Origin: Puniceicoccales bacterium | GTDB lineage: Bacteria; Verrucomicrobiota; Verrucomicrobiia; Opitutales; UBA953 | Length of the DNA stretch: 64,000 nucleotides | Assembly: GCA_031256995.1 (NCBI GenBank) | Contig: JAIRPL010000016.1 | Span: 1-64,000, forward strand | Direction of reading: 5' to 3' | Shown: one piece after another, positions 1-64,000 of the stretch | How positions within the stretch are numbered: position 1 is the stretch's first letter | How the letters are laid out: every line of letters begins with the position of its first letter | Notes under the pieces: generated by a model | Told to the model about the DNA's origin: nothing | Databases searched by the model: none | The model's input: the letters and a program-made list of their open reading frames with translations, nothing else | Position numbers and translations under genes: made by a program

Positions 1-1
1 G

Positions 2-1099
2 GTAATTTTTGTCATATGCATACATAACTTCGGCATGCCGTACCCGGTGAATTTGAGTGAAATAGATTTTTCGACATTTTCCTCCATGGACATATACAAT
101 ATAATCCGTGTCCTTGTAAGAACAATTGCTTTAATCTGCAACCCGGCCTTTTTCATTTTCTCGGGATTCTTCTTTTTCAACAGTGGCACGCTGGATAAAC
201 GGGCATATGTGAAAAAATTGAGAACAAGGGTGCATACGCTGTTGATCCCTTATGTTTTATGGAATACCATAACCTTCATGCAATACCCCGCCCGTGCGCT
301 TACGTGGACGATAATACGAAAGGAGGGAAACTGGGATTGTTTTGCGATGTATTTTCGTGAATTATTGGGTGATCGCGACATCTGGGATATATTTTGGCAT
401 TGGCATTCATTGGGAAATAGTACGAACGTCCTGGGGTGGCCAAGACCCAGCATTACACCATGCCTTGGCCCAATGTGGTTTTTGCAAGCTTTGATCGTAT
501 TAACAGTATTGTCGCCAATAATATATGTGATCTGCAAATATTTGAAAATATATGGGATAATCATCTTGGGACTGTTATGTTATACGAATATTTGGTTCCC
601 GATTCCCGGCTCCGTCATGCCCTCCATTTTCTATTTTTCGCTGGGGGCGTATTATGGAATTTTTCGAAAAAATCTGATTGTTGAAATGCGCAGGTACAAG
701 GTATTCTGGTATGTCGTTTCATTTGTGACATTAATACCGGCGGCGTATTATGTCCACCATGGCGGGATCAGCACACGTAATTACTTCATGCCTTTGTTTC
801 TTTTTGCCACGGTGGTAAGCGCGATTAATCTCACTTCAAGCTTGATTCAGAACAACAGAGTGAAGGTAAATAAAACATTGGCAAAAGCAACATTTTTTAT
901 TTATGCTTCACACGAGATTTTTGTTATGAAAAAGATTGGCGGCTTGTTTGACAGAATATTCGGATCAAGCGATCCAATGGTTCTGACTATCCGGTATTTT
1001 GTTGTCCCAATTCTTACGGCCTATGCGTGTGTGGGAATATACTGCATGATGAAAAGGGTGATGCCGAGAACATTGGGGATATTGGCGGGCGGCAGGTGA
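2..1099 (+). CDS. acyltransferase family 3 membrane protein, 5' end outside window
   Basis: Likely an integral-membrane acyltransferase of the acyltransferase-3 family, which moves acetyl or other acyl groups onto surface polysaccharides or lipids; the substrate cannot be read from sequence. The frame is open to the first bases: residues VIFVICIHNFG precede the first Met (base 35) and look like the end of the family's first membrane helix, so that Met is not the true start. Further hydrophobic segments follow, including NPAFFIFSGFFFF near the front and GPMWFLQALIVL in the middle, with about eight to ten helices in all. By eye the gene is much richer in A+T than everything downstream to 29 kb, and it abuts a stretch with transposase debris, which suggests horizontal acquisition. 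Neighbours upstream are unseen. Confidence 0.8.
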   Translation, partial: VIFVICIHNFGMPYPVNLSEIDFSTFSSMDIYNIIRVLVRTIALICNPAFFIFSGFFFFNSGTLDKRAYVKKLRTRVHTLLIPYVLWNTITFMQYPARALTWTIIRKEGNWDCFAMYFRELLGDRDIWDIFWHWHSLGNSTNVLGWPRPSITPCLGPMWFLQALIVLTVLSPIIYVICKYLKIYGIIILGLLCYTNIWFPIPGSVMPSIFYFSLGAYYGIFRKNLIVEMRRYKVFWYVVSFVTLIPAAYYVHHGGISTRNYFMPLFLFATVVSAINLTSSLIQNNRVKVNKTLAKATFFIYASHEIFVMKKIGGLFDRIFGSSDPMVLTIRYFVVPILTAYACVGIYCMMKRVMPRTLGILAGGR

Positions 1100-1222
1100 G
1101 GCGCGGCGAGGTGCGAGACTGGCCCGATTTGCTCGTCCCTGCGCGGCGGAGTTGCGCACGGCCACCGGCCGTGCCGTTTTCCCGGCTTGCGGACATTTTA
1201 TTACGTCTCCCATCTCTCTTTT

Positions 1223-1268
1223 TCTGTCGATAATGTCTGTCGAGTTTTGCGGAGGTAATGTCTGTCAA
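1223..1268. repeat. three short direct repeats TCTGTCRA
   Basis: TCTGTCGA occurs at 1223-1230 and 1236-1243, and TCTGTCAA at 1261-1268. The longer word TAATGTCTGTC is repeated at 1231-1241 and 1256-1266. Clustered short repeats like these occur at the ends of some insertion sequences, where the transposase binds. Here they sit between the AT-rich acyltransferase gene and a decayed transposase, so an IS terminus is a reasonable but unproven reading. Confidence 0.5.
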
Positions 1269-1479
1269 GTTGCGAAGATTCACAAAAACATAGTCGTCAG
1301 AGGAAGGTTGTGTGTTGTTTTGTTGGCTGGGGTTGCGTCCGGAAAGCTTCGCATATTTTTTGGAGCATATGGGAGGCGAAGAAAGGTTTGTTGTTGGTGC
1401 TTTTGTTGGCACTTTTGTGGAAGCTTATGGGCGGGAGTAGGCCGTCCATAACCTCGAAAGTTTATTTGATCAGCCATTC

Positions 1480-1760
1480 CTCCATGGCGTGGATTTTCAG
1501 ATGAATTCATATCCAGATGGCGTTTCTGGCCTTATTGGCTTTTGGATATATGCCCGCAGGCGCGCGGCCGTCATGGACCATCACCGAGTTGCCGTCGGGA
1601 AACGCTCCAACTGCCCGCGTCCGCCGCTGTATCTCCCGCATGCGCTGTTCCAGCGGATTGTTGGGGAGAAGCGAGCGCCAATGCCGGCCGGGGAACACAC
1701 GATAGTTGAGCGTCTCGTCAATGCCCGCTTCCCGCCAATCGCGTGGCGGCTTCCGATTTC
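1480..1760 (-). pseudogene. decayed IS256-type transposase, C-terminal fragment
   Basis: Read on the minus strand from about 1757, the frame gives REAGIDETLNYRVFPGRHW, then NNPLEQRMREIQRRTRAVGA followed by FPDGNSVMV. This matches the C-terminal block of IS256/Mutator-family transposases (pattern: FP..HWR.L.TNNPLER..REIRRRTR.VGAFPDGNS). After SVMV the expected continuation (AARLRHI-like) is found in another frame as AARLRAYIQKP, which shows a frameshift. Upstream of about 1757 the frame meets a stop and no further family similarity is visible. The catalytic N-terminal and central parts are missing, so this is a dead remnant of a once mobile element. Confidence 0.75.
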
Positions 1761-2528
1761 ATTTTGTGCGGTTTTGCTGCTTGCTTGCGTTTCCTTCATC
1801 CGGGCCGATTCGCGGTCTTCACTGTTCGCCTTCGGTCGGACGCCCGCGTTAGGAATCGATTTGCACCGCGACTTTTTCGCCTGTGCTCGCCCCGCATCGA
1901 CGGACTCACGCGGCGGCCCCGCAACGCCTCGGGAATATCCTCAACACATCGCTTTCACGCCGGGGGATGTGGCCGGAGCGGTCGTTTTGGCGCCGCGCCA
2001 ACAGCTTTAATCTGTCCGGCGCGATCATCTGGTCGCGCGCGCGGAGATTTTTGCGTTGGCGTGGTGCGGGCTTGGGGCGCGGTTTTCGGCTGGTGGGGCC
2101 GGGCACGCGAGTCGTTTTTTTCGTGGATGAAATTGGTGGTGTTGGAGGGGTGGCGCGTGGTTCCGCGTTGGCGGGGCCTCGCGTGTTGTGGCCGGTTTTC
2201 CGGTTTTTTGGGTCCTCATGCGCAGGGCGTCCGGCCTTGAGGGCGGGGGACTCTTGCGGGGCTTCACGCGCAATTGGCGCAGGGTGGTTTCCGTTCTTTC
2301 GCGCCGTTCTTTCGCGCCGTTTTTCGGGGCGGGTGGGCGGGCAGCCGCGGGGAGGGCACGGGGCGGCTGTCTGGAAAACCATGGTCATTTTCACAATTTT
2401 TGTTTCTTCGATCCAGGCGGTGTGCCTCCGTTTTTACCAACAAAACCTTGCCTTGGCCGATTTTTAACGCACAAGCCCGGCACCTTTTCATAACGTTTTC
2501 GCCCAACGCCCCTTCGCCATCACGCATC
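1761..2528. other. gene-poor stretch upstream of prmA
   Basis: No reading frame here resembles a known protein. Several open frames exist on both strands, but they are short, rich in Arg/Pro/Ala, mutually overlapping and typical of chance frames in GC-rich DNA. A frame continues from 2274 straight into prmA, but its first 85 residues have low complexity and are not part of PrmA. The stretch probably holds the prmA promoter and further decayed mobile-element DNA; no clear promoter boxes were recognised. Confidence 0.5.
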
Positions 2529-3425
2529 ATGTTTGAAATACGCTGTGCCATCCCCGCCGGGACCGCCCAACCGCTTGAGGATTATTTTTGCGAGCTGACC
2601 TGTTCTCCGTGGATGCTTTTCAGCGAGAGCGTTTCCGCGCCGGTCATCCTCTCCGGCTTCTTTGACACCTCCGACGAAGCCACGGACGCATGGGCCGACC
2701 TGTGCAAGCTCTTCCCCGTGCTGCCTTCCAAGCCCGAGATCGGCACGCTCGCCGACCGGGACTGGAAGGAGGCCTACAAGGCCGGCCTGCACCCTTGGAG
2801 CCATGGGCCGTTGCACTGGGTGCCGGAATGGCGCCGCGCCGAATACATTGTCCCGCCCGGTGCCGCCGTGGTCTATTTTGACGCGGGCCTTGCCTTCGGA
2901 ACCGGGGACCATCCGACGACCCGGCTTTGCGCAATGCGCCTGCTTGATTTCTGGGAGGCCGCCGGGCCGGAACGCCAGGGGCGGCTGCGCGTCACAGACG
3001 CAGGTTGCGGCTCGGGAATCCTCGCCTTGTCCGCCGCGAAGCTTGGCGCTGGAAGCGTCAACGGTTTTGACCGCGACGAGGAGGCGGTGCGTGTGAGCAG
3101 GGAGAACCGTTCCGCAAACAATCTGCCTGAGCGCGCCGTTCGCTTTTCGCAAGCCGGCCTTGAGCGCGGGTTGCGCGAGGCGGGGGAGGCCGATGTCGTG
3201 CTCGCCAACATCATCAGCGATGTTTTGCGCATTTATGCCGACGACCTTGTCTCGGCCGTGGCGCCAGGCGGCGTGCTCGCCCTTGGCGGCATTCTCGCGC
3301 ACGAAGTGGAGGCTGTCCGCAAGGTCTTTGAGCCGTGCGCGCTCTCCCATTGGAAGCAGCCTGCGGTGCGCGTGGATTCGCGCACGGAAGGCGATTGGAG
3401 CGACCTCGCCTTGTTCCGCGATTGA
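2529..3425 (+). CDS. prmA: ribosomal protein L11 methyltransferase
   Basis: Cytoplasmic SAM-dependent enzyme that methylates ribosomal protein L11. It has 298 residues, the usual size. The start at 2529 (MFEIRCAIPA) was chosen because upstream residues in the same frame are low-complexity and the family begins here. The family landmark FGTGDHPTTRL lies at about residues 123-133, the SAM-binding loop DAGCGSGILAL at 157-167, and the catalytic-loop equivalent LANIISD at about 225-231. A substrate-binding N-terminal domain precedes the Rossmann-like domain, as in PrmA of other bacteria. The gene is followed 66 bases later by hisA on the same strand, so the two may share a transcript. Confidence 0.92.
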   Translation: MFEIRCAIPAGTAQPLEDYFCELTCSPWMLFSESVSAPVILSGFFDTSDEATDAWADLCKLFPVLPSKPEIGTLADRDWKEAYKAGLHPWSHGPLHWVPEWRRAEYIVPPGAAVVYFDAGLAFGTGDHPTTRLCAMRLLDFWEAAGPERQGRLRVTDAGCGSGILALSAAKLGAGSVNGFDRDEEAVRVSRENRSANNLPERAVRFSQAGLERGLREAGEADVVLANIISDVLRIYADDLVSAVAPGGVLALGGILAHEVEAVRKVFEPCALSHWKQPAVRVDSRTEGDWSDLALFRD

Positions 3426-3491
3426 TCCGTGAAATTGGAGAAGAGCGCGTCCACGCCCGCGCTTTTCAACGCGCGCACCTCACTTTGCCAC

Positions 3492-4235
3492 ATGTTCATC
3501 TATCCAGCCATTGACATCAAGGACGGGCGCTGCGTGCGCCTGCGCCAGGGACTTGCCGGTGAAACGACAGCCTATCACGACGACCCGGCCGTGCCCGCGG
3601 CGGCTTACCAGGCCTCCGGGGTCGGATGGATCCATGTCGTGGACCTTGACGGGGCCTTTGATGGGACCCCGCGCAATCTCGCCGCGCTGCGGCGCATTGC
3701 CTCGGCTGCCCCCGGCGCAAAAATCCAGTTCGGCGGCGGCCTGCGCGACGCCGGAAGCATTGCCGCCGCCTTCGAGGCCGGCGCCACGCGTGTTGTGATC
3801 GGCACGCGCGCGGCGGCGGACGAGGTTTTTGCCGCGGAAATGCTTTCCAAGCACGGCACGGCCCTCGCCATCGGCATTGATGCGAAAGATGGCTTTGTGG
3901 CCGTGAAGGGGTGGGTGGAAGTCACGCCATTGCGTGCCACGGAATTCGCGGCCCGGATGGCGGCGCTTGGCGCCCGGACATTCATTTACACGGATATTGC
4001 GACCGACGGCATGCTTTCCGGCCCGAATTTTCCGGCATTGCGGGAGATGCTTGGGGCGTCCCCGGCCAATGTCATCGCCTCCGGCGGTTTTTCATGCCGC
4101 GAGGACTTGCTTCGCCTTCGCGAGATGCGGGCCGCCAACGCGAACCTTGATGGCGTGATCGTCGGCAAGGCCCTCTACGAAAAACGCGTGGAGCTTGGTG
4201 ATCTTCTGGCGCTTGCCCGCGCGCCGCTGGCGTAA
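3492..4235 (+). CDS. hisA: ProFAR isomerase, histidine biosynthesis
   Basis: 1-(5-phosphoribosyl)-5-[(5-phosphoribosylamino)methylideneamino]imidazole-4-carboxamide isomerase, the fourth step of histidine synthesis. It has 247 residues, as expected for HisA. The start at 3492 (MFIYPAIDIKDG) puts the catalytic Asp at position 8. The frame can be extended to 3429, but those 21 residues are unlike the family. The half-barrel repeats show as IHVVDLDGAFDG near residue 48 and TFIYTDIATDGML near 163. GGGLRD (81-86) and the second catalytic region GIDAKDG (near 128) are present. No other his gene is in the window, so histidine genes are dispersed in this genome. A convergent-end hairpin lies 139 bases downstream. 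Confidence 0.93.
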   Translation: MFIYPAIDIKDGRCVRLRQGLAGETTAYHDDPAVPAAAYQASGVGWIHVVDLDGAFDGTPRNLAALRRIASAAPGAKIQFGGGLRDAGSIAAAFEAGATRVVIGTRAAADEVFAAEMLSKHGTALAIGIDAKDGFVAVKGWVEVTPLRATEFAARMAALGARTFIYTDIATDGMLSGPNFPALREMLGASPANVIASGGFSCREDLLRLREMRAANANLDGVIVGKALYEKRVELGDLLALARAPLA

Positions 4236-4373
4236 ACAGGGCAACGCGTCGCCACAAACGAGGGCGGGCGCCCGTGGCGCACGATGGGGAGTGGCGGAGG
4301 CGGCCTTCGTCTCCAGCCCTCTCTCCCCGTGCCGCCGTGCCTTCGGGAGAGTCGGATAGGGTTCCGTCTTAAT

Positions 4374-4405
4374 AAGGGCGCGTTTTAATGCAGGCGCCCT
4401 TCTTT
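4374..4405 (+). terminator. hairpin terminator between hisA and feoB
   Basis: AAGGGCGC (4374-4381) and GCGCCCTT (4394-4401) form a perfect 8-bp stem around a 12-base loop, followed by CTTT. It lies between the 3' ends of hisA (+) and feoB (-), where a terminator is expected. The T run is short, so termination may be weak. Confidence 0.55.
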
Positions 4406-4424
4406 GGGGGAGTGCCGTGCCGTG

Positions 4425-6881
4425 TCAAAAAAAGCGTGTCCCGACTTGGAAGCAGGCTGTCGCGGCGAGCCAGGCCAGGGTGGTCATGTAAAGGAAGCTG
4501 GCGATGGCCCAGCGCAAGCCGGACTCCTTGCGGATCACGGCGAGGGTGGCGCCGCATTGCGAGCACAGGGCGAAAAAGGCCATAAGCCCGAAAGCGACAG
4601 GAAGCGTGTAAACGGGCTTGCCGAGCCTGGCCCCCTCCGTCCAGACGGCTTTGCGGAGGGCTTCGCGGAGATCCTCGGAGCCGGCGTCCGCACCGCCGCC
4701 GAGGCTGTGGGTGGTCCCGAGTGTGGCGACAATGGCCTCCCTGGCTGGAAAACTGGCGAGTATGCCCACGGTGATGCGCCAGTCATACCCGGCGGGGGCG
4801 AAAAGCGGCTGCACAAACTTCCCAAAACGCCCCAGATAGCTGTTTTCGACGTGCGCGGCGGCAATGGCATTCTCCAAGCCGGACGCGGGGGCGGTGAACG
4901 CCGCAAGGGCTTCCGCGACAGGGTTTTCGCCGTCGTTCTCCGCGATTTCCGCCTCAATTTCCATGGCGCTCTTCCCGGTGTCCCTTGCGCGGGCGGCGAC
5001 AAAGTTCTCCCTGGTGGCGGCCTTGATGAGATCCTCGGCCTCGGCGGCGCCCTTGCCGATCCCGTTCGCATGCCGGGCGATGTAGGCGGTGCGCGCGGAC
5101 TGCGCCACCTCCTCGGAATGCGGGAAATAGAGAAGCGCCCAGACGATGACGACGATGCTGAAGATGACCGTCGCGGCCCGTTTCAGAAACTCGCTGGCAC
5201 TGTCCCACATCCGCACAAGGATGTCGCGCAGGGCGGGAAGCTGGTAGCGCGGGAGCTCAAGCACGAAGGGCTGCGGCGGCGTGCGCAGGAAAACGCGTGT
5301 GAGCAGGAAGGCGGTGGGCAGGGCAACGACGACGCCAAGCAGGTACATGGCCATCATGGACAAAACCCCGCCCGCCTTGCCCAGGGAGGGAACGATGAAC
5401 GCCGAGACCATCAGCGTGTAAACGGGGAGGCGCGCCGAGCAGCTCATGAAAGGCACGAGAAAGGCCGTCGCGGCCCGGGCCTTTGGATCCTCGATGGTCC
5501 GGGTCGCAAGTATGCCGGGAACGCCGCAGGCGTAACCGGAGAGCATGGGCATGAAGGCGCGCCCGTTCAACCCGCACCACGAAAAAAGCCTGTCCATCAG
5601 GAAGGCCGCCCGGGCCATGTAGCCGGAGTCCTCCAGAAGGGCGATGAAGAAGAACAGGATGAGAATCTGCGGCAGGAACACGGCGAAGGCGCCGACACCC
5701 GCGATGGCGCCATCCACCACAAGGCTCTGCAACATCGGGAATTCCTTGAAAAAGGGACCGGCAAGGGCGCCAAGCCATTCAAAGAGACTTTCGATCCAGC
5801 CCTGCGGGATGGGGGCCACCCAGAAGACCCCGGCAAAGACCACGGCCATCAGGAGGAGGAAAATCGCGGGACCGGCGGCGCGGTGCAGCAAAAGCGAATC
5901 CAGCATCCGGGTGCGTTCCCGTGTGGAGACGTTTTCCGTGGCCACGCCGTCAAGCACGACGGAGATGTGCTCGTAATGCAGCACGGCCTCGGCGGCGAAC
6001 GGGTTCAGGCCGCCATGGCGCACACGCTCGCGGGCGGCGCGCCGGAGCCGGTCGCACACTTCCGGCGAAAGCCCCCTTCCATGCGCGCGCCCGTCGCACT
6101 GGCCGGGACTTTCCGCCCCGGGCGGGCCATCCCCGGTTCCGGTCGCGCAAGGCGGCACGGCAAAGTTTGTCCTGACGGTGTTGGAGTCAAAAAGCAGGCG
6201 CTGGAGCGTGGCATCATCGGGGGAAGGCCTCCCCGTCTCCTTCTCAATGCCAGTGCGCAGGATGTCCAATGCCTCCGAAACGCATGGCCGCCACGCAATC
6301 CGGCGCATCAGGCGCCTCTCCGTCAAGGCCGTGCCAACAATCCCGCGCACTGCCTCCAGGCCCTCCCGCTTCCAGGCCGACACCGCGGCGACGGGAATGC
6401 CGCCAAGGCGGGAGGACATTTTTGCGATGTCAATCTCCATGCCGCGCCTGCGCACCACATCCGTCTGATTCAGCGCCATGGCCACAGGCAGGCCCAGCTC
6501 GGCAACCTGCGAGGCGAGGAAGAGGTTGCGCAGCAGGTTCGTCGAATCCACCACGCACAGGATGGCGTCAGGCCGGGGCAGGCCGGCAAGCCTTCCTTCC
6601 AGCGCGTCCATGACAACCTGCTCGTCCGGGGATGACGCCGCCAACGAATAAAGCCCTGGCAGGTCCAGCATCTCCACGCGCCCGATGGAGGGCAGCTCGA
6701 TGAATCCGGATTTTTTGAAGACGGTGACGCCCGGGTAGTTGCCTGTGCGCTGCCGCAATCCGGTCAGGGCGTTGAACAGGGTGGTCTTCCCCGCGTTCGG
6801 GTTGCCCACGATCGCGACGAGCGGGGCGCGCCGCGCCGGGGTCGGTGATGGGACCAAGCCTGCGGAAACATTGTCGGGCAT
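4425..6881 (-). CDS. feoB: ferrous iron transport protein B
   Basis: Inner-membrane Fe(II) transporter with an N-terminal GTPase domain, 818 residues. G motifs are clear: GNPNAGKT at 26-33 (G1), DLPG at 73-76 (G3), NQTD at 138-141 (G4). A spacer domain follows, then about eight membrane helices from near residue 335. These carry the two conserved gate segments, with GYACGVPGILATR in the first and PFMSCSARLPVY in the second; both conserved cysteines are present. A loop of about 100 residues between late helices (AEEVAQSA to NAIAAAHVENSYLGRFG) is typical of the family. It follows feoA by 66 bases and is surely cotranscribed with it. The family works mainly under anoxic or acidic conditions, where Fe(II) is available. 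Confidence 0.95.
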   Translation of the reverse strand: MPDNVSAGLVPSPTPARRAPLVAIVGNPNAGKTTLFNALTGLRQRTGNYPGVTVFKKSGFIELPSIGRVEMLDLPGLYSLAASSPDEQVVMDALEGRLAGLPRPDAILCVVDSTNLLRNLFLASQVAELGLPVAMALNQTDVVRRRGMEIDIAKMSSRLGGIPVAAVSAWKREGLEAVRGIVGTALTERRLMRRIAWRPCVSEALDILRTGIEKETGRPSPDDATLQRLLFDSNTVRTNFAVPPCATGTGDGPPGAESPGQCDGRAHGRGLSPEVCDRLRRAARERVRHGGLNPFAAEAVLHYEHISVVLDGVATENVSTRERTRMLDSLLLHRAAGPAIFLLLMAVVFAGVFWVAPIPQGWIESLFEWLGALAGPFFKEFPMLQSLVVDGAIAGVGAFAVFLPQILILFFFIALLEDSGYMARAAFLMDRLFSWCGLNGRAFMPMLSGYACGVPGILATRTIEDPKARAATAFLVPFMSCSARLPVYTLMVSAFIVPSLGKAGGVLSMMAMYLLGVVVALPTAFLLTRVFLRTPPQPFVLELPRYQLPALRDILVRMWDSASEFLKRAATVIFSIVVIVWALLYFPHSEEVAQSARTAYIARHANGIGKGAAEAEDLIKAATRENFVAARARDTGKSAMEIEAEIAENDGENPVAEALAAFTAPASGLENAIAAAHVENSYLGRFGKFVQPLFAPAGYDWRITVGILASFPAREAIVATLGTTHSLGGGADAGSEDLREALRKAVWTEGARLGKPVYTLPVAFGLMAFFALCSQCGATLAVIRKESGLRWAIASFLYMTTLAWLAATACFQVGTRFF

Positions 6882-6947
6882 GGGGCAGGGACGTGCTGTG
6901 GAAAAGAAAAATGATGGCGTTGTGCCGTGGCGCGCGGACGCGCAGGC

Positions 6948-7181
6948 TCAGGCGGCGTCCGGCTCGATTTCGATGGTCGCGGCCTCGGAGCGGCGAATGG
7001 TCACGCTCTGGTTTTGAAATTCAATTTCAAGCGGATCTCCCAAGGGGGCGGAACGCGCCAGGCGGACACGCGTTCCGGGAAGGAAGCCAAAGGCCAGCAG
7101 GCGCTGTTCGACAGGCCGTTGCGCGTCAAGACGTGTCAGACGCCCGGTCTGCCCGGTTTTCAAGGTGGCGAGAGTAGTCAT
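6948..7181 (-). CDS. feoA: ferrous iron transport protein A
   Basis: Small cytosolic SH3-like protein that supports FeoB. It has 77 residues from the ATG at 7181 (MTTLATLKTGQTG). The frame extends upstream to 7292, but those residues do not fit the family. The typical FeoA pattern is present: LKTGQTGRLTRL, LLAFGFLPGTRVRL, GDPLEIEFQNQSVTIRR. Gene order feoA-feoB on one strand with a short gap indicates an operon. A 19-bp imperfect inverted repeat lies just upstream and may be the iron-responsive site. Confidence 0.9.
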   Translation of the reverse strand: MTTLATLKTGQTGRLTRLDAQRPVEQRLLAFGFLPGTRVRLARSAPLGDPLEIEFQNQSVTIRRSEAATIEIEPDAA

Positions 7182-7205
7182 TGAATCAGGAAACGCCTCA
7201 TTAAG

Positions 7206-7224
7206 ATTGCGTCTCAATTGCAAT
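7206..7224 (-). promoter_or_regulatory. candidate Fur-type operator upstream of feoA
   Basis: The 19-mer ATTGCGTCTCAATTGCAAT has inverted 5-base arms (ATTGC...GCAAT). That is the length of a classical Fur box, and it lies 24 bases before the feoA start. Fur sites in many bacteria are AT-rich 19-bp palindromes before feo genes. The central part matches the consensus poorly, so this is only a candidate. Confidence 0.35.
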
Positions 7225-7463
7225 ACCCCGGCCAATCTGTCAAACGGGAAAGGCGTGCCGCCCGGGAAGTCCCATGGGCAGCTCTGATCCAAGGGAAGGC
7301 CCCGGGGAGGATCCGCGGCGGGGCGGCGGCGGGTGGAAATTGAGGAATCCCGTGGCGCGAGGCATGCCGGGAGAGTCAGGGTGCGAAAATGTGGAATTCT
7401 GGCGCCCCGTGGCGCGGGGCGGGTACGTGCGAGGAAGCCGTGACTTCCGCCCCTTCCCGGAAT

Positions 7464-8399
7464 TCACGGCTGGGAATCGCCAAAAAGCCCCTCGACATAG
7501 GCGCGCGTGGAGAATGGCTGAAGGTCCTCCGGCCGCTCGCCGAGGCCGACAAAATAAACCGGAATCCGCAGTGCCCGGTAGATGCCCACGAGGGCGCCGC
7601 CACGCGAGGTGCCGTCAAGCTTGGTGATTATCAGGCCGGTCAGCCCAAACGACTCATGAAAGACGCGCGCCTGCTCGATGGAGTTGGCGCCAAGCGAGCC
7701 GTCCACGACAAGCCAGCGGTGATGCGGGGCCTCCGGGTCCAGCTTGCCGACCACGCGGCCGATTTTCTTCAGCTCCTCCAGCAGGTGCCCCTTCGTGTGC
7801 AAACGTCCGGCGGTGTCGAGAATGGCCGTGGATTTCCCCCGCGCGCGCGCGGCCTGCACGGTGTCGAATGCCACGGCGGCGGAATCCGCCCCATGTTTGC
7901 TGGCGACAATCTCGACGCCGAGCCGCGAGGCCCAGGTCTCGATCTGGGCATTGGCGGCGGCGCGGAATGTGTCGCAGGCGCCCAGGATGACGGGGAAGCC
8001 GTCCTGCTGGAGCCGCCAGGCGAGTTTCGCGGCGGTGGTCGTCTTCCCGGCGCCGTTGACGCCGACAAGGGCGACGACCTCCGGCTTGCGCTCCGGGGAC
8101 GGGGTGAACACGCCCTCCGCGCCCTCGAGGACCCGCGTGAGCACCGCGGCGCCGATCTGGGCCGCGTCGCGCCCGCGCAGCTCCTTGTTTTCCCCAAAAG
8201 CCTTGCGAATCTCGGCAAGGATCTCGTTGGTGGTCTCCACGCCAAAGTCGGCGGCATAGAGGGCCTCCTCCAATTCGCTGATGGTGGCGGCATCAAGTTT
8301 CGCCCCAAAAATGCCGCCAATTTTCCCGAAGAATTTTTGGAAAACCGGTGTTGTTTTGCGGAAGGTATCCCTGATTTTTTGAAAAAAGGAGCCGAGCAT
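7464..8399 (-). CDS. ftsY: signal recognition particle receptor FtsY
   Basis: SRP receptor GTPase that docks ribosome-nascent chain complexes at the membrane. It has 311 residues from the ATG at 8399 (MLGSFFQKIRDTFRK). The 86 residues encoded upstream in frame do not resemble FtsY. The N domain is about residues 1-105, followed by the G domain with GVNGAGKTT (113-121), DTFRAAA (143-149), DTAGR (195-199) and TKLDG (259-263). The acidic A domain seen in E. coli is absent and replaced by a short basic amphipathic start, as in many other phyla. The interface loop reads VDGSLGANS, whereas most FtsY proteins have a DATTGQNA-like version. It is divergent from aroE, whose start lies 147 bases away. 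Confidence 0.93.
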   Translation of the reverse strand: MLGSFFQKIRDTFRKTTPVFQKFFGKIGGIFGAKLDAATISELEEALYAADFGVETTNEILAEIRKAFGENKELRGRDAAQIGAAVLTRVLEGAEGVFTPSPERKPEVVALVGVNGAGKTTTAAKLAWRLQQDGFPVILGACDTFRAAANAQIETWASRLGVEIVASKHGADSAAVAFDTVQAARARGKSTAILDTAGRLHTKGHLLEELKKIGRVVGKLDPEAPHHRWLVVDGSLGANSIEQARVFHESFGLTGLIITKLDGTSRGGALVGIYRALRIPVYFVGLGERPEDLQPFSTRAYVEGLFGDSQP

Positions 8400-8546
8400 G
8401 GCTTTGTGTTTGATCAAGTTGGAAAGGGTGCCTGCGCGGCACGAGCGGCGCATCCTTCCGCAACGCGGCGCACAGGCAAGCACGGAACTCAAAAAATGAC
8501 GGGATTCCGCAAAGCGAAGTGGAAAACGGCGGGGAAAGGGCGCAGG

Positions 8547-9539
8547 ATGGCGGACGTGATCCACTCGCTTGAAGACCTGCGAAAATGGGGGGAACCCGGC
8601 ACGCATCTGGCCGTTCTTGGCCATCCCATCGCGCACTCGCTCAGCCCCGTGATGCACAATGCCGCGCTGGCCGCCCTCGTCTCCCGTGGCGATCCACGGT
8701 TTGCCTCATGGCATTACCACAAATTTGACATCCAGCCGCGGGAGCTTCCGGAGGCATTGCGCCTTTTCCATGAACGGGGTTTCCGTGGCTTGAACCTCAC
8801 GCTCCCGCACAAGGTGCTGGCGCTGGAGCTTGCCATCGACATCTCGCCGTCGGGCGAGCGCGCCGGAGCCGTCAACACCCTTGTCGCCACCCCATCGGGC
8901 TGGGCTGGACACAACACCGATGGAGAGGGCTTCGCGCGCGCCTTGCTGGAGGAGCTTGGGATCCCATTGCGCGACGCGGACATTGTGCTTCTCGGCGCGG
9001 GTGGCGCGGCGCGCGCGGTTGCCAGCACGGCGCTGGCGGCCGGTTGCCGCAGTCTCCGGATTTTCAACCGTTCCGCCGGGCGCCTCGACGAGCTTGTCCG
9101 GCTGCTCACCCAAAGATTCCCTGAAAGCGCCGGGAAAATCCACGCCGCCCCTTGCGTCGGGGAGGCGTTTGTCCATGAACGCCCCGCCCTTGGTGTATCA
9201 ATCGAACCTTCCGGGGGTATTCCTGACGGCGCCATCGTTGTGAACAGCACCTCCCTGGGTTTGGGATCGGGTGATCCCTCCCCCTTTCCAAGAGAACTCT
9301 GGGGAGGCGTGCGCGCGGCATTTGACATCGTTTATGGCGCGGAAGAATCCCGGTTCCTGCGCGATGCCCGCGCGGCTGGCGTCCCGACGGCGAATGGCTT
9401 GCCCATGCTTTGCTGGCAGGGCGCGCTCGCGCTTGAGATCTGGACTGGCCATCCCGCCCCGGCGGACGTCATGGCGCGCGCCCTTTCCAAACAGGGTCAA
9501 AACTTCGCCGCGCGGCATGCCCCGGTTGGTGTCAATTAG
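8547..9539 (+). CDS. aroE: shikimate dehydrogenase
   Basis: NADP-dependent reduction of 3-dehydroshikimate to shikimate in aromatic amino acid synthesis. It has 330 residues from ATG 8547 (MADVIHSLED), preceded by a purine-rich GGGAAAGGGCGCAGG region; an upstream in-frame ATG at 8496 is possible. Substrate-site residues are seen in GHPIAHSLSP (25-34), NLTLPHK with the catalytic Lys (83-89) and NTDG (123-126, catalytic Asp). The nucleotide-binding loop GAGGAARA is at 150-157. It is longer than the usual 270-290, through insertions such as the stretch around residues 195-225. The frame is open far upstream through ftsY, but that part is antisense to ftsY and not coding. Confidence 0.93.
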   Translation: MADVIHSLEDLRKWGEPGTHLAVLGHPIAHSLSPVMHNAALAALVSRGDPRFASWHYHKFDIQPRELPEALRLFHERGFRGLNLTLPHKVLALELAIDISPSGERAGAVNTLVATPSGWAGHNTDGEGFARALLEELGIPLRDADIVLLGAGGAARAVASTALAAGCRSLRIFNRSAGRLDELVRLLTQRFPESAGKIHAAPCVGEAFVHERPALGVSIEPSGGIPDGAIVVNSTSLGLGSGDPSPFPRELWGGVRAAFDIVYGAEESRFLRDARAAGVPTANGLPMLCWQGALALEIWTGHPAPADVMARALSKQGQNFAARHAPVGVN

Positions 9540-9870
9540 GGTGAAAAATCATGGGACGCCCGGAGTGGAATCCGGCGGCGCCGTGGGATGACTCGCGGTG
9601 CCTTCCCTGACACAGGCTGCAGTGCGCTTGCGTTCGCCCAGGGTTCACCTTCCGTTCGCAGGCCAACGGGAAAAAGAAGGCGAAGGAGGGGCAGGAGGCG
9701 GGTTGCGCGTCTTGGCCCAGCTGGCTGGCGCGGGCGGTGGACTTGCCAGGTGCGCAGCTGGAAACAAGGAATGCCACAAGGGATGAAGCGCCCGGCCGCC
9801 TGGCTTTGGCGCATCCGGGCGCCCGGCGCTTCTTTCGGGCGCAACGGCCTGCCTTTGCGTCCAAACGCAA
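9540..9870. other. convergent intergenic stretch, aroE/sdhA
   Basis: This separates the 3' ends of aroE (+) and sdhA (-). Frames on both strands are Arg/Pro-rich chance frames. In particular, no iron-sulfur subunit (sdhB) is encoded here, although it would be expected next to sdhA. The only structured element seen is the hairpin at 9871-9908. Confidence 0.6.
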
Positions 9871-9908
9871 AAAAGCAGCATGTCGCGAAACAACATGCTG
9901 CCGTTTTT
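9871..9908. terminator. bidirectional terminator between aroE and sdhA
   Basis: GCAGCATGT (9875-9883) pairs with ACATGCTGC (9893-9901) around a 9-base loop. The stem is flanked by an A-run on the left and CGTTTTT on the right, so it has a T-run on either strand. It can end both aroE and sdhA transcripts. Confidence 0.75.
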
Positions 9909-9959
9909 GGGGGCATCGTTTCTTGAGGAAAACGAGACCGCCGTCCTTGTCCGTGCCTT

Positions 9960-11906
<1,947 letters not shown>

Positions 11907-11969
11907 GGTGATTCGTGGTGTGTGTTGGTGTGCAAATTTGCGGAGAAAGCCGGGAGGGGTGGGGCCGCA

Positions 11970-12866
11970 TCACCGGGCCGGGATGTCCACGATGGTGTTT
12001 TTTTCACAGCATGGTTTGGCATAGGGGGTGGCCACATCGGCCGCGCCGGGTGTGAAAATGGCCGAGCCGTTGGGGGAATGCCTGGCTTTGACGGCCATCG
12101 CGCATTTTGTCTGCGGAGCAAATTTTCCGGCGAGGACGGCGGTGGGGACCGCGGCGAGTCCGCCGAAGAGGATGACGCCGTAGGCGGCGGCAAGGAGCGT
12201 GAGCGGTTTGCGCCACTTCTCGTTGCGCAGGCCGAAAGTCTGAAAAAGGCTGGCGATTCCGTGGCTGAGGTGGAAGGCGACGAGGAGCATTGAGACGACG
12301 TAGAAGGCGCTGAAAACGGGGTTGCTGAAGCCGGCGACAACCATGTTGTAGCAGTCATTCACGACTTCCCCCTTGAAAAGCGGATAGTCAAACACGCCAA
12401 AGAGCTTGGCATGGATGTCCGTCGTCAACGTTGCGTGAAAGGCTCCCGTGCCAAGGCTGGCGGGGGCCTTGACCGTGTAGTGGAGGATGTGGAAAACGAT
12501 GAACGCAAACAGGACAAGCCCGGTGTAGGGCATGGTTTTCGCCGCAAAGGTCGCCGCGCGCGTGTTCTTGACGGCATAGGTCTCGGGGCGGGCGGCCCGA
12601 TTCTCGAGCGCGAGCGAAATGCCCGTCACGGCATGGACAAGCACGGCGAGAAGCATGACGCCGCGAAAGCCCCACAAGGCTGGTGGCGGGAGGTGCTGCA
12701 GGAAGTGCGCATACACATTGATATGCTCGGGAGACTGGAACATCTGGAGGTTTCCAATCATGTGGACAAGGGCGAAGGCGGCGAGGACAAGGCCGCTAAG
12801 CGCCATCAGGTACTTCTTTGCCAGCGAGGAAACGTGGCATTGGCATTTGTTACACGTGCAAGACAT
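11970..12866 (-). CDS. sdhC: succinate dehydrogenase cytochrome b subunit
   Basis: Membrane anchor of the dehydrogenase/fumarate reductase that carries heme and passes electrons to or from quinone. It has 298 residues with five or so membrane helices. It begins SSLAKKYLMALSGLVLAAFALVHMIGN and contains likely heme-ligand histidines in HMIGN, VHAVTG, FHILHY and FHLSHGIAS, as in the single-subunit diheme type. Odd features: the N-terminus starts MSCTCNKCQCHV, five cysteines or histidines before the first helix, and there is a C-terminal tail of about 45 residues with further cysteines (PYAKPCCEKN). Both are longer than the family core needs. Internal Met starts exist (MALSG), so the Cys-rich head depends on the chosen ATG at 12866. 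Confidence 0.88.
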   Translation of the reverse strand: MSCTCNKCQCHVSSLAKKYLMALSGLVLAAFALVHMIGNLQMFQSPEHINVYAHFLQHLPPPALWGFRGVMLLAVLVHAVTGISLALENRAARPETYAVKNTRAATFAAKTMPYTGLVLFAFIVFHILHYTVKAPASLGTGAFHATLTTDIHAKLFGVFDYPLFKGEVVNDCYNMVVAGFSNPVFSAFYVVSMLLVAFHLSHGIASLFQTFGLRNEKWRKPLTLLAAAYGVILFGGLAAVPTAVLAGKFAPQTKCAMAVKARHSPNGSAIFTPGAADVATPYAKPCCEKNTIVDIPAR

Positions 12867-12998
12867 GGGTGTTGTGGCAGTTGTGTGGATTGTAAATTGC
12901 GGGAAAAAGAAGGGCGGGAACGCTGTGGATACCTTGCCGGAAGGCGAGTGGAAAATAAGGACGGAAAAGGCGGGTCCGGACAGGGCGGGGTGGGGACG

Positions 12999-14390
12999 CT
13001 ATCCAGGCATTCCCGCGCGGCCGGAATCCCCTGCGAGATGCCGGCGGGCGAGAAAAGCCGCGCCGATGCTGGGAAAGATCGCAAGCAGGATAAGCAAGAA
13101 ATACATCTCGTAGCCTGCGGCCGCCGCCAGGGGGCCAACCCAGTAACCGGGGAGCAGGTTGCCCAAATAGGCGAGGCTGGCCGCCAGGGCATAATGGGCC
13201 GTGCGCCGGGGGCCGTCGCAAACACGCAGCATCACAAGCGCAAAAATCGTATACCCCATGCCGTAGCCGAATTTTTCAAGGGCCACGCAGAAACCAATCC
13301 ACCAGGGGCATTCGGGTTGCCAATGGGCAAGGGCGACAAAAGCGAGGTTTGGCAGGTGCATCACGCACACGAGGGGCCACACAGCCTGCCGCAGCCCCAG
13401 CCGCCCGGCGAACGCCCCGCCAAGCAAGCCTCCCACCACAAACGCCCCGGTGGACACGCCGTTGACATACCCAAGGGTGCCCACATCCAGCGCAAGCCCG
13501 CCATTTTCGCGCGGATCAAGCAGGAAGAAGCCGGACAGCCGCATGACGCAAACCTCGGGCAGGCGGAAAAAGAGGAGAAAAAACACGAAGGCGGGCAGCG
13601 CGCGTTTTCGTAAAAAATCAAGCCAGGTTTCGACATACCCGCGAAAAACGCCTGTCGCGGGCGTGGCCCCCTGATTGCCGGCGCCAGCGCGCGGGAGCAC
13701 ACGGCAATGCCACAAGGCGAGTCCGCCAAGCGCGAGCGCCGCGCCCGCAAACGACACGCCCCAGGCATTCCCTGGCGTCATCCCAAAATGCGTCGCCAGC
13801 ACGCCGACAAGGACGGGGAGGAGTGCCTGTGGAAAAATGGAACCCGCGCGATACGCCGCGTTGCGGACGCCGATGAAGCAAGCCTGGCGCGTCTCATCCA
13901 GGGTGTAATAGAAGCCATCCGCCACGACATCATGTGTCGCGGAGGCAAAGGCGCACATGGCAAGGGAAAGGGTGAAAACCCTGACGAACCACGGGGTTGA
14001 CTCCGCTCCCTGCGAAAACCAGGCCGCCGCGGCGATCCCGGCGCACGCGGCGCAAAGCATGGCTTGGCAGGCAAGGAGCCATTGGCGATGGGTGCCGTGG
14101 CGCACCGCCAGAAAAGGACTCCACAGAAATTTCAACGCCCACGGCAGCGCGGCGGTGGCGACGAGTCCGGTGGCGGTTTCCTTCCCGACGCCGTTCTGTT
14201 GGAGGAACAATGGGGCGACATTTTCGACGAGGCTGTTGGGCACCGCCTCGACCAGGTAAAGCATCGGCACCCACAACCATGGGGAAGGGGGGCTGGCGGT
14301 CGAGGGCGCGGCGGGGGAGGGGGGCATGGAAGGGAGGGCGGACAGGCGCCAGGCATGGACTCTCGCGGGGGGGCGGTGGCTGAAAAGCAT
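12999..14390 (-). CDS. AmpG-like major facilitator transporter
   Basis: Polytopic inner-membrane protein of the PAT/AmpG branch of the major facilitator superfamily, whose members import muropeptides or other compounds. It begins its first helix at PMLYLVEAVPNSLVENVAPL, typical of the group (LYFAQGIP-like), and has about 12 helices. Signature-like segments are WALKFLWSPFLAVRHG, CAFASATHDVVADGFYY (family pattern A.QDI..DG) and GYGMGYTIFALVMLR. The start is uncertain: a TTG at 14474 overlaps the upstream gene, ATG 14390 is given here, and ATG 14327 would remove a Pro/Ser-rich head with no membrane segment. A run of seven G lies between the last two candidates. The substrate is unknown; a role in cell-wall recycling is only inferred from the family. 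Confidence 0.75.
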   Translation of the reverse strand: MLFSHRPPARVHAWRLSALPSMPPSPAAPSTASPPSPWLWVPMLYLVEAVPNSLVENVAPLFLQQNGVGKETATGLVATAALPWALKFLWSPFLAVRHGTHRQWLLACQAMLCAACAGIAAAAWFSQGAESTPWFVRVFTLSLAMCAFASATHDVVADGFYYTLDETRQACFIGVRNAAYRAGSIFPQALLPVLVGVLATHFGMTPGNAWGVSFAGAALALGGLALWHCRVLPRAGAGNQGATPATGVFRGYVETWLDFLRKRALPAFVFFLLFFRLPEVCVMRLSGFFLLDPRENGGLALDVGTLGYVNGVSTGAFVVGGLLGGAFAGRLGLRQAVWPLVCVMHLPNLAFVALAHWQPECPWWIGFCVALEKFGYGMGYTIFALVMLRVCDGPRRTAHYALAASLAYLGNLLPGYWVGPLAAAAGYEMYFLLILLAIFPSIGAAFLARRHLAGDSGRAGMPG

Positions 14391-14457
14391 CTGGACATGC
14401 TCACCCGCCGGCTGGCGCCGTTTTGAGGGCGCCGCCTCCCCCGGAAGATCCCGTTCC

Positions 14458-15255
14458 TCAATTTTGCCCGGCAACCGAGGTGTCCGGCGAAGGCTGGACG
14501 CCGAGGGTCCGCGCGCCGTATTCGTCCACCGCCTTGAAGAGGTCGTGGAAGAAGGCGGTGACCGTGATGCTCAAGCCAAGCAATTCACTGTTGCTCAACT
14601 CAAGCTGGTCTCCCTCGCGAAACACGCGGCGCAGGTCCACCACGCGCACCTCGGGCTGCGCGCCGGCTTCCTTGGCTGGGGGGATGTTCTGCACCGTCTT
14701 AAACTCAAAGACCAGCTCGCCATCCTCGTTGACATCGTCCGCGGCGACAATCCCGTTGCGGGTCATGAGGACGCGGAAGGCGACAGCGATGGCAATGATG
14801 GCGTCCTCGGTGCCGCACATGATTGAGAAATCCTTTTCAAGACGCTCGAACTTGTCATTGAGCGCGGCCTGCTCAAACGCCTGCTGCGCCTCGCCCACGG
14901 CCTTGTTCGCGGCCTGCTCGTCGATCTTGAGGGCGGCCTGGTTTTTGATGAGCTGGCAAAGCAGATGGCAGCTGTTGAGGCAGGCGGAGGCCATGCTGGC
15001 GAGGTCGTTAAAGGTCTGCCGGACAAGCAGGTTGCGGGCATAACCCTGTGTTTGCGCAAAATTCTGGTGCAACTGCGGCACAGGCATCAGCTTCAACTGG
15101 CGTGAGATGGCGTCATAACGCTCGGCGTTGACCTGCGCGGCGGCCGCAAGGTTGTAAACGAGCAGGTCAAACTGGCGTTGAAGCGCGCCAAGGAAATTCT
15201 GGCTGATGGCCTGCAGGCTGATGGTCTGTTGTTGTGGGGAAGGTTCGTTCGACAT
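14458..15255 (-). CDS. conserved protein of unknown function, helical
   Basis: 265 residues from ATG 15255 (MSNEPSPQQQTISLQAISQN); an upstream TTG would add two residues. No signal peptide or membrane helix is seen. The composition is Gln/Ala/Leu-rich and suggests an all-helical soluble protein, with a long amphipathic stretch around residues 85-150 (KNQAALKIDEQAANKAVGEA and following). The C-terminal part has an acidic segment (DDVNEDGELVFEF). I do not recognise the family. It sits between a formyltransferase gene (78 bases upstream) and an AmpG-like transporter gene (downstream, very close) on the same strand. It may be cotranscribed with both, which gives no firm hint of its job. Confidence 0.7.
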   Translation of the reverse strand: MSNEPSPQQQTISLQAISQNFLGALQRQFDLLVYNLAAAAQVNAERYDAISRQLKLMPVPQLHQNFAQTQGYARNLLVRQTFNDLASMASACLNSCHLLCQLIKNQAALKIDEQAANKAVGEAQQAFEQAALNDKFERLEKDFSIMCGTEDAIIAIAVAFRVLMTRNGIVAADDVNEDGELVFEFKTVQNIPPAKEAGAQPEVRVVDLRRVFREGDQLELSNSELLGLSITVTAFFHDLFKAVDEYGARTLGVQPSPDTSVAGQN

Positions 15256-15332
15256 GTGCAAAAAAAGGCGGTGCTGTCCTTACGGGCGGCATGAAAGCGA
15301 AAACCCCCGCGCGCGCAAAAGCAAAAGCGGCG

Positions 15333-16217
15333 TCAATGGCGGCGCATCCTGAATTCGGCAAGGCGCTGGAGGCCGGGGTGCAGCTTGAAGTATTGGCGGG
15401 GGACGCCGGATGGGGTGGGGTCTGGCGGCTGGGGTTGGCGGGAAATCCGTCCGGAAAGCCAGTCGATCGCGGCAGTGGCGAGTTCGCGGCACATGGGCAC
15501 CTCAAAGCGCCCTCGCAGTGTGTCGCGACCTTCGCCGGGTGCGGGTTCCATGTGGCGCACGGCGAGGATGTCCCCCGTGTCCACGCCTTTGTCCATGAAG
15601 TGAACCGTCATGCCCACGTGTTCCGTTTTCCCCTCAAGAAAAGGCCATTCCACGACATCCATGCCGCGATAATGGGGAAGAATGCCCATGTGGCAGTTGA
15701 GCACGCCATCGCCGGAAAGGGCAAGCACCTCGGCACGGACCAGGCCGCCGCCAGTGAAGACAACAAGGCGTGGGCGCGCCTCTCGCAGAACGCGGACGGA
15801 GGCGGCGTCGTTCAAGTCGCCGCAATAGATGACGGGGATCCCATGAAGGCGCTGGAGATCATCCACCGTGCGCGCGCGCGTCCCCATTTCGTCAAGAAAC
15901 TGCGGGAGGGTCTGGTAAGGCGCGCTGGAAGGATAGGCGAGGCGTCGCAAAAGCAGTTTCCTCCATATTTTGCGCAACAGACGGGTGCCATCACGCGTGA
16001 ATTCCTTCGCAAGGCGCGAGGGATTGAGCAGGCGGCGCACGACGACTGCCGCGATGGAAACGCCGCCCCGCCGCAGAAGCTCGGCAACCCCGATCGTGTA
16101 AAGGCCGTGCCGGCTTGGGGAAAAAAGGACGACAGGGCCGCCTGGGGCGGGCTGCCGCCATGTGTCCGGACCAGCCGCGTCCTTCTGTGCCGGAAACGTT
16201 GGGGAATCGCCGTCCAT
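15333..16217 (-). CDS. formyltransferase-family protein
   Basis: 294 residues with a formyl-transferase domain (10-formyltetrahydrofolate-dependent; relatives are Fmt, PurN, ArnA and sugar N-formyltransferases). Catalytic elements are visible: LNCHMGILPHYRGMD (Asn174 and His176 of the NxH-G-LP motif) and DKGVDTGDI (Asp214). The first 30 residues are a Pro-rich head before VVLFSPSRHGLYTIGVAELL. It lacks the C-terminal tRNA-binding domain of Fmt, and an initiator-tRNA role is unlikely. The start codon overlaps the stop of the PIG-L deacetylase gene by one base (TGATG), so the two are translationally coupled. A deacetylase followed by an N-formyltransferase suggests removal of an N-acetyl group and formylation of the freed amine on a sugar. 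That is inference. Confidence 0.82.
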   Translation of the reverse strand: MDGDSPTFPAQKDAAGPDTWRQPAPGGPVVLFSPSRHGLYTIGVAELLRRGGVSIAAVVVRRLLNPSRLAKEFTRDGTRLLRKIWRKLLLRRLAYPSSAPYQTLPQFLDEMGTRARTVDDLQRLHGIPVIYCGDLNDAASVRVLREARPRLVVFTGGGLVRAEVLALSGDGVLNCHMGILPHYRGMDVVEWPFLEGKTEHVGMTVHFMDKGVDTGDILAVRHMEPAPGEGRDTLRGRFEVPMCRELATAAIDWLSGRISRQPQPPDPTPSGVPRQYFKLHPGLQRLAEFRMRRH

Positions 16218-17077
16218 CAGGAAAGTTTTGCAAGGCGCGCCTTGATGTCCCCGGCAAGGCGTTGGACAAAGTCGAGCGTGTACTCGGTGACATCAAGAGT
16301 CTCATCCTGCACGAGCGGGGTGAGGTCCATCGCCCATTGAAGGTGGGTTGCCTTGTCAGAGGAGTGGGAGTCAAAGAAGGTCGCATTTGCCATGCGGCGG
16401 CCGATCACGGCGAGGTCATATCGCTTGCCCCCAGTGATTTGGGAATCAAACACGCCGTTGAGGGCCGCCTGCAGATTGGCGAACGCGCTGACGTCGTGAA
16501 CCTGCTTGTCCGAATCGCACAGCCAGTCAAGGCCGCGCCAGACTTCGCAGCCGTAGACTTTGCCGGGGCGGTCTTCCGGCGGAAGGCGCCGCAGGGCGTC
16601 GAGGGCGCGCAGAAAGGAGGCGATGTGCGTGTCATGCTTGTCGGCAGGATTGTGCAAATAGACGACCTCCGGCCTCGCGATTTTCAAAATGGCATGAATA
16701 TCGTCCGACACCGATGTCACGCCCGGGTTTTTGGCTTGGGCGCTGGTATAGCCGAGCTGGAGCATGGCGGCATAGTCGCCGACACAGGCGGCCTTTCGCT
16801 GCTCGCCGGGGCGGACAGCCGCCATTTCGGCATCGCTGTAACTGGCATAGATTCCCGTGCGCGAACTGCCGGCGCCATCCGTCACGACGACTCCGCTGAA
16901 CCACTTGTCCCGTCTTCCAAAGCACGCGAGGATGCCGTGGACCGCCATGAATTCGAGGTCATCTTGATGCGCGCAAATGCCCAAGTGTGTCGTCCGGGAA
17001 AGCGCGTCGGGGAATGCCATCCCGTCCGGCGCAAAAACATCCGCATTGGAATTTGTGAGTTTGAACAAAGAGGCCAT
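16217..17077 (-). CDS. PIG-L/LmbE-family deacetylase
   Basis: 286 residues. The metal-site motif AHQDDLEF (36-43) is the family's AHPDDE-like motif, and HNPADKHDTHIAS supplies the third metal ligand (near residue 143). Family members are zinc hydrolases that remove N-acetyl groups from GlcNAc-containing substrates (GlcNAc-PI, mycothiol or bacillithiol precursors, antibiotics). No signal peptide is seen, so the enzyme is cytoplasmic. The motif has Gln in place of the usual Pro and Leu-Glu instead of Glu, variation also known in the family. It is followed with a one-base overlap by the formyltransferase gene. The substrate is unknown. Confidence 0.85.
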   Translation of the reverse strand: MASLFKLTNSNADVFAPDGMAFPDALSRTTHLGICAHQDDLEFMAVHGILACFGRRDKWFSGVVVTDGAGSSRTGIYASYSDAEMAAVRPGEQRKAACVGDYAAMLQLGYTSAQAKNPGVTSVSDDIHAILKIARPEVVYLHNPADKHDTHIASFLRALDALRRLPPEDRPGKVYGCEVWRGLDWLCDSDKQVHDVSAFANLQAALNGVFDSQITGGKRYDLAVIGRRMANATFFDSHSSDKATHLQWAMDLTPLVQDETLDVTEYTLDFVQRLAGDIKARLAKLS

Positions 17078-17270
17078 GCGCGAAACCTATCCCATCCATC
17101 AAGGCAGGCAAGGGATAAGGTGGCTGCGGAAGGGGGATGGGATGCAATGTAAGTTGCGATGTCACCAATGGGTTAGGAGTGGCCCTTGCCTGCCGGCGAA
17201 CATTTTCCCCCGCGTTTCCGCGAATCAACGTTTTCGAGCCGGCCTGTCGTCTTGCATGGAGGACATGCCG

Positions 17271-18452
17271 TTAGTTTTCCAACGCCATGCGCAGGGCCTG
17301 GGAGAGGGCGGGGGAGGGGAGGAGGAAGGAGTCGTGCCCGGTGTCCGTGTCGATGATGGTGGCGGTGTGGGGTTTTCCTGTGGTGCGCAGGGCGTCGAGC
17401 AGCGGGGCGTTGCAGCTCGGCGGGTAGAGCCAGTCGGAGCTGAAACCGATGAGGTGGATGGTGGAGCGAACGCGGTCAAAAACTTCCTCAAGCGGCCGGC
17501 CTTCGGAGAGGTCGAAACGGTCTGTGGCCTTGGTTATGTGGAGGTATGCGTTGGCGTCGAACCGATCCGGAAAGATGCTTCCTTGGTAATTCAGGTAACT
17601 TTCCACCTCGTATTGGATTGGAAACGGGGCACGCCCGGGGAGCAGGGTGCGTGGCGGGGGACTGTGGGGCGGGCGTTCGCGGCGCGCAAATTTCCTCTCC
17701 AGATTCGCGCGTGAGAGGTAGGTGATGTGGCCAAGCATCCTGGCGATGGCCAGCCCGGTGCGCGGGCCGGCATCGGCGGCGTAATGTCCATCGCGCCATT
17801 CGGGGTCGGAGAGTATGGCGTTCCGGGCGATTTCGTTGAATGCGATGGCTTGCGCGTCGAGTCGGTAGGAGCAGGCGATGGCGAGCACGCGCTCGCTTTC
17901 CCCAGGGAAATCCACGGCCCAGAGAAGGGCCTGCATCCCCCCCATCGAGCCTCCGGCGACAGAGTGGAGGTGGTGGATGCCGAGTGAGTGGATGAGGGCG
18001 CGCTGGGCGCGAACCATGTCGCGCAGGGTGATTTGCGGGAAATCCACGCCCCAGGCACGGCCAGTGGCCGGGTTGATGGAGGCCGGGCCGGTGCTTCCCT
18101 GGCAGCCGCCGAGGCAATTGACGGCGATGACAAACCAGCGGTTGGTGTCGAACGGGCGTCCCGGGCCGATGAATGGGTCCCACCACCCCGGTTTGCGGTC
18201 AGTGTGAAAGTGGCGCCCCGCCGCGTGATGGTCGCCGCTTAGGGGGTGGCAGAGCAGGATGGCGTTGGAGGCGTCGGAGTTGAGCGTGCCGTAGGTTTCG
18301 TAACGGAGCGTGAGTTGTTCGAGGATGCCGCCAAGCTCAAGCGGGAATGGAGCGGGGTGGTGGTAATCACGCGGGGTCACGATGCCAACACCGCCGTCCT
18401 CGTTTGCTCTTGTGGCACCGCCGGCAGGGCCGGCATGGACGTTCCCAGTCAT
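17271..18452 (-). CDS. metX: homoserine O-acyltransferase
   Basis: Alpha/beta-hydrolase-fold enzyme that acylates homoserine in methionine synthesis. It has 393 residues. The first conserved block is LCHPLSGDHHAAG, the oxyanion/substrate block is NCLGGCQGSTGPASINP, the nucleophile elbow is GGSMGGMQ with Ser169, and the C-terminal IDTDTGHDSFLL holds the catalytic His. An Asp is expected in the SSDWLYPP region. Whether acetyl-CoA or succinyl-CoA is used cannot be told reliably from sequence by eye. It lies 122 bases after plsX on the same strand. I looked upstream for a SAM-responsive riboswitch and did not recognise one. Confidence 0.92.
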   Translation of the reverse strand: MTGNVHAGPAGGATRANEDGGVGIVTPRDYHHPAPFPLELGGILEQLTLRYETYGTLNSDASNAILLCHPLSGDHHAAGRHFHTDRKPGWWDPFIGPGRPFDTNRWFVIAVNCLGGCQGSTGPASINPATGRAWGVDFPQITLRDMVRAQRALIHSLGIHHLHSVAGGSMGGMQALLWAVDFPGESERVLAIACSYRLDAQAIAFNEIARNAILSDPEWRDGHYAADAGPRTGLAIARMLGHITYLSRANLERKFARRERPPHSPPPRTLLPGRAPFPIQYEVESYLNYQGSIFPDRFDANAYLHITKATDRFDLSEGRPLEEVFDRVRSTIHLIGFSSDWLYPPSCNAPLLDALRTTGKPHTATIIDTDTGHDSFLLPSPALSQALRMALEN

Positions 18453-18574
18453 AAGCGGGTTGGATGATTTGCTCGGGGTGTTTGGGTTGCTACGGCGCCA
18501 TGCGTGCGGTCTGCATGTTGTGGCGGATGAAAAATTGGCTTCTGCCGTGGCAATGGGATCCTTGGGACGCCGCC

Positions 18575-19708
18575 CTACGGGAGGGGGCCGCCTTCCTTGG
18601 GAGTGGCCAAGGTCTCCGTTGCGGCCGGGGGCGGCGCGGGGGTGGGCGGGTTTTGGGCGGGGCTGGCGATGGTGGCGTTGGCGCGCGCGAGGGCCTCGCG
18701 GAGGCGTTCGCTCATCTGCCGGGAAAGCGCGGTCCGCCCAAGACGCAGCGCGCCGCGCACGGCATGCCGATTGCAGGAGCCGTGGGCCTTTATCACAAGG
18801 GCGTTCAGCCCGAGGAGCGGCGCGCCGCCATTTTCGTCGGCTTTCAAATGATTTTTCAGGGATTGCAGGATTGGGAAAAGCGCCAGGCCCGCGCCCCAGT
18901 AGAACGGGTTGTAGGAGAGTTTCTCACGCACCATGCCAACGAGCATTTTGAACATGGCCTCCGTTGATTTTAGCAGGATGTTGCCGGTGAACCCATCCAC
19001 GATGGCGACATCAAGGTCGCCGGCGAACATGTCAAACCCCTCCACCGGGCCGACATAATTGATCTCGCCCTCGAGTTTTTTGAGGAGTGAATGGGCTTTG
19101 TTGATGCGTTCGCCACCTTTGCCTTCCTCGGTGCCCACCGTGAGCAGGCCGAGCCGCGGCTTTGCGATGCCGAGCGCGGATTGCGCGTACACGGTGCCCA
19201 TGACGGCATTGTGCATGAGCTGTTCGGGCGTGGACTCCGGGTTCGCGCCGACATCCATCAGGATGAAATGGCCGTTTTTGTGCGGCATGATGGAGGCCAG
19301 CGCAGGACGGTCCGCGCCGGGCATCGGACGCAACTTCAGCGTGCCGGCGGCCACAAGCACCTTGGTGTTGCCGGAGGAGAACATCGCGTCGGCCTCGTTG
19401 GCCTTGAGCATGTCCATCGCGACAAGCATGGAGGCCGCTTTCTTGGACTTGATGGCCTGCATCGGCTTGTCGTCCATGAGAATCACGCCTTCGGCGTCGC
19501 GATACTCCACCTGCGGATGAGCCTCAATGCCCGCCTTTCTGGCAAGCATTTGCAACAATTTCATGTTGCCCACAAGAATCAACCTGTCCTCCGGGGCGAT
19601 GTCCCGCAGGACAAGTTTCACTCCTCGAATGACTTCGGCGGGGCCATTGTCGCCACCCATGCAGTCAACGGCAATGCGACAAGGCCGGATGTTGGTCGAA
19701 ACGTCCAC
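18575..19708 (-). CDS. plsX: phosphate acyltransferase PlsX
   Basis: Makes acyl-phosphate from acyl-ACP at the start of phospholipid synthesis; a peripheral membrane enzyme. It has 377 residues from a GTG at 19708. Landmarks are IAVDCMGGDNGP near the N-terminus, FSSGNTKVLVAAGTLKLRPM, LMDVGANPE, VGPVEGFDMFAGDLDVAIVD and DGFTGNILLK. It is about 35 residues longer than usual because of a Pro/Ala/Thr-rich tail after residue 340. rpmF lies upstream on the same strand, the classical rpmF-plsX order seen in many bacteria; the fab genes usually found next are absent, with metX following instead. Confidence 0.93.
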   Translation of the reverse strand: MDVSTNIRPCRIAVDCMGGDNGPAEVIRGVKLVLRDIAPEDRLILVGNMKLLQMLARKAGIEAHPQVEYRDAEGVILMDDKPMQAIKSKKAASMLVAMDMLKANEADAMFSSGNTKVLVAAGTLKLRPMPGADRPALASIMPHKNGHFILMDVGANPESTPEQLMHNAVMGTVYAQSALGIAKPRLGLLTVGTEEGKGGERINKAHSLLKKLEGEINYVGPVEGFDMFAGDLDVAIVDGFTGNILLKSTEAMFKMLVGMVREKLSYNPFYWGAGLALFPILQSLKNHLKADENGGAPLLGLNALVIKAHGSCNRHAVRGALRLGRTALSRQMSERLREALARANATIASPAQNPPTPAPPPAATETLATPKEGGPLP

Positions 19709-19889
19709 TTTTAGGTTGGCCTATTGTTTATTGTGTTCAGATGGCAAAAACAGCACAAACCAGAACAGGCAAACACCCCACAACCAACCAACGTTCCGTA
19801 CAAAGGAGGGCGTACGGGGCTTTGCTGTTCATTTCTTCCTCCGTGCGTTTTTCTTGGGTGCCGCACGGTGCCGGGGTATTGGACGGCGC

Positions 19890-20078
19890 TTATGCCTCTT
19901 CGCCGATCGCGACGACCTGACGCCCGCGATAGGTGCCGGTGGCGGGATTGACGCGGTGCGGGCGGTAGCTGGTGCCGGTCTCCACGTCCTTTGCGAGCAA
20001 GGGAGCGCGGAGCGTCTGGTTGGCCCCGCGGCGGAGACGGCTGCGGCGTTTGGATTGTTTGCGTTTAGGTTGGCCCAT
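19890..20078 (-). CDS. rpmF: 50S ribosomal protein L32
   Basis: 62 residues starting MGQPKRKQSKRRSRLRRGAN, a clear L32 N-terminus (pattern: M.VPK.K.SK.RR..RR). The C-terminal part (SYRPHRVNPATGTYRGRQVV) has histidine but no CxxC pairs, so this is a zinc-free L32. It precedes plsX by 181 bases. In that gap no clear promoter boxes were recognised. The frame is open far upstream through the gap to sufB, but those residues are not ribosomal. Confidence 0.92.
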   Translation of the reverse strand: MGQPKRKQSKRRSRLRRGANQTLRAPLLAKDVETGTSYRPHRVNPATGTYRGRQVVAIGEEA

Positions 20079-20466
20079 GGTGAAAAGTGGATTGAGTGGT
20101 GGATTTTGTCTTATGGAAGGGCGCGAATGTGAGATTTTTAGGCTGAAGGTCAAGGCCCAATTGCATGCGACGCTGAAGGGGGGATCCCGTCGTCGCGCGC
20201 GCCGCCAAGGCCGCGCGTGGCGCGGGGCGGAAGGGAGGGGCAAATGCGCTGGTTTGGAAGAATTGGAGGGTGCGCGGGAATGGATCGTGCCCGACTCCGG
20301 GGCACCGACCGGGAAGCCGGCCGGGCGCGATGTGGCGAAGGCGGGTGAAGTTGACGCCGGGTGCCGGGGAAGGCCCCTTGGGCGGAATGCTTTTCCACGG
20401 CCTTGGATTTCTCGGGGATGGGAGGTTTGGGAAGCGGGCGTGGCAGGTTGCGGGTTTCGCGGTGTG
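20079..20466. other. intergenic stretch between sufB and rpmF
   Basis: About 390 bases. The long open frames here are Pro/Arg-rich chance frames continuing from neighbours. The DUF177/YceD gene that often precedes rpmF is not present. No convincing hairpin with a T-run or promoter pair was identified. Confidence 0.5.
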
Positions 20467-21915
20467 TCAGCCGACGCTTCCTTCCATCTCCAACTCGACG
20501 AGGCGTTTGAGTTCGGCGGAATACTCAATGGGAAACTCTTTCACGAGGTCGTTGATGAAGCCGTTGACGGCAAGACTCATCGCCTCGGCCTCGCGTATGC
20601 CACGCTGCATCATGTAGAAAACCTGCTCGGCGCTGACCTTGGATACGCTGGCCTCGTGCTGGGTGTTGTTTTCCTGGCCGGAAACGACGATGGCCGGATA
20701 GGTGTCGGTGCGGGAATTGGTGTTGATGAGGAGGGCGTCGCACTCGGTGTTGTTTTTGCATCCGCCGACGCCATGCGGGATTTTGACGAGTCCGCGATAG
20801 GATGCCAGCCCGCTGCCGACCGAGATGGATTTCGAGACGATGTTGGAGGTCGTGCGCGGGGCGCGATGTATCATCTTCGCGCCCGTGTCCTGGATTTGTC
20901 CCTCGGAGGCCAGCGCGATGGAGATGACTTCGCCGCGCGCCCCCTCGCCGTCCAGCACCACGGCCGGGTACTTCATGGTGAGGCGTGAGCCGATGTTGCA
21001 GTCTATCCAACGGATTTGGGCGTCGTCCTTGGCCAGCCCGCGTTTTGTGACGAGGTTGTAAACATTGGTGGCCCAGTTTTGGACGGTGATGTATTGGATT
21101 TTCGCGCCTTTGCAGGCGATGAGTTCGACAACGGCGGAGTGGAGTGTGGCGGTGTCAAATTTGGGTGCCGTGCAGCCTTCAAGATAGGTCAGCTCGGCGC
21201 CCTCGCCGGCGATGATGAGTGTGCGTTCAAACTGCCCGAAGCGCTCGGCGTTGATGCGGAAATATGCCTGCAGGGGCTGGGCGAGTTTCACGCCGGGCGG
21301 CACGTAGATGAACGATCCGCCGGAGAAGACGGCGCTGTTGAGGGCGGCAAACTTGTTGTCATCCGGACGGACGATTTTTCCGAAATATTCGCGGAAGATC
21401 TCCGAATGTTTTGTGAGACCCTCGTCGGGGCCGACAAAGATGACGCCCTGTTTCGCGACTTCTTCCTTCATGCGCGAATAGGCCGATTCGGAGTCGAACT
21501 GGGCCTCCACGCCGGCGAGAAACTTGCGTTCCTGCTCCGGGATTCCGAGGCGCTCAAAGGTTTTCTTCACGTCATCCGGAACGTCATCCCAGGTCCTGCT
21601 GGAGCGTTTTTCCTTGGCGAGGTAGTAACGGATCTTGTCGAACTGGATTTTTTCGATTTCGCGGGATGCCCACGATGTGGGAAGCGGTTTTGAATTGAAG
21701 ATGCCAAGGGCGTCGTGGCGGAATTGGCGCACCCAGCCGGGTTCTTTTTTCACGTCGCTGATGTAGTCGAGCACTTTTGGGGAGAGGCCGACGCCGGCGT
21801 CGAAGGCGTAGCTTTCGGCGTAATGGAAATTTCCCCTCTCGCGGTCGATGTCTATGGCGGCGGCCGTGGTTTTGTCGCCCACGGAAGTCTCGGCGGGATG
21901 TGTGTCGTCTGGCAT
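20467..21915 (-). CDS. sufB: Fe-S cluster assembly scaffold SufB
   Basis: Component of the SufBCD complex that builds iron-sulfur clusters. It has 482 residues from the ATG at 21915 (MPDDTHPAE); a further 25 residues are possible upstream but are unlike SufB. Landmarks are [129 protein letters not shown] and [17 protein letters not shown]-like sequence near the end. The usual partners SufC (ATPase) and SufD are not adjacent: a holin-like gene lies upstream on the other strand and rpmF downstream. Confidence 0.95.
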
Positions 21916-22132
21916 GGCGTTATGTGCGTGGAATGCGTTGTCTCGAAAAATCGTTGCGGGGCAATACGCGGCAAGCCCGCGCGGGTGCAACAGTATTCAC
22001 CTTCTCATGAGCCTGCTCGCCGGCCGGGGGAGGGTCTGGTTGTTTTTGCTGAGGGACAAGGGCGGGGCAGGGCGGGGGCGCGGAATTTTTCCCTTTCCGA
22101 TGGGCGCATGGGCGGCACAGTGGGGCCGGACG

Positions 22133-22594
22133 ATGAAGCACATGGCGGCAAAGGATCTTCTGCGCGAACTTGTCTCGCTGACCTTGGGCGTGTTGCTGGC
22201 GACGCACCTTGTGGATGGGATTTGTTATGACGGCACGGGGACGCTTGCCTTGGTGGTCGCCCTGCTCGCGGTGCTTAACGCCCTGTTGCGGCCGGCGCTC
22301 ACCAGCGTCCTTGTTTTTGTGTGTCTGCCGTTGTTGGTGGCGACGTTTGGCCTGGCGCTTTTTCCGATCCTGTGGCTGGCCAACTCGTTGTTGTTCTTCA
22401 TGGCTGGCTGGCTTTTGAGGCAGCATGGTTTTGTGGTGGAGACGTTTGGCGCCGCGATGCTTGGGGCTTTCATTGTCAGCGTGGCGCATTTCGCGCTTTC
22501 GGTTTTGTTGCGTGAAGGCGGGGCGCGGCGTTTTGGGCACGGTGGTGGCGGGAGGCGTGCGCGGGACGACCATGATGATGTGATTGATGTGTGA
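22133..22594 (+). CDS. phage holin family (DUF/PF04020-like) membrane protein
   Basis: 153 residues from ATG 22133 (MKHMAAKDLLRELVSL); a second ATG at 22142 is equally possible. Three to four membrane helices: LVSLTLGVLLATHLVDGICY, ALVVALLAVLNALLRPALTS, VCLPLLVATFGLALFPILWL with ANSLLFFMAGWLL, and AAMLGAFIVSVAHFALSVLL. The NALLRPAL...L.LPL...TFGLF pattern is that of small chromosomal proteins grouped with phage holins (YvlD/YcaP-like); no lytic role is implied. The tail is Arg/Gly/Asp-rich (RRARDDHDDVIDV). No phage genes surround it. It is divergent from sufB. Confidence 0.8.
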   Translation: MKHMAAKDLLRELVSLTLGVLLATHLVDGICYDGTGTLALVVALLAVLNALLRPALTSVLVFVCLPLLVATFGLALFPILWLANSLLFFMAGWLLRQHGFVVETFGAAMLGAFIVSVAHFALSVLLREGGARRFGHGGGGRRARDDHDDVIDV

Positions 22595-22685
22595 GATGCG
22601 CGGGAATGGCGGGGGGGTGTCACGGGCGGCCCCGAAAACGTGGGAATTTCTTGCCCTGAGCCGGTGTTTTTTTTGAGTCGGGGCC

Positions 22686-23483
22686 GTGTTTTTTATCGTA
22701 AAGAAAATTTTGGGGATTCTTGCCATGCCGGCTCCCATGGTGTTGTTGCTGGCGTTGTCTGGTGCGTTGTTGTTGCGGTTTGCGGTGAAAACCGGGCGGT
22801 TTGCGCGCATTGTGCGGACTTTCGGGCGCGTTTGCCTCGCATTTTGCTTTCTTGCGCTGTTTTTCTTTTCCAACACCGGGGTCAACACCCTGATGATGCT
22901 GCGTCGTGAACGGGCATATGCGGCCCAGCCGGATTTTGCGGCGGGGGTGGTGCCCGCCTCTTCGCGGCTTGCGAGATGCGGATATGTGCTCGTGCTTGGC
23001 GGCGGAAGCGAGGCAAGCGAGAAACGTTCGGCGTTGCAACGCCTGCCGGGGGTTGCCCAGTCGAGGCTTTTTGAGGGGGTGCGGATCGCCCGGGCGCTGC
23101 CGGCGTCGTGCTTGGTTGTCAGCGGCGGCGGGATGCCTGGTTTCCCCAGCGCCGCGCGTGAATCGGAGGATGCGGCTGTTTCGCTGGGTTTTCCGCGCGG
23201 GAGGATCCTGCGTTTTGACCGCACGCTGGATACCCGTGACGAGATCAAGGCCGTGAAGTCGCTGGCTGGCGGCGCGCCGGTGGCGCTTGTCACCTCGGCC
23301 TTTCATCTTCCCCGGGCGATGAAGTTGTGCGCGGAACTTGGCGTGGATGCCGTGCCTTGCCCCGCCGGTTATATCGTCTCCAGCGGGGTGTTGAGCGCGT
23401 GGGACTTTCTCACTTGGAACCCCGCGAACCTCTACTCAAGCTCCATTTGGTTCCATGAGTTTTTGGGGAGCCTTTTTGCGTGA
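22686..23483 (+). CDS. YdcF/ElyC/SanA-type DUF218 protein
   Basis: 265 residues, GTG start at 22686 (MFFIVKKILGIL). Two membrane helices at about residues 10-32 and 46-64 are followed by a periplasmic DUF218 domain: YVLVLGGGSEASEKRSALQR, AQSRLFEGVRIAR, CLVVSGGG, ESEDAAVSLGFPRGRIL, TRDEIKAV, VALVTSAFHLPRAM and GVDAVPCPAGY. Relatives (ElyC, SanA, YdcF) affect cell-envelope integrity and lipid-carrier or peptidoglycan metabolism; the reaction is not settled. Its last 52 bases overlap the 3' end of the recB-like gene on the other strand. Confidence 0.88.
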   Translation: MFFIVKKILGILAMPAPMVLLLALSGALLLRFAVKTGRFARIVRTFGRVCLAFCFLALFFFSNTGVNTLMMLRRERAYAAQPDFAAGVVPASSRLARCGYVLVLGGGSEASEKRSALQRLPGVAQSRLFEGVRIARALPASCLVVSGGGMPGFPSAARESEDAAVSLGFPRGRILRFDRTLDTRDEIKAVKSLAGGAPVALVTSAFHLPRAMKLCAELGVDAVPCPAGYIVSSGVLSAWDFLTWNPANLYSSSIWFHEFLGSLFA

Positions 23484-26400
23484 AGGGGTGCCAGGGTGGG
23501 CCGTTGCGCGGTGCCGGGAAGGAGGAGCCGTTCAAGGGATTCCAAGAGGGCGAGTGGCGGGCGGGAGGCATGGATGCCCCGGTCCGGGGTGCCGTCGAGG
23601 CCGCGCAGGAAAATGTAATAGGCGCCGCCGAAATGGGCGTCGTAGTCATAGCGCAGGAGGGTCTGGCGAAGCCAGATGTGCGTGGCGAAGGTGTAGAGCA
23701 GGCTCTGCAATGGATAGTCGTGGCGGACCATCTCCCGGGCGAGGCCTTGCGGGGAGAAATCGTCGGGATGGGCGCGGATGCGGTTGGATTTCCAGTCGAC
23801 GATGTAAAAACGGCCTGCGTGCTGGAAGAGCAGGTCGATCGCGCCCGTGAGCCAGCCTTCCGGGAAACTGGCGCGGGATGCGCGCAGTTTGCGGGTGAAG
23901 GCGGGGTCGATGTTCCAGTGCCTTTCAATCCGGTCGGCCACCTCGGCGAGTGTGGCCTGGTTGCTGTTGAGGGAGAGGTCGAATGCAAGCTCGTGGACGC
24001 GGCTGGCCTTGGGAATCTGGTCGAGGCTGAACGGCTGGGTGCCGATGCCCGGCATGCCGTGTTTTTGGGGGATTTCTGGCAGCGGCGTCCGAAGGGCGTG
24101 CAGGAGCATTTGATGGACGGCGGTGCGCTTGCTGTTGGGGCGGGTGGTGTCGCAAAGGCCGTGTTTTTCAAGGATGGCATCGGCGAGGGCGAAAATTTCG
24201 GATTTCGGCGCCTGGAAATCCATTTCCTGGAAAATCTGGTGCCAGCATTCGCCGGTGGCCGCGCCGCCGGGAAAGAGGAAGATGTCCGGCGTGGCCTGCG
24301 CCGGCAAATCGATGTCGGGGAGGGGATCCGGTTCTGGGGGCGCGCTGCCATCGTGGGTGTCGCGGGCATCCATGTCGGCGTCGTTTTCGGGGGGGGGAGG
24401 GGAGGGTGATTCCACGCGTTCGGAGAGCGCGCTGAAGCTGGTGCCGCCGGCGTGTTTGTTTACTTTTGCGACGCCGTGCGCCATCAGGGCGGTGGTGGAC
24501 CGGATCGGCGGTGGCAGGTGTGGCGGCGGGTCTTTCGCCGGGATGATGGCGGAGGCCTCGATTCCCCGGGCCAGGGGTCTCGCGATCCGGGCCGCGAGGT
24601 GGAGCAGGGCGTTGGTCTCGCAGGTTTTGGGGAGCTTTGGGGAGAGAAGTTTTTTTGCGGGAGGGGTCTCAAAATCGACTTCATCGATTGTTCTCGCGCA
24701 CGGGTTGGCATCCCGAAGCCATTGGAACCAATTTTTCCCGGGGAACACCTCTTCCGTCATTGCCATGGGGATGCCGGCCTTTTCCTTCCCGCGACCAAGC
24801 CTTCCTGCCGTGTCCGCGACGACAGGGAGGAAAACCGGCAGGTAGAGGCGCGCGGTTGCGCGTGTGAGGGCGACATAGGCAAGGCGTATGTTTTCCTCAA
24901 AAGCCTCGTGGATGGCGGCATCCTTGTTGGCCATCGGGTTGTTTTTTAGCAAATCGAGGTGAATCTCCGCCTTTTCCCCATCCCATTCATTGTCGTGGAC
25001 GGAGGCATGCCATGCGGCATAGCGCGCATTTTTGTTCAACGTGGCCTTGCGCCTCCAGAGGGTTGGCACGAAGACGATGGGGAATTCGAGTCCCTTGGAC
25101 TTGTGGATGGTCATGATGCGCACGGCATTGTCGGCCGGGATGGCCCGCACCTGAAACGCCGACTCGTCGTCGCGCGTCTGGGTGTCAAGCTGCCGGGCAA
25201 GCCAGCGGTGCAGTGCGCCCGGCTCGCGGTTTTCGACCGAGGCGGCGTTGATCAGCGCGAGGATCTGGTGCAGCAGGGCGATGTGCGCATTCGGGTCGTG
25301 GCCTTTCCGTGTGGCGGTGTGTTCGCGCAATTTTGTGGCCCCGGCAATGGCCTCAAAGGCGTTCAGGAAACCGTGCCGGTGCCAGGTTTTCGACGTTTCG
25401 TGCAGGATCTGGGAGAGGTTTTCCTGGGGGAGCGGCGGGAAGAGTCCGCAGTGGTTGAGACTGTTTAGGGCCGCGACGCTGGAAGGGGTGAGCAGCGCGC
25501 GCATGAGGATCGCGATGCGGCGGGCGGCGGGGGAGTCGAACACGTTGTTCGAGTTGTGCCGGGCCGAAAGGACGCCCCGGGCCAGCAGCGCCTTCTGGTA
25601 TTCGGCGGCCTCGGTGTTGGTGTTGGTGAGTATGGCGATGTCGCCGCCCATCAGGGGGCGGCCCCCGTATTGGATGCCATTCGCCGTTCCGGCTGCGGCG
25701 AGCAGGCGGGTGATCTCATTGGCCGTGGCATCGCGCACGGCGTTTGCCTCGGGGCCGCGCGCGGCGGGGGGGCGTGGGTTGGATGTGAGGCCGATCCAGA
25801 ATTTGAACGGCGCCGGGTCGGGCGCGGATGTGCCGTCGGGCGCGGGAAAGGTGAGCTGGCGTTCCGGCGCCTGGGGCACGGATGCGGATGGCTGAAAGTG
25901 GATGTTGGTGTTGGCGAATGCCGGGGGGGCGGAGGGAGGGGTGGTCTCCTCGAAAAAGGCGTTGATGGCCGCGACAAGCGCCGGGGCGGAACGGTAATTT
26001 GTGTTGAGATGAAAATGCCGCTCGGGCGGTGTGCCTTGGGCGGCCTCGTAGTAGGTGAAGATGTCCCCGCCCCGGAATGCGTAAATGGCCTGCTTGGGGT
26101 CGCCGACGCATAGCAACGGGGCGGCCGTTCTTTCATTTTCGTTGAAGATGTTGTTGAAAATTTCCGCTTGGATGGGGTCGGTGTCCTGGAATTCATCGAC
26201 GAGGGCGGCGTGGTATTCCTCGCGCAAAACGCGCCTGAGGATCGGGCCGGTCTCCCTGGCGCGGAGGGCGTCCCGCACCTGTTCGAGCATGGAGTCATAG
26301 GTGATGGTCCGGCTTTCGCGCAGCACGCCGGCCAGGGTCCCGAGGATCTCCGTGACGATTTCGTTTTTTCGCGAGGGAATGACGCTTGCGGCGGTGGCGG

Positions 26401-27361
26401 CGATGCTTTGGGTCCCCGCGAGGCGTTCCCAGAGGCGGATCAGTTCGTTGGTGCGGGGGTCCCGCCAAGTTGGCGCGCCCCCTTTTTTTTCGGATTCGTC
26501 GTCCTCCTCGATGCTTTCCTTCGCGACGGCGATGGCAATGGGCGCGAGGAAGGTGAAAAGCGTGGAGAATGGGAGGGGGGAAGGGGCGGCGTCCTGGAAT
26601 TCGCGGAATTCCCGCAATTTGCGTTCCACAATGCGGGCTTCCTCGTTTTGCGGCGTGGCGGTGGGCATGCTTTTTAGCGCGCGGTCCACGGTTTGCACAA
26701 AGAGCGTGGCCGTTTTCCGGCGTTCCTCGCGCGAGAGCATCGGGCGGAGGGCGTGCCGGTTGCGCATGGCTTCATGGACGGTGGCGTGGAGTTCCGAGAA
26801 ATTGTCAAAGGGGACTTTCTCGGCGTCCCTCGTGTCGGCCTCGACTTCGTAGGTGTTGCGGCGCCACCAGTCCCGGCAGAGCGTGGCGAGCAGCTCGGAA
26901 GGGTCGGCGAGTATCTTTGCCTCCGGGTCGGAGCCGCATTCGAAGGCATGCCGTTCGAGCACCCGTTTGCAAAATCCATGAATGGTGGAGACGGGTGCGC
27001 CATCGAAGTCCCGCAGCGCGCGCCGGATGCGCAGGGAGCGTTCGGCGGCGGCGTCATTCTCAAAGAAAGGGCTTCGCTCCCCGCCCAAGGGGAGGCTCAT
27101 GAATGGCCTGGTCCGGGGCGAGTCCGGGTCGTGCGCGGCGGCGGCAAGGATGCCGCGCAGGCGCGCGCGAAGCTCGGTGGTGGCGGCCTCCGTGAAGGTG
27201 ACGACGAGGATGTTTTGCACCCGGAGTCCCTCGGCGATGACGAGGCGGAGGTAGGCGCTCTGGATGTTGTAGGTTTTTCCTGTTCCCGCCCCGGCCTCAA
27301 CCAGCGCGAAGCCGCCAAGGGAGATGTCCGGGTTCGCGATGGCTGCCGAAAAATCGTTCAT
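23432..27361 (-). CDS. recB: RecB-like exonuclease V beta subunit (UvrD helicase plus nuclease)
   Basis: 1,309 residues from ATG 27361 (MNDFSAAIANPDISLGG). Superfamily 1 helicase motifs: VEAGAGTGKTYNIQ (residues 21-34, motif I), LVVTFTEAATTELRARL (Ia), FDGAPVSTIHGFCKRVL, LVDEFQDTDPIQ (motif II), HLNTNYRS (IV-like) and AVRIMTIHKSKGLEFPIVF (V). The C-terminal PD-(D/E)xK nuclease domain shows WLTGAIDLLF and FYIVDWKSNR. This is the RecB pattern rather than AddA (EAATTELRAR; TIHGFC). It processes double-strand breaks with RecC and RecD in known systems. Neither partner gene is in the window. A run of nine C (coding strand) lies at 24387-24395, between the helicase and nuclease parts. Confidence 0.88.
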   Translation of the reverse strand: MNDFSAAIANPDISLGGFALVEAGAGTGKTYNIQSAYLRLVIAEGLRVQNILVVTFTEAATTELRARLRGILAAAAHDPDSPRTRPFMSLPLGGERSPFFENDAAAERSLRIRRALRDFDGAPVSTIHGFCKRVLERHAFECGSDPEAKILADPSELLATLCRDWWRRNTYEVEADTRDAEKVPFDNFSELHATVHEAMRNRHALRPMLSREERRKTATLFVQTVDRALKSMPTATPQNEEARIVERKLREFREFQDAAPSPLPFSTLFTFLAPIAIAVAKESIEEDDESEKKGGAPTWRDPRTNELIRLWERLAGTQSIAATAASVIPSRKNEIVTEILGTLAGVLRESRTITYDSMLEQVRDALRARETGPILRRVLREEYHAALVDEFQDTDPIQAEIFNNIFNENERTAAPLLCVGDPKQAIYAFRGGDIFTYYEAAQGTPPERHFHLNTNYRSAPALVAAINAFFEETTPPSAPPAFANTNIHFQPSASVPQAPERQLTFPAPDGTSAPDPAPFKFWIGLTSNPRPPAARGPEANAVRDATANEITRLLAAAGTANGIQYGGRPLMGGDIAILTNTNTEAAEYQKALLARGVLSARHNSNNVFDSPAARRIAILMRALLTPSSVAALNSLNHCGLFPPLPQENLSQILHETSKTWHRHGFLNAFEAIAGATKLREHTATRKGHDPNAHIALLHQILALINAASVENREPGALHRWLARQLDTQTRDDESAFQVRAIPADNAVRIMTIHKSKGLEFPIVFVPTLWRRKATLNKNARYAAWHASVHDNEWDGEKAEIHLDLLKNNPMANKDAAIHEAFEENIRLAYVALTRATARLYLPVFLPVVADTAGRLGRGKEKAGIPMAMTEEVFPGKNWFQWLRDANPCARTIDEVDFETPPAKKLLSPKLPKTCETNALLHLAARIARPLARGIEASAIIPAKDPPPHLPPPIRSTTALMAHGVAKVNKHAGGTSFSALSERVESPSPPPPENDADMDARDTHDGSAPPEPDPLPDIDLPAQATPDIFLFPGGAATGECWHQIFQEMDFQAPKSEIFALADAILEKHGLCDTTRPNSKRTAVHQMLLHALRTPLPEIPQKHGMPGIGTQPFSLDQIPKASRVHELAFDLSLNSNQATLAEVADRIERHWNIDPAFTRKLRASRASFPEGWLTGAIDLLFQHAGRFYIVDWKSNRIRAHPDDFSPQGLAREMVRHDYPLQSLLYTFATHIWLRQTLLRYDYDAHFGGAYYIFLRGLDGTPDRGIHASRPPLALLESLERLLLPGTAQRPTLAPLHAKRLPKNSWNQMELE

Positions 27362-27419
27362 CGGCCTCCTTGTGCCACATTCCTGCCATGTAAGAAGTGA
27401 AAAAGGCGCCCGGTGTTTC

Positions 27420-28259
27420 TCACGCACTCGCGGGTGGGGCAAAGAATGGGTTGTTTGCGCGCTCAAATCCGACCGTGGAGAGCAGCCCATGTCCGGGGGC
27501 GATCAGGGTGCCGGCCGCCTGGGTCTCCAGCAGCGCGCGCGTGGTGCGCAGTTGCTCGCGGAAGGCTTGCGGGTTGGCGCAACCGCCCATTGATCCGGAA
27601 AAAAGCGCGTCGCCGGTGAAAAGGACGGGATCCCCCAGGCCGTCCAGAAGGTAGGCGGTTTGTCCTGTCGAATGTCCGCTGGCCGGGAGGCTTTGCAGGG
27701 TGAGCGCGCCGAGCTGCCAGCGCGTGCCGGGTTCAAAGACATCGGCCCCTGGGACCGTCTCTCCCCTTGGGGCGAGCACTTCGGCGGCAGTTTCCCGGCG
27801 AAGGGCGTCCAGCCCGTGGACGTGGTCCCGGTGGGCGTGGGTGATGAAAATGCGGCGTAATTTCAGGGCGCGCCGGGTGATGAGGGCAAGTTGCGGGGCG
27901 GCATCCGTGCCTGTGTCGACGAGAAAGGCGTCATGCGTGGCGGGGTCCTGAAAGAGGAAGCAATTCACGAAGGCATCAACGGCGTAAGGCATGCTGAACA
28001 CCTGCATGGCGGGGTCGCCCGCCACTTTCGGGGGTGTGTAGATGTTTCGCGCAAGCGCGAGAAGTCCTGCCGGCGCGAGCTGGAGCGTGCCTGCGAGGGC
28101 GTGCCACGCGAAATCCTCGATGGCGCCGCCGTCGAAGGCGGACTCCACGACATCGCGCGGAAGCTTGGAGCGATGGGCGACGTCTTCCCGCGAAAGGCCG
28201 CGCCCCCGGGCGGCTTTGTTGAGCACGTCCGCGGCGGTGTCCTCAAGTTTGATGTTCAT
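27420..28259 (-). CDS. metallo-beta-lactamase fold hydrolase with N-terminal HTH-like region
   Basis: 279 residues from ATG 28259 (MNIKLEDTAADVLNKAARG); in-frame ATGs at 28283 and 28307 would lengthen it. Residues 1-65 look like a helix-turn-helix region (VLNKAARGRGLSREDVAHRS, then KLPRDVVESAF). The rest is a metallo-beta-lactamase domain: VDTGTDAAPQ, the metal motif THAHRDHVHGLD (HxHxDH), a second ligand in PASGHSTGQ, LFTGDALF with its Asp, and PGHG near the end. The layout resembles glyoxalase II-like and quorum-lactonase-like hydrolases, but the substrate is unknown. It lies 58 bases upstream of the recB-like gene start on the same strand. Confidence 0.82.
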   Translation of the reverse strand: MNIKLEDTAADVLNKAARGRGLSREDVAHRSKLPRDVVESAFDGGAIEDFAWHALAGTLQLAPAGLLALARNIYTPPKVAGDPAMQVFSMPYAVDAFVNCFLFQDPATHDAFLVDTGTDAAPQLALITRRALKLRRIFITHAHRDHVHGLDALRRETAAEVLAPRGETVPGADVFEPGTRWQLGALTLQSLPASGHSTGQTAYLLDGLGDPVLFTGDALFSGSMGGCANPQAFREQLRTTRALLETQAAGTLIAPGHGLLSTVGFERANNPFFAPPASA

Positions 28260-28478
28260 GGGGGATTGGCAGGCGGCTCTCATGGCGGCTGTCTTGGAAT
28301 TTGTCATGGATTTGCGGGATGGCGCCAGACTGTACCGTTGTCGGAGGGAATGAAATCGGCGACATGGTCCGCATGGGGGGCGCGGTGGCGCTGGAGGCGA
28401 GGGCGGATGCGTGGTTTTGCGCGGCGGATTTCTCCCTTGCGCGCCCGGGGCAGGGCGTTTTTTTGGCGGAACCAAGCG

Positions 28479-29252
28479 ATGAGTGAATCTGTGACACTTC
28501 GGCCGGCGGGTTGGCGTTTTTTGCTGCGGATGTGCGCCGTGGTTCCGTTTTTTGCCCTCGTTGCGTCCGCCGGGGCCACGGAATACGTGGAGGACCCAGG
28601 CACGCCGGACTACGTTTGGCGGATCACCGTTTTTGGAAAGCAAAGGATACGGCGCGCGGAAGTTCCCGCTGGCTCCCGGATCAAACCTTCCACCGAGGTG
28701 CGAATTCCGCGCTCTTCCCCGCAGGCTGTCCAAAGGGCTGAAAATGCCGCCGGGGGGGAGGGTTCCGCCGCCGCTTTCGCGCCATCGGCGGATCGCCCGT
28801 TGCGTGCGCCGTTCTCCAAGTCCAATGGCGCGCGGAAATCGCCGGCTGGCCAGCCTTCCGCCGCAGTGACCGCAGGCCGCGCGTCTTTTGAGCCGCCCAC
28901 GCGCGCCCGGAAGGAGCCGGTTTTTGGTGGCACATCCTGGCATTACACGACGAGCGCTGGGCGCCGGGGGATTTTTGAATTTCGACCGGATGGCACGGCC
29001 CGCTATTTCGATGGCGTATCAGAGTTTCCGGGGACGTGGGCGGAGGTCAGCCGCAATGTCGCCTTTTACCGCATGGATTCCGACCGGAACTTCATGCTGT
29101 TCTTTCTTCTCTCGGATGATGGAGCCTCCATCTTTCCCTTTCGTCCCGCGAGTTCAGGGACATGGCATCGCCGCGACGTTCACGAGCAGGCCCCAGCGCC
29201 CGTCGCGCCTGCCGGGATCACGACGGGGGGCGCGCCAAAGTTGAAAAAATGA
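28479..29252 (+). CDS. secreted protein of unknown function
   Basis: 257 residues from ATG 28479 (MSESVTLRPAGWRFLLRMCA). A signal peptide is likely: basic head, hydrophobic CAVVPFFALVASAGA, cleavage near residue 32. The middle (about residues 60-145) is Ala/Pro/Arg-rich and low in complexity. A compact C-terminal domain (about 148-235) has WHYTTSAGRRGIFEFRPDGT and FPGTWAEVSRNVAFYRMDSD, ending GTWHRRD. The G-x-F-x-F-x-x-D-G-T and GTW pattern recalls small beta-barrel, lipocalin-like domains, but I do not recognise a named family. It is divergent from the metallo-hydrolase gene. Confidence 0.7.
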   Translation: MSESVTLRPAGWRFLLRMCAVVPFFALVASAGATEYVEDPGTPDYVWRITVFGKQRIRRAEVPAGSRIKPSTEVRIPRSSPQAVQRAENAAGGEGSAAAFAPSADRPLRAPFSKSNGARKSPAGQPSAAVTAGRASFEPPTRARKEPVFGGTSWHYTTSAGRRGIFEFRPDGTARYFDGVSEFPGTWAEVSRNVAFYRMDSDRNFMLFFLLSDDGASIFPFRPASSGTWHRRDVHEQAPAPVAPAGITTGGAPKLKK

Positions 29253-29317
29253 ATTTTCCGGAAATCGCCGGGGGATTTTTTCTCGTGGCGCGGGAGGGGC
29301 GGGCGGAATCCGGATGG

Positions 29318-30172
29318 CTACTTTCTGGAAGGACGCCGGAGGCATGATGGGGTTAGCGCGCGGATCACTGGCAAAAGGCCATGCCGCCGGAAGGCGCTCA
29401 CGTAAACTTTTGTGTTATATGCAAATTGCAGCCGCAGGCGTTTCAGCGGCGCGAACGGTTTTCTGTTTCTCTTATTCCCGCAACGACTTATGTCGCTTGT
29501 TGCGGCGCTGGCGTGGAGGGACACGGTGTAAGGCTCCAGTCCGCTGAACCAGACGCCTGTGCGCCAGTGATATTGCATCGCCACATCCACGGGGCTTCCG
29601 AATTGCCCGGTGTTTTTCAGCAATTTTTGGGCGGCGCCGGCTTTCAGCACATATCCCACGGTTTCGACCGGCGTTTTCAGGAAGTCACCAAGCTCCATGC
29701 CGGCCATTGATTTTGGGTTTATCAGCGGACGGTGTTTGTTGGATCGAAGTTTTACCGCCTCCCAATATTCCGGCGTGGCGGAGAGCCACTCCAATGCGGC
29801 TGGCAATTTTTCCGACAACAAACAGTCATCCTCCAGTATCAGCGCGGCATCCCAGGCCTTTTCGGAAATTCGTTGCCAGGCAAGCCTGTGACTCAGGAAA
29901 CACGCGATTTCGCCAAGGGAAAGCGGGCGGTAAAAATGTTTTCGATTAAGATCCGGCGAGTACCCTTCTGGCAACGCGCCAAGGGTGAACATTGAGCCGT
30001 CCACCGCCGGGATCCGTTCCCATGGCAACGCCAGATTGGCGAGCTGGCTTGACACCGAGGCCAGGCGTTCGGGGGAGCGATCGAGGTTTATCACAAGGAT
30101 TCCGATGTGAATCGCGCCTGAGGAGGGCTTGGCAAATGTGCTTTGCGAACGGCTGGCATGTGGGGATCTCAT
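29318..30172 (-). CDS. glycosyltransferase family 25
   Basis: 284 residues from ATG 30172. The family N-terminus is IGILVINLDRSPERLASVS, followed by WERIPAVDG, the region LSLGEIACFLSHRLAWQRIS, and the acidic nucleotide-sugar/metal motif AALILEDDCLL (ExDD). This is the pattern of lipooligosaccharide galactosyltransferase-type GT25 enzymes. These act in the cytoplasm on surface glycans; the sugar and acceptor are unknown. No other glycan gene is adjacent. By eye the coding sequence is somewhat lower in GC than neighbours, hinting at transfer. No Shine-Dalgarno-like sequence precedes the start, so a later start close to the GILVINLD segment cannot be excluded. Confidence 0.85.
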   Translation of the reverse strand: MRSPHASRSQSTFAKPSSGAIHIGILVINLDRSPERLASVSSQLANLALPWERIPAVDGSMFTLGALPEGYSPDLNRKHFYRPLSLGEIACFLSHRLAWQRISEKAWDAALILEDDCLLSEKLPAALEWLSATPEYWEAVKLRSNKHRPLINPKSMAGMELGDFLKTPVETVGYVLKAGAAQKLLKNTGQFGSPVDVAMQYHWRTGVWFSGLEPYTVSLHASAATSDISRCGNKRNRKPFAPLKRLRLQFAYNTKVYVSAFRRHGLLPVIRALTPSCLRRPSRK

Positions 30173-30340
30173 GAGGAAAAAGGCGCGTTGCACCCATTTC
30201 AAATTTGGAAGGACGTCGGGCGTGTGGCGGGCGGCAGGCTGAATTCTGTGAGCATGGGGCGCGTTTGGTGGCGGGCGGCAGGACGGCGTTGGACCTCGTA
30301 GGCGGGAATTTTTCAGGAATTCTGCGGGACTTTTCCAGCG

Positions 30341-30372
30341 AAAAGCCGGCATTTTTGCGAATGCCGGCTTTT
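30341..30372 (-). terminator. strong hairpin terminator after mmdA
   Basis: AAAAGCCGGCATT (30341-30353) and AATGCCGGCTTTT (30360-30372) make a perfect 13-bp stem with a 6-base loop. The stem ends in T4 on each strand. It lies 55 bases past the mmdA stop codon on the minus strand and upstream of the GT25 gene. Confidence 0.8.
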
Positions 30373-30426
30373 CTTGCAGCGCCATGTGCGCGTATGCGTG
30401 TTTGCGCACGCGCGCGTGGCGAGGGG

Positions 30427-32031
30427 TCACAGCGGGATGTTGCCGTGTTTTTTGGAGGGGCGAAGCTCGCGTTTGTCGAGGGTGTTGCGCAGGGCAAGGG
30501 ACACCACCCGGCGGGTCTCGGCGGGCGTGATGACATCCGTGACCATGTTCAGCGACGCGGCCTGGTAGGGGGAGGCGAATTTCGCGCGATATTCCGCGAT
30601 AAGCTCGGCACGGCGGGCCTTGCGGGCCTCGGGATCCTCGCCAACGGCCTCGATTTCCTTCTTGGCAATGACGTTCACGGCGCCCTCGGCACCCATGACC
30701 GCGATTTCGGCGGTCGGCCATGCAAAGACGGCGTCAGCGCCAAGTTCCACGGGGCACATGGCGATATACGCACCACCGTAGGCTTTGCGAAGGATGACGG
30801 TGATTTTGGGAACCGTGGCGGAGGAATAGGCAAAGAGCATTTTTGCGCCGTGGCGGATGATGCCGCCGCGCTCCTGCGCGAGGCCGGGCATGAAGCCGGG
30901 AACATCCACCAGGTTGACGACAGGAATGTTGAAAACGTTGCAGGTGCGGATGAAGCGGGCGCCCTTGTCCGAGGCGTCAATGTCAAGCACGCCGCCCTTG
31001 AAGTTGGGCTGGTTGGCGATGATGCCAGCCACGACGCCGCTGATCCGGGTGAAGCCCACGACGATGTTTTTCGCGAAATCGGGCTGGATTTCGAGGAAGT
31101 CGGGATCCCCGGCGGCATTTTTGTCGGCGAGCAGGGCGATGACTTTCTTGATGTCGTAGGCCTCTTTGTTCGTGGCGGGGATGACATCGTTGAAGCCGGC
31201 GACCTCGCCAGCGTCCACGGGCACTTTCAGGTCATGGGGCGGGTTCGCGAGGTTGTTTTGGGGGAGGTAGGAGAGGAGTTGCGCGGCGAGTTGGAGGCCG
31301 TGCGTGTCATCATTGGCGATGAGGTGTATGTTGCCTGAGACGCTGGCGTGGGCGGCTGCCGTGGCAAATTGCTCGACCGTGGCCTGTTCGCCCGTGGCGG
31401 CCTTGATGACTTCGGGGCCGCAAATGAAGAGATTGGAGTTCTTCGCGGTCATGATGATGAAGTCGGTAAGGGCCGGGGAGTATGCCGCGCCGCCGGCGCA
31501 GGGTCCCGCAAGGAGCGTGACTTGCGGCACAACGCCGGAAAGGGCCACGTTGCGGTAAAAAATGCTGGCGTAACCCGAGAGCGCGCCAACGGCCTCCTGG
31601 ATGCGCGCGCCGCCGGAGTCGTTGATGCCGATGACCGGGCAGCCGACTTTCGCGGCATAGTCCAGAATGTCGCAGATCTTCTTGGCGTGCGTCTGCCCCA
31701 GGGAACCGCCCGACACGGTGAAATCCTGGCTGAACGCGGCGACCTGGCGTCCGTTGACGTATCCTGTGCCGGTCACGACCCCGTCGTACGGGAGGGGTTT
31801 CTCCGCCTTGACGGGGGCGGCGCTGTCAAAAACGGGGCGGATGTGCGCGTTTTGGGCATGCTGGCCAAATTCTTGAAACGTGCCTTGCTCAAAGAGCATT
31901 TGCAGGCGTTCGCGGGCGCCGTGAAGGCCTTTTTCGGCTTTGCGCTTGGCAAGTTTGTCCGCGCCTCCGGCGGCGGCGGCGATGGCCCGGCGCTTGTTGA
32001 GTTCGTCGAGGAGTTTTGGGTCTATGGACAT
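30427..32031 (-). CDS. mmdA: acyl-CoA carboxyltransferase: methylmalonyl-CoA decarboxylase alpha or propionyl-CoA carboxylase beta
   Basis: 534 residues from ATG 32031 (MSIDPKLLDELNKRR); a TTG six bases upstream is also in frame. It has the two crotonase-like halves of the carboxyltransferase family. Key segments are GKxRERLQMLFEQGTF-like ARERLQMLFEQGTFQEFG, VSGGSLGQTHAKKI, GINDSGGARIQEAVGALSGY, LAGPCAGGAAYSPALTDF, FTRISGVVAGIIANQP, VDVPGFMPGLAQERGGIIRHGAK (first part) and LRKAYGGAYIAMCPVELGAD. The enzyme handles the biotin-dependent carboxyl transfer between methylmalonyl-CoA and propionyl-CoA. It follows methylmalonyl-CoA epimerase (123 bases apart). Biotin carrier and carboxylase or membrane subunits are not in the window, so the two alternatives cannot be separated. 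Confidence 0.88.
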   Translation of the reverse strand: MSIDPKLLDELNKRRAIAAAAGGADKLAKRKAEKGLHGARERLQMLFEQGTFQEFGQHAQNAHIRPVFDSAAPVKAEKPLPYDGVVTGTGYVNGRQVAAFSQDFTVSGGSLGQTHAKKICDILDYAAKVGCPVIGINDSGGARIQEAVGALSGYASIFYRNVALSGVVPQVTLLAGPCAGGAAYSPALTDFIIMTAKNSNLFICGPEVIKAATGEQATVEQFATAAAHASVSGNIHLIANDDTHGLQLAAQLLSYLPQNNLANPPHDLKVPVDAGEVAGFNDVIPATNKEAYDIKKVIALLADKNAAGDPDFLEIQPDFAKNIVVGFTRISGVVAGIIANQPNFKGGVLDIDASDKGARFIRTCNVFNIPVVNLVDVPGFMPGLAQERGGIIRHGAKMLFAYSSATVPKITVILRKAYGGAYIAMCPVELGADAVFAWPTAEIAVMGAEGAVNVIAKKEIEAVGEDPEARKARRAELIAEYRAKFASPYQAASLNMVTDVITPAETRRVVSLALRNTLDKRELRPSKKHGNIPL

Positions 32032-32154
32032 GGTCAAAATGGTGTTTTTTAGTGGATGTTGTTGTCAGTCGGCGAATTGTGGAAACACCGCGCCCCGCCC
32101 GTGCCGGCGATTCCGGGAGGGGCGGATGTCGTGTGGATGCCTTTGGGAGCGGCT

Positions 32155-32565
32155 TTATTTGGGCTGGCAAAGCTCGGTGAGGACGCTGCCCGTGCTTTTC
32201 GGGTGCAAAAATGCGATGAGCTTGTTGTTTGCGCCGGGGCGGGGGGCCTTGTCGATGAGGGCCACGCCCTTGGCCGTGTATTCCTCAAGTTTCGCGGCCA
32301 CGTCATCCGTGGCGTAGGCGATGTGGTGTATGCCGCCGCGGCCTCCGTTTTTCTCGATGAATTTGGCGATGGGGCTTTCCGGGGAGGTCGGCTCCAAAAG
32401 CTCGATGTGCACCTCGCCAATCTCAAAGAAGGCGGTTTTCACCTTTTGGTCGGCGACGACTTCCTCGCCATGGTACTCCATCCCAAGAACGTCGCGGTAA
32501 AACGGAATAGCCTCCGCGAGGCTGGGGACGGCGATGCCGATGTGGTCAATGCGTTTGAGGGACAT
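32155..32565 (-). CDS. mce: methylmalonyl-CoA epimerase
   Basis: 136 residues from ATG 32565 (MSLKRIDHIGIAVPSL). It is a vicinal oxygen chelate fold with the metal ligands in RIDHIGIAV (His), the GGIHHIAY segment (His) and LTEL near the C-terminus (Glu). LEPTSPESPIAKFIEKNGG and IDKAPRPGANNKLIAFLHPK are typical of the epimerase. It converts (S)- and (R)-methylmalonyl-CoA, the link between succinyl-CoA and propionyl-CoA. With the following mmdA it forms a propionate-pathway unit. Confidence 0.93.
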   Translation of the reverse strand: MSLKRIDHIGIAVPSLAEAIPFYRDVLGMEYHGEEVVADQKVKTAFFEIGEVHIELLEPTSPESPIAKFIEKNGGRGGIHHIAYATDDVAAKLEEYTAKGVALIDKAPRPGANNKLIAFLHPKSTGSVLTELCQPK

Positions 32566-32956
32566 GTTGTCTAGGCTGTGTTGTTTGTTGTCAAAAAGGC
32601 TCTGTCCCGCGCCGCGAAAACGGTCTTGGGACAGGGCGCAATGGGTGCATAAATGTGGAAAACGGTGCGAGGGGAAAGTTTTTTCGTTTCGTTTTTGCGA
32701 AAATAAGCGTGGCGCACGGTGTGTTTTGGGTGGCGTTAATAAACCTGCATCGCGAAGGATTGCCCGTCTTCTTCCCGGAGGCGAAAGAGGCAGGCGGCGC
32801 GCCATGTTTTTTTGCGTGGAGGAAGATGAAAAAACACTGACAATTGGCGAGTTTTCCGCCGGATTTGGCCTGCTGTTTTTCCGCAGAGGGTTTGCCGTGC
32901 CTTGGGGCGCTTGGTGTTTGCGCCCCTTGTTTGCCACGGCCCGGACGGAAAGGTTT
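32566..32956. other. intergenic stretch between gyrB and mce
   Basis: About 390 bases with no credible gene; the mce frame is open upstream but its residues are low in complexity. Apart from the hairpin at 32594-32634 there is an A/T-richer patch near 32675-32710 that could contain promoter sequence for mce. No precise boxes could be assigned. Confidence 0.45.
32594..32634 (-). terminator. candidate terminator downstream of gyrB
   Basis: Read on the minus strand: CTGTCCC, a short inner stem (CCG/CGG), GGGACAG, then AGCCTTTTTG. The outer stem is 32602-32608 with 32628-32634 and the T-run is on the correct side for gyrB transcripts. It is about 320 bases past the gyrB stop, so a long 3' untranslated region would be implied. 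Confidence 0.45.
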
Positions 32957-36141
<3,185 letters not shown>

Positions 36142-36168
<27 letters not shown>

Positions 36169-36426
36169 GCCTGCCTGCGGGCGGGCGGCGGGCCGGGTGT
36201 GTTCCGCGCGATCCGGGGTGCGTGAAATGAGTTCGTTTGCGACGTGGATGCCTTTTTCGTGGGCGGATGTGGCGGCTTTGTCGAGCTGGTTCGGGAAAAA
36301 GAAGGGTTTTAGAACCGCGAACAGGACGAGGAGTTTTAGGATGATGAGCAGCCAGAGCGTCCGCCCGACGGTCATGGATTTGAATCCGTCGAGGTAGAAG
36401 CAAAGGATGCGGGAAGGGAGTGACAT
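36142..36426 (-). CDS. DUF4492 small membrane protein
   Basis: 94 residues. The core RILCFYLDGFKSMTVGRTLW followed by LLIILKLLVLFAVLKPFFFP is the DUF4492 pattern (FY.DGFRSMTLGKTLW..I..K): one membrane helix after a short amphipathic head. The remaining 45 residues are a soluble tail. In other bacteria DUF4492 genes commonly sit beside cytochrome bd oxidase genes; here no cyd gene is near. A G9 homopolymer (36449-36457) lies 23 bases upstream of the start. Confidence 0.72.
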
Positions 36427-36477
36427 CGGCTGGGCGGCGGGCAGGGAAGGGGGGGGGAGTCCGCATCTGCCCCGCGT

Positions 36478-37728
36478 TCATTTGTACTGAAAGATGATGC
36501 GGGTGCTTTCCTCGAGGCCGAGTACTTTTACCATCTCGGGGGGCCAGGGGTCGAATGGGGCGCATGACTCGATGGCGTCCTTGCAGGCGTATGCCCCGGG
36601 TTCGGATGAATTGTGGTGGGTGATTGTCACCTCCTTCAACGTGCCGTCCTTGCAGAGGATGAATTCGATGACGACGATTGACTCCGGGGCGTGCAGGCGG
36701 GTGCGCTCGCAGTTTGTCCACCAACGCGCCTGGATGATCTCGAGAAAGCGCTGGGTGTAATCGCCGAATTCGCTGAAACGGCTGTCCAGGGCGAGGGTCC
36801 CGGCTTCGTTGGTCGCGTATTTGGTTTTGAGGATTTCGCCGGTTGTGCCGACTTTGGCGGCTTGCGGGCGTGGCAGGGGTGAGGGTGGAAGGGGGGCTTC
36901 GCCGAGCCGGGCCATGGTGGCCGGGGGGGCGTTTTCGGCGCGCGCGGCGTCTTGTTGAGAAGCGGAGTTGGCGGTTTTGGCGCCGGGCGCCGTCGTGGCG
37001 GTCTCTGTGGCGGGGGATTGTGGGGGAAGGCGGGTTTGTGATGGGGTGGCGGGCGGGGTGGGTTTTGACTCCAAATCCGAGGGGTCCGTCCCCGCCTCCT
37101 TGGGAGGGACGGGGTCCGTGGGAGTGGGTGTTTGTTGCGCGGTTTGGGCTGTGTTGTTGTGAACGACGTTTTTCCCGTCATGCGTTTGCCGGGGCGCGGG
37201 GGAGGATTCCGACTGGGACGGGGGACTCATGTGCTCGAGACTGGTTTCGCCGGATGGTTGCCCCAATGGGATTCCGGGAAGGGGCTGTTCGTGGGTGGGG
37301 CGAAGTTCGCGAGGGATGTTGTTCTGGATGCGGGGGGAGTCCGGGCTGTTTCCATCCTCAATCTTTGGGGCGGTTTGGCGCGTGTCGGCGTTTCTGTCGG
37401 GATCGGGTTGGGCGGCGCGCTGGGTTGCCGCGCCCGTGTCAAGGGTGTCCGGCGGGAGGATGTTGGGGGCCTCGGGGTTGATTTCGACGAATTTTGGTTT
37501 TTGTGGCAGAAAATCCGGGGCAAGCTCCTCTGGCAGAAACTCCTCTTCCTGCGCGTCCGCCTGGATTTCGAGGGTGTGGCGCATGTCCTTGTCTGTTTTC
37601 GCGCTGGACATGAAATTGTCGGGCAGCAGGGCGTAGAGCGCGACATGGAAGAGTGCGCTTGAAGCCAGCGCAAACGCGATTGTCATGCGGTTTCCCGGCT
37701 GGCTGGCGTGGTGGTTACGGCTGTTCAT
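36478..37728 (-). CDS. TonB/TolA-like envelope-spanning protein
   Basis: 416 residues from ATG 37728. One N-terminal membrane helix (MTIAFALASSALFHVALYAL, residues 15-34) is followed by a very long Pro/Gln/Thr-rich periplasmic linker (about 60-300) and a folded C-terminal domain from about residue 315 (YTQRFLEIIQARWWTNCERT, then VVIEFILCKDGTLKEVTITH). The IxxxWxxN...V.F.I..DG.L..V pattern is that of TonB/TolA C-terminal domains. Two cysteines (ACKDAIESCAPF) may form a disulfide. It could transmit energy from an ExbBD- or TolQR-type motor to the outer membrane; no motor genes are near. The OmpA-like lipoprotein two genes away would suit a Tol-Pal role. Confidence 0.75.
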   Translation of the reverse strand: MNSRNHHASQPGNRMTIAFALASSALFHVALYALLPDNFMSSAKTDKDMRHTLEIQADAQEEEFLPEELAPDFLPQKPKFVEINPEAPNILPPDTLDTGAATQRAAQPDPDRNADTRQTAPKIEDGNSPDSPRIQNNIPRELRPTHEQPLPGIPLGQPSGETSLEHMSPPSQSESSPAPRQTHDGKNVVHNNTAQTAQQTPTPTDPVPPKEAGTDPSDLESKPTPPATPSQTRLPPQSPATETATTAPGAKTANSASQQDAARAENAPPATMARLGEAPLPPSPLPRPQAAKVGTTGEILKTKYATNEAGTLALDSRFSEFGDYTQRFLEIIQARWWTNCERTRLHAPESIVVIEFILCKDGTLKEVTITHHNSSEPGAYACKDAIESCAPFDPWPPEMVKVLGLEESTRIIFQYK

Positions 37729-37829
37729 GCTTCAAGGACATTCACGGGTCGGGCGTGGCTTGGGACAAGCAGATTTGCCATGACGATAGGAGGGGATGTC
37801 GGATGTGGTGGACGGTGCCCGCCGGCGTT

Positions 37830-38492
37830 TTAACAAGATTCGACAAACAAGCAGGGCATCCTCGCGGCTTGGGCGGCCTCAAGACCCTTGGGGCTGTCCT
37901 CGATGACGAGACAGCGCGCGGGCGGAACGGCGAGGCGTTGGGCGGCAAGCAGAAAGAGGTCGGGCGCGGGTTTTGCGTGTTGGACATCCTCGCCGGTGAC
38001 CACGACCTTGAACAAATCCTCCACCCCGATGCCACGCAGGGTGCTTTCAACACGCCAACGATGCCCGCCGCTGGCGACGGCAAGTTTTATGCCGGCCTGC
38101 GCGCCTTCGCGGGCGAGCGTGAGGGCGTCCTCGCAGGGCGGGGCCTCGGCGAGGTGGTCGCGCAGGTAATCGTCCGTGCCATCCTCGGCCTGCTCAACGG
38201 TCAGCGCGAGGCCATGGCGTTGATTTAGCACGGTGACCGTGTCGGCGATGGACATGCCGCCCATTGAGCAGAAGTCCTCCCAAGTCCACGCGATCTCGCG
38301 CCCGGAGGCGCGGCGGATGGCGTGAAGCCATGCCTCGTAATGGATGGCCATGGTGGCCGCGAGCGTGCCATCACAGTCAAATATATACGCGGCAAACCCG
38401 CCGTGTGGCGGGTTTGGGGGCACCAATCTGGCGGTGCGTGACCGCGGGATGCGCACGGGGCGCGTCGTGGATGCGTTCACAGGAAACGTCAA
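37830..38492 (-). CDS. HAD-superfamily hydrolase, beta-phosphoglucomutase-like
   Basis: Up to 220 residues. HAD motifs: FDCDGTLAATM (DxDGT; nucleophile and acid), LAVASGGH (motif II Ser), KPAPDLFLLAAQRL (motif III Lys) and CLVIEDSPKGLEAAQAA (motif IV). The helical cap between motifs I and II marks subclass IA, like beta-phosphoglucomutase and small sugar-phosphate phosphatases. No ATG precedes motif I; the given start is a TTG, and a GTG at 38423 would begin 14 residues before FDCDGT and is a good alternative. It lies 102 bases upstream of no other same-strand gene start but is flanked by the TonB-like and OmpA-like genes on the same strand. Confidence 0.85.
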   Translation of the reverse strand: MTFPVNASTTRPVRIPRSRTARLVPPNPPHGGFAAYIFDCDGTLAATMAIHYEAWLHAIRRASGREIAWTWEDFCSMGGMSIADTVTVLNQRHGLALTVEQAEDGTDDYLRDHLAEAPPCEDALTLAREGAQAGIKLAVASGGHRWRVESTLRGIGVEDLFKVVVTGEDVQHAKPAPDLFLLAAQRLAVPPARCLVIEDSPKGLEAAQAARMPCLFVESC

Positions 38493-38514
38493 CGGATCGG
38501 TGGCGGGGCGGGCG

Positions 38515-39078
38515 TTATTTGTGATCGCGATTCACGATGACGACGCGGCGGTCCTTGGCGACATCCGCGCGGGAACCGCCCTGCTTGGCGTAGCGTTTCC
38601 CAAATGCCTGGATCTCAATTTTCCCGTCCTGATAGCCGATGCCAGTGAGATAGTTTTTCACGCTGTTGGCGCGGCGGTCGGAAAGGGCCTGGTTGTATTG
38701 GTCCGTGCCGAAATAGTCGGCATAGCCTGCGGCGATGAGGTTCGCGCCCGTGGCATTGAGGGCGGCAAGCTTGGATTGCTCGCTGGTGCTGACGACGTAT
38801 TTGTCGAATCCGAAATAGATGGTGGCAACCACGGCGGCCGGGTCATATTCGCCCGTGGCCTCATTGAAGGAGACGGTATTGGAGGAACTGTCACGCCTGG
38901 CCCCGAGGCCGCCATCATCCACCGGCGCCACATTGGAGACTATCGGGCTTGGGCCTTGCCCGGTCGCGCTTTTGGAGTTCAGCGCATCGGCGTCACCAAA
39001 GATCGTCGGCTCATGGTTTCCTTCTGCGCAACCGGAAAGGGCGATTGCGGCGGCGAATGCATACGGTAACAGTTTCAT
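38515..39078 (-). CDS. OmpA-family peptidoglycan-binding lipoprotein (Pal-like)
   Basis: 187 residues from ATG 39078 (MKLLPYAFAAAIALSGCAEG). Lipoprotein signal peptide with lipobox LSGC, Cys at residue 17. A flexible region with Asp and Ser follows, then an OmpA C-terminal domain: TIYFGFDKYVVSTSEQSKL, AAGYADYFGTDQYNQALSDR and RANSVKNYLTGIGY, with the diaminopimelate-contacting Asp/Arg pattern. The C-terminal part reads GKRYAKQGG, then DVAKDRRVVIV. It anchors the outer membrane to peptidoglycan in Pal-type relatives. The layout supports, but does not prove, a Tol-Pal partnership with the TonB/TolA-like protein. Confidence 0.85.
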   Translation of the reverse strand: MKLLPYAFAAAIALSGCAEGNHEPTIFGDADALNSKSATGQGPSPIVSNVAPVDDGGLGARRDSSSNTVSFNEATGEYDPAAVVATIYFGFDKYVVSTSEQSKLAALNATGANLIAAGYADYFGTDQYNQALSDRRANSVKNYLTGIGYQDGKIEIQAFGKRYAKQGGSRADVAKDRRVVIVNRDHK

Positions 39079-39338
39079 CGGATTCAGAGGGTGTCTTTTG
39101 TTTTTTTGTTTGCCCCGCCCTGTGTGGCGGCGTCGGCACGGCAGGGAAAGCGGGGTGCGCGCGGGCGCAAGGAATTTTTGCGGAAAACGGGTGGGCGTGG
39201 CGTGGCATGCCATCCGCAGGGAGGTGGGAATTTGGCGGACATGGTGGATTCTTGCGGATTGTTCCCCCGGGGTTGCGACTATCCTTGTCTTTCCTTGCTG
39301 GCTCCCTGCATAATCCCCCCGTCTTCTACTGCTTTTAT

Positions 39339-41360
39339 ATGGCAAAAAATCAGGTGCTCGTACTCGCGGAGGAGGCTCTGCGGGAAAAAAAAATCAGTGC
39401 TTCCACGTTTGCGAACCTTTCCGCGTGGGTCCAGGCCGGGTTCTTGCAGGATTGGGCTTTGGCGGCCCTGACAGAGCTGGCATGCGCGGGCGAGTGGGAG
39501 GAGATCAATGATCGATTTTTTCAGGAGCTTGCCTTCGGGACCGGTGGCATCAGGGGCCTGACCATCGGCAGGGTTGGCGCCCCGTCCGAAATTGGGGTTC
39601 CTGGTGCCGAGGGGACCCCCGGGCACGCCGCCATAGGCTCGAACAATCTTAATGACATCACGCTTGTCCGTGCCACCGCCGGTCTCCATCGGCACACGGT
39701 GGCATGGCTTGCCCGGCAGTTCCCTGGGGCGTCGGCCCGCCCTCCCAGGCTTGTTATCGCCCATGACGTGCGCCATTTCTCCCGCCATTTCAGCGAGCTG
39801 GCCGCCTCGATATGGGCGCATCTTGGCGGCGAGGCCTTCATTTTCAATGGTCCGCGCTCCACTCCGCAGCTGAGTTTTACGGTGCGCCATCTTGGCGCCG
39901 ATGCCGGGGTTGTCATCACGGCCTCGCACAACCCGCCGCAATACAACGGTTTCAAATGTTATTTCCGGGATGGCGCGCAGGTTGTCCCTCCGCACGACTC
40001 CGATGTGATTGCCGCCGTCTCTTCCGTCACGCCGGGCGAGCTTGCCTCGATGCTTGCCCACGGGAGGGATCTTTCACGGGTTCGGGTTGTCCCCGCGCAG
40101 GCCGAGGCGGCCTATCTTGACCGTCTTGCCGACAACGTGCTCGATCCCTCCCTGTTCGCCGTGTCCGCCCCCACGCTTGTTTTCACGAACCTGCATGGCA
40201 CCGGCGATGTGATGATCCCCGCCGCCTTGGAGCGTTTTGGCGTCCGCCCGATCCATGTTGAGGCGCAGCGTGCGCACGATCCGCGTTTTCCAACCGTTGC
40301 CTCGCCCAATCCCGAAAGCGCCGGCGCGTTCGCCCTTGCCGTGGCAGAGGCCCGGAAAGCCGGGGCCGACATTGCGATCGCCACCGATCCCGACGATGAC
40401 CGCGTGGGTGCAGCGGTGCGTGAGCGTGACGGCTCCTACCGCGTTCTTACGGGAAACCAGATCGGTTCGGCCCTTGCCGCGTACCGCATCGCACGCATGA
40501 AAGCCCTCGGCATTCTGCCCGCGGCCGGAACGCGCCGCGCCGTGCTCCTCAAAACCTTTGTCACCACGCCGTTCCAGGATGCCATCGCCCTCGCCGAAGG
40601 CATCCGCGTCGTCAACGTCCCCACCGGTTTCAAGTGGATCGGCGCCAAGCTTGGCAAATACCAGCGCCAGCTTGAGGCCTCCCCCGCCGTTTCCGGAATC
40701 ACGCCTTCCGGCGCCTACGACAGCCTGCCGTGGGCGGTTCGCGCCAGGCTCCATCTTGAAAATGCCTCGCTTTTTGTCTTCGGCGGGGAGGAGAGCATGG
40801 GATTCCTTGGCACGGACGCCACCCGCGACAAGGACGGCAACGCGTCCGCCCTCATGCTCGCCGAGCTTGCCGCGTGGCTCAGGAGCACAGGGAAGACGTT
40901 TTCCGAATTCCTGGACGAGGTCGCCGTCCGCGTTGGCGCCGCCTTCGCCGAGGATTTGATCAACATCCAGTATGAGGCCGGCGCCACCGGGCAGCTTCGC
41001 ATTCGCGCCATCCTGCGGAGTCTCCGGGAGGATGCGCCCAAGGAAGTCGATGGCACGCCTGTCAGCGGTTTCAGGGATTTTGGGCGGCAGGATTTCTTTG
41101 ATGAGGATGGCGACCCGGTTCCCAAGGAGGATTTTTACTTCTTCACCCTTGCCGACGGGCGTCAGTTTGCCGTGCGTGGCAGCGGCACCGAGCCAAAGAT
41201 CAAATACTATCTTTTTGCGCGCGCCGCGGTTTCCGCCCTTGGGGAGCTTCCGCAAGCCCGCCAGAATCTCGCCGCATCCCTGAAATCCCTTGAGGCCTGG
41301 CTTCGCGCGGATGCCGCCCGGCGCGGCGGAGAGATCGGGCAGGCCGTCCCCGGCGCGTGA
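39339..41360 (+). CDS. phosphohexomutase (phosphoglucomutase/phosphomannomutase family)
   Basis: 673 residues from ATG 39339 (MAKNQVLVLAEEALREKKIS). Alpha-D-phosphohexomutase motifs: substrate/N-terminal FGTGGIRG, the phosphoserine loop VVITASHNPPQYNGFK (Ser is the phosphorylated residue), the metal loop ATDPDDDRVG, the sugar-binding GGEESMGF and the phosphate-binding RGSGTEPKIKYY. It interconverts hexose-1- and hexose-6-phosphates, feeding glycogen, cell-wall or exopolysaccharide synthesis. It is about 100 residues longer than E. coli Pgm, like Bacteroides/Bacillus PgcA-type enzymes. A run of nine A lies at 39385-39393, near codon 16. Confidence 0.92.
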   Translation: MAKNQVLVLAEEALREKKISASTFANLSAWVQAGFLQDWALAALTELACAGEWEEINDRFFQELAFGTGGIRGLTIGRVGAPSEIGVPGAEGTPGHAAIGSNNLNDITLVRATAGLHRHTVAWLARQFPGASARPPRLVIAHDVRHFSRHFSELAASIWAHLGGEAFIFNGPRSTPQLSFTVRHLGADAGVVITASHNPPQYNGFKCYFRDGAQVVPPHDSDVIAAVSSVTPGELASMLAHGRDLSRVRVVPAQAEAAYLDRLADNVLDPSLFAVSAPTLVFTNLHGTGDVMIPAALERFGVRPIHVEAQRAHDPRFPTVASPNPESAGAFALAVAEARKAGADIAIATDPDDDRVGAAVRERDGSYRVLTGNQIGSALAAYRIARMKALGILPAAGTRRAVLLKTFVTTPFQDAIALAEGIRVVNVPTGFKWIGAKLGKYQRQLEASPAVSGITPSGAYDSLPWAVRARLHLENASLFVFGGEESMGFLGTDATRDKDGNASALMLAELAAWLRSTGKTFSEFLDEVAVRVGAAFAEDLINIQYEAGATGQLRIRAILRSLREDAPKEVDGTPVSGFRDFGRQDFFDEDGDPVPKEDFYFFTLADGRQFAVRGSGTEPKIKYYLFARAAVSALGELPQARQNLAASLKSLEAWLRADAARRGGEIGQAVPGA

Positions 41361-41532
41361 TCCGGTGTGCCGCAGGCCGCGCCCGCTGAGTGCCGCCCGA
41401 AGCGTGTGTCCCGCGCCAGAGGCGGCATTTTCCCTCCCTCACGATTCCCTTGGTGTTGGGCGGCTGCGGCTGCGCTGGCGGTGGCAGTGGCGGCGCTGGT
41501 GATGGTGCGGCCTTCCCAAGCGCGACGGGGGG

Positions 41533-41607
41533 GTGGTTGCTCAACCAGGATTCGAACCTGGACAAAACGAGTCAGAGTCGTTTGTGCTACCGTTACACCA
41601 TTGAGCA
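41533..41607 (-). tRNA. tRNA-Gln (anticodon CTG)
   Basis: The minus strand reads TGCTCAATGGTGTAACGGTA onward. The acceptor stem TGCTCAA pairs with TTGAGCA, followed by discriminator A and an encoded CCA (41533-41535). The anticodon loop is CTCTGAC, giving CTG (reads CAG, glutamine). The T arm contains GGTTCGAATCC. The U1-A72 pair is typical for glutamine tRNA. It lies 23 bases after tRNA-Thr. Confidence 0.95.
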
Positions 41608-41630
41608 GAAAAATGATCGTGAGGATTGAA

Positions 41631-41705
41631 TGGAGCCAGTGGTCAGGATTGAACTGACGACCTGCCGCTTACAAGGCGGCTGCACTACCACTGTGCTACA
41701 CTGGC
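41631..41705 (-). tRNA. tRNA-Thr (anticodon TGT)
   Basis: The minus strand begins GCCAGTGTAGCACAGTGGTA. The acceptor GCCAGTG pairs with CACTGGC, then T and an encoded CCA (41631-41633). The anticodon loop CTTGTAA gives TGT (reads ACA, threonine). The D arm and the T arm (GTTCAATCC) are complete. The intergenic stretch between the mutase stop (41360) and the next gene (41815) otherwise shows no gene. Confidence 0.95.
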
Positions 41706-41814
41706 GATTCAGGAAACGCCCCATGAACAGGGTGGGGCAGGTTGCCTGTCCCATGCTTCCTGTCAAACGAAAATTTGACAACGTCCCGCAAATTGCCATC
41801 TCCACGCGCCAGCA

Positions 41815-42552
41815 ATGGCAAAGCAATCGACAAATCTCCTCTGGTGCCTCGCGCGACTGGGAAAAGACCTCAACTGGTGGGTCAAGAAGACCAGCGATCC
41901 CGTTAATTGGGACATGGACGGCCTCTCTGTCATAGATCCGCGCCAGATGGGCCACATCCTCGACTCGCTGGACACGCTCCGGGAATACGGACTTTCGCTG
42001 GATCTGGTGGATTCGGCTTTCATCCCGCTGCAAATCCAGGAAAGCAATGCCGACAAGACCGTGCGCCTCATCCGGGTCAACGAGACCTTTATCGACTCCG
42101 ATGCGGTGCTCTTCGCGTTGCCCGACGTGCTTGATGAGGAGAAAGGCCCCTACGCCGAATTTTTGGACCACATCACCAAGCTGCGGGTCCAGTTGCTGAA
42201 CGCCAACATCCAGTTTGAGCAGAAGCTCACCGTGGACGAGCTGGAGGAGCAGGTGCGCGAACTCCAGACGCAGGCCTACACGGAAGGGCGCTCCATTCAC
42301 GCATTCCAGGAAATCTCCGACATTTTGGAATTTGTCCCCGAGGGCTACGAGCTGAACGTGGACGAGGAATCCGCAGAGGAGGAGCCGCCGGAGGATGACA
42401 TTGACATTGGCGAGGGCTTTGACCTCGACACCGACGAGAAGATCGAGGCGGATGACACCATGCGCTGGGATGAGGAGGAGGACGACTCGCTTGAGGATCC
42501 GGTGTTCGGTGGAGACGAAGACCTTGATGGCCCCCATTCCCGCAAAAAATAA
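41815..42552 (+). CDS. acidic conserved protein of unknown function
   Basis: 245 residues from ATG 41815 (MAKQSTNLLWCLARLGKDLN). There is no signal peptide or membrane helix. An N-terminal half (1-110) contains LSVIDPRQMGHILDSLDTLR and FALPDVLDEEKGPYAEF. A probable coiled coil spans about 115-160 (LRVQLLNANIQFEQKLTVDE and ELEEQVRELQTQAYTEG). The last 70 residues are extremely Asp/Glu-rich, ending SRKK. The family is not recognised. Its stop codon overlaps the start of the methyltransferase gene by one base (TAATG), which indicates translational coupling. Confidence 0.72.
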   Translation: MAKQSTNLLWCLARLGKDLNWWVKKTSDPVNWDMDGLSVIDPRQMGHILDSLDTLREYGLSLDLVDSAFIPLQIQESNADKTVRLIRVNETFIDSDAVLFALPDVLDEEKGPYAEFLDHITKLRVQLLNANIQFEQKLTVDELEEQVRELQTQAYTEGRSIHAFQEISDILEFVPEGYELNVDEESAEEEPPEDDIDIGEGFDLDTDEKIEADDTMRWDEEEDDSLEDPVFGGDEDLDGPHSRKK

Positions 42553-43802
42553 TGGAGCCTCCCCCTGCGACACCTTCCCCCTTCGCGCGACCAGGGCGTG
42601 ACGCGGGCGCGACCGGGGCGCTCCCCGTGCCCTTGCCGCAGCGGACGGCGCCTTGGGTGCAGCTCCGGTACCATGCCTACCATCCGCACGTTTACCGGAG
42701 CATGGTCGGCGAGCACAGCCCCGGGATTCGCGCGGGGGCCATGGTGGCTGTTTATGACAAGGAGGGGCGTCCTTTCGGGACGGGCTTTTGCAATCTTGGC
42801 GCGAAGGTTGCCCTGCGCGTCTTTCATCACGGGGCGGAATTTGTGGACGAGGAGTTTCTTCTTCGGCGCCTTCGGGACGCCGCCGCCTTGCGTCGGGAAT
42901 GGCTCCGATTGGATGGCGTCACGGATGCCTATCGTGTTGTCCACGCCGATGGCGATGGCCTTGGCGGCCTTGTTGTGGACCGCTATGCCGACACCTTGAG
43001 TCTTGAGGTCACCAGCCTTGCCGTTTTTCAGCGCCTCCCCCGCTGGCTCCCCGTGCTTCACGAATGCCTCGGCACCACCCGTGCCGTCGTGCAGGTGGAC
43101 GAGACCATCGCCCGCGTCGAAGGCATCGACACCCGCCTTGTCCCGCCAGCCGATGTGCGCACGGTGAAAATCCTTGAAAACGGGGTGCGTTACCACGTCG
43201 ATTTCGCCGGGGGGCACAAGACGGGCTTTTTCTGCGACCAGCGCGACAATCGTCTCAAGCTCGCGAGCCTTGCGAAGGGCCGCCGGGTGCTTGACATTTG
43301 CTGTTATACCGGAGGTTTCACCCTTTCGGCCAGGCACGCCGGCGCGGAGGACGTCACCGGCGTTGATCTCGACGAAAAGGCGGTCGCCCTTGCCAGGGCC
43401 AATGCCAATCTCAACCAGCTTCGCGCCAATTTTGTGCATGCCGACGCCTTTTCCTACATGCGCCAGATGCAGCGCAATGGCGCCAAATGGGACGTGGTGC
43501 TGCTTGATCCGCCAAAATTTGTGGACGGTCGTGACGCGATGGAGGACGGGCGCAAGAAGTATAACGATTTGAATGTGCTTGGGATGCAGCTTGTCGCCCC
43601 TGGCGGCCTGTTTGTCACCTGCTCTTGCTCCGGGCTGCTTCCGCCGGACGAATTTGAGGAGATTGTCGTGAAGGCGGCGCATCGCTACGGCAAGCGATTG
43701 CAGATTTTTGACCGTACTGGCGCCGGCGCCGACCACCCGGCCTTCTCCAATTACCCGGCTTCCCGTTACCTGAAAGTCTTGTGGGCGCGCATTGTCGCCT
43801 GA
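42552..43802 (+). CDS. class I SAM-dependent rRNA methyltransferase, RlmI-like
   Basis: 416 residues. The N-terminal PUA-like region (about 35-110; HPHVYRSMVGEHSPGIRAGA, then VAVYDKEGRPFGTGFCN) is followed by an RlmI/RlmK-type catalytic domain. Landmarks are ETIARVEG, ENGVRYHVDFAGGHKTGFFC, DQRDNRLKLASLAKGRRVLD with ICCYTGGFTLSA (SAM loop), the DLDEKAVALARANANLN acidic strand, VVLLDPPKFV (DPPKF motif IV) and CSCSGLL (motif VI Cys). Members methylate C5 of cytosine or related positions in 23S rRNA. The given start overlaps the stop of the preceding gene. Confidence 0.9.
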   Translation: MEPPPATPSPFARPGRDAGATGALPVPLPQRTAPWVQLRYHAYHPHVYRSMVGEHSPGIRAGAMVAVYDKEGRPFGTGFCNLGAKVALRVFHHGAEFVDEEFLLRRLRDAAALRREWLRLDGVTDAYRVVHADGDGLGGLVVDRYADTLSLEVTSLAVFQRLPRWLPVLHECLGTTRAVVQVDETIARVEGIDTRLVPPADVRTVKILENGVRYHVDFAGGHKTGFFCDQRDNRLKLASLAKGRRVLDICCYTGGFTLSARHAGAEDVTGVDLDEKAVALARANANLNQLRANFVHADAFSYMRQMQRNGAKWDVVLLDPPKFVDGRDAMEDGRKKYNDLNVLGMQLVAPGGLFVTCSCSGLLPPDEFEEIVVKAAHRYGKRLQIFDRTGAGADHPAFSNYPASRYLKVLWARIVA

Positions 43803-44014
43803 TTGGCGTTTTCGCGCGCCTCTGGCATGCCAAGGCGGGAACCAGCGGCGGTTTTACAGGGATGTCCCCTGCCTGTTTGCTTTCAATGTCCCGCCGTGCG
43901 CGGCGATTTGACGGGACGAGTTGAACTGGGGCTGGGGAAAGGAACGTGGCGCCCCGCTTGTGCAACTTTGGCATGCGGGGAGCGTTTCAGAGCCAAATTC
44001 CGTTTTCCCAAGCC

Positions 44015-44617
44015 ATGTCCTCAAGCGTCACAGAATCCTGCACAGACCATGCGCGCGATGCGCGCCTTGATGCTTTGCTTCGCAGGGACGCGCTGGCCTT
44101 GGCTCCGCATTTCGCCGATTCCGTCCTGCGGCGCATCGAGGCCGGTGATGACGACTGCGGCGCGGCATCCCCGCTTGACGCGCTTGTTGACGAATGCCTC
44201 GCGGCACATCCCGTGCGCGCCCGCCCCGGATGCGCGGAACGGCTTTTCAACGGCGTTGTCGGGTGGGAGCGCCATGGCAACATCCTGCGTTGGGCGTTTT
44301 CCGCCGCCGCGGCGGTCCTTGTCGTGTCGCTGATGCTCTCCGTTGTCATCCGAAATGGCCCGGCCCCCGTCTCCGATCCCGTTGCCGGGCGCGCGACATG
44401 CCAGGCCGAGGAGATTCTTGATCACGCGATGGCGAATGACCCCGTTCTTGCCGACATGCTTCAAATTCCCCCGGATGGCGCGGACTCTTTCATTGCATCC
44501 GCCGCTGCTGTGCGCGATGCCGAGATTGCCGAGGCGATTTCCGATCTTAATGACAACACCCTTGCCTGGCTTGAGACCCTCACCTTTGCCTCTGATGAAG
44601 AATTTTCCCACTATTAG
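44015..44617 (+). CDS. single-pass membrane protein of unknown function
   Basis: 200 residues from ATG 44015 (MSSSVTESCTDHARDARLDA); a longer start at 43946 is less likely. A cytoplasmic N-terminal half (LRRDALALAPHFADSVLRRI) is followed by one membrane helix (FSAAAAVLVVSLMLSVVI, about 97-114) and a periplasmic acidic tail of about 85 residues. Size and topology resemble anti-sigma factors or small envelope sensors, but no zinc-finger motif or adjacent sigma gene is present. The end overlaps the start of the next gene by 23 bases, so the two are probably coexpressed. Confidence 0.65.
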   Translation: MSSSVTESCTDHARDARLDALLRRDALALAPHFADSVLRRIEAGDDDCGAASPLDALVDECLAAHPVRARPGCAERLFNGVVGWERHGNILRWAFSAAAAVLVVSLMLSVVIRNGPAPVSDPVAGRATCQAEEILDHAMANDPVLADMLQIPPDGADSFIASAAAVRDAEIAEAISDLNDNTLAWLETLTFASDEEFSHY

Positions 44618-45674
44618 TGCGGTTGTTTTGGCCGTCCTCATGTTTCTTGCCCCGGCCGGTCTCTTTGCCGCGACGGAGGCCCCGGCGGCGGCGTCCCCCG
44701 TTGCGGATGTTTCAAATGCGCCAATGTCCGCCATGGCCGGACCTTTGGGGGACGAGGCGCTCAGGGCGCTTTCCCCCGGCGAGGTGCGTGCCTTGTTGCG
44801 CATCATCTCCCTTCAGCCGGAAAAGCTGGTCTCGTTGCGCGGGTCGATTGACGCCCTTGCAAAAATGTCCCCGGAGGAAAAACAGGCGCTGCGAAAGAAG
44901 CTGGAAAATCTGCGTAGCGGTGATGGAGAGCGTTCCCTGGCCGAGTTTCGGCGTTCGCGCGAGAATCCGCTTTTGCGTTATTGGCACTCCCTTCCCCCGC
45001 CGATTCGCGCGGAGGAACAGGCGCGTTTCCAGAAAATGTCTCCCGAGGAACGTCGCGCATACGTTTCCAAAATCCTGAAAAAATCCCCCCGCCGCACTCC
45101 GCCAGCGACGTCGGCGCACGGGAATTCCGCGCGTTACATGCCTGCCGAGGGCGACATTCTTTTCCAATCCATGCCGCGCGACAAATTTGTGGAAGCCGTG
45201 GAGAGCGCGACAAAGTCACCGTGGTCGCATTGTGGAATTGTTGTCCGCTCCGGGGATGGGTGGAGTGTTTTGGAGGCCTTGGGGACGGTGCATGAGACAC
45301 CGCTGGAGGAGTGGGTGGCGCGCGGGCGGGGCGGGCGTTTCAGCGCCGGTCGCCTGAAGGCTCCGCTCTCGGAGAAAATTCCGCAAATCGTCAAGGAGGC
45401 GCGGCGGTTTCTTGGGCGTCCGTATGACATGCAGTTCCGGATGGATGATGAGTATCTCTATTGTTCGGAATTGGTGTTCAAGGCCGTCAGGAATGCCACG
45501 GGAGTTTCCCTTGCGAAGACGGACACGCTTGGCGTCTTGAATTGGAAGCCCAACGAAGCCTTCATTCGTTCCGTTGCCGGCGGGGAGCTTCCACTTGAGA
45601 GGGAGATCATCACCCCCAAGGCCCTCTTTGAGTCGCCCATGCTGGAGCGTGTCCATTCCTCCCGCAAAAAGTAG
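44595..45674 (+). CDS. secreted YiiX/YebB-type cysteine hydrolase (permuted papain-like)
   Basis: 359 residues from ATG 44595 (MKNFPTISAVVLAVLMFLAP); signal peptide to about residue 25. Residues 50-170 are helical and charged, with two repeats of a K/MSPEE(K/R)-motif (LAKMSPEEKQALRKKLENL, FQKMSPEERRAYVSKIL), like the DUF3106-type helical region. The catalytic domain (about 185-330) has the YiiX-family order GDILFQSMP, SPWSHCGIVV (His), RRFLGRPYDM and YLYCSELV (Cys): a permuted papain fold in which His precedes Cys. Relatives are amidases or peptidases acting on lipids or peptidoglycan-linked substrates. Substrate unknown; likely periplasmic. Confidence 0.85.
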   Translation: MKNFPTISAVVLAVLMFLAPAGLFAATEAPAAASPVADVSNAPMSAMAGPLGDEALRALSPGEVRALLRIISLQPEKLVSLRGSIDALAKMSPEEKQALRKKLENLRSGDGERSLAEFRRSRENPLLRYWHSLPPPIRAEEQARFQKMSPEERRAYVSKILKKSPRRTPPATSAHGNSARYMPAEGDILFQSMPRDKFVEAVESATKSPWSHCGIVVRSGDGWSVLEALGTVHETPLEEWVARGRGGRFSAGRLKAPLSEKIPQIVKEARRFLGRPYDMQFRMDDEYLYCSELVFKAVRNATGVSLAKTDTLGVLNWKPNEAFIRSVAGGELPLEREIITPKALFESPMLERVHSSRKK

Positions 45675-45857
45675 GGAAGGGGGGGCGTTGGGCGGCGCGC
45701 CCGGCCTTCCCGCTTTGCGCCGGCGGCACACTCCCTTTGGCCGGCATGTCCGTGGGCTTTCCGGGGGGGCAGTTTTTTTGCCTTTCCACGTCCACGGCAT
45801 GGAATTCACTGGCCGACCCGCTGTTTTTCCAACCTACGAAGCCCGCATCCAGAAGCC

Positions 45858-48242
45858 ATGCATTCCACCCTTGTTCATGATATTGCCATTGTGCTGATTG
45901 CCGCCGGGGCGGCTGGCTGGCTTTGCAAGTGCCTTGGATTGTCCTCCATCGTGGGCTATTTGCTCGCGGGCATTGCCATTGGTCCGAACGCGCCGTTGAA
46001 GCTTATCTCGGATGAGGCCAGCATCAATGGGCTTGCGGAGGTGGGCCTCGTCTTCGTCATGTTCGCCATCGGGCTGCAGCTTGGCTTGAAGAAACTCGCG
46101 GGGATGGGGTTGCAGACCATTTTTGCGACGATGCTTGGGGCGGTGTTCATGCTCTTGCTCACGTTGCTGCTGGGGCAGGTTCTTGGCTGGGAGTACCGTC
46201 AGTGTCTCTTCCTTGCCGCAATGCTCATGGTCTCCAGTTCGGCGGTCATTGCCAAGGTCATGCAGGAATTGCACCTCACGCACGACAAGATGGCGCAGAC
46301 GGCGCTGGGTATCACGATCAGCGAGGATGTGGTGGCCGTGGTCATGCTCACGATACTCGCCACGGTCACGAGTGCCGCGGGTGACGCCGGTGGCGGGGGC
46401 ATCGTCTCTGGAGTCGGGCAGGTGGGATCTGTTTTCACGAGCATCAGCTCCTTTGTCATCCTGGTGCTTGCCTCCTGCCTGCTTTTTGTTCCGAGGCTGG
46501 TGCGCAGGCTGGAGCTTTCCGGCGACCCCGACCTGCGCAATGTGGGCGTGGCGGGGCTGTTGTTGATCCTTGCGTTTTCCGCCCGGGAGGCCGGTTTTTC
46601 ACTGGCCCTTGGGGCGTTTCTCTTTGGCGCCATAATCGCCGAGCTGCCGCAAAAGGATGCCTTGGAGAAATCTTTTGACAGTGTGCGCAGTATTTTCAGC
46701 AGCCTCTTCTTTGTCTCCATCGGCATGATGGCCGACCCGCGCTCGCTGTTTTCCGCCGACGTGTTGCTGCTCACCGGCGTTTTGCTGCTTTTCACGATGC
46801 TCGGCCGTCCTGTGGCCTGCGGTCTGGCCATGCTGCTCACGGGTTCCCCGCCCAACGCGGCGCGGCGAAGCGGCCTGTTGCTCACGCCTTTGGGGGAGTT
46901 CACCTTTCTTATCGCCCAGCTCGCGGTCTCGGCAAAGGTGTTTGAAAAGCACCTCTATCCCGTGGCCATCCTGCTTTCCGTGCTCACGGTGCTTGCCACG
47001 CCGTTCATGAACCGCCATGCCGACGTCATCCTGAGGGTCGCCATGAAATTGGAGCCTCGTTTCATCACGCGTCTCATGGCGCTTTACCATGTCTGGCTCG
47101 AAAAATTGAAGAATCGCCCGCCGCGCGGCGTGGTGTGGAAGCTTGTCGCGCCGAAGCTTCTGCAGAGCTTCCTCGAGTTGCTTCTGGCCACGGGCATCGT
47201 GATATTTCTGCCGCAGTTGCAAAACACGGCCAGGGAGTTTTTTGAACGCATTGCGCGCAAGTTGCATTGGGGGGCGGCAGGCGGGGGCGAGCTTGTCCTG
47301 CAAATTCTTTTTTGGTCGGTCACGGGAATCATGGTGACCGCCCTGTGGTGGTCCATCTGGCGCAATGCGAAGGAAGTCATCCCGCCATTGGCCCGCAGCT
47401 TCAGCAGCACTTTCCTGCCGCGCCAATTGCTGGCCTCGGCCTTTTGGGTGCTTTTTGTGATGGTTTCGGTGATTTGGCTCACACTGCTGCTGCCGGCATG
47501 GTTTTCGACTTTCTCGGCCTATGTGCGGGTGCTCCCCTTCCTGTTGCTGCTCGCCGCCGTTGTGGGCGCGGGGTTGTATTTCTCGCGCCAATTGACCGTC
47601 TGGCGGAAGTCTGTCGAGGACGCGCTCGCGAGGGACGGGGGCGCGGGGCAAGGCGGGGATCCTGTGGAATCCTCGCGTGAGGGCGCGTGGAACCGTTTTG
47701 CGGGAGAGCTTGGCAGCTGGGACATCCACCTTCAGGACTGCGTCCTGCCTGAGAACGCGGCCTGTGCTGGCGAATCCCTTCGCAAACTTTCCATCCCGTC
47801 CCGCTTTGGCGCGTCGGTGGTCTCCATTGACCGCAATGGGTTCCTCATTTCCAGCCCGGGGCCGGAGACCCGGCTTTATCCCGGTGACCGGCTTTCGCTG
47901 CTTGGAAAAAGCGCCGAGATCCAGGCGGCCCGGCAATTTCTTGGCGAAAGGAGACCCTTGGCCGGCTCCCCGGCCTCACAACCCATTCTTGAGACTTGCA
48001 TCGTCCCGCCGGGGCCGAGCGCGGGCAAAAGTCTTGCCGAGCTGCGCCTTGGCGACGTTGCCGCCATCCGCGTCGCGGGCATTCAGCGGGACGGGCGCCA
48101 CATCGTCAACCCCTCCGGCTCGGAGATTCTTCACCCGGGAGATTCGTTGCTTGTCATGGCCGAGGCGGCCCAATTCAGGAAATTTGAGAAGTGGCTCGCC
48201 AGCACCAGCGTCCATGCTGCCACAGCTTCCGCCGTCCCGTGA
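45858..48242 (+). CDS. CPA2-family monovalent cation:proton antiporter with two RCK_C-like domains
   Basis: 794 residues. Residues 1-390 are a CPA2/KefB-like antiporter core of 12-13 helices: SSIVGYLLAGIAIGPNAP, LVFVMFAIGLQLGLKKL, the discontinuous helix LMVSSSAVIAKVMQEL, ISEDVVAVVMLTILATV and FFVSIGMMADPRSLF. A second membrane part (about 430-590; FLELLLATGIVIFLPQL, WSVTGIMVTALWWSIW, ASAFWVLFVMVSVIWLTLLL, VLPFLLLLAAVVGAGLYFS) is followed by two TrkA-C/RCK_C-like domains (about 620-690: ASVVSIDRNGFLISSPGPET, LYPGDRLSLLGK; 710-780: AAIRVAGIQRDGRHIVNPSG, LHPGDSLLVMAEA). It exchanges K+ or Na+ for H+; the two C-terminal domains suggest ligand gating. It is not the minimal KefB. Confidence 0.9.
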   Translation: MHSTLVHDIAIVLIAAGAAGWLCKCLGLSSIVGYLLAGIAIGPNAPLKLISDEASINGLAEVGLVFVMFAIGLQLGLKKLAGMGLQTIFATMLGAVFMLLLTLLLGQVLGWEYRQCLFLAAMLMVSSSAVIAKVMQELHLTHDKMAQTALGITISEDVVAVVMLTILATVTSAAGDAGGGGIVSGVGQVGSVFTSISSFVILVLASCLLFVPRLVRRLELSGDPDLRNVGVAGLLLILAFSAREAGFSLALGAFLFGAIIAELPQKDALEKSFDSVRSIFSSLFFVSIGMMADPRSLFSADVLLLTGVLLLFTMLGRPVACGLAMLLTGSPPNAARRSGLLLTPLGEFTFLIAQLAVSAKVFEKHLYPVAILLSVLTVLATPFMNRHADVILRVAMKLEPRFITRLMALYHVWLEKLKNRPPRGVVWKLVAPKLLQSFLELLLATGIVIFLPQLQNTAREFFERIARKLHWGAAGGGELVLQILFWSVTGIMVTALWWSIWRNAKEVIPPLARSFSSTFLPRQLLASAFWVLFVMVSVIWLTLLLPAWFSTFSAYVRVLPFLLLLAAVVGAGLYFSRQLTVWRKSVEDALARDGGAGQGGDPVESSREGAWNRFAGELGSWDIHLQDCVLPENAACAGESLRKLSIPSRFGASVVSIDRNGFLISSPGPETRLYPGDRLSLLGKSAEIQAARQFLGERRPLAGSPASQPILETCIVPPGPSAGKSLAELRLGDVAAIRVAGIQRDGRHIVNPSGSEILHPGDSLLVMAEAAQFRKFEKWLASTSVHAATASAVP

Positions 48243-48682
48243 GGTTCCACGTTGTGACATGCCCGTTTTTTTGCCTTCATTTGTCCAAAGAAATTACCAT
48301 CCTTCCGCGCTGTCCCATCGTTTTTTCCCCTCACGCTCGCCCATGAATAACACCCGGAATAAAGCTGTTTTTTCAGCAGACGCCTGCCTCCGATCGCAGG
48401 CCGGGCAGCCTGTTTCGGTGTCAGGACACCCTCGCGGTCCTTTGATCCTGGGAAACGCGCGGTGCGAGGGCATGTTTTTTTCATGTCTGTGTGATTGCCC
48501 GGCGGATGCTGCCTTTTTGCCGCCACCGACGGCGTGGGCATTTTCACACACATGCCGGATCGGCCAGGGAGAAACGCGCGGCGCCCCCGGATTGCGCGCC
48601 TCCGTTCCCGCCATCCGCTGGATCTCGAAAACAATTTTGAAATCAACAACTTAACGAAAACAACATTTGACCTGCTTTCCTC
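48243..48682. other. intergenic stretch upstream of the giant gene
   Basis: 440 bases with no credible gene. Just before the giant gene's ATG the DNA becomes A/T-rich (48630-48670), where a promoter is likely, but neither the -35/-10 pattern nor a Shine-Dalgarno site is convincing. A TGA stop (48668) precedes the ATG in frame. No clear terminator for the antiporter gene was found. Confidence 0.5.
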
Positions 48683-51600
48683 ATGACACACAACGCCATC
48701 CCCCAGTCTTTTGATGCCACAGCCACCGTGGCCGGCGCCCCGCGTTCTTGCGCTGCCCTTGGGCGTGTTCCCATGGTCCCGCGTCCCAAGGCCGTCTCCT
48801 TTCCCCGTCGTTTTTTTGCCGCCGCCGCCCTCGCCGCAGGGCTTGCCTCGGCTCCCTGTGCCCCGGCCGCCACCCTTTACTGGATAAACACCACCACCAA
48901 TTGGTGGACCAATAATCCCCCAGGAAGCTCGGCGGACCTGCATTGGCGTACCAGCGGGACCGCCGTAAATCGCACGTGGGTGAATGGGGAAAATAACCAG
49001 GCGGTCTTCACAATCAACGCCCCGGGTGACGGCACAACTTGGGGTTCGACACCCACCCAGGAGGTTCCGTTTGGCAACGATAGTCGTGAACCCGCGATTG
49101 CCGATCTGGTCGAAAATGGCGTGGTCACGCGTTATGGGATCACGGTGGAGTCCGGGAATTTTGTTTTTCTTTCAAAGAAAAACAACAGGCAGATTCTTTT
49201 TGGAAGCGGCGGCATTGAGATTCAGACGGGGGCGTCGCTGACCCTTCAAAAAAGCGGAACCGTTTACTACGAATATACCGGTGACACGGTCATACGACAG
49301 GGCGCCACCCTGAAATTGACGCATGCGGATGCTTTTTCCGGGGCGACGGAAACACCCCTGACGAAGTGTGTCGTGCAGGGAACGGTCCAGGTTTCGGCCA
49401 ATAACTCGTTGGGGGCCGTTGATTTTGATGGCGGCACAATTGGCGTCACTGCCGGCACCCTCCGGCTTCGTGGCAATATCACCGCTGGAGGCGGGGCGGA
49501 TGCCTCCAACGTCCTCGTTTCCACCATTACTGCGAGTCCCTCGGTGCAGATCGGCTCTGTCGCGGCATCGCCCCGGCTTTCGGTGGATGTCGCCCGGCAC
49601 GGGCGTCTGGACATTGGCGCGGTGCTCGCCGATGGCACGTCGGGAGCTGGCGCCGCTGCCGCGTCATCCCTCGAAAAATCCGGGCTGGGGGAATTGCGTC
49701 TCTTGAAGGCGGCCACCTACACAGGTGACACGGTTATCAACGCCGGCACCCTTTCGCTTTTTGAGGCGGGCGCTGTCGCCAATTCGGCCAAAGTCAATCT
49801 CGCCGCCGCCGCCGCGACTTTTGACATTGCCGGGATTTCCGCAGGCACCGCAAAAATCAAAAATCTCGCGGGTGTCCTTGGGTCCCAAATCTATCTTGGA
49901 GGCAAGACACTTGAGATTGCTGGCGAAGGTTCGTTTGCTGGAACCATTGCTGATGGAAGTGTTGCGAATGGCGGGGAAGGGAAACTGTCCCTCACGGGCG
50001 GGACGCTTTCGCTCTCGGGGGAAAACACCTATGCCGGGCAGACGACTGTGAACGGCGCAACCGCCGCCTTGAAGCTCGTCGGGGCGGCCACGCTCGCCTC
50101 AAGCGACGTCCATTTGTTGAACAGCGCCGTCTTTGATATTTCCGGGACGCTGTCCGGGGCGGTCGTCAAAAAAATCACCGCGACCTCGGACACGGGTTCC
50201 GGCACAAGCGTGCGTTTGGGTTCCAAGACACTCACAGTCCAAGGTTCCGGGGTGGCTTCTTCGGAGTTTGCCTTCCATGGTTCCATCCAAGGTTCCGGTT
50301 CGCTCACGCTCGACGCGGAATCCGAACTGTTCTCACTTCAAGGAGCGAACACCTATGCGGGCGATACGCTCATCAACCATGGCACGCTTAAGGTCCAGGG
50401 AACCGGCGGCGCGCTTGGCGCGGATAACGCGAGCAATTATGGCGGCGCCATTGTCCTGGCCAATGAGGATTCGCTGTTCGCGTATGCCGTGGGTGACGCC
50501 GGGAAAATCCAGACACTTTCCGGTGTGGTTTCGGGGCTGGGTTCAATTGCCAAATCGGGTAATTCCACGCTTACGCTGGCCGGCCAAAACAGCTATTCCG
50601 GTGCCACAACCATCTCGGGCGGAACCTTGCGTGCGGCGGCCGACCAAGTGCTTAGCGCAAACAGCGTTGTGTCGTTTTCTGGTGCGACCGTCTCTCTCGA
50701 TATTGCCGGGACTCGCCAGACAATCGCAGGGTTGTCTTCCAGCTCCATCAGTAACAGCGCAAAAGTTCTTCTCGGAGCGGGTGTGCTCACAGTCGCGCCC
50801 ATTGTTGATTGCTCTTTTGGCGGCGTGATCCAGGGGACTGGCTCATTGGTGAAAACGGGATCCGCCACGCAGGCGTTTTCCAATGCCCAAGATTACACTG
50901 GAGCCACGAATGTTTTAGGGGGGGAGCTTGCGTTGTCCGCAAGCGGTTCGATTTCGAAGTCATCCGGCGTCATGCTTGCCAATGCGGCGACATTTTCCAT
51001 TGCGGGTCTTTCGAGTTCCACCGGGGAGTATGCCTCGTTGTCCGGGGACAGCACCGGCATCGGCACCGTTATCCAATCCCTTCAAAGTGCCTCTTCCGCG
51101 AGTGTTGTGAACTTGGGGGCGAACAACCTCCTGGTTAACGGCGACTTTTCTTTTTCCGGACGTGTGACGGGTACAGGGACGCTTCATCTGAAAGATTCGG
51201 CCGGGGCAATCAACGGGAATGTCCTGTTTCAATCCTCTGTGAATTTTACCGGATCCAGTCCGGTCAATATTGTTTCCAACTCGGGGGTTGTGATGCTTGA
51301 AGGCCCCGCTGTCATCAAAGGCGGCTCGGGCGTTTCTCTTTCCGGCGCGAACAATATTTATTTCAAGAGTGGGGCCACCATCGAAGCTCCTGCCTCGGGG
51401 TCGACGCTTCAAGTTGCCCTTGACGAAGGCGCGATTGCCAAGTTCTCCGGAGACACGCACATTGGCGCGCTTGATGGTGACCGTTATTCTGTCGAGGTTT
51501 TCTCTGGCGAACTCCATGTTCAAAACTCAGGTGGGCAGTCTTTTGCGACGGATGGAAAAATTAGAATTGGCGCCGGGGCCACTTTATCAGGCGCCGGTAC

Positions 51601-54600
51601 GATCCGTTCTCCGCACATTGACATCCAAGGTACGCTCCGGCCTGGATTTTCCTCCTCCGAGACATTCTCTTGGGACGATAATGCCAATGCGCTCGCGCTT
51701 TCCACAAGCTCCGGCAACGGCGGCGGGACTCTTCGTTTTATCACCAGTGGCAACACATTGAATTTGGCTGGTGGCACCATCATTATTCCCAGCTTCGGTC
51801 CGAACGGCGAAGTCGGAAATGTTCGGGTGGATGGCGATGACGCCAATCCCGGTCATATCCATTTTTCGGGATCGGTCACCGTGGCGCCCGATCTTTTCAG
51901 TTATTTCAGCAATGCCTCTGCGGGAAGTTCGAAAGATTACAAAATAATTTCGGCGATCGACGGCTTGTCAGTGCCAGCGAAGATTGATGCAGGCTCCGGG
52001 GAAACGCCGCTTGATCAAGGCAATTTGTCCTCGTACATCACCATTGACGCCTCTTACCCAGGGAAAGGGGGACGTTATTCGCCGTATTTGGAATATGCGA
52101 GCGATCCCGATGGAAAATACATAAAACTTTTTATTGTGAACACAGGAACCCCCCAGACTCTTCACTGGGACGGGGCCAAGGGTAATATCTGGCAGAATGC
52201 CAAAACGAGTCAAGAGGCTGATGCCACGAAGAATTGGCATGGGGCTGCGGATCCCACGGGTAGTGGTTTTTTCCAAAATGGCGACCACGTGGTGTTTGAT
52301 TCAGCAGGGATTGGCGCATTGAATGTCAGCATCGCAAGCGACGGCGTCGTGGTGGGTTCGATGAAGGTGGCGGAATCTGTGAGTTATACTTTTGATGCCC
52401 CGTCTGCCACCACGCTTAAATCCACAGGTGCATTGACTATCGGAGATGGCGTGTCAAGCGCGTCGGTTGGATTTAGCGGAAATGTGACAATTTCCTCCGA
52501 AGGCTTGGAAATCATGGGGGCGAATGTGGGATTTGGGGCGCCTGTTGGTGCGCGCGCCGGTGGTGTTTCCATTTTTGGGGAAACAACCACCGATACAAAC
52601 GTCACATTCAATTCCTTGACGAGTGAGGGCGGTTTCCGCATCGAAAATGACACGGCGAATGCGCATGTGATTGTTCAAAGCTCCTTTAGCAATACCGCTG
52701 GAGATGTTGTTGTCGGTAATTCGGCCACAGGAAATGGATTGACGTCCACGGTTGAATTCCGGGGCGAGGTTAGAACGTCCGCAGGAGATTTCATTGTGGA
52801 AAACACGGGCAGGGCCGTTTTTAAAAGTAAGGATTTTGAAGGAAACATCAAAGACAACATTTACATTGAGGATGGCGGTCAGGTTGCTTTTGACAATCCA
52901 TCGATTCTTATTCGTTATAACGGTGTGATTTCCAGCACGGGAACTCCCACCGGAACCGCCTTGTTGGTTAAGGATTCAACGGCGCTTGATTTGCGTGGCG
53001 GGAATACGTATGCGGGAATTACGGAAATTGGGAGTTCCGCGACATTGACTCTCTGGGAGACTGGAAAAATAGAAAATTCCTCCACGGTTCTTTTGAGTGG
53101 CTCCGGGGCGACTTTTAACATTTCACCCGCGACGGGTTCTGTGGAATTTCCGAATGGACCTGGAGCTTTTGATCAGGGTGTCAAAATTAAAAACTTGGTC
53201 TCGGACAAGGCTGATTCGATTGTGAATGTGGGTGGCAACCTGCTTCATATTCAAGACGCGTCGGGTGTCTATGCGGGGATATTGAAGGGAAGCGGAAAAT
53301 TTTACGTTGCCAGTGGAAACTTGGATCTCACCGGAGACAGCGCCACCTTGGCTCCCGATAATTTCACAGGGGAAATTGTTGTGGGTGGCAGCGCCAAGCT
53401 GGGAATTGGGAGTAATGGCCGCATTTCGACTTCCTCGCACGTCTCCTTGCTGGGAAATGGGGTGTTCGATATCAGCGGGGCGACGGCGGATGTTTCAATA
53501 AGGGATCTTTTGAGCCGGACAACCGAGAGCACCGCAAAAGTGATTCTCGGTTCAAACAAGTTGGAAATTACCGCTGCCGGATTTGGAAATCCCAGTGCGC
53601 TTTCCGGAGTTGATACAGGGAAATTTACCGGAACGATCGAGGGGGCTGGCGGACTTGTTCTCTCCGGAGGGAATCTTATCCTGACCGGCGCAAGTTCTTT
53701 TGAGGGGCCGACGCAAATCACGGGGGGGCCGCTTCCGGCTGTTTTGTCCTTGGTTGGAAATTCAGCTTCCATCTCCAAGTCCTCCCTGGTGGAACTTTCC
53801 AATTTTGCCGGGAGTAAATTGGACATATCCAGACTCACTGGAAAAACAGGGGATTACGGGACGTTTGCTTCCGCAGGTTCCTATACTCTCCCAAATGCAG
53901 GAACCAGCATCAAGGGAATCTCTGGAGGTGGACTGGCCGGAGGTAATGTCGATCTTGGAGAAAACGCGCTGCTCCTCAAAGGGAGTGCTTCCTTGGTAGG
54001 GAAAATCTTTGGCGGCACTAATTCCATGTTCATTGTGGATGGGGGTTCGTCCTTGACGATCACTACCGCCGCCACCGAGGGACGTTTTGGGAACGATAAC
54101 TTTCATGGTTCGTTGTTGCTTAACGGAGGATCCCTCTCCGTGGCGCAGGTCACGCAACTCGGCTCAAACTCTTCCAAGCTGCTCTTCAATGGCGGAAATT
54201 TCTCTGTGACCGCCCCTGCGGGGAGCCTTTTTGATCTTTCTTCCAAGGGGGTGTCCGCCCTTGGTGATAACACGCTTCATTCCATCCCCGGTTCTGGCAT
54301 TCCTGCCACGATCAAGTTTGGCGATGTGGATGGCACTGGAAGTTTTTCCAATTCCACGACGGGGCTTGTCCAGATTGGCAATTTTGAGGGGACGATTGCC
54401 AAAAATAGTTGGAGTATCGAATCCGGAAAAACCGTGGGCACGGTGGCTGCTGACGTTTCGCGTCTGGCTGTGCATGGCTCGGCCGTGACCGGCATGGCTA
54501 CCATCCGGAATCTTGCCGGAATCAGTGGGTTGACATTTGACCTCCGGGTTGAGGCCGGGACAAACAATGTCGACAATTTCCTTGTTGCGAGCAGCGGCGG

Positions 54601-57600
54601 AGGCGCTGTTTCCCCGACACTGATAGGATCAGGGAATGTCATTAAACTGAGCGCCTTTGAGTTGGGATCGACCTATGAGCTTGTCACGCAAGAGGGCGGT
54701 TTTTCCTCTCTTCCCGCAGGCTCTGTCCATGACGTTTCCTCCTCCTTTAGTTTGCAACTGCCCGGCGGTAGTTTCCCGGGGGGCGGATCGGGGCGCTTGG
54801 GAACCAAGGTCCTTGTGAAGGATGCCTCGTCCCAAGGCCAGGTGCTTTATCTCACCTCCTTCCTGCATAATTTTGCGCTGACTTGGGTTGGCGGAGACCC
54901 GAACGGCCCTGCGAAATGGCAAAACTGGGCGGGAACAAATGACCTTATCAACTGGAGTGCGACTGCTTCCTCTCAAGCCACGGATTATTTTGTGGCCGGG
55001 GACGTTGTGACATTTGATGCGGTGGGTGTCGCCCGGAATTCGGTCACTATCGCTGACGATGTGAATGTTGGCGCCATGACGGTCGCGAACGCAGCCTACA
55101 CTTTTGTCGGAAATGGAAAAACGATTTCCGGCAGGGCAAGTCACACGGACACAAGTTCAGGCCTTTCAAGTGTTTCCACCGGCCTGTTGTTGATTGACAA
55201 TGCCACGGCTGTTTTCGGCACAGGTGTCGCGCTCGATTTCGAGGGCTATCGCCTTGAAAATTCCTCCAGCGCGACATTCAACAACGCGTTCAATCTTGGC
55301 GAAAATGGCGCGCCGCAATCGCAGCTTTCGATTGTTGGGGATTCCACTCTCGTCATCGCCAATGCCACGGCCGCAGCTTTCACCGCGTCGTCCTTGAGCA
55401 ATGTGATCCAGCTTGGCGACGATAGCGGCAGTTCTGGCACGAAAGGGACCCTGCGCTTTGAGGTCAATGGCGGTTCGACTGCCTATGCTTTTGGCTCTGG
55501 AACAGGGGGCGCTGCGACAACGCTGAAAATCGCGAATGCCGGCGGCGTCATTGATGTTCAAGGTGGTGGGAGCGGTGGAAGCTCCTTGAAGGTGCAAATT
55601 GGCCAATCCGTCACCGGTCTTGATGGGACTGCCGCGACGGGCCTCCTTTCCAAGACTGGCTCTGGCACTGTGGAATTTCTTGGCGATGTCGCGGTTCGCG
55701 AGATTGCCGTCACGGATGGGGTTGCCGTTTTTGGAAACCAAGCCCTTGGGGGAAGTGTCACCCTCGGCGAAGGCGTTGTGGCTGGCTCAATCATCGTCAA
55801 CAACGGTGCTTCCGCGCAATTTTGGGACAACACGGCATTTGCCCTTTCCGAGCAAGGCACCGTTACTCTTGGTGATACCACCCAAGGGACCCTTGCCATT
55901 CTCGATAGCGGTACCGGCACGGCCGGTGCGGACGGGTTGGTTGCCCATAATTTTGATGCCGGGTTTGGCACTGACGCGGGCATCGTCCTCGGCGGGGCGG
56001 GTGGCGTTTTCCACGTCGCCTCAGGCCTGAACGTGATCTTGGCCAATGGGGTTGACGACGTCACAGGCCAGAGCGGCTTGTTGATCAAGGAAGGGCAGGG
56101 GATCCTGACCCTTGCCGCCACGGCCGCAAGCACTTACACCGGAGGCACCGAGGTTCGCGAAGGCCGTCTGGTCATCAACGGCCTTCTGGGTGCCACTTCC
56201 GGCGCGGGAGATTACGCGGGCGGCATTGCCATTGCCGCCAATGCCGGGCTTGTGTTTGGCGACACTGCCGCCGCCGCGTCGCAGAAAATCTCCGGGGTGA
56301 TAGGTGGCTACACACCATCCTCTGGTTCAACGGGTTATGGCTCCATCGAAAAACTTGGCGCGAACACCGTCACTTTTTCCGGCAATGTGGATGCAAACCA
56401 GATCGTCATTTCCGGCGGGGCGGGTGCCGTCACCATCTTTGGCGATGTTGTGACGCCGACCACCGTTACGCTTCACAAGCAAGGAACCGCCGCCCCGTCC
56501 TTCACCGTCAAGGGCGATGCCACGGGCAGAATTTTGAGCAACACCGCCTTGACCTTCGACGCCGCAGCCAAGGTGGTGCTTGGCGAGGATGCGAATATTG
56601 GTGCTTCGATTGCGGACTCTTCCGGAAATCTCGCTTTCGCTAATGTCGGCACGGGCACCAGTGGATCACCAGAGACCCTTTTCCCTTTCGCCGCCGCCCA
56701 TGACGTTGAAATCAATCTGCGTGGCGATGGCGCCAATATTGGCGTGGTCGCCGGCCTGAGGGTTGTCCTTTTGGCTTCAATTTCCGGTGCTGACTCTCCT
56801 GTGTTCGTCAAGAGCGGCGATGGCGAGCTTGTGCTTCCGGATGCCGGAGCGCTCGAAAATTTTGGCGGCAAAGTGCAAATTGACATGGGTGCGAGCGGCA
56901 CCTCTGACGCTCCGAAAGGCGTGCTTGAAATCGGGGCGGACCATTTCAAAAACGCCCTCGGCGGTGATGGTGTTTTGCGCGTCAACGTCGCCACGAATGA
57001 ATTCCAGGGGCCGCTTGGACCTGTTCCCGCCGCCTATCCCACGAATGATTTTCATTTCGGCACCACTGTCGGCACGGATTTTGCCGGCACCATCGAGCTT
57101 GCCAATGCGACGCTCTCTTTGGCTGCCAGTACTTCTCCGGTTAATCCTGGTTCTGGCGCCTCCCAAGAGGCGCAAGATGTCTACGCTGCCGCTTTGGCCG
57201 ATTACACCGCGCAGAATGAAGGGCGCACGAATGCCGGCATCTTGCGCGGCACTGGCCCGGTGCGTCCAACACTGCAGCTTGATGGCCCGGTGCCCGACAC
57301 TGCGGACATCAACGGGACGAATGGTGGCACGGCTGTCGTGCAGCCCCGTGCGGATGGTGCCGCCGTCATTATTGGAAATCTTGTCGGAAAGGGTGGCTTG
57401 CTTGATTTTGCCACTTCCGCCCTCGAGCTTGCGTCCCCATCGCTTGTCGTTGAGGACCTCGATGTGCGCGAAAACTTGAAGTTGCGTGTTGTCGCGGTGG
57501 GTCTCTCCAACGGCATTTCCATTCCAACTTATTACACCGATCCCGACCGGAATATTCTGGATTTCTGGAGCGGGGCTTCGGGGCCGGCGGGACGGTTGCT

Positions 57601-60600
57601 TGTGCAGGCCAACGGCAATGTGCAGGGTGGCAATCTGAACCTTCAATTCGTCAATAACAAGGGCACCGTCATGAATGCCTCCCAACAGGGGGACACGATT
57701 GCCATCTACGACCCGACCAACGGCAATGATGCCAGCGCGCCGCGCACGGGATTCGCGCTTTTTGACTATTCGGCAAATGTGCAGAATTCCGCCGGACTTG
57801 GCGCAGTGAATGGCATTTACATCGACTATGCCCTCTCGTCGATAACCGCGTATGCCGAAGGCGCGTCCACCGTGAATGGTTCGGGCAATCCGGCCGCAGC
57901 CCCCGGCGTGGTGACGCTCAATGCGGGCGATGCCGCCAATCCCAAGCTTTCCGCAAAACTCCTTGGGGATGGCGGGTTTGCGTTTGTCAATGAGCTTCCT
58001 GTCGGCGCGAACGCTTCGCGGCGTTCCCTGGATGTCGGCAATGCCGAGAGTAATTACGCGGGCAACACCCGCATCTCCAATCTCGATGTCACCGTTCTTC
58101 ATCCCAACGCCTTTGGAGCCACGGCGGAGCTTTTGCTTGTCGGAGACGCCGCTGCCTCCAAGGCCGCCCGCTTGGATCTCGTGAAATATGAGGGAGCCGA
58201 CAATTCGCCGGAAGCTTCCGCCACAGTCAGCAACCTGACGGTTTCAAAGCTCACGGGTGGACAAAACACGGAGATTCATCTCGGGAAAAGTTGGCACACC
58301 GACTCGGCCGAGCTTGTGACCGCCGCCACCCTCACGGTCGGCAGCGCGAGCGCGCCCGCCGTCCCCACGGCTGACACCGGCGAATTTGAGGGCGTCATTT
58401 CCGGTCTCGGGAACCTTGTCGTCCAAGGTGACGCCACCCACTCCGGCGTAAACGGCGTCTCGCTTACCCTTTCCAACGCAAACACCTACACGGGCACGAC
58501 CACCGTGGGCGAGGCGGCTGTGCTTGCGCTTAAGAAAAACGCGACCTCGGGCACTCTTGGCGGCATCGCGGCATCCTCCGACCTGCGCCTTGGTGGCACC
58601 ACCGGGACGTCCGCCGTGTTCGACATTGAGCAGCTTGGCGACGCGAATGCCGCCGGGGTTGCCGTCATCCGCAACCTGAACACCCAGGGTCTCCCGACTT
58701 CCGCGGCCCTTGACGCGGGAACCAAGATACTCTTGGGCGCCAACACCTTGCAAATCGGCCTCAATGGTTCCGCCGATACCGGAAACGGCGTCTTTCATGG
58801 CGTGATTTCTGATGCCGCGAGCAGCGTCGGCGCCGATGCCCTTGTGAAGTCAGGTTCCGATGCGAGCACGTTCACGCTCGCCGGACAAAACACCTACCAG
58901 CGCCGGACTGTCATTGAGGCCGGCACACTTGCCGTCACAGGATTGCTTGGCGCCGGGAGTGACCTCGTCCATGGCGCCTCCCCCACCCATGCCGCCCATG
59001 TCCACACGAATAACTATGAGGGGGAGATTCGCATCCCCTCCGGGGCCAGGCTGGTGCTTGATGCCTCGCTCGCCATGGGGAATCAGACGTTTTCCGGGGA
59101 GATCCTTGGGGGCGCTGGCACGCCTTCTTATGGATCCATCGAAAAGAAAAACACCAATACCGTGGCTTTCTTCGGGCCGGTTGCTGTCAACACCCTGACG
59201 CTCACGGGCGGCAATGTCCTTTTTGGCGACGCGGAAAGCGCGGTGCGGGTTGTTTTGAACTTCGCGGATGGCACCTCCACCGGGGCGCCGGCCGTCTCCA
59301 TCTCTTCCGGAGCTGTCGCGCACGTTTGGGACAACACGAACCTCGAATTCGCCGCCGCGGCGACCATCTCCCTTGGAGATGCCTCGACCACGGGCACCTT
59401 GCGCATTCTCAATCATGAGCTGCCACACGAATACGACGCCACCGCGGAGCTTTGGAAAACCTCCTCCGCCACGGCGACGGCCCCAATCGCGCTGGCATGG
59501 ACGTTTGCCGCCGGCACCGTCGTCAAACTCGGCAACGGAGGCGGTGTCTTCTTTGTTGAGGACGGGGTGAATGCCACTTTCGCCCCCGTGTTTTCGAATG
59601 CCACAAGTTATGGCGCGCTCATCAAGCGCGGTGACGGCACGTTGACGCTTGCCGGCCTGCACAATGATTACTCCGGCCCGACCACCGTGGAGGAAGGCGT
59701 TCTCCACGTGACAGGTCTGCTCGGTTCATCCGACGGTTCCCTCGAGGGTGATTACTACGCCGCCATTTCGATCGCCAAGGGCGGCGCGGTCATTGTCGAA
59801 AACGACACCCACGTGCAGAGACTCTCCAATGTCGGCGGTTTTGATCCCGATGGCGCGGGGTCGGCGCCTGCCACGTATGGCACTTTTGTCAAACGCGGCG
59901 CGAACAAGCTTGTTCTCAACCAGCTTGTCGACGTGAACCGTTTGGAAATCACCAATGGGACCGTGGATATCGGCGAGCGGGGGCTGCCTGCCGTTGTCAC
60001 ATTGCGCAAGGCGGATGACGGCTCGAATGTTGTCGCCCCATCGGACCCTGGCGCGCCATCCCTTGAAATTTCCGGCGGTGCGACCGTCCGGATCTGGGAT
60101 GACACAAAGGTCTCCATCGCGGATCCGGGGACCCTTGTCTTCGGCTCTCCCGCCGGTTCTTCCGCCGCCACGCAGGGGACGCTCATCATTGAGAATTCCA
60201 GCAGCCCTGCCGTCGCGAAAAGTTTTGTGCTTGGCTGGAACGCGGCCACCAACACCACCTCCGCGCATGGCACGGAGATCCATCTGCGTGGCCTCGGTGG
60301 CGTGTTTGATGTGGATGCCCAGCTTGAGGCCGTTCTGCTGCCGTGGATTTCAGGTGAAGGCGCCCTCGTGAAACGCGGCGCCGGCGCCCTTTCCCTTTCC
60401 GGCCGGAACTCCTTCACCGGCGGCGTCACGCTTGAGGACGGGAAACTCGTGCTCGGCGCGGAAATTGACTTTGACGAGGATTCCGTGCCCGACCTCGTTG
60501 GGAGCGGCAGGGCGCTTGGCGTCGCCTCCAATCCCGGCGCCAATGGCGCGTCCGCGGGCTGGATAACGGTGCCGTCAGGGAAATCCGGCAATGTGGAGGT

Positions 60601-63600
60601 CCGCACAAGCGTTGAAACCTCAAACCACTATGCTGTTTCCGGAGCGCTTGCCCTTGCCGCCGCGAGCGATGCGGTGTTCGCGCTGCGGGATGCCCTGGTC
60701 TCTGGCAATGGCGGCGCGATCGATGTTGTCGCTGGCGGGGCCGTGACTTTCACCGGGGGCGGGACGTATCTTTTCTCCGGCAATAAATCCGGAGGTTTGG
60801 GTGGCGCGATTTTCAGCAAAACCAAGCTCGTCCTTGGTGGCACAAACGAGAATTTCCATTTTGCGGCGGATAATTATTCCTCGTGGAATGGTTCAGCGGG
60901 TGTTGCGAACTCCATCTACTTGGATAACGCCGCCCTCGAGGTCAAAGGTTCTGGCTATACGCGCTTTGATGCCCCGGTCATCGGGGTTGGAGGGGGGGCG
61001 ACGTTTGACAAAACAGGCTCCGGTGTTGTCGTTTTTGGCGCGGATTCCGATTTTGGTGCCGCTTTCAACGCCTCGGCGGGGGTTCTCCGCCTTGAAAACA
61101 ATGCCGCGGTCACCACGGCGGCCGCCGCCAAACTGGGTACCTCGGTGCGTGTCGAGGGGCGTGGCTCACTCAATGCCGCTTCGTTTGCCTTGGGGCCTCT
61201 CGTTTTTGCGCCCGATTCGGCCGTGTTCACGCCGGGGCAACCGCTTTTTTCCAATCCCGCCTCCGATGTCGGCCGCTACGGAAAATTGACTTTGTCCCCT
61301 GCGGCTTTGAGTTCAACCGGCAACAATGGACCGCTTGTTTTTGAGTTGGATGTCAACGGAGGATTTTCCGGGAGTGACACCACCCCTGGCGTCACCCATG
61401 ACAACGTGCAGGTGCTCAATGCCCCGCTGGGCTTGACCTCCAGCGTTCCTGAATTCGCGCTCACCTATTTTGACGCCGCCACGCCTGCCGCGCGTCGTGA
61501 TGCCACATACACCCTCATTTCAGGCAACATCGCGTTCATGCAGGCCGGCGATGGCGATCTTCCAAAGTTCGGGGTTGCCGGTTCGACCGGTTTGTTTGAC
61601 GGGATTTATACCCTTAAAGACCAAAATGGAAATCCCCTTGTCCCGGCTGGCGAACGGCAGGTGTTCACCGTTTTCTATGAAGACGCCGGAACCAACGCCG
61701 CTTTTGCCACCCCGAATGCCGCCACGGATCCTGGGTTGAAATTGTCGGTCACGAACAACGCCAATCTCGCCCTCATCTGGAATTCCGGCAGCGGCAATTG
61801 GTTGGAAGATGGCGCAAGCGTTGATGGCACGGGCTATCCGCACTGGCACACCGCCACCAAGCCCAACCTCGCCTTTGTCGATGGCGACTCGGTGAGCTTC
61901 CTGCCGCTTGGCGCCGGCGTTTCCGAGACGATCCATCTTCGCGATTCCGCCTCCGACACCGTCGCCCATGTCATCCCCGTTGCCGCCATGAACGTCGCGG
62001 CTGGCGTGCGCGAATTCACTGGCGCGGGCGCCATCGTCTCCGCTGACGTCGCCCATTTGCCGCCGCAGACCTCCTCCGCCTCCTTCCTGTCGAAGAAACT
62101 CACCCTCGCCAATGGCGCGAGCGTGACGTTCTCCAACGAGGGCGGCATCCAATTTGACGGCGGGATCCACCTTGGCGACTCCGCCACGTTGCGTCTTGCC
62201 GGAGACTTCGGCGTCAACGCCAGCCTGGCGAGCACGACGTCGACAACGGTGCAAGACGGCGTCCTGGCCTCCGTCATCCGCGATGCCTCGCCCGGCGTTG
62301 TCGGCAATGTCGCCTATGCCGGCACCCATGCTTACAGCACGGAAACGCGCAACACCCCCTCGACCTCCCGTCTCACGCTTGGGGCCGACAATTCTTTCTC
62401 CGGCAACCTCACCGTGGAAAGAGGCCGCTTGATCCTTGCGGGCGACAATTCCGCCAGTGCCACGCGGGGTGAATACCGTGTTCTGAACGGCGGCGCCCTA
62501 GAAATTTCCAGCAACCGGAATGTGAGCAGTGACGCGTCGCAATACAACCGCCTTGTCCTCGAGGGTGGCTCCACCCTGGTGCTTCGCCAATACACACCAC
62601 TTGCCGGGGAAAGCAGCCCGGCGGGCGGTCACGCCTATTCCTCAAACTGGGCAATTGCCGCGCCCACCTCCGCCGGGACTCTTGTCACCTTTGAAACGCC
62701 GGATTCCGGCACCGTGCGTTTTGACGGCACCCTCTCGGTGGCTGCGGGCGACGCCCTTCACTCCTCCACCGTCTCGCTGCGCAAGACGGGTGCCGGCCGG
62801 CTTCTGCTCATGTCCGCCCCGACGTTGACCGCCTTCCGGGGGGCGACCACGGTCTTCGACGGCACGCTGGCCCTTGGGGGCGCGGCCAGTCTTTACCCCT
62901 CGGCTTCCCTCACGCTGCGCGATGCCGCCGTGTTTGACATCACCGGCGTCAATGCCGCGACCGCGGTCAAAAATCTGGCCAGCAACCTGAACCTTGCGAC
63001 GGCTGACACCACGGAAGTCCTGCTGGGCGGAAACACGCTCACGGTCGACATCACGATCTCCAACGCGGATTTTGGCGGAACATTCGCCAATGCCGGCACG
63101 CCCGCCGGGACGGCATTTTCCCTGCGCAAAACCGGGGCCAGGGACTGGACTCTCGCGGGTGACAGCTCCCGCGCCTACTCGGGTTCCACGCAAGTCGCGG
63201 AAGGGCGCGTCATCGTCGCGAACATGGGCGCGCTTGGTTCTGGCGCCGTCGTGCTTCATGGCGAGGGATCCACACTTCGTCTCGACTTTCAAAACGGGGG
63301 CGTTTTTGCCAATGATCTTTCGCTGGGCGCCGTTGCCGCAGCGGATGAGAGGCATTCCAACGGAATCCTGCTTCACGATTCGGGCAATCTTGCCGTTCTG
63401 GGCGGCACCTCGACGGATTTTGCTGGAACGGTCCAGGTGGAGGCTGGCTCCACCCTCGCCATCCGCGCCGCCGTGAATCTTGGAAAATCCGTCCTGTCCC
63501 TCGGCGGCTCCAGCGCGGCCCTTGCCGGCGGCACCCTTGCCGTTGATGGCACGCTTGACGCCGCGTTTTCCTATGCGACGACCCCGTTGCTGCTTGATGC

Positions 63601-64000
63601 GGTCCGTTCGATCGGGCTTGGGTCCCACAACGGTGGCACGATCCATGTGGGTGAAACCGTGGCGGGCGGGGATGTGCTTGCCTTGCGCGTGAATTCCAAG
63701 ATCGAGAACGGTTTGGCGGGCACGGAGGATGCCGCCGGCAAGTACTCCCTTGCGAAAACAGGCGCCGGGGTCCTTGTGCTCGGCTCCGACGAAAACAGCT
63801 ACACCGGGACCACATTCCTGCTTGGTGGCACCCTCGCCCTCGCGGGCGGCGGCACCGTGGCCTCCTCCGCGGGCCTCGAAATTTCCGACGCCGCTGTGTT
63901 CGACCTCGCCAGCCTCACGGCCGCCCAAACGGTTGTGCAATCCCTCCGCTCCGCCGGAAACCTTGGCACGGCGGCAACCTCCATGGTCCGCTTTGGAGAT
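48683..64000 (+). CDS. giant secreted PATR-type autotransporter-like protein, 3' end outside window
   Basis: One reading frame, open for 5,106 codons from ATG 48683 to the last base; the stop lies beyond the window. A long signal peptide is likely: charged head (RPKAVSFPRRFF), hydrophobic AAAALAAGLASAPCAPAA, cleavage near residue 63; an internal ATG at 48773 gives a shorter head. The rest is almost pure beta-helix-like sequence, Gly/Ala/Ser/Thr/Asn-rich, with repeated PATR-type motifs (NTYAGQTTVNG at 50023, NSYSGATTISGG at 50587, NTYTGTTTVGE at 58481, NSYTGTTFLLGG near 63797). Such repeats form the passenger part of type V autotransporters in many bacteria, and Opitutaceae carry many of them. 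The membrane barrel is not seen. Four header segments, each like the start of a separate passenger, lie at 48881, 52166, 54884 and 61778. The protein is probably cell-surface or secreted, perhaps binding glycan or host surfaces; this is inference. Confidence 0.9.
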   Translation, partial: MTHNAIPQSFDATATVAGAPRSCAALGRVPMVPRPKAVSFPRRFFAAAALAAGLASAPCAPAATLYWINTTTNWWTNNPPGSSADLHWRTSGTAVNRTWVNGENNQAVFTINAPGDGTTWGSTPTQEVPFGNDSREPAIADLVENGVVTRYGITVESGNFVFLSKKNNRQILFGSGGIEIQTGASLTLQKSGTVYYEYTGDTVIRQGATLKLTHADAFSGATETPLTKCVVQGTVQVSANNSLGAVDFDGGTIGVTAGTLRLRGNITAGGGADASNVLVSTITASPSVQIGSVAASPRLSVDVARHGRLDIGAVLADGTSGAGAAAASSLEKSGLGELRLLKAATYTGDTVINAGTLSLFEAGAVANSAKVNLAAAAATFDIAGISAGTAKIKNLAGVLGSQIYLGGKTLEIAGEGSFAGTIADGSVANGGEGKLSLTGGTLSLSGENTYAGQTTVNGATAALKLVGAATLASSDVHLLNSAVFDISGTLSGAVVKKITATSDTGSGTSVRLGSKTLTVQGSGVASSEFAFHGSIQGSGSLTLDAESELFSLQGANTYAGDTLINHGTLKVQGTGGALGADNASNYGGAIVLANEDSLFAYAVGDAGKIQTLSGVVSGLGSIAKSGNSTLTLAGQNSYSGATTISGGTLRAAADQVLSANSVVSFSGATVSLDIAGTRQTIAGLSSSSISNSAKVLLGAGVLTVAPIVDCSFGGVIQGTGSLVKTGSATQAFSNAQDYTGATNVLGGELALSASGSISKSSGVMLANAATFSIAGLSSSTGEYASLSGDSTGIGTVIQSLQSASSASVVNLGANNLLVNGDFSFSGRVTGTGTLHLKDSAGAINGNVLFQSSVNFTGSSPVNIVSNSGVVMLEGPAVIKGGSGVSLSGANNIYFKSGATIEAPASGSTLQVALDEGAIAKFSGDTHIGALDGDRYSVEVFSGELHVQNSGGQSFATDGKIRIGAGATLSGAGTIRSPHIDIQGTLRPGFSSSETFSWDDNANALALSTSSGNGGGTLRFITSGNTLNLAGGTIIIPSFGPNGEVGNVRVDGDDANPGHIHFSGSVTVAPDLFSYFSNASAGSSKDYKIISAIDGLSVPAKIDAGSGETPLDQGNLSSYITIDASYPGKGGRYSPYLEYASDPDGKYIKLFIVNTGTPQTLHWDGAKGNIWQNAKTSQEADATKNWHGAADPTGSGFFQNGDHVVFDSAGIGALNVSIASDGVVVGSMKVAESVSYTFDAPSATTLKSTGALTIGDGVSSASVGFSGNVTISSEGLEIMGANVGFGAPVGARAGGVSIFGETTTDTNVTFNSLTSEGGFRIENDTANAHVIVQSSFSNTAGDVVVGNSATGNGLTSTVEFRGEVRTSAGDFIVENTGRAVFKSKDFEGNIKDNIYIEDGGQVAFDNPSILIRYNGVISSTGTPTGTALLVKDSTALDLRGGNTYAGITEIGSSATLTLWETGKIENSSTVLLSGSGATFNISPATGSVEFPNGPGAFDQGVKIKNLVSDKADSIVNVGGNLLHIQDASGVYAGILKGSGKFYVASGNLDLTGDSATLAPDNFTGEIVVGGSAKLGIGSNGRISTSSHVSLLGNGVFDISGATADVSIRDLLSRTTESTAKVILGSNKLEITAAGFGNPSALSGVDTGKFTGTIEGAGGLVLSGGNLILTGASSFEGPTQITGGPLPAVLSLVGNSASISKSSLVELSNFAGSKLDISRLTGKTGDYGTFASAGSYTLPNAGTSIKGISGGGLAGGNVDLGENALLLKGSASLVGKIFGGTNSMFIVDGGSSLTITTAATEGRFGNDNFHGSLLLNGGSLSVAQVTQLGSNSSKLLFNGGNFSVTAPAGSLFDLSSKGVSALGDNTLHSIPGSGIPATIKFGDVDGTGSFSNSTTGLVQIGNFEGTIAKNSWSIESGKTVGTVAADVSRLAVHGSAVTGMATIRNLAGISGLTFDLRVEAGTNNVDNFLVASSGGGAVSPTLIGSGNVIKLSAFELGSTYELVTQEGGFSSLPAGSVHDVSSSFSLQLPGGSFPGGGSGRLGTKVLVKDASSQGQVLYLTSFLHNFALTWVGGDPNGPAKWQNWAGTNDLINWSATASSQATDYFVAGDVVTFDAVGVARNSVTIADDVNVGAMTVANAAYTFVGNGKTISGRASHTDTSSGLSSVSTGLLLIDNATAVFGTGVALDFEGYRLENSSSATFNNAFNLGENGAPQSQLSIVGDSTLVIANATAAAFTASSLSNVIQLGDDSGSSGTKGTLRFEVNGGSTAYAFGSGTGGAATTLKIANAGGVIDVQGGGSGGSSLKVQIGQSVTGLDGTAATGLLSKTGSGTVEFLGDVAVREIAVTDGVAVFGNQALGGSVTLGEGVVAGSIIVNNGASAQFWDNTAFALSEQGTVTLGDTTQGTLAILDSGTGTAGADGLVAHNFDAGFGTDAGIVLGGAGGVFHVASGLNVILANGVDDVTGQSGLLIKEGQGILTLAATAASTYTGGTEVREGRLVINGLLGATSGAGDYAGGIAIAANAGLVFGDTAAAASQKISGVIGGYTPSSGSTGYGSIEKLGANTVTFSGNVDANQIVISGGAGAVTIFGDVVTPTTVTLHKQGTAAPSFTVKGDATGRILSNTALTFDAAAKVVLGEDANIGASIADSSGNLAFANVGTGTSGSPETLFPFAAAHDVEINLRGDGANIGVVAGLRVVLLASISGADSPVFVKSGDGELVLPDAGALENFGGKVQIDMGASGTSDAPKGVLEIGADHFKNALGGDGVLRVNVATNEFQGPLGPVPAAYPTNDFHFGTTVGTDFAGTIELANATLSLAASTSPVNPGSGASQEAQDVYAAALADYTAQNEGRTNAGILRGTGPVRPTLQLDGPVPDTADINGTNGGTAVVQPRADGAAVIIGNLVGKGGLLDFATSALELASPSLVVEDLDVRENLKLRVVAVGLSNGISIPTYYTDPDRNILDFWSGASGPAGRLLVQANGNVQGGNLNLQFVNNKGTVMNASQQGDTIAIYDPTNGNDASAPRTGFALFDYSANVQNSAGLGAVNGIYIDYALSSITAYAEGASTVNGSGNPAAAPGVVTLNAGDAANPKLSAKLLGDGGFAFVNELPVGANASRRSLDVGNAESNYAGNTRISNLDVTVLHPNAFGATAELLLVGDAAASKAARLDLVKYEGADNSPEASATVSNLTVSKLTGGQNTEIHLGKSWHTDSAELVTAATLTVGSASAPAVPTADTGEFEGVISGLGNLVVQGDATHSGVNGVSLTLSNANTYTGTTTVGEAAVLALKKNATSGTLGGIAASSDLRLGGTTGTSAVFDIEQLGDANAAGVAVIRNLNTQGLPTSAALDAGTKILLGANTLQIGLNGSADTGNGVFHGVISDAASSVGADALVKSGSDASTFTLAGQNTYQRRTVIEAGTLAVTGLLGAGSDLVHGASPTHAAHVHTNNYEGEIRIPSGARLVLDASLAMGNQTFSGEILGGAGTPSYGSIEKKNTNTVAFFGPVAVNTLTLTGGNVLFGDAESAVRVVLNFADGTSTGAPAVSISSGAVAHVWDNTNLEFAAAATISLGDASTTGTLRILNHELPHEYDATAELWKTSSATATAPIALAWTFAAGTVVKLGNGGGVFFVEDGVNATFAPVFSNATSYGALIKRGDGTLTLAGLHNDYSGPTTVEEGVLHVTGLLGSSDGSLEGDYYAAISIAKGGAVIVENDTHVQRLSNVGGFDPDGAGSAPATYGTFVKRGANKLVLNQLVDVNRLEITNGTVDIGERGLPAVVTLRKADDGSNVVAPSDPGAPSLEISGGATVRIWDDTKVSIADPGTLVFGSPAGSSAATQGTLIIENSSSPAVAKSFVLGWNAATNTTSAHGTEIHLRGLGGVFDVDAQLEAVLLPWISGEGALVKRGAGALSLSGRNSFTGGVTLEDGKLVLGAEIDFDEDSVPDLVGSGRALGVASNPGANGASAGWITVPSGKSGNVEVRTSVETSNHYAVSGALALAAASDAVFALRDALVSGNGGAIDVVAGGAVTFTGGGTYLFSGNKSGGLGGAIFSKTKLVLGGTNENFHFAADNYSSWNGSAGVANSIYLDNAALEVKGSGYTRFDAPVIGVGGGATFDKTGSGVVVFGADSDFGAAFNASAGVLRLENNAAVTTAAAAKLGTSVRVEGRGSLNAASFALGPLVFAPDSAVFTPGQPLFSNPASDVGRYGKLTLSPAALSSTGNNGPLVFELDVNGGFSGSDTTPGVTHDNVQVLNAPLGLTSSVPEFALTYFDAATPAARRDATYTLISGNIAFMQAGDGDLPKFGVAGSTGLFDGIYTLKDQNGNPLVPAGERQVFTVFYEDAGTNAAFATPNAATDPGLKLSVTNNANLALIWNSGSGNWLEDGASVDGTGYPHWHTATKPNLAFVDGDSVSFLPLGAGVSETIHLRDSASDTVAHVIPVAAMNVAAGVREFTGAGAIVSADVAHLPPQTSSASFLSKKLTLANGASVTFSNEGGIQFDGGIHLGDSATLRLAGDFGVNASLASTTSTTVQDGVLASVIRDASPGVVGNVAYAGTHAYSTETRNTPSTSRLTLGADNSFSGNLTVERGRLILAGDNSASATRGEYRVLNGGALEISSNRNVSSDASQYNRLVLEGGSTLVLRQYTPLAGESSPAGGHAYSSNWAIAAPTSAGTLVTFETPDSGTVRFDGTLSVAAGDALHSSTVSLRKTGAGRLLLMSAPTLTAFRGATTVFDGTLALGGAASLYPSASLTLRDAAVFDITGVNAATAVKNLASNLNLATADTTEVLLGGNTLTVDITISNADFGGTFANAGTPAGTAFSLRKTGARDWTLAGDSSRAYSGSTQVAEGRVIVANMGALGSGAVVLHGEGSTLRLDFQNGGVFANDLSLGAVAAADERHSNGILLHDSGNLAVLGGTSTDFAGTVQVEAGSTLAIRAAVNLGKSVLSLGGSSAALAGGTLAVDGTLDAAFSYATTPLLLDAVRSIGLGSHNGGTIHVGETVAGGDVLALRVNSKIENGLAGTEDAAGKYSLAKTGAGVLVLGSDENSYTGTTFLLGGTLALAGGGTVASSAGLEISDAAVFDLASLTAAQTVVQSLRSAGNLGTAATSMVRFGD
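48881..52165 (+). other. giant protein module 1
   Basis: Residues 67-1161. The header (YWINTTTNWW, with DLHW and QAVF following) is succeeded by roughly 100-residue PATR units carrying NTYAGQTTVNG, NTYAGDTLINHG, NSYSGATTISGG and DYTGATNVLGG. It closes with a segment containing YKIISAIDGLSV and KYIKLFIVNTG, immediately before the next header. Confidence 0.65.
52166..54883 (+). other. giant protein module 2
   Basis: Residues 1162-2067. The header (WDGAKGNIWQNA, TKNWHG, NGDHVVFDSAG) looks like the start of a separate passenger domain. Two weaker PATR units follow (NTYAGITEIG near 53003; SSFEGPTQITGG near 53697). The module ends with STYELVTQEGGF and QVLYLTSFLH before the next header. By eye this module is less GC-rich than the rest of the gene. 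Confidence 0.6.
56191..56860 (+). repeat. long-period repeat, copy 1 of 3
   Basis: Order of elements: LLG, GDYAGGIAI, VIGG, YGSIEKLGANTV, VTIFGDVV, VTLHKQGTAAPSFTV, then INLRGDGANIGVV. It is the most divergent copy: its WDNT-equivalent and LIK-G segments are degraded. An earlier half copy (55720-56190) has SIIVNNGASAQFWDNT, GTLAILD, GGVFHVASGL and LLIKEGQGILTLA. Confidence 0.5.
58940..59715 (+). repeat. long-period repeat, copy 2 of 3
   Basis: About 258 residues: VTGLLG, NNYEGEIRI, GGAGTPSYGSIEKK, LFGDAESAV, GAPAVSISSGAVAHVWDNT, ISLGDASTTGTLRILN, GGGVFFVEDGV, YGALIKRGDGTLTLAG, DYSGPTTVEEGVLHVTGLLG. It matches copies 1 and 3 in element order. Confidence 0.6.
59716..60450 (+). repeat. long-period repeat, copy 3 of 3
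   Basis: About 245 residues: VTGLLG, GDYYAAISI, YGTFVKRGANKLVL, VDIGERGLPAVVTLRK, GAPSLEISGGATVRIWDDT, GTLIIENSS, GLGGVFDVDAQLE, GALVKRGAGALSLSG, NSFTGGVTLEDGKLVLG. It lies directly after copy 2, so these two are in tandem. Confidence 0.6.
61778..64000 (+). other. giant protein module 4, incomplete
   Basis: Residues 4366 to at least 5106. Header: WNSGSGNWLEDG, YPHWHTA, DGDSVSFLPLG. PATR-type motifs follow: NSFSGNLTVERG (62388), AFRGATTVFDG (62827), YSGSTQVAEG (63176) and NSYTGTTFLLGG (near 63797). The module continues past the window. Confidence 0.6.

Follow-up and report, generated by a model that had tools for sequence, protein, structure and literature searches.

A 6,985-codon gene of a Puniceicoccales bacterium is predicted to encode a giant autotransporter with a passenger of about five diverged units

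The window analysed here, which covers bases 1-64000 of contig G000:C67 (70,118 bases) in a 2.43-Mb assembly (76 contigs, 89.6% complete) of a Puniceicoccales bacterium, ends inside a giant gene on the forward strand. The part within the window (48683..64000) comprises 5,106 codons; translation of the contig beyond the window gives a gene of 6,985 codons, free of ambiguous bases (N), that ends with TAA at contig position 69640 and encodes a protein of ~701 kDa with a pI of 4.8. The best explanation, in which we place high confidence, is that the product is a giant type Va autotransporter that would remain attached to the cell as a fibre, with a passenger of about five units that probably grew by unit addition.

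The giant reading frame is confirmed as a real and complete gene. The initial annotation described a frame that runs free of stops from ATG 48683, shortly after an in-frame TGA, to base 64000, and left the C-terminal anchor out of view; the frame was found as described, the TGA (48668-48670) lying 12 nt before the ATG, and its extension downstream reaches the stop ~5.6 kb past the window, with a barrel domain in between. The accompanying statement that every other gene is less than a quarter as long does not hold against the visible frame, of which the next longest real gene, encoding a UvrD-type helicase (23432-27490; 1,352 aa), is 26%, but does hold against the full frame (19%). A chance origin of the frame is excluded, because the longest stop-free run in 50 base-shuffles of the ORF was at most 316 codons, between 49 and 259 stops interrupt the five alternative frames of the same DNA, and base composition by codon position looks coding throughout, GC3 being highest or nearly so and GC2 lowest or tied. 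The window part of the gene holds just one direct repeat, a short diverged pair (31 nt, 84%); repeat collapse is therefore not indicated, and tandem-repeat expansion was rejected as well. Minus-strand ORFs of up to 441 aa within the gene (for example, at window positions 56777-58102) appear to be mirrored-frame by-products of GC-rich coding and not genes.

Profile matches to Pfam and NCBIfam place a full PF03797 barrel at the C-terminus of the protein (contig 68834-69574, forward strand, beyond the window), covering positions 1-255 of the 255 in the model (E 8e-39) and also matching TIGR01414 (E 7e-53); the last residues are YRLRF, which supply the terminal aromatic. The nearest solved barrel by sequence is that of BrkA (3QQ2, E 5e-18), and the region preceding the barrel matched Pertactin at E 9e-4 (19.7 bits, below the cut-off of 22) and, weakly, the autochaperone model AC_1 (E 0.62). 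Among the three anchors that had been envisaged, namely a PF03797 barrel, a PEP-CTERM signal and a type IX signal, the first was thus the one found: a PEP-CTERM anchor is rejected by a C-terminus that is a barrel ending in YRLRF, and a type IX anchor by Pfam and NCBIfam scans that returned PATR, barrel and related models without a Por-type sorting domain. A trimeric autotransporter of the YadA type is likewise rejected, the YadA model being absent from the matches and the PF03797 barrel being of full size. With a signal-like region, passenger and barrel all within one uninterrupted 6,985-codon polypeptide, the giant protein is predicted to be a classical monomeric autotransporter (type Va).

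The passenger is predicted to consist of about 6,600 residues of PATR/beta-strand sequence. The designation "PATR-type surface protein" in the initial annotation agrees with matches of PF12951 and NCBIfam TIGR02601 to all three parts into which the protein was divided for scanning, the repeats scoring 90.7, 104.6 and 65.1 bits against a curated cut-off of 27; a local model counts 23 PATR repeats, which are spread over most of the passenger. Scans of the whole protein with Pfam and NCBIfam returned PATR, a POMP repeat and barrel models only, with no catalytic, toxin or binding domain recognised, and the composition is rich in Gly, Ala, Ser and Thr, with Cys almost absent. AlphaFold2 gave an all-beta model (pLDDT 70, pTM 0.72) for a PATR-rich slice of 441 aa (aa 320-760; 49640..50962, forward strand) containing five PF12951 stretches, and a Foldseek search of the PDB with this slice retrieved beta-helices and autotransporters (IgA1 protease, antigen 43, TibA and Hbp), none with E below 0.001. 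A passenger slice also matched an IcsA fragment (5KE1) weakly by phmmer (E 0.002). A continuous beta-helix passenger stays putative, because no Foldseek match had E below 0.001 and the AlphaFold2 model across a unit junction, built from a three-row alignment, reached a pLDDT of 30.

The passenger is punctuated by four tryptophan-rich modules (W-modules) of ~90 residues each, beginning at aa 1160, 2066, 4364 and 6082, with the pattern L-x-W-x-G ... W ... NW ... F-x-x-G-D-x-V-x-F. A model built from other proteins, with the giant protein left out, detects them at i-E 8e-15, 9e-16, 2e-5 and 2e-20, respectively, compared with 0.37 for the best of the shuffled and reversed controls. Unit 1 (aa 65-1159; 48875..52159; all features here are on the forward strand) contains a PATR cluster at aa 330-751, is conserved poorly in relatives, and closes with a passenger-end-like T-module (51755..52159, approximate limits). 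W-module 1 (aa 1160-1254; 52160..52444) begins unit 2 (aa 1160-2065; 52160..54877), which has a GC content of 0.51-0.53 and almost no matches in relatives; W-module 2 (aa 2066-2158; 54878..55156) begins unit 3 (aa 2066-4363; 54878..61771); W-module 3 (aa 4364-4461; 61772..62065) begins unit 4, visible at 61772..64000 and ending at aa 6081 beyond the window; and W-module 4 (from aa 6082; contig 66926-67183, beyond the window) is followed by unit 5 and then the PF03797 barrel. GC content varies from 0.51 to 0.65 along the frame, and its dip to 0.51-0.53 at window positions 51680-54680 (aa 1000-2000), compared with ~0.6 elsewhere, roughly coincides with unit 2. A stretch resembling an ordinary passenger end precedes each W-module, a looser resemblance judged from alignments. 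Homology of the units rests on the W-module and this looser T-module likeness, because BLAST of the five units against each other yields one clear pair, units 3 and 4, with 29% identity over 267 aa. The passenger accordingly reads as about five putative diverged units, arranged head to tail on one barrel.

By inspection, the N-terminus (aa 1-64, RRFFAAAALAAGLASAPCAPAA; 48683..48874, forward strand) is a candidate export signal region, with an Arg-Arg pair followed by a hydrophobic stretch and an AxA-like site judged by eye. The gene may start at ATG 48683 or at the in-frame ATG 48773, since a clear Shine-Dalgarno site is absent at both. An intergenic region of 440 bp (48243..48682) separates it from the upstream neighbour (45858..48242, forward strand), a functionally unrelated gene for a Na+/H+ exchanger with TrkA_C domains; no sigma-70-like promoter emerged from a scan of these 440 bp, and the giant gene seems to be transcribed on its own. 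Beyond the window, directly downstream of the giant gene, lies the start of another secreted-looking ORF (L018, ~6672 to 7119), which leads into Ser/Thr-rich low-complexity sequence at the contig end.

Export is firmly inferred to follow the established pathway. The N-terminal signal would direct Sec export, BamA would insert the barrel into the outer membrane, and the passenger would thread through with its C-terminus leading; the conserved C-terminal part would thus emerge first and the variable N-terminal end last. The emerged C-terminal part would then template or nucleate stepwise beta-helix folding outward, and units added at the N-terminus would leave the initiation of export and folding undisturbed. 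The product would remain attached as a thin fibre, for which canonical beta-helix geometry (20-25 residues in each 0.48-nm turn) gives ~130-160 nm by our calculation. For other type Va proteins, dependence on BAM and SurA and vectorial folding have been either established or proposed (PMC4174580, PMC5895577). BamA was found in 37 of the 38 genomes searched, including all eight congeners; the 89.6%-complete assembly studied here is the sole one without a match, which we take to be an assembly gap because every congener carries the gene. A search of this genome and 18 relatives for TamB (PF04357) gave no match in 18 of the 19, this genome included, though autotransporters abound there; TamB may have diverged from the PF04357 model. 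The initial annotation considered export and folding at this size puzzling; that view is weakened by a 10,429-residue autotransporter reported in 2012 and by the several autotransporters of 4,000-7,000 residues in the same genome.

Conservation is uneven along the protein. The last ~1,310 residues (1,314 aa) align along their entire length with G000_C52c, a paralogue of 1,428 residues from the same genome (30% identity), and are colinear with G004_C160, a sister-species protein of 13,549 residues or more (37-43%), a match that blastp against whole giant proteins missed and that was found with the C-terminal 2,000 residues of the latter; the last 2,300 residues are 39% identical to a contig-truncated sister protein (G008_C49). 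Units 1 and 2 have short matches only (~35-38%) across 57 genomes. Growth at the N-terminal, last-exported end is indicated, because the C-terminal core is conserved and the N-terminal units poorly so; the gene probably grew by the addition of units N-terminal to the ~1,300-residue core of an ordinary autotransporter. Among 21 related autotransporters, longer proteins tend to have more PATR repeats (Spearman 0.83) and more W-modules (0.63), a correlation expected in part because greater length offers more room. It is an even question, in our estimation, whether the autotransporters of Verrucomicrobiota constitute a growth class of their own, with whole diverged units joined N-terminally to a conserved C-terminal core (the last passenger unit and the barrel) on one barrel type, over a range of ~1,400 to >20,000 residues. 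If this reading is true, type Va secretion has no practical limit on passenger length up to at least ~21,000 residues.

The giant gene has many counterparts. There are 16 PF03797 loci in the genome, with frames that total ~49,700 codons, or 6.1% of the assembly. Two contigs (G000:C51, L089, and G000:C60, L023) overlap exactly by 67 bp at their ends and read jointly as a giant autotransporter of 7,020 residues, so the gene in the window is not the longest in its genome. A sister species of the same genus with a 3.1-Mb genome (G004; L036-L043) has barrel-bearing frames of at least 13,549, 10,510 and 10,191 aa and a further autotransporter of at least 5,910 aa (contigs C160, C132, C207 and C134). 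Two 99%-complete genomes from another family of the class contain complete frames of ~21,150 residues with 17 W-modules (G060:C1, L078-L081; PF03797 barrel, E 1e-32) and ~15,260 residues with 13 W-modules (G123:C11, L082-L084), both in draft assemblies and both longer than the 10,429 residues of BigE. W-modules are present in 45 of 195 genomes taken from the phylum. G009:C2 (L062-L064) encodes a PATR/W-module protein of at least 17,228 aa that runs off its contig. The modules also occur on PEP-CTERM-anchored proteins: G036:C33 (L065-L068) encodes one of 12,008 aa, the longest of these, and in the genome studied here five or more W-module proteins carry the PEP-CTERM tail VPEPSTYALCG (L085-L088 and L090; contigs C73, C21, C29, C42 and the start of C60). 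As judged by these motifs, the same passenger type is predicted to use two anchors, barrel and PEP-CTERM, within one family. The exosortase model PF09721 has no match in the assembly that encodes these tails, which may reflect an assembly gap or a divergent enzyme.

The most likely role of the giant protein is that of a fibre for adhesion or cell-cell contact, by analogy with BmaC, a large studied PATR autotransporter of 340 kDa that is an adhesin (PMC8111173); the outer membrane of Akkermansia muciniphila has also been found to contain autotransporter-barrel proteins (PMC4960237). The same analogy weighs against the proposal that the protein, exported normally, forms a structural spacer or a coat layer with no specific ligand, which we consider possible but rather unlikely, even though it would suit the lack of a recognised adhesive domain, the fast divergence of the N-terminal units between species and the numerous giant paralogues that occupy ~6% of the DNA.

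Far less probable is an assembly error, either an in-silico join of two or more shorter autotransporter genes or a collapsed repeat. The assembly is a metagenome-assembled genome of 76 contigs that break at shared repeats, the contig itself ends in low-complexity sequence shortly after the giant gene, and the GC content shifts along the frame as described above; against these stand a single frame with coding periodicity across 20,958 bp without an N, when a frame survives a wrong join just one time in three, together with the near absence of near-exact repeats from the window part, the colinearity of the last 2,300 residues with an independent assembly, and frames as long or longer found independently in other genomes. 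Least credible of all is a specific enzymatic or toxic cargo with the beta-helix merely as its carrier, since although catalytic domains occur on some autotransporters and parts of this passenger lack any family match, the family scans and the Cys-poor composition given above speak against it. An attached, most likely adhesive, autotransporter fibre remains our preferred reading.

Taken singly, the gene encodes a type Va autotransporter that is very large yet ordinary in its predicted mechanism; its importance lies in the series to which it belongs. One lineage with one barrel type has passengers that range from ~1,000 to >20,000 residues, with the first-out end conserved and the last-out end variable. 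Such a natural length series allows questions to be asked about the limits of barrel-dependent secretion, about folding as a driving force per length and about the growth of giant genes; some small genomes devote ~6% of their DNA to such fibres.

Among known systems, the PEP-CTERM W-module/PATR proteins found in this genome and in its family share the passenger modules of the giant protein, but their C-terminus consists of VPEPSTY, a hydrophobic stretch and an Arg cluster, with no barrel. The giant protein resembles the IcsA, BrkA and pertactin types in its BrkA-nearest barrel, its weak match to IcsA and its sub-threshold Pertactin match before the barrel, whereas those proteins have one far smaller passenger in place of about five units. 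BmaC of Brucella suis likewise combines a long PATR passenger with a type Va barrel, but it has half the mass, belongs to a different lineage and is an adhesin by experiment, whereas the adhesin role of the giant protein is drawn by analogy. Giant1-5 of Apilactobacillus kunkeei are extracellular proteins of 3,000-8,000 aa that occupy ~6% of a small host-associated genome (PMC12863079), although this is an analogy only, as they are Gram-positive proteins without an autotransporter barrel. In the largest adhesin group of a 2022 review, passengers span 280-3,333 residues (PMC9289746). Closest in size class is BigE, a type Va protein that has beta-proteobacterial relatives and, at 10,429 aa, was the largest in a 2012 survey (PMC3419190); because it was reported then, giant autotransporters are a kind already known. 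Both BigE and the giant protein are giant classical autotransporters with repeated passenger domains ahead of a single barrel, but the giant protein is shorter (6,985 aa) and of another lineage, and whereas BigE carries a ~300-aa domain replicated eight-fold together with 69-aa repeats, the giant protein has long, unequal and strongly diverged PATR/W-module units; highly similar replication as in BigE was not found, the DNA repeat and the unit 3/unit 4 pair described above being the best of their kind. The newer part is the series itself, in which unequal, diverged units are joined before a conserved core in frames of up to ~2 times the length of BigE, as read from draft assemblies.
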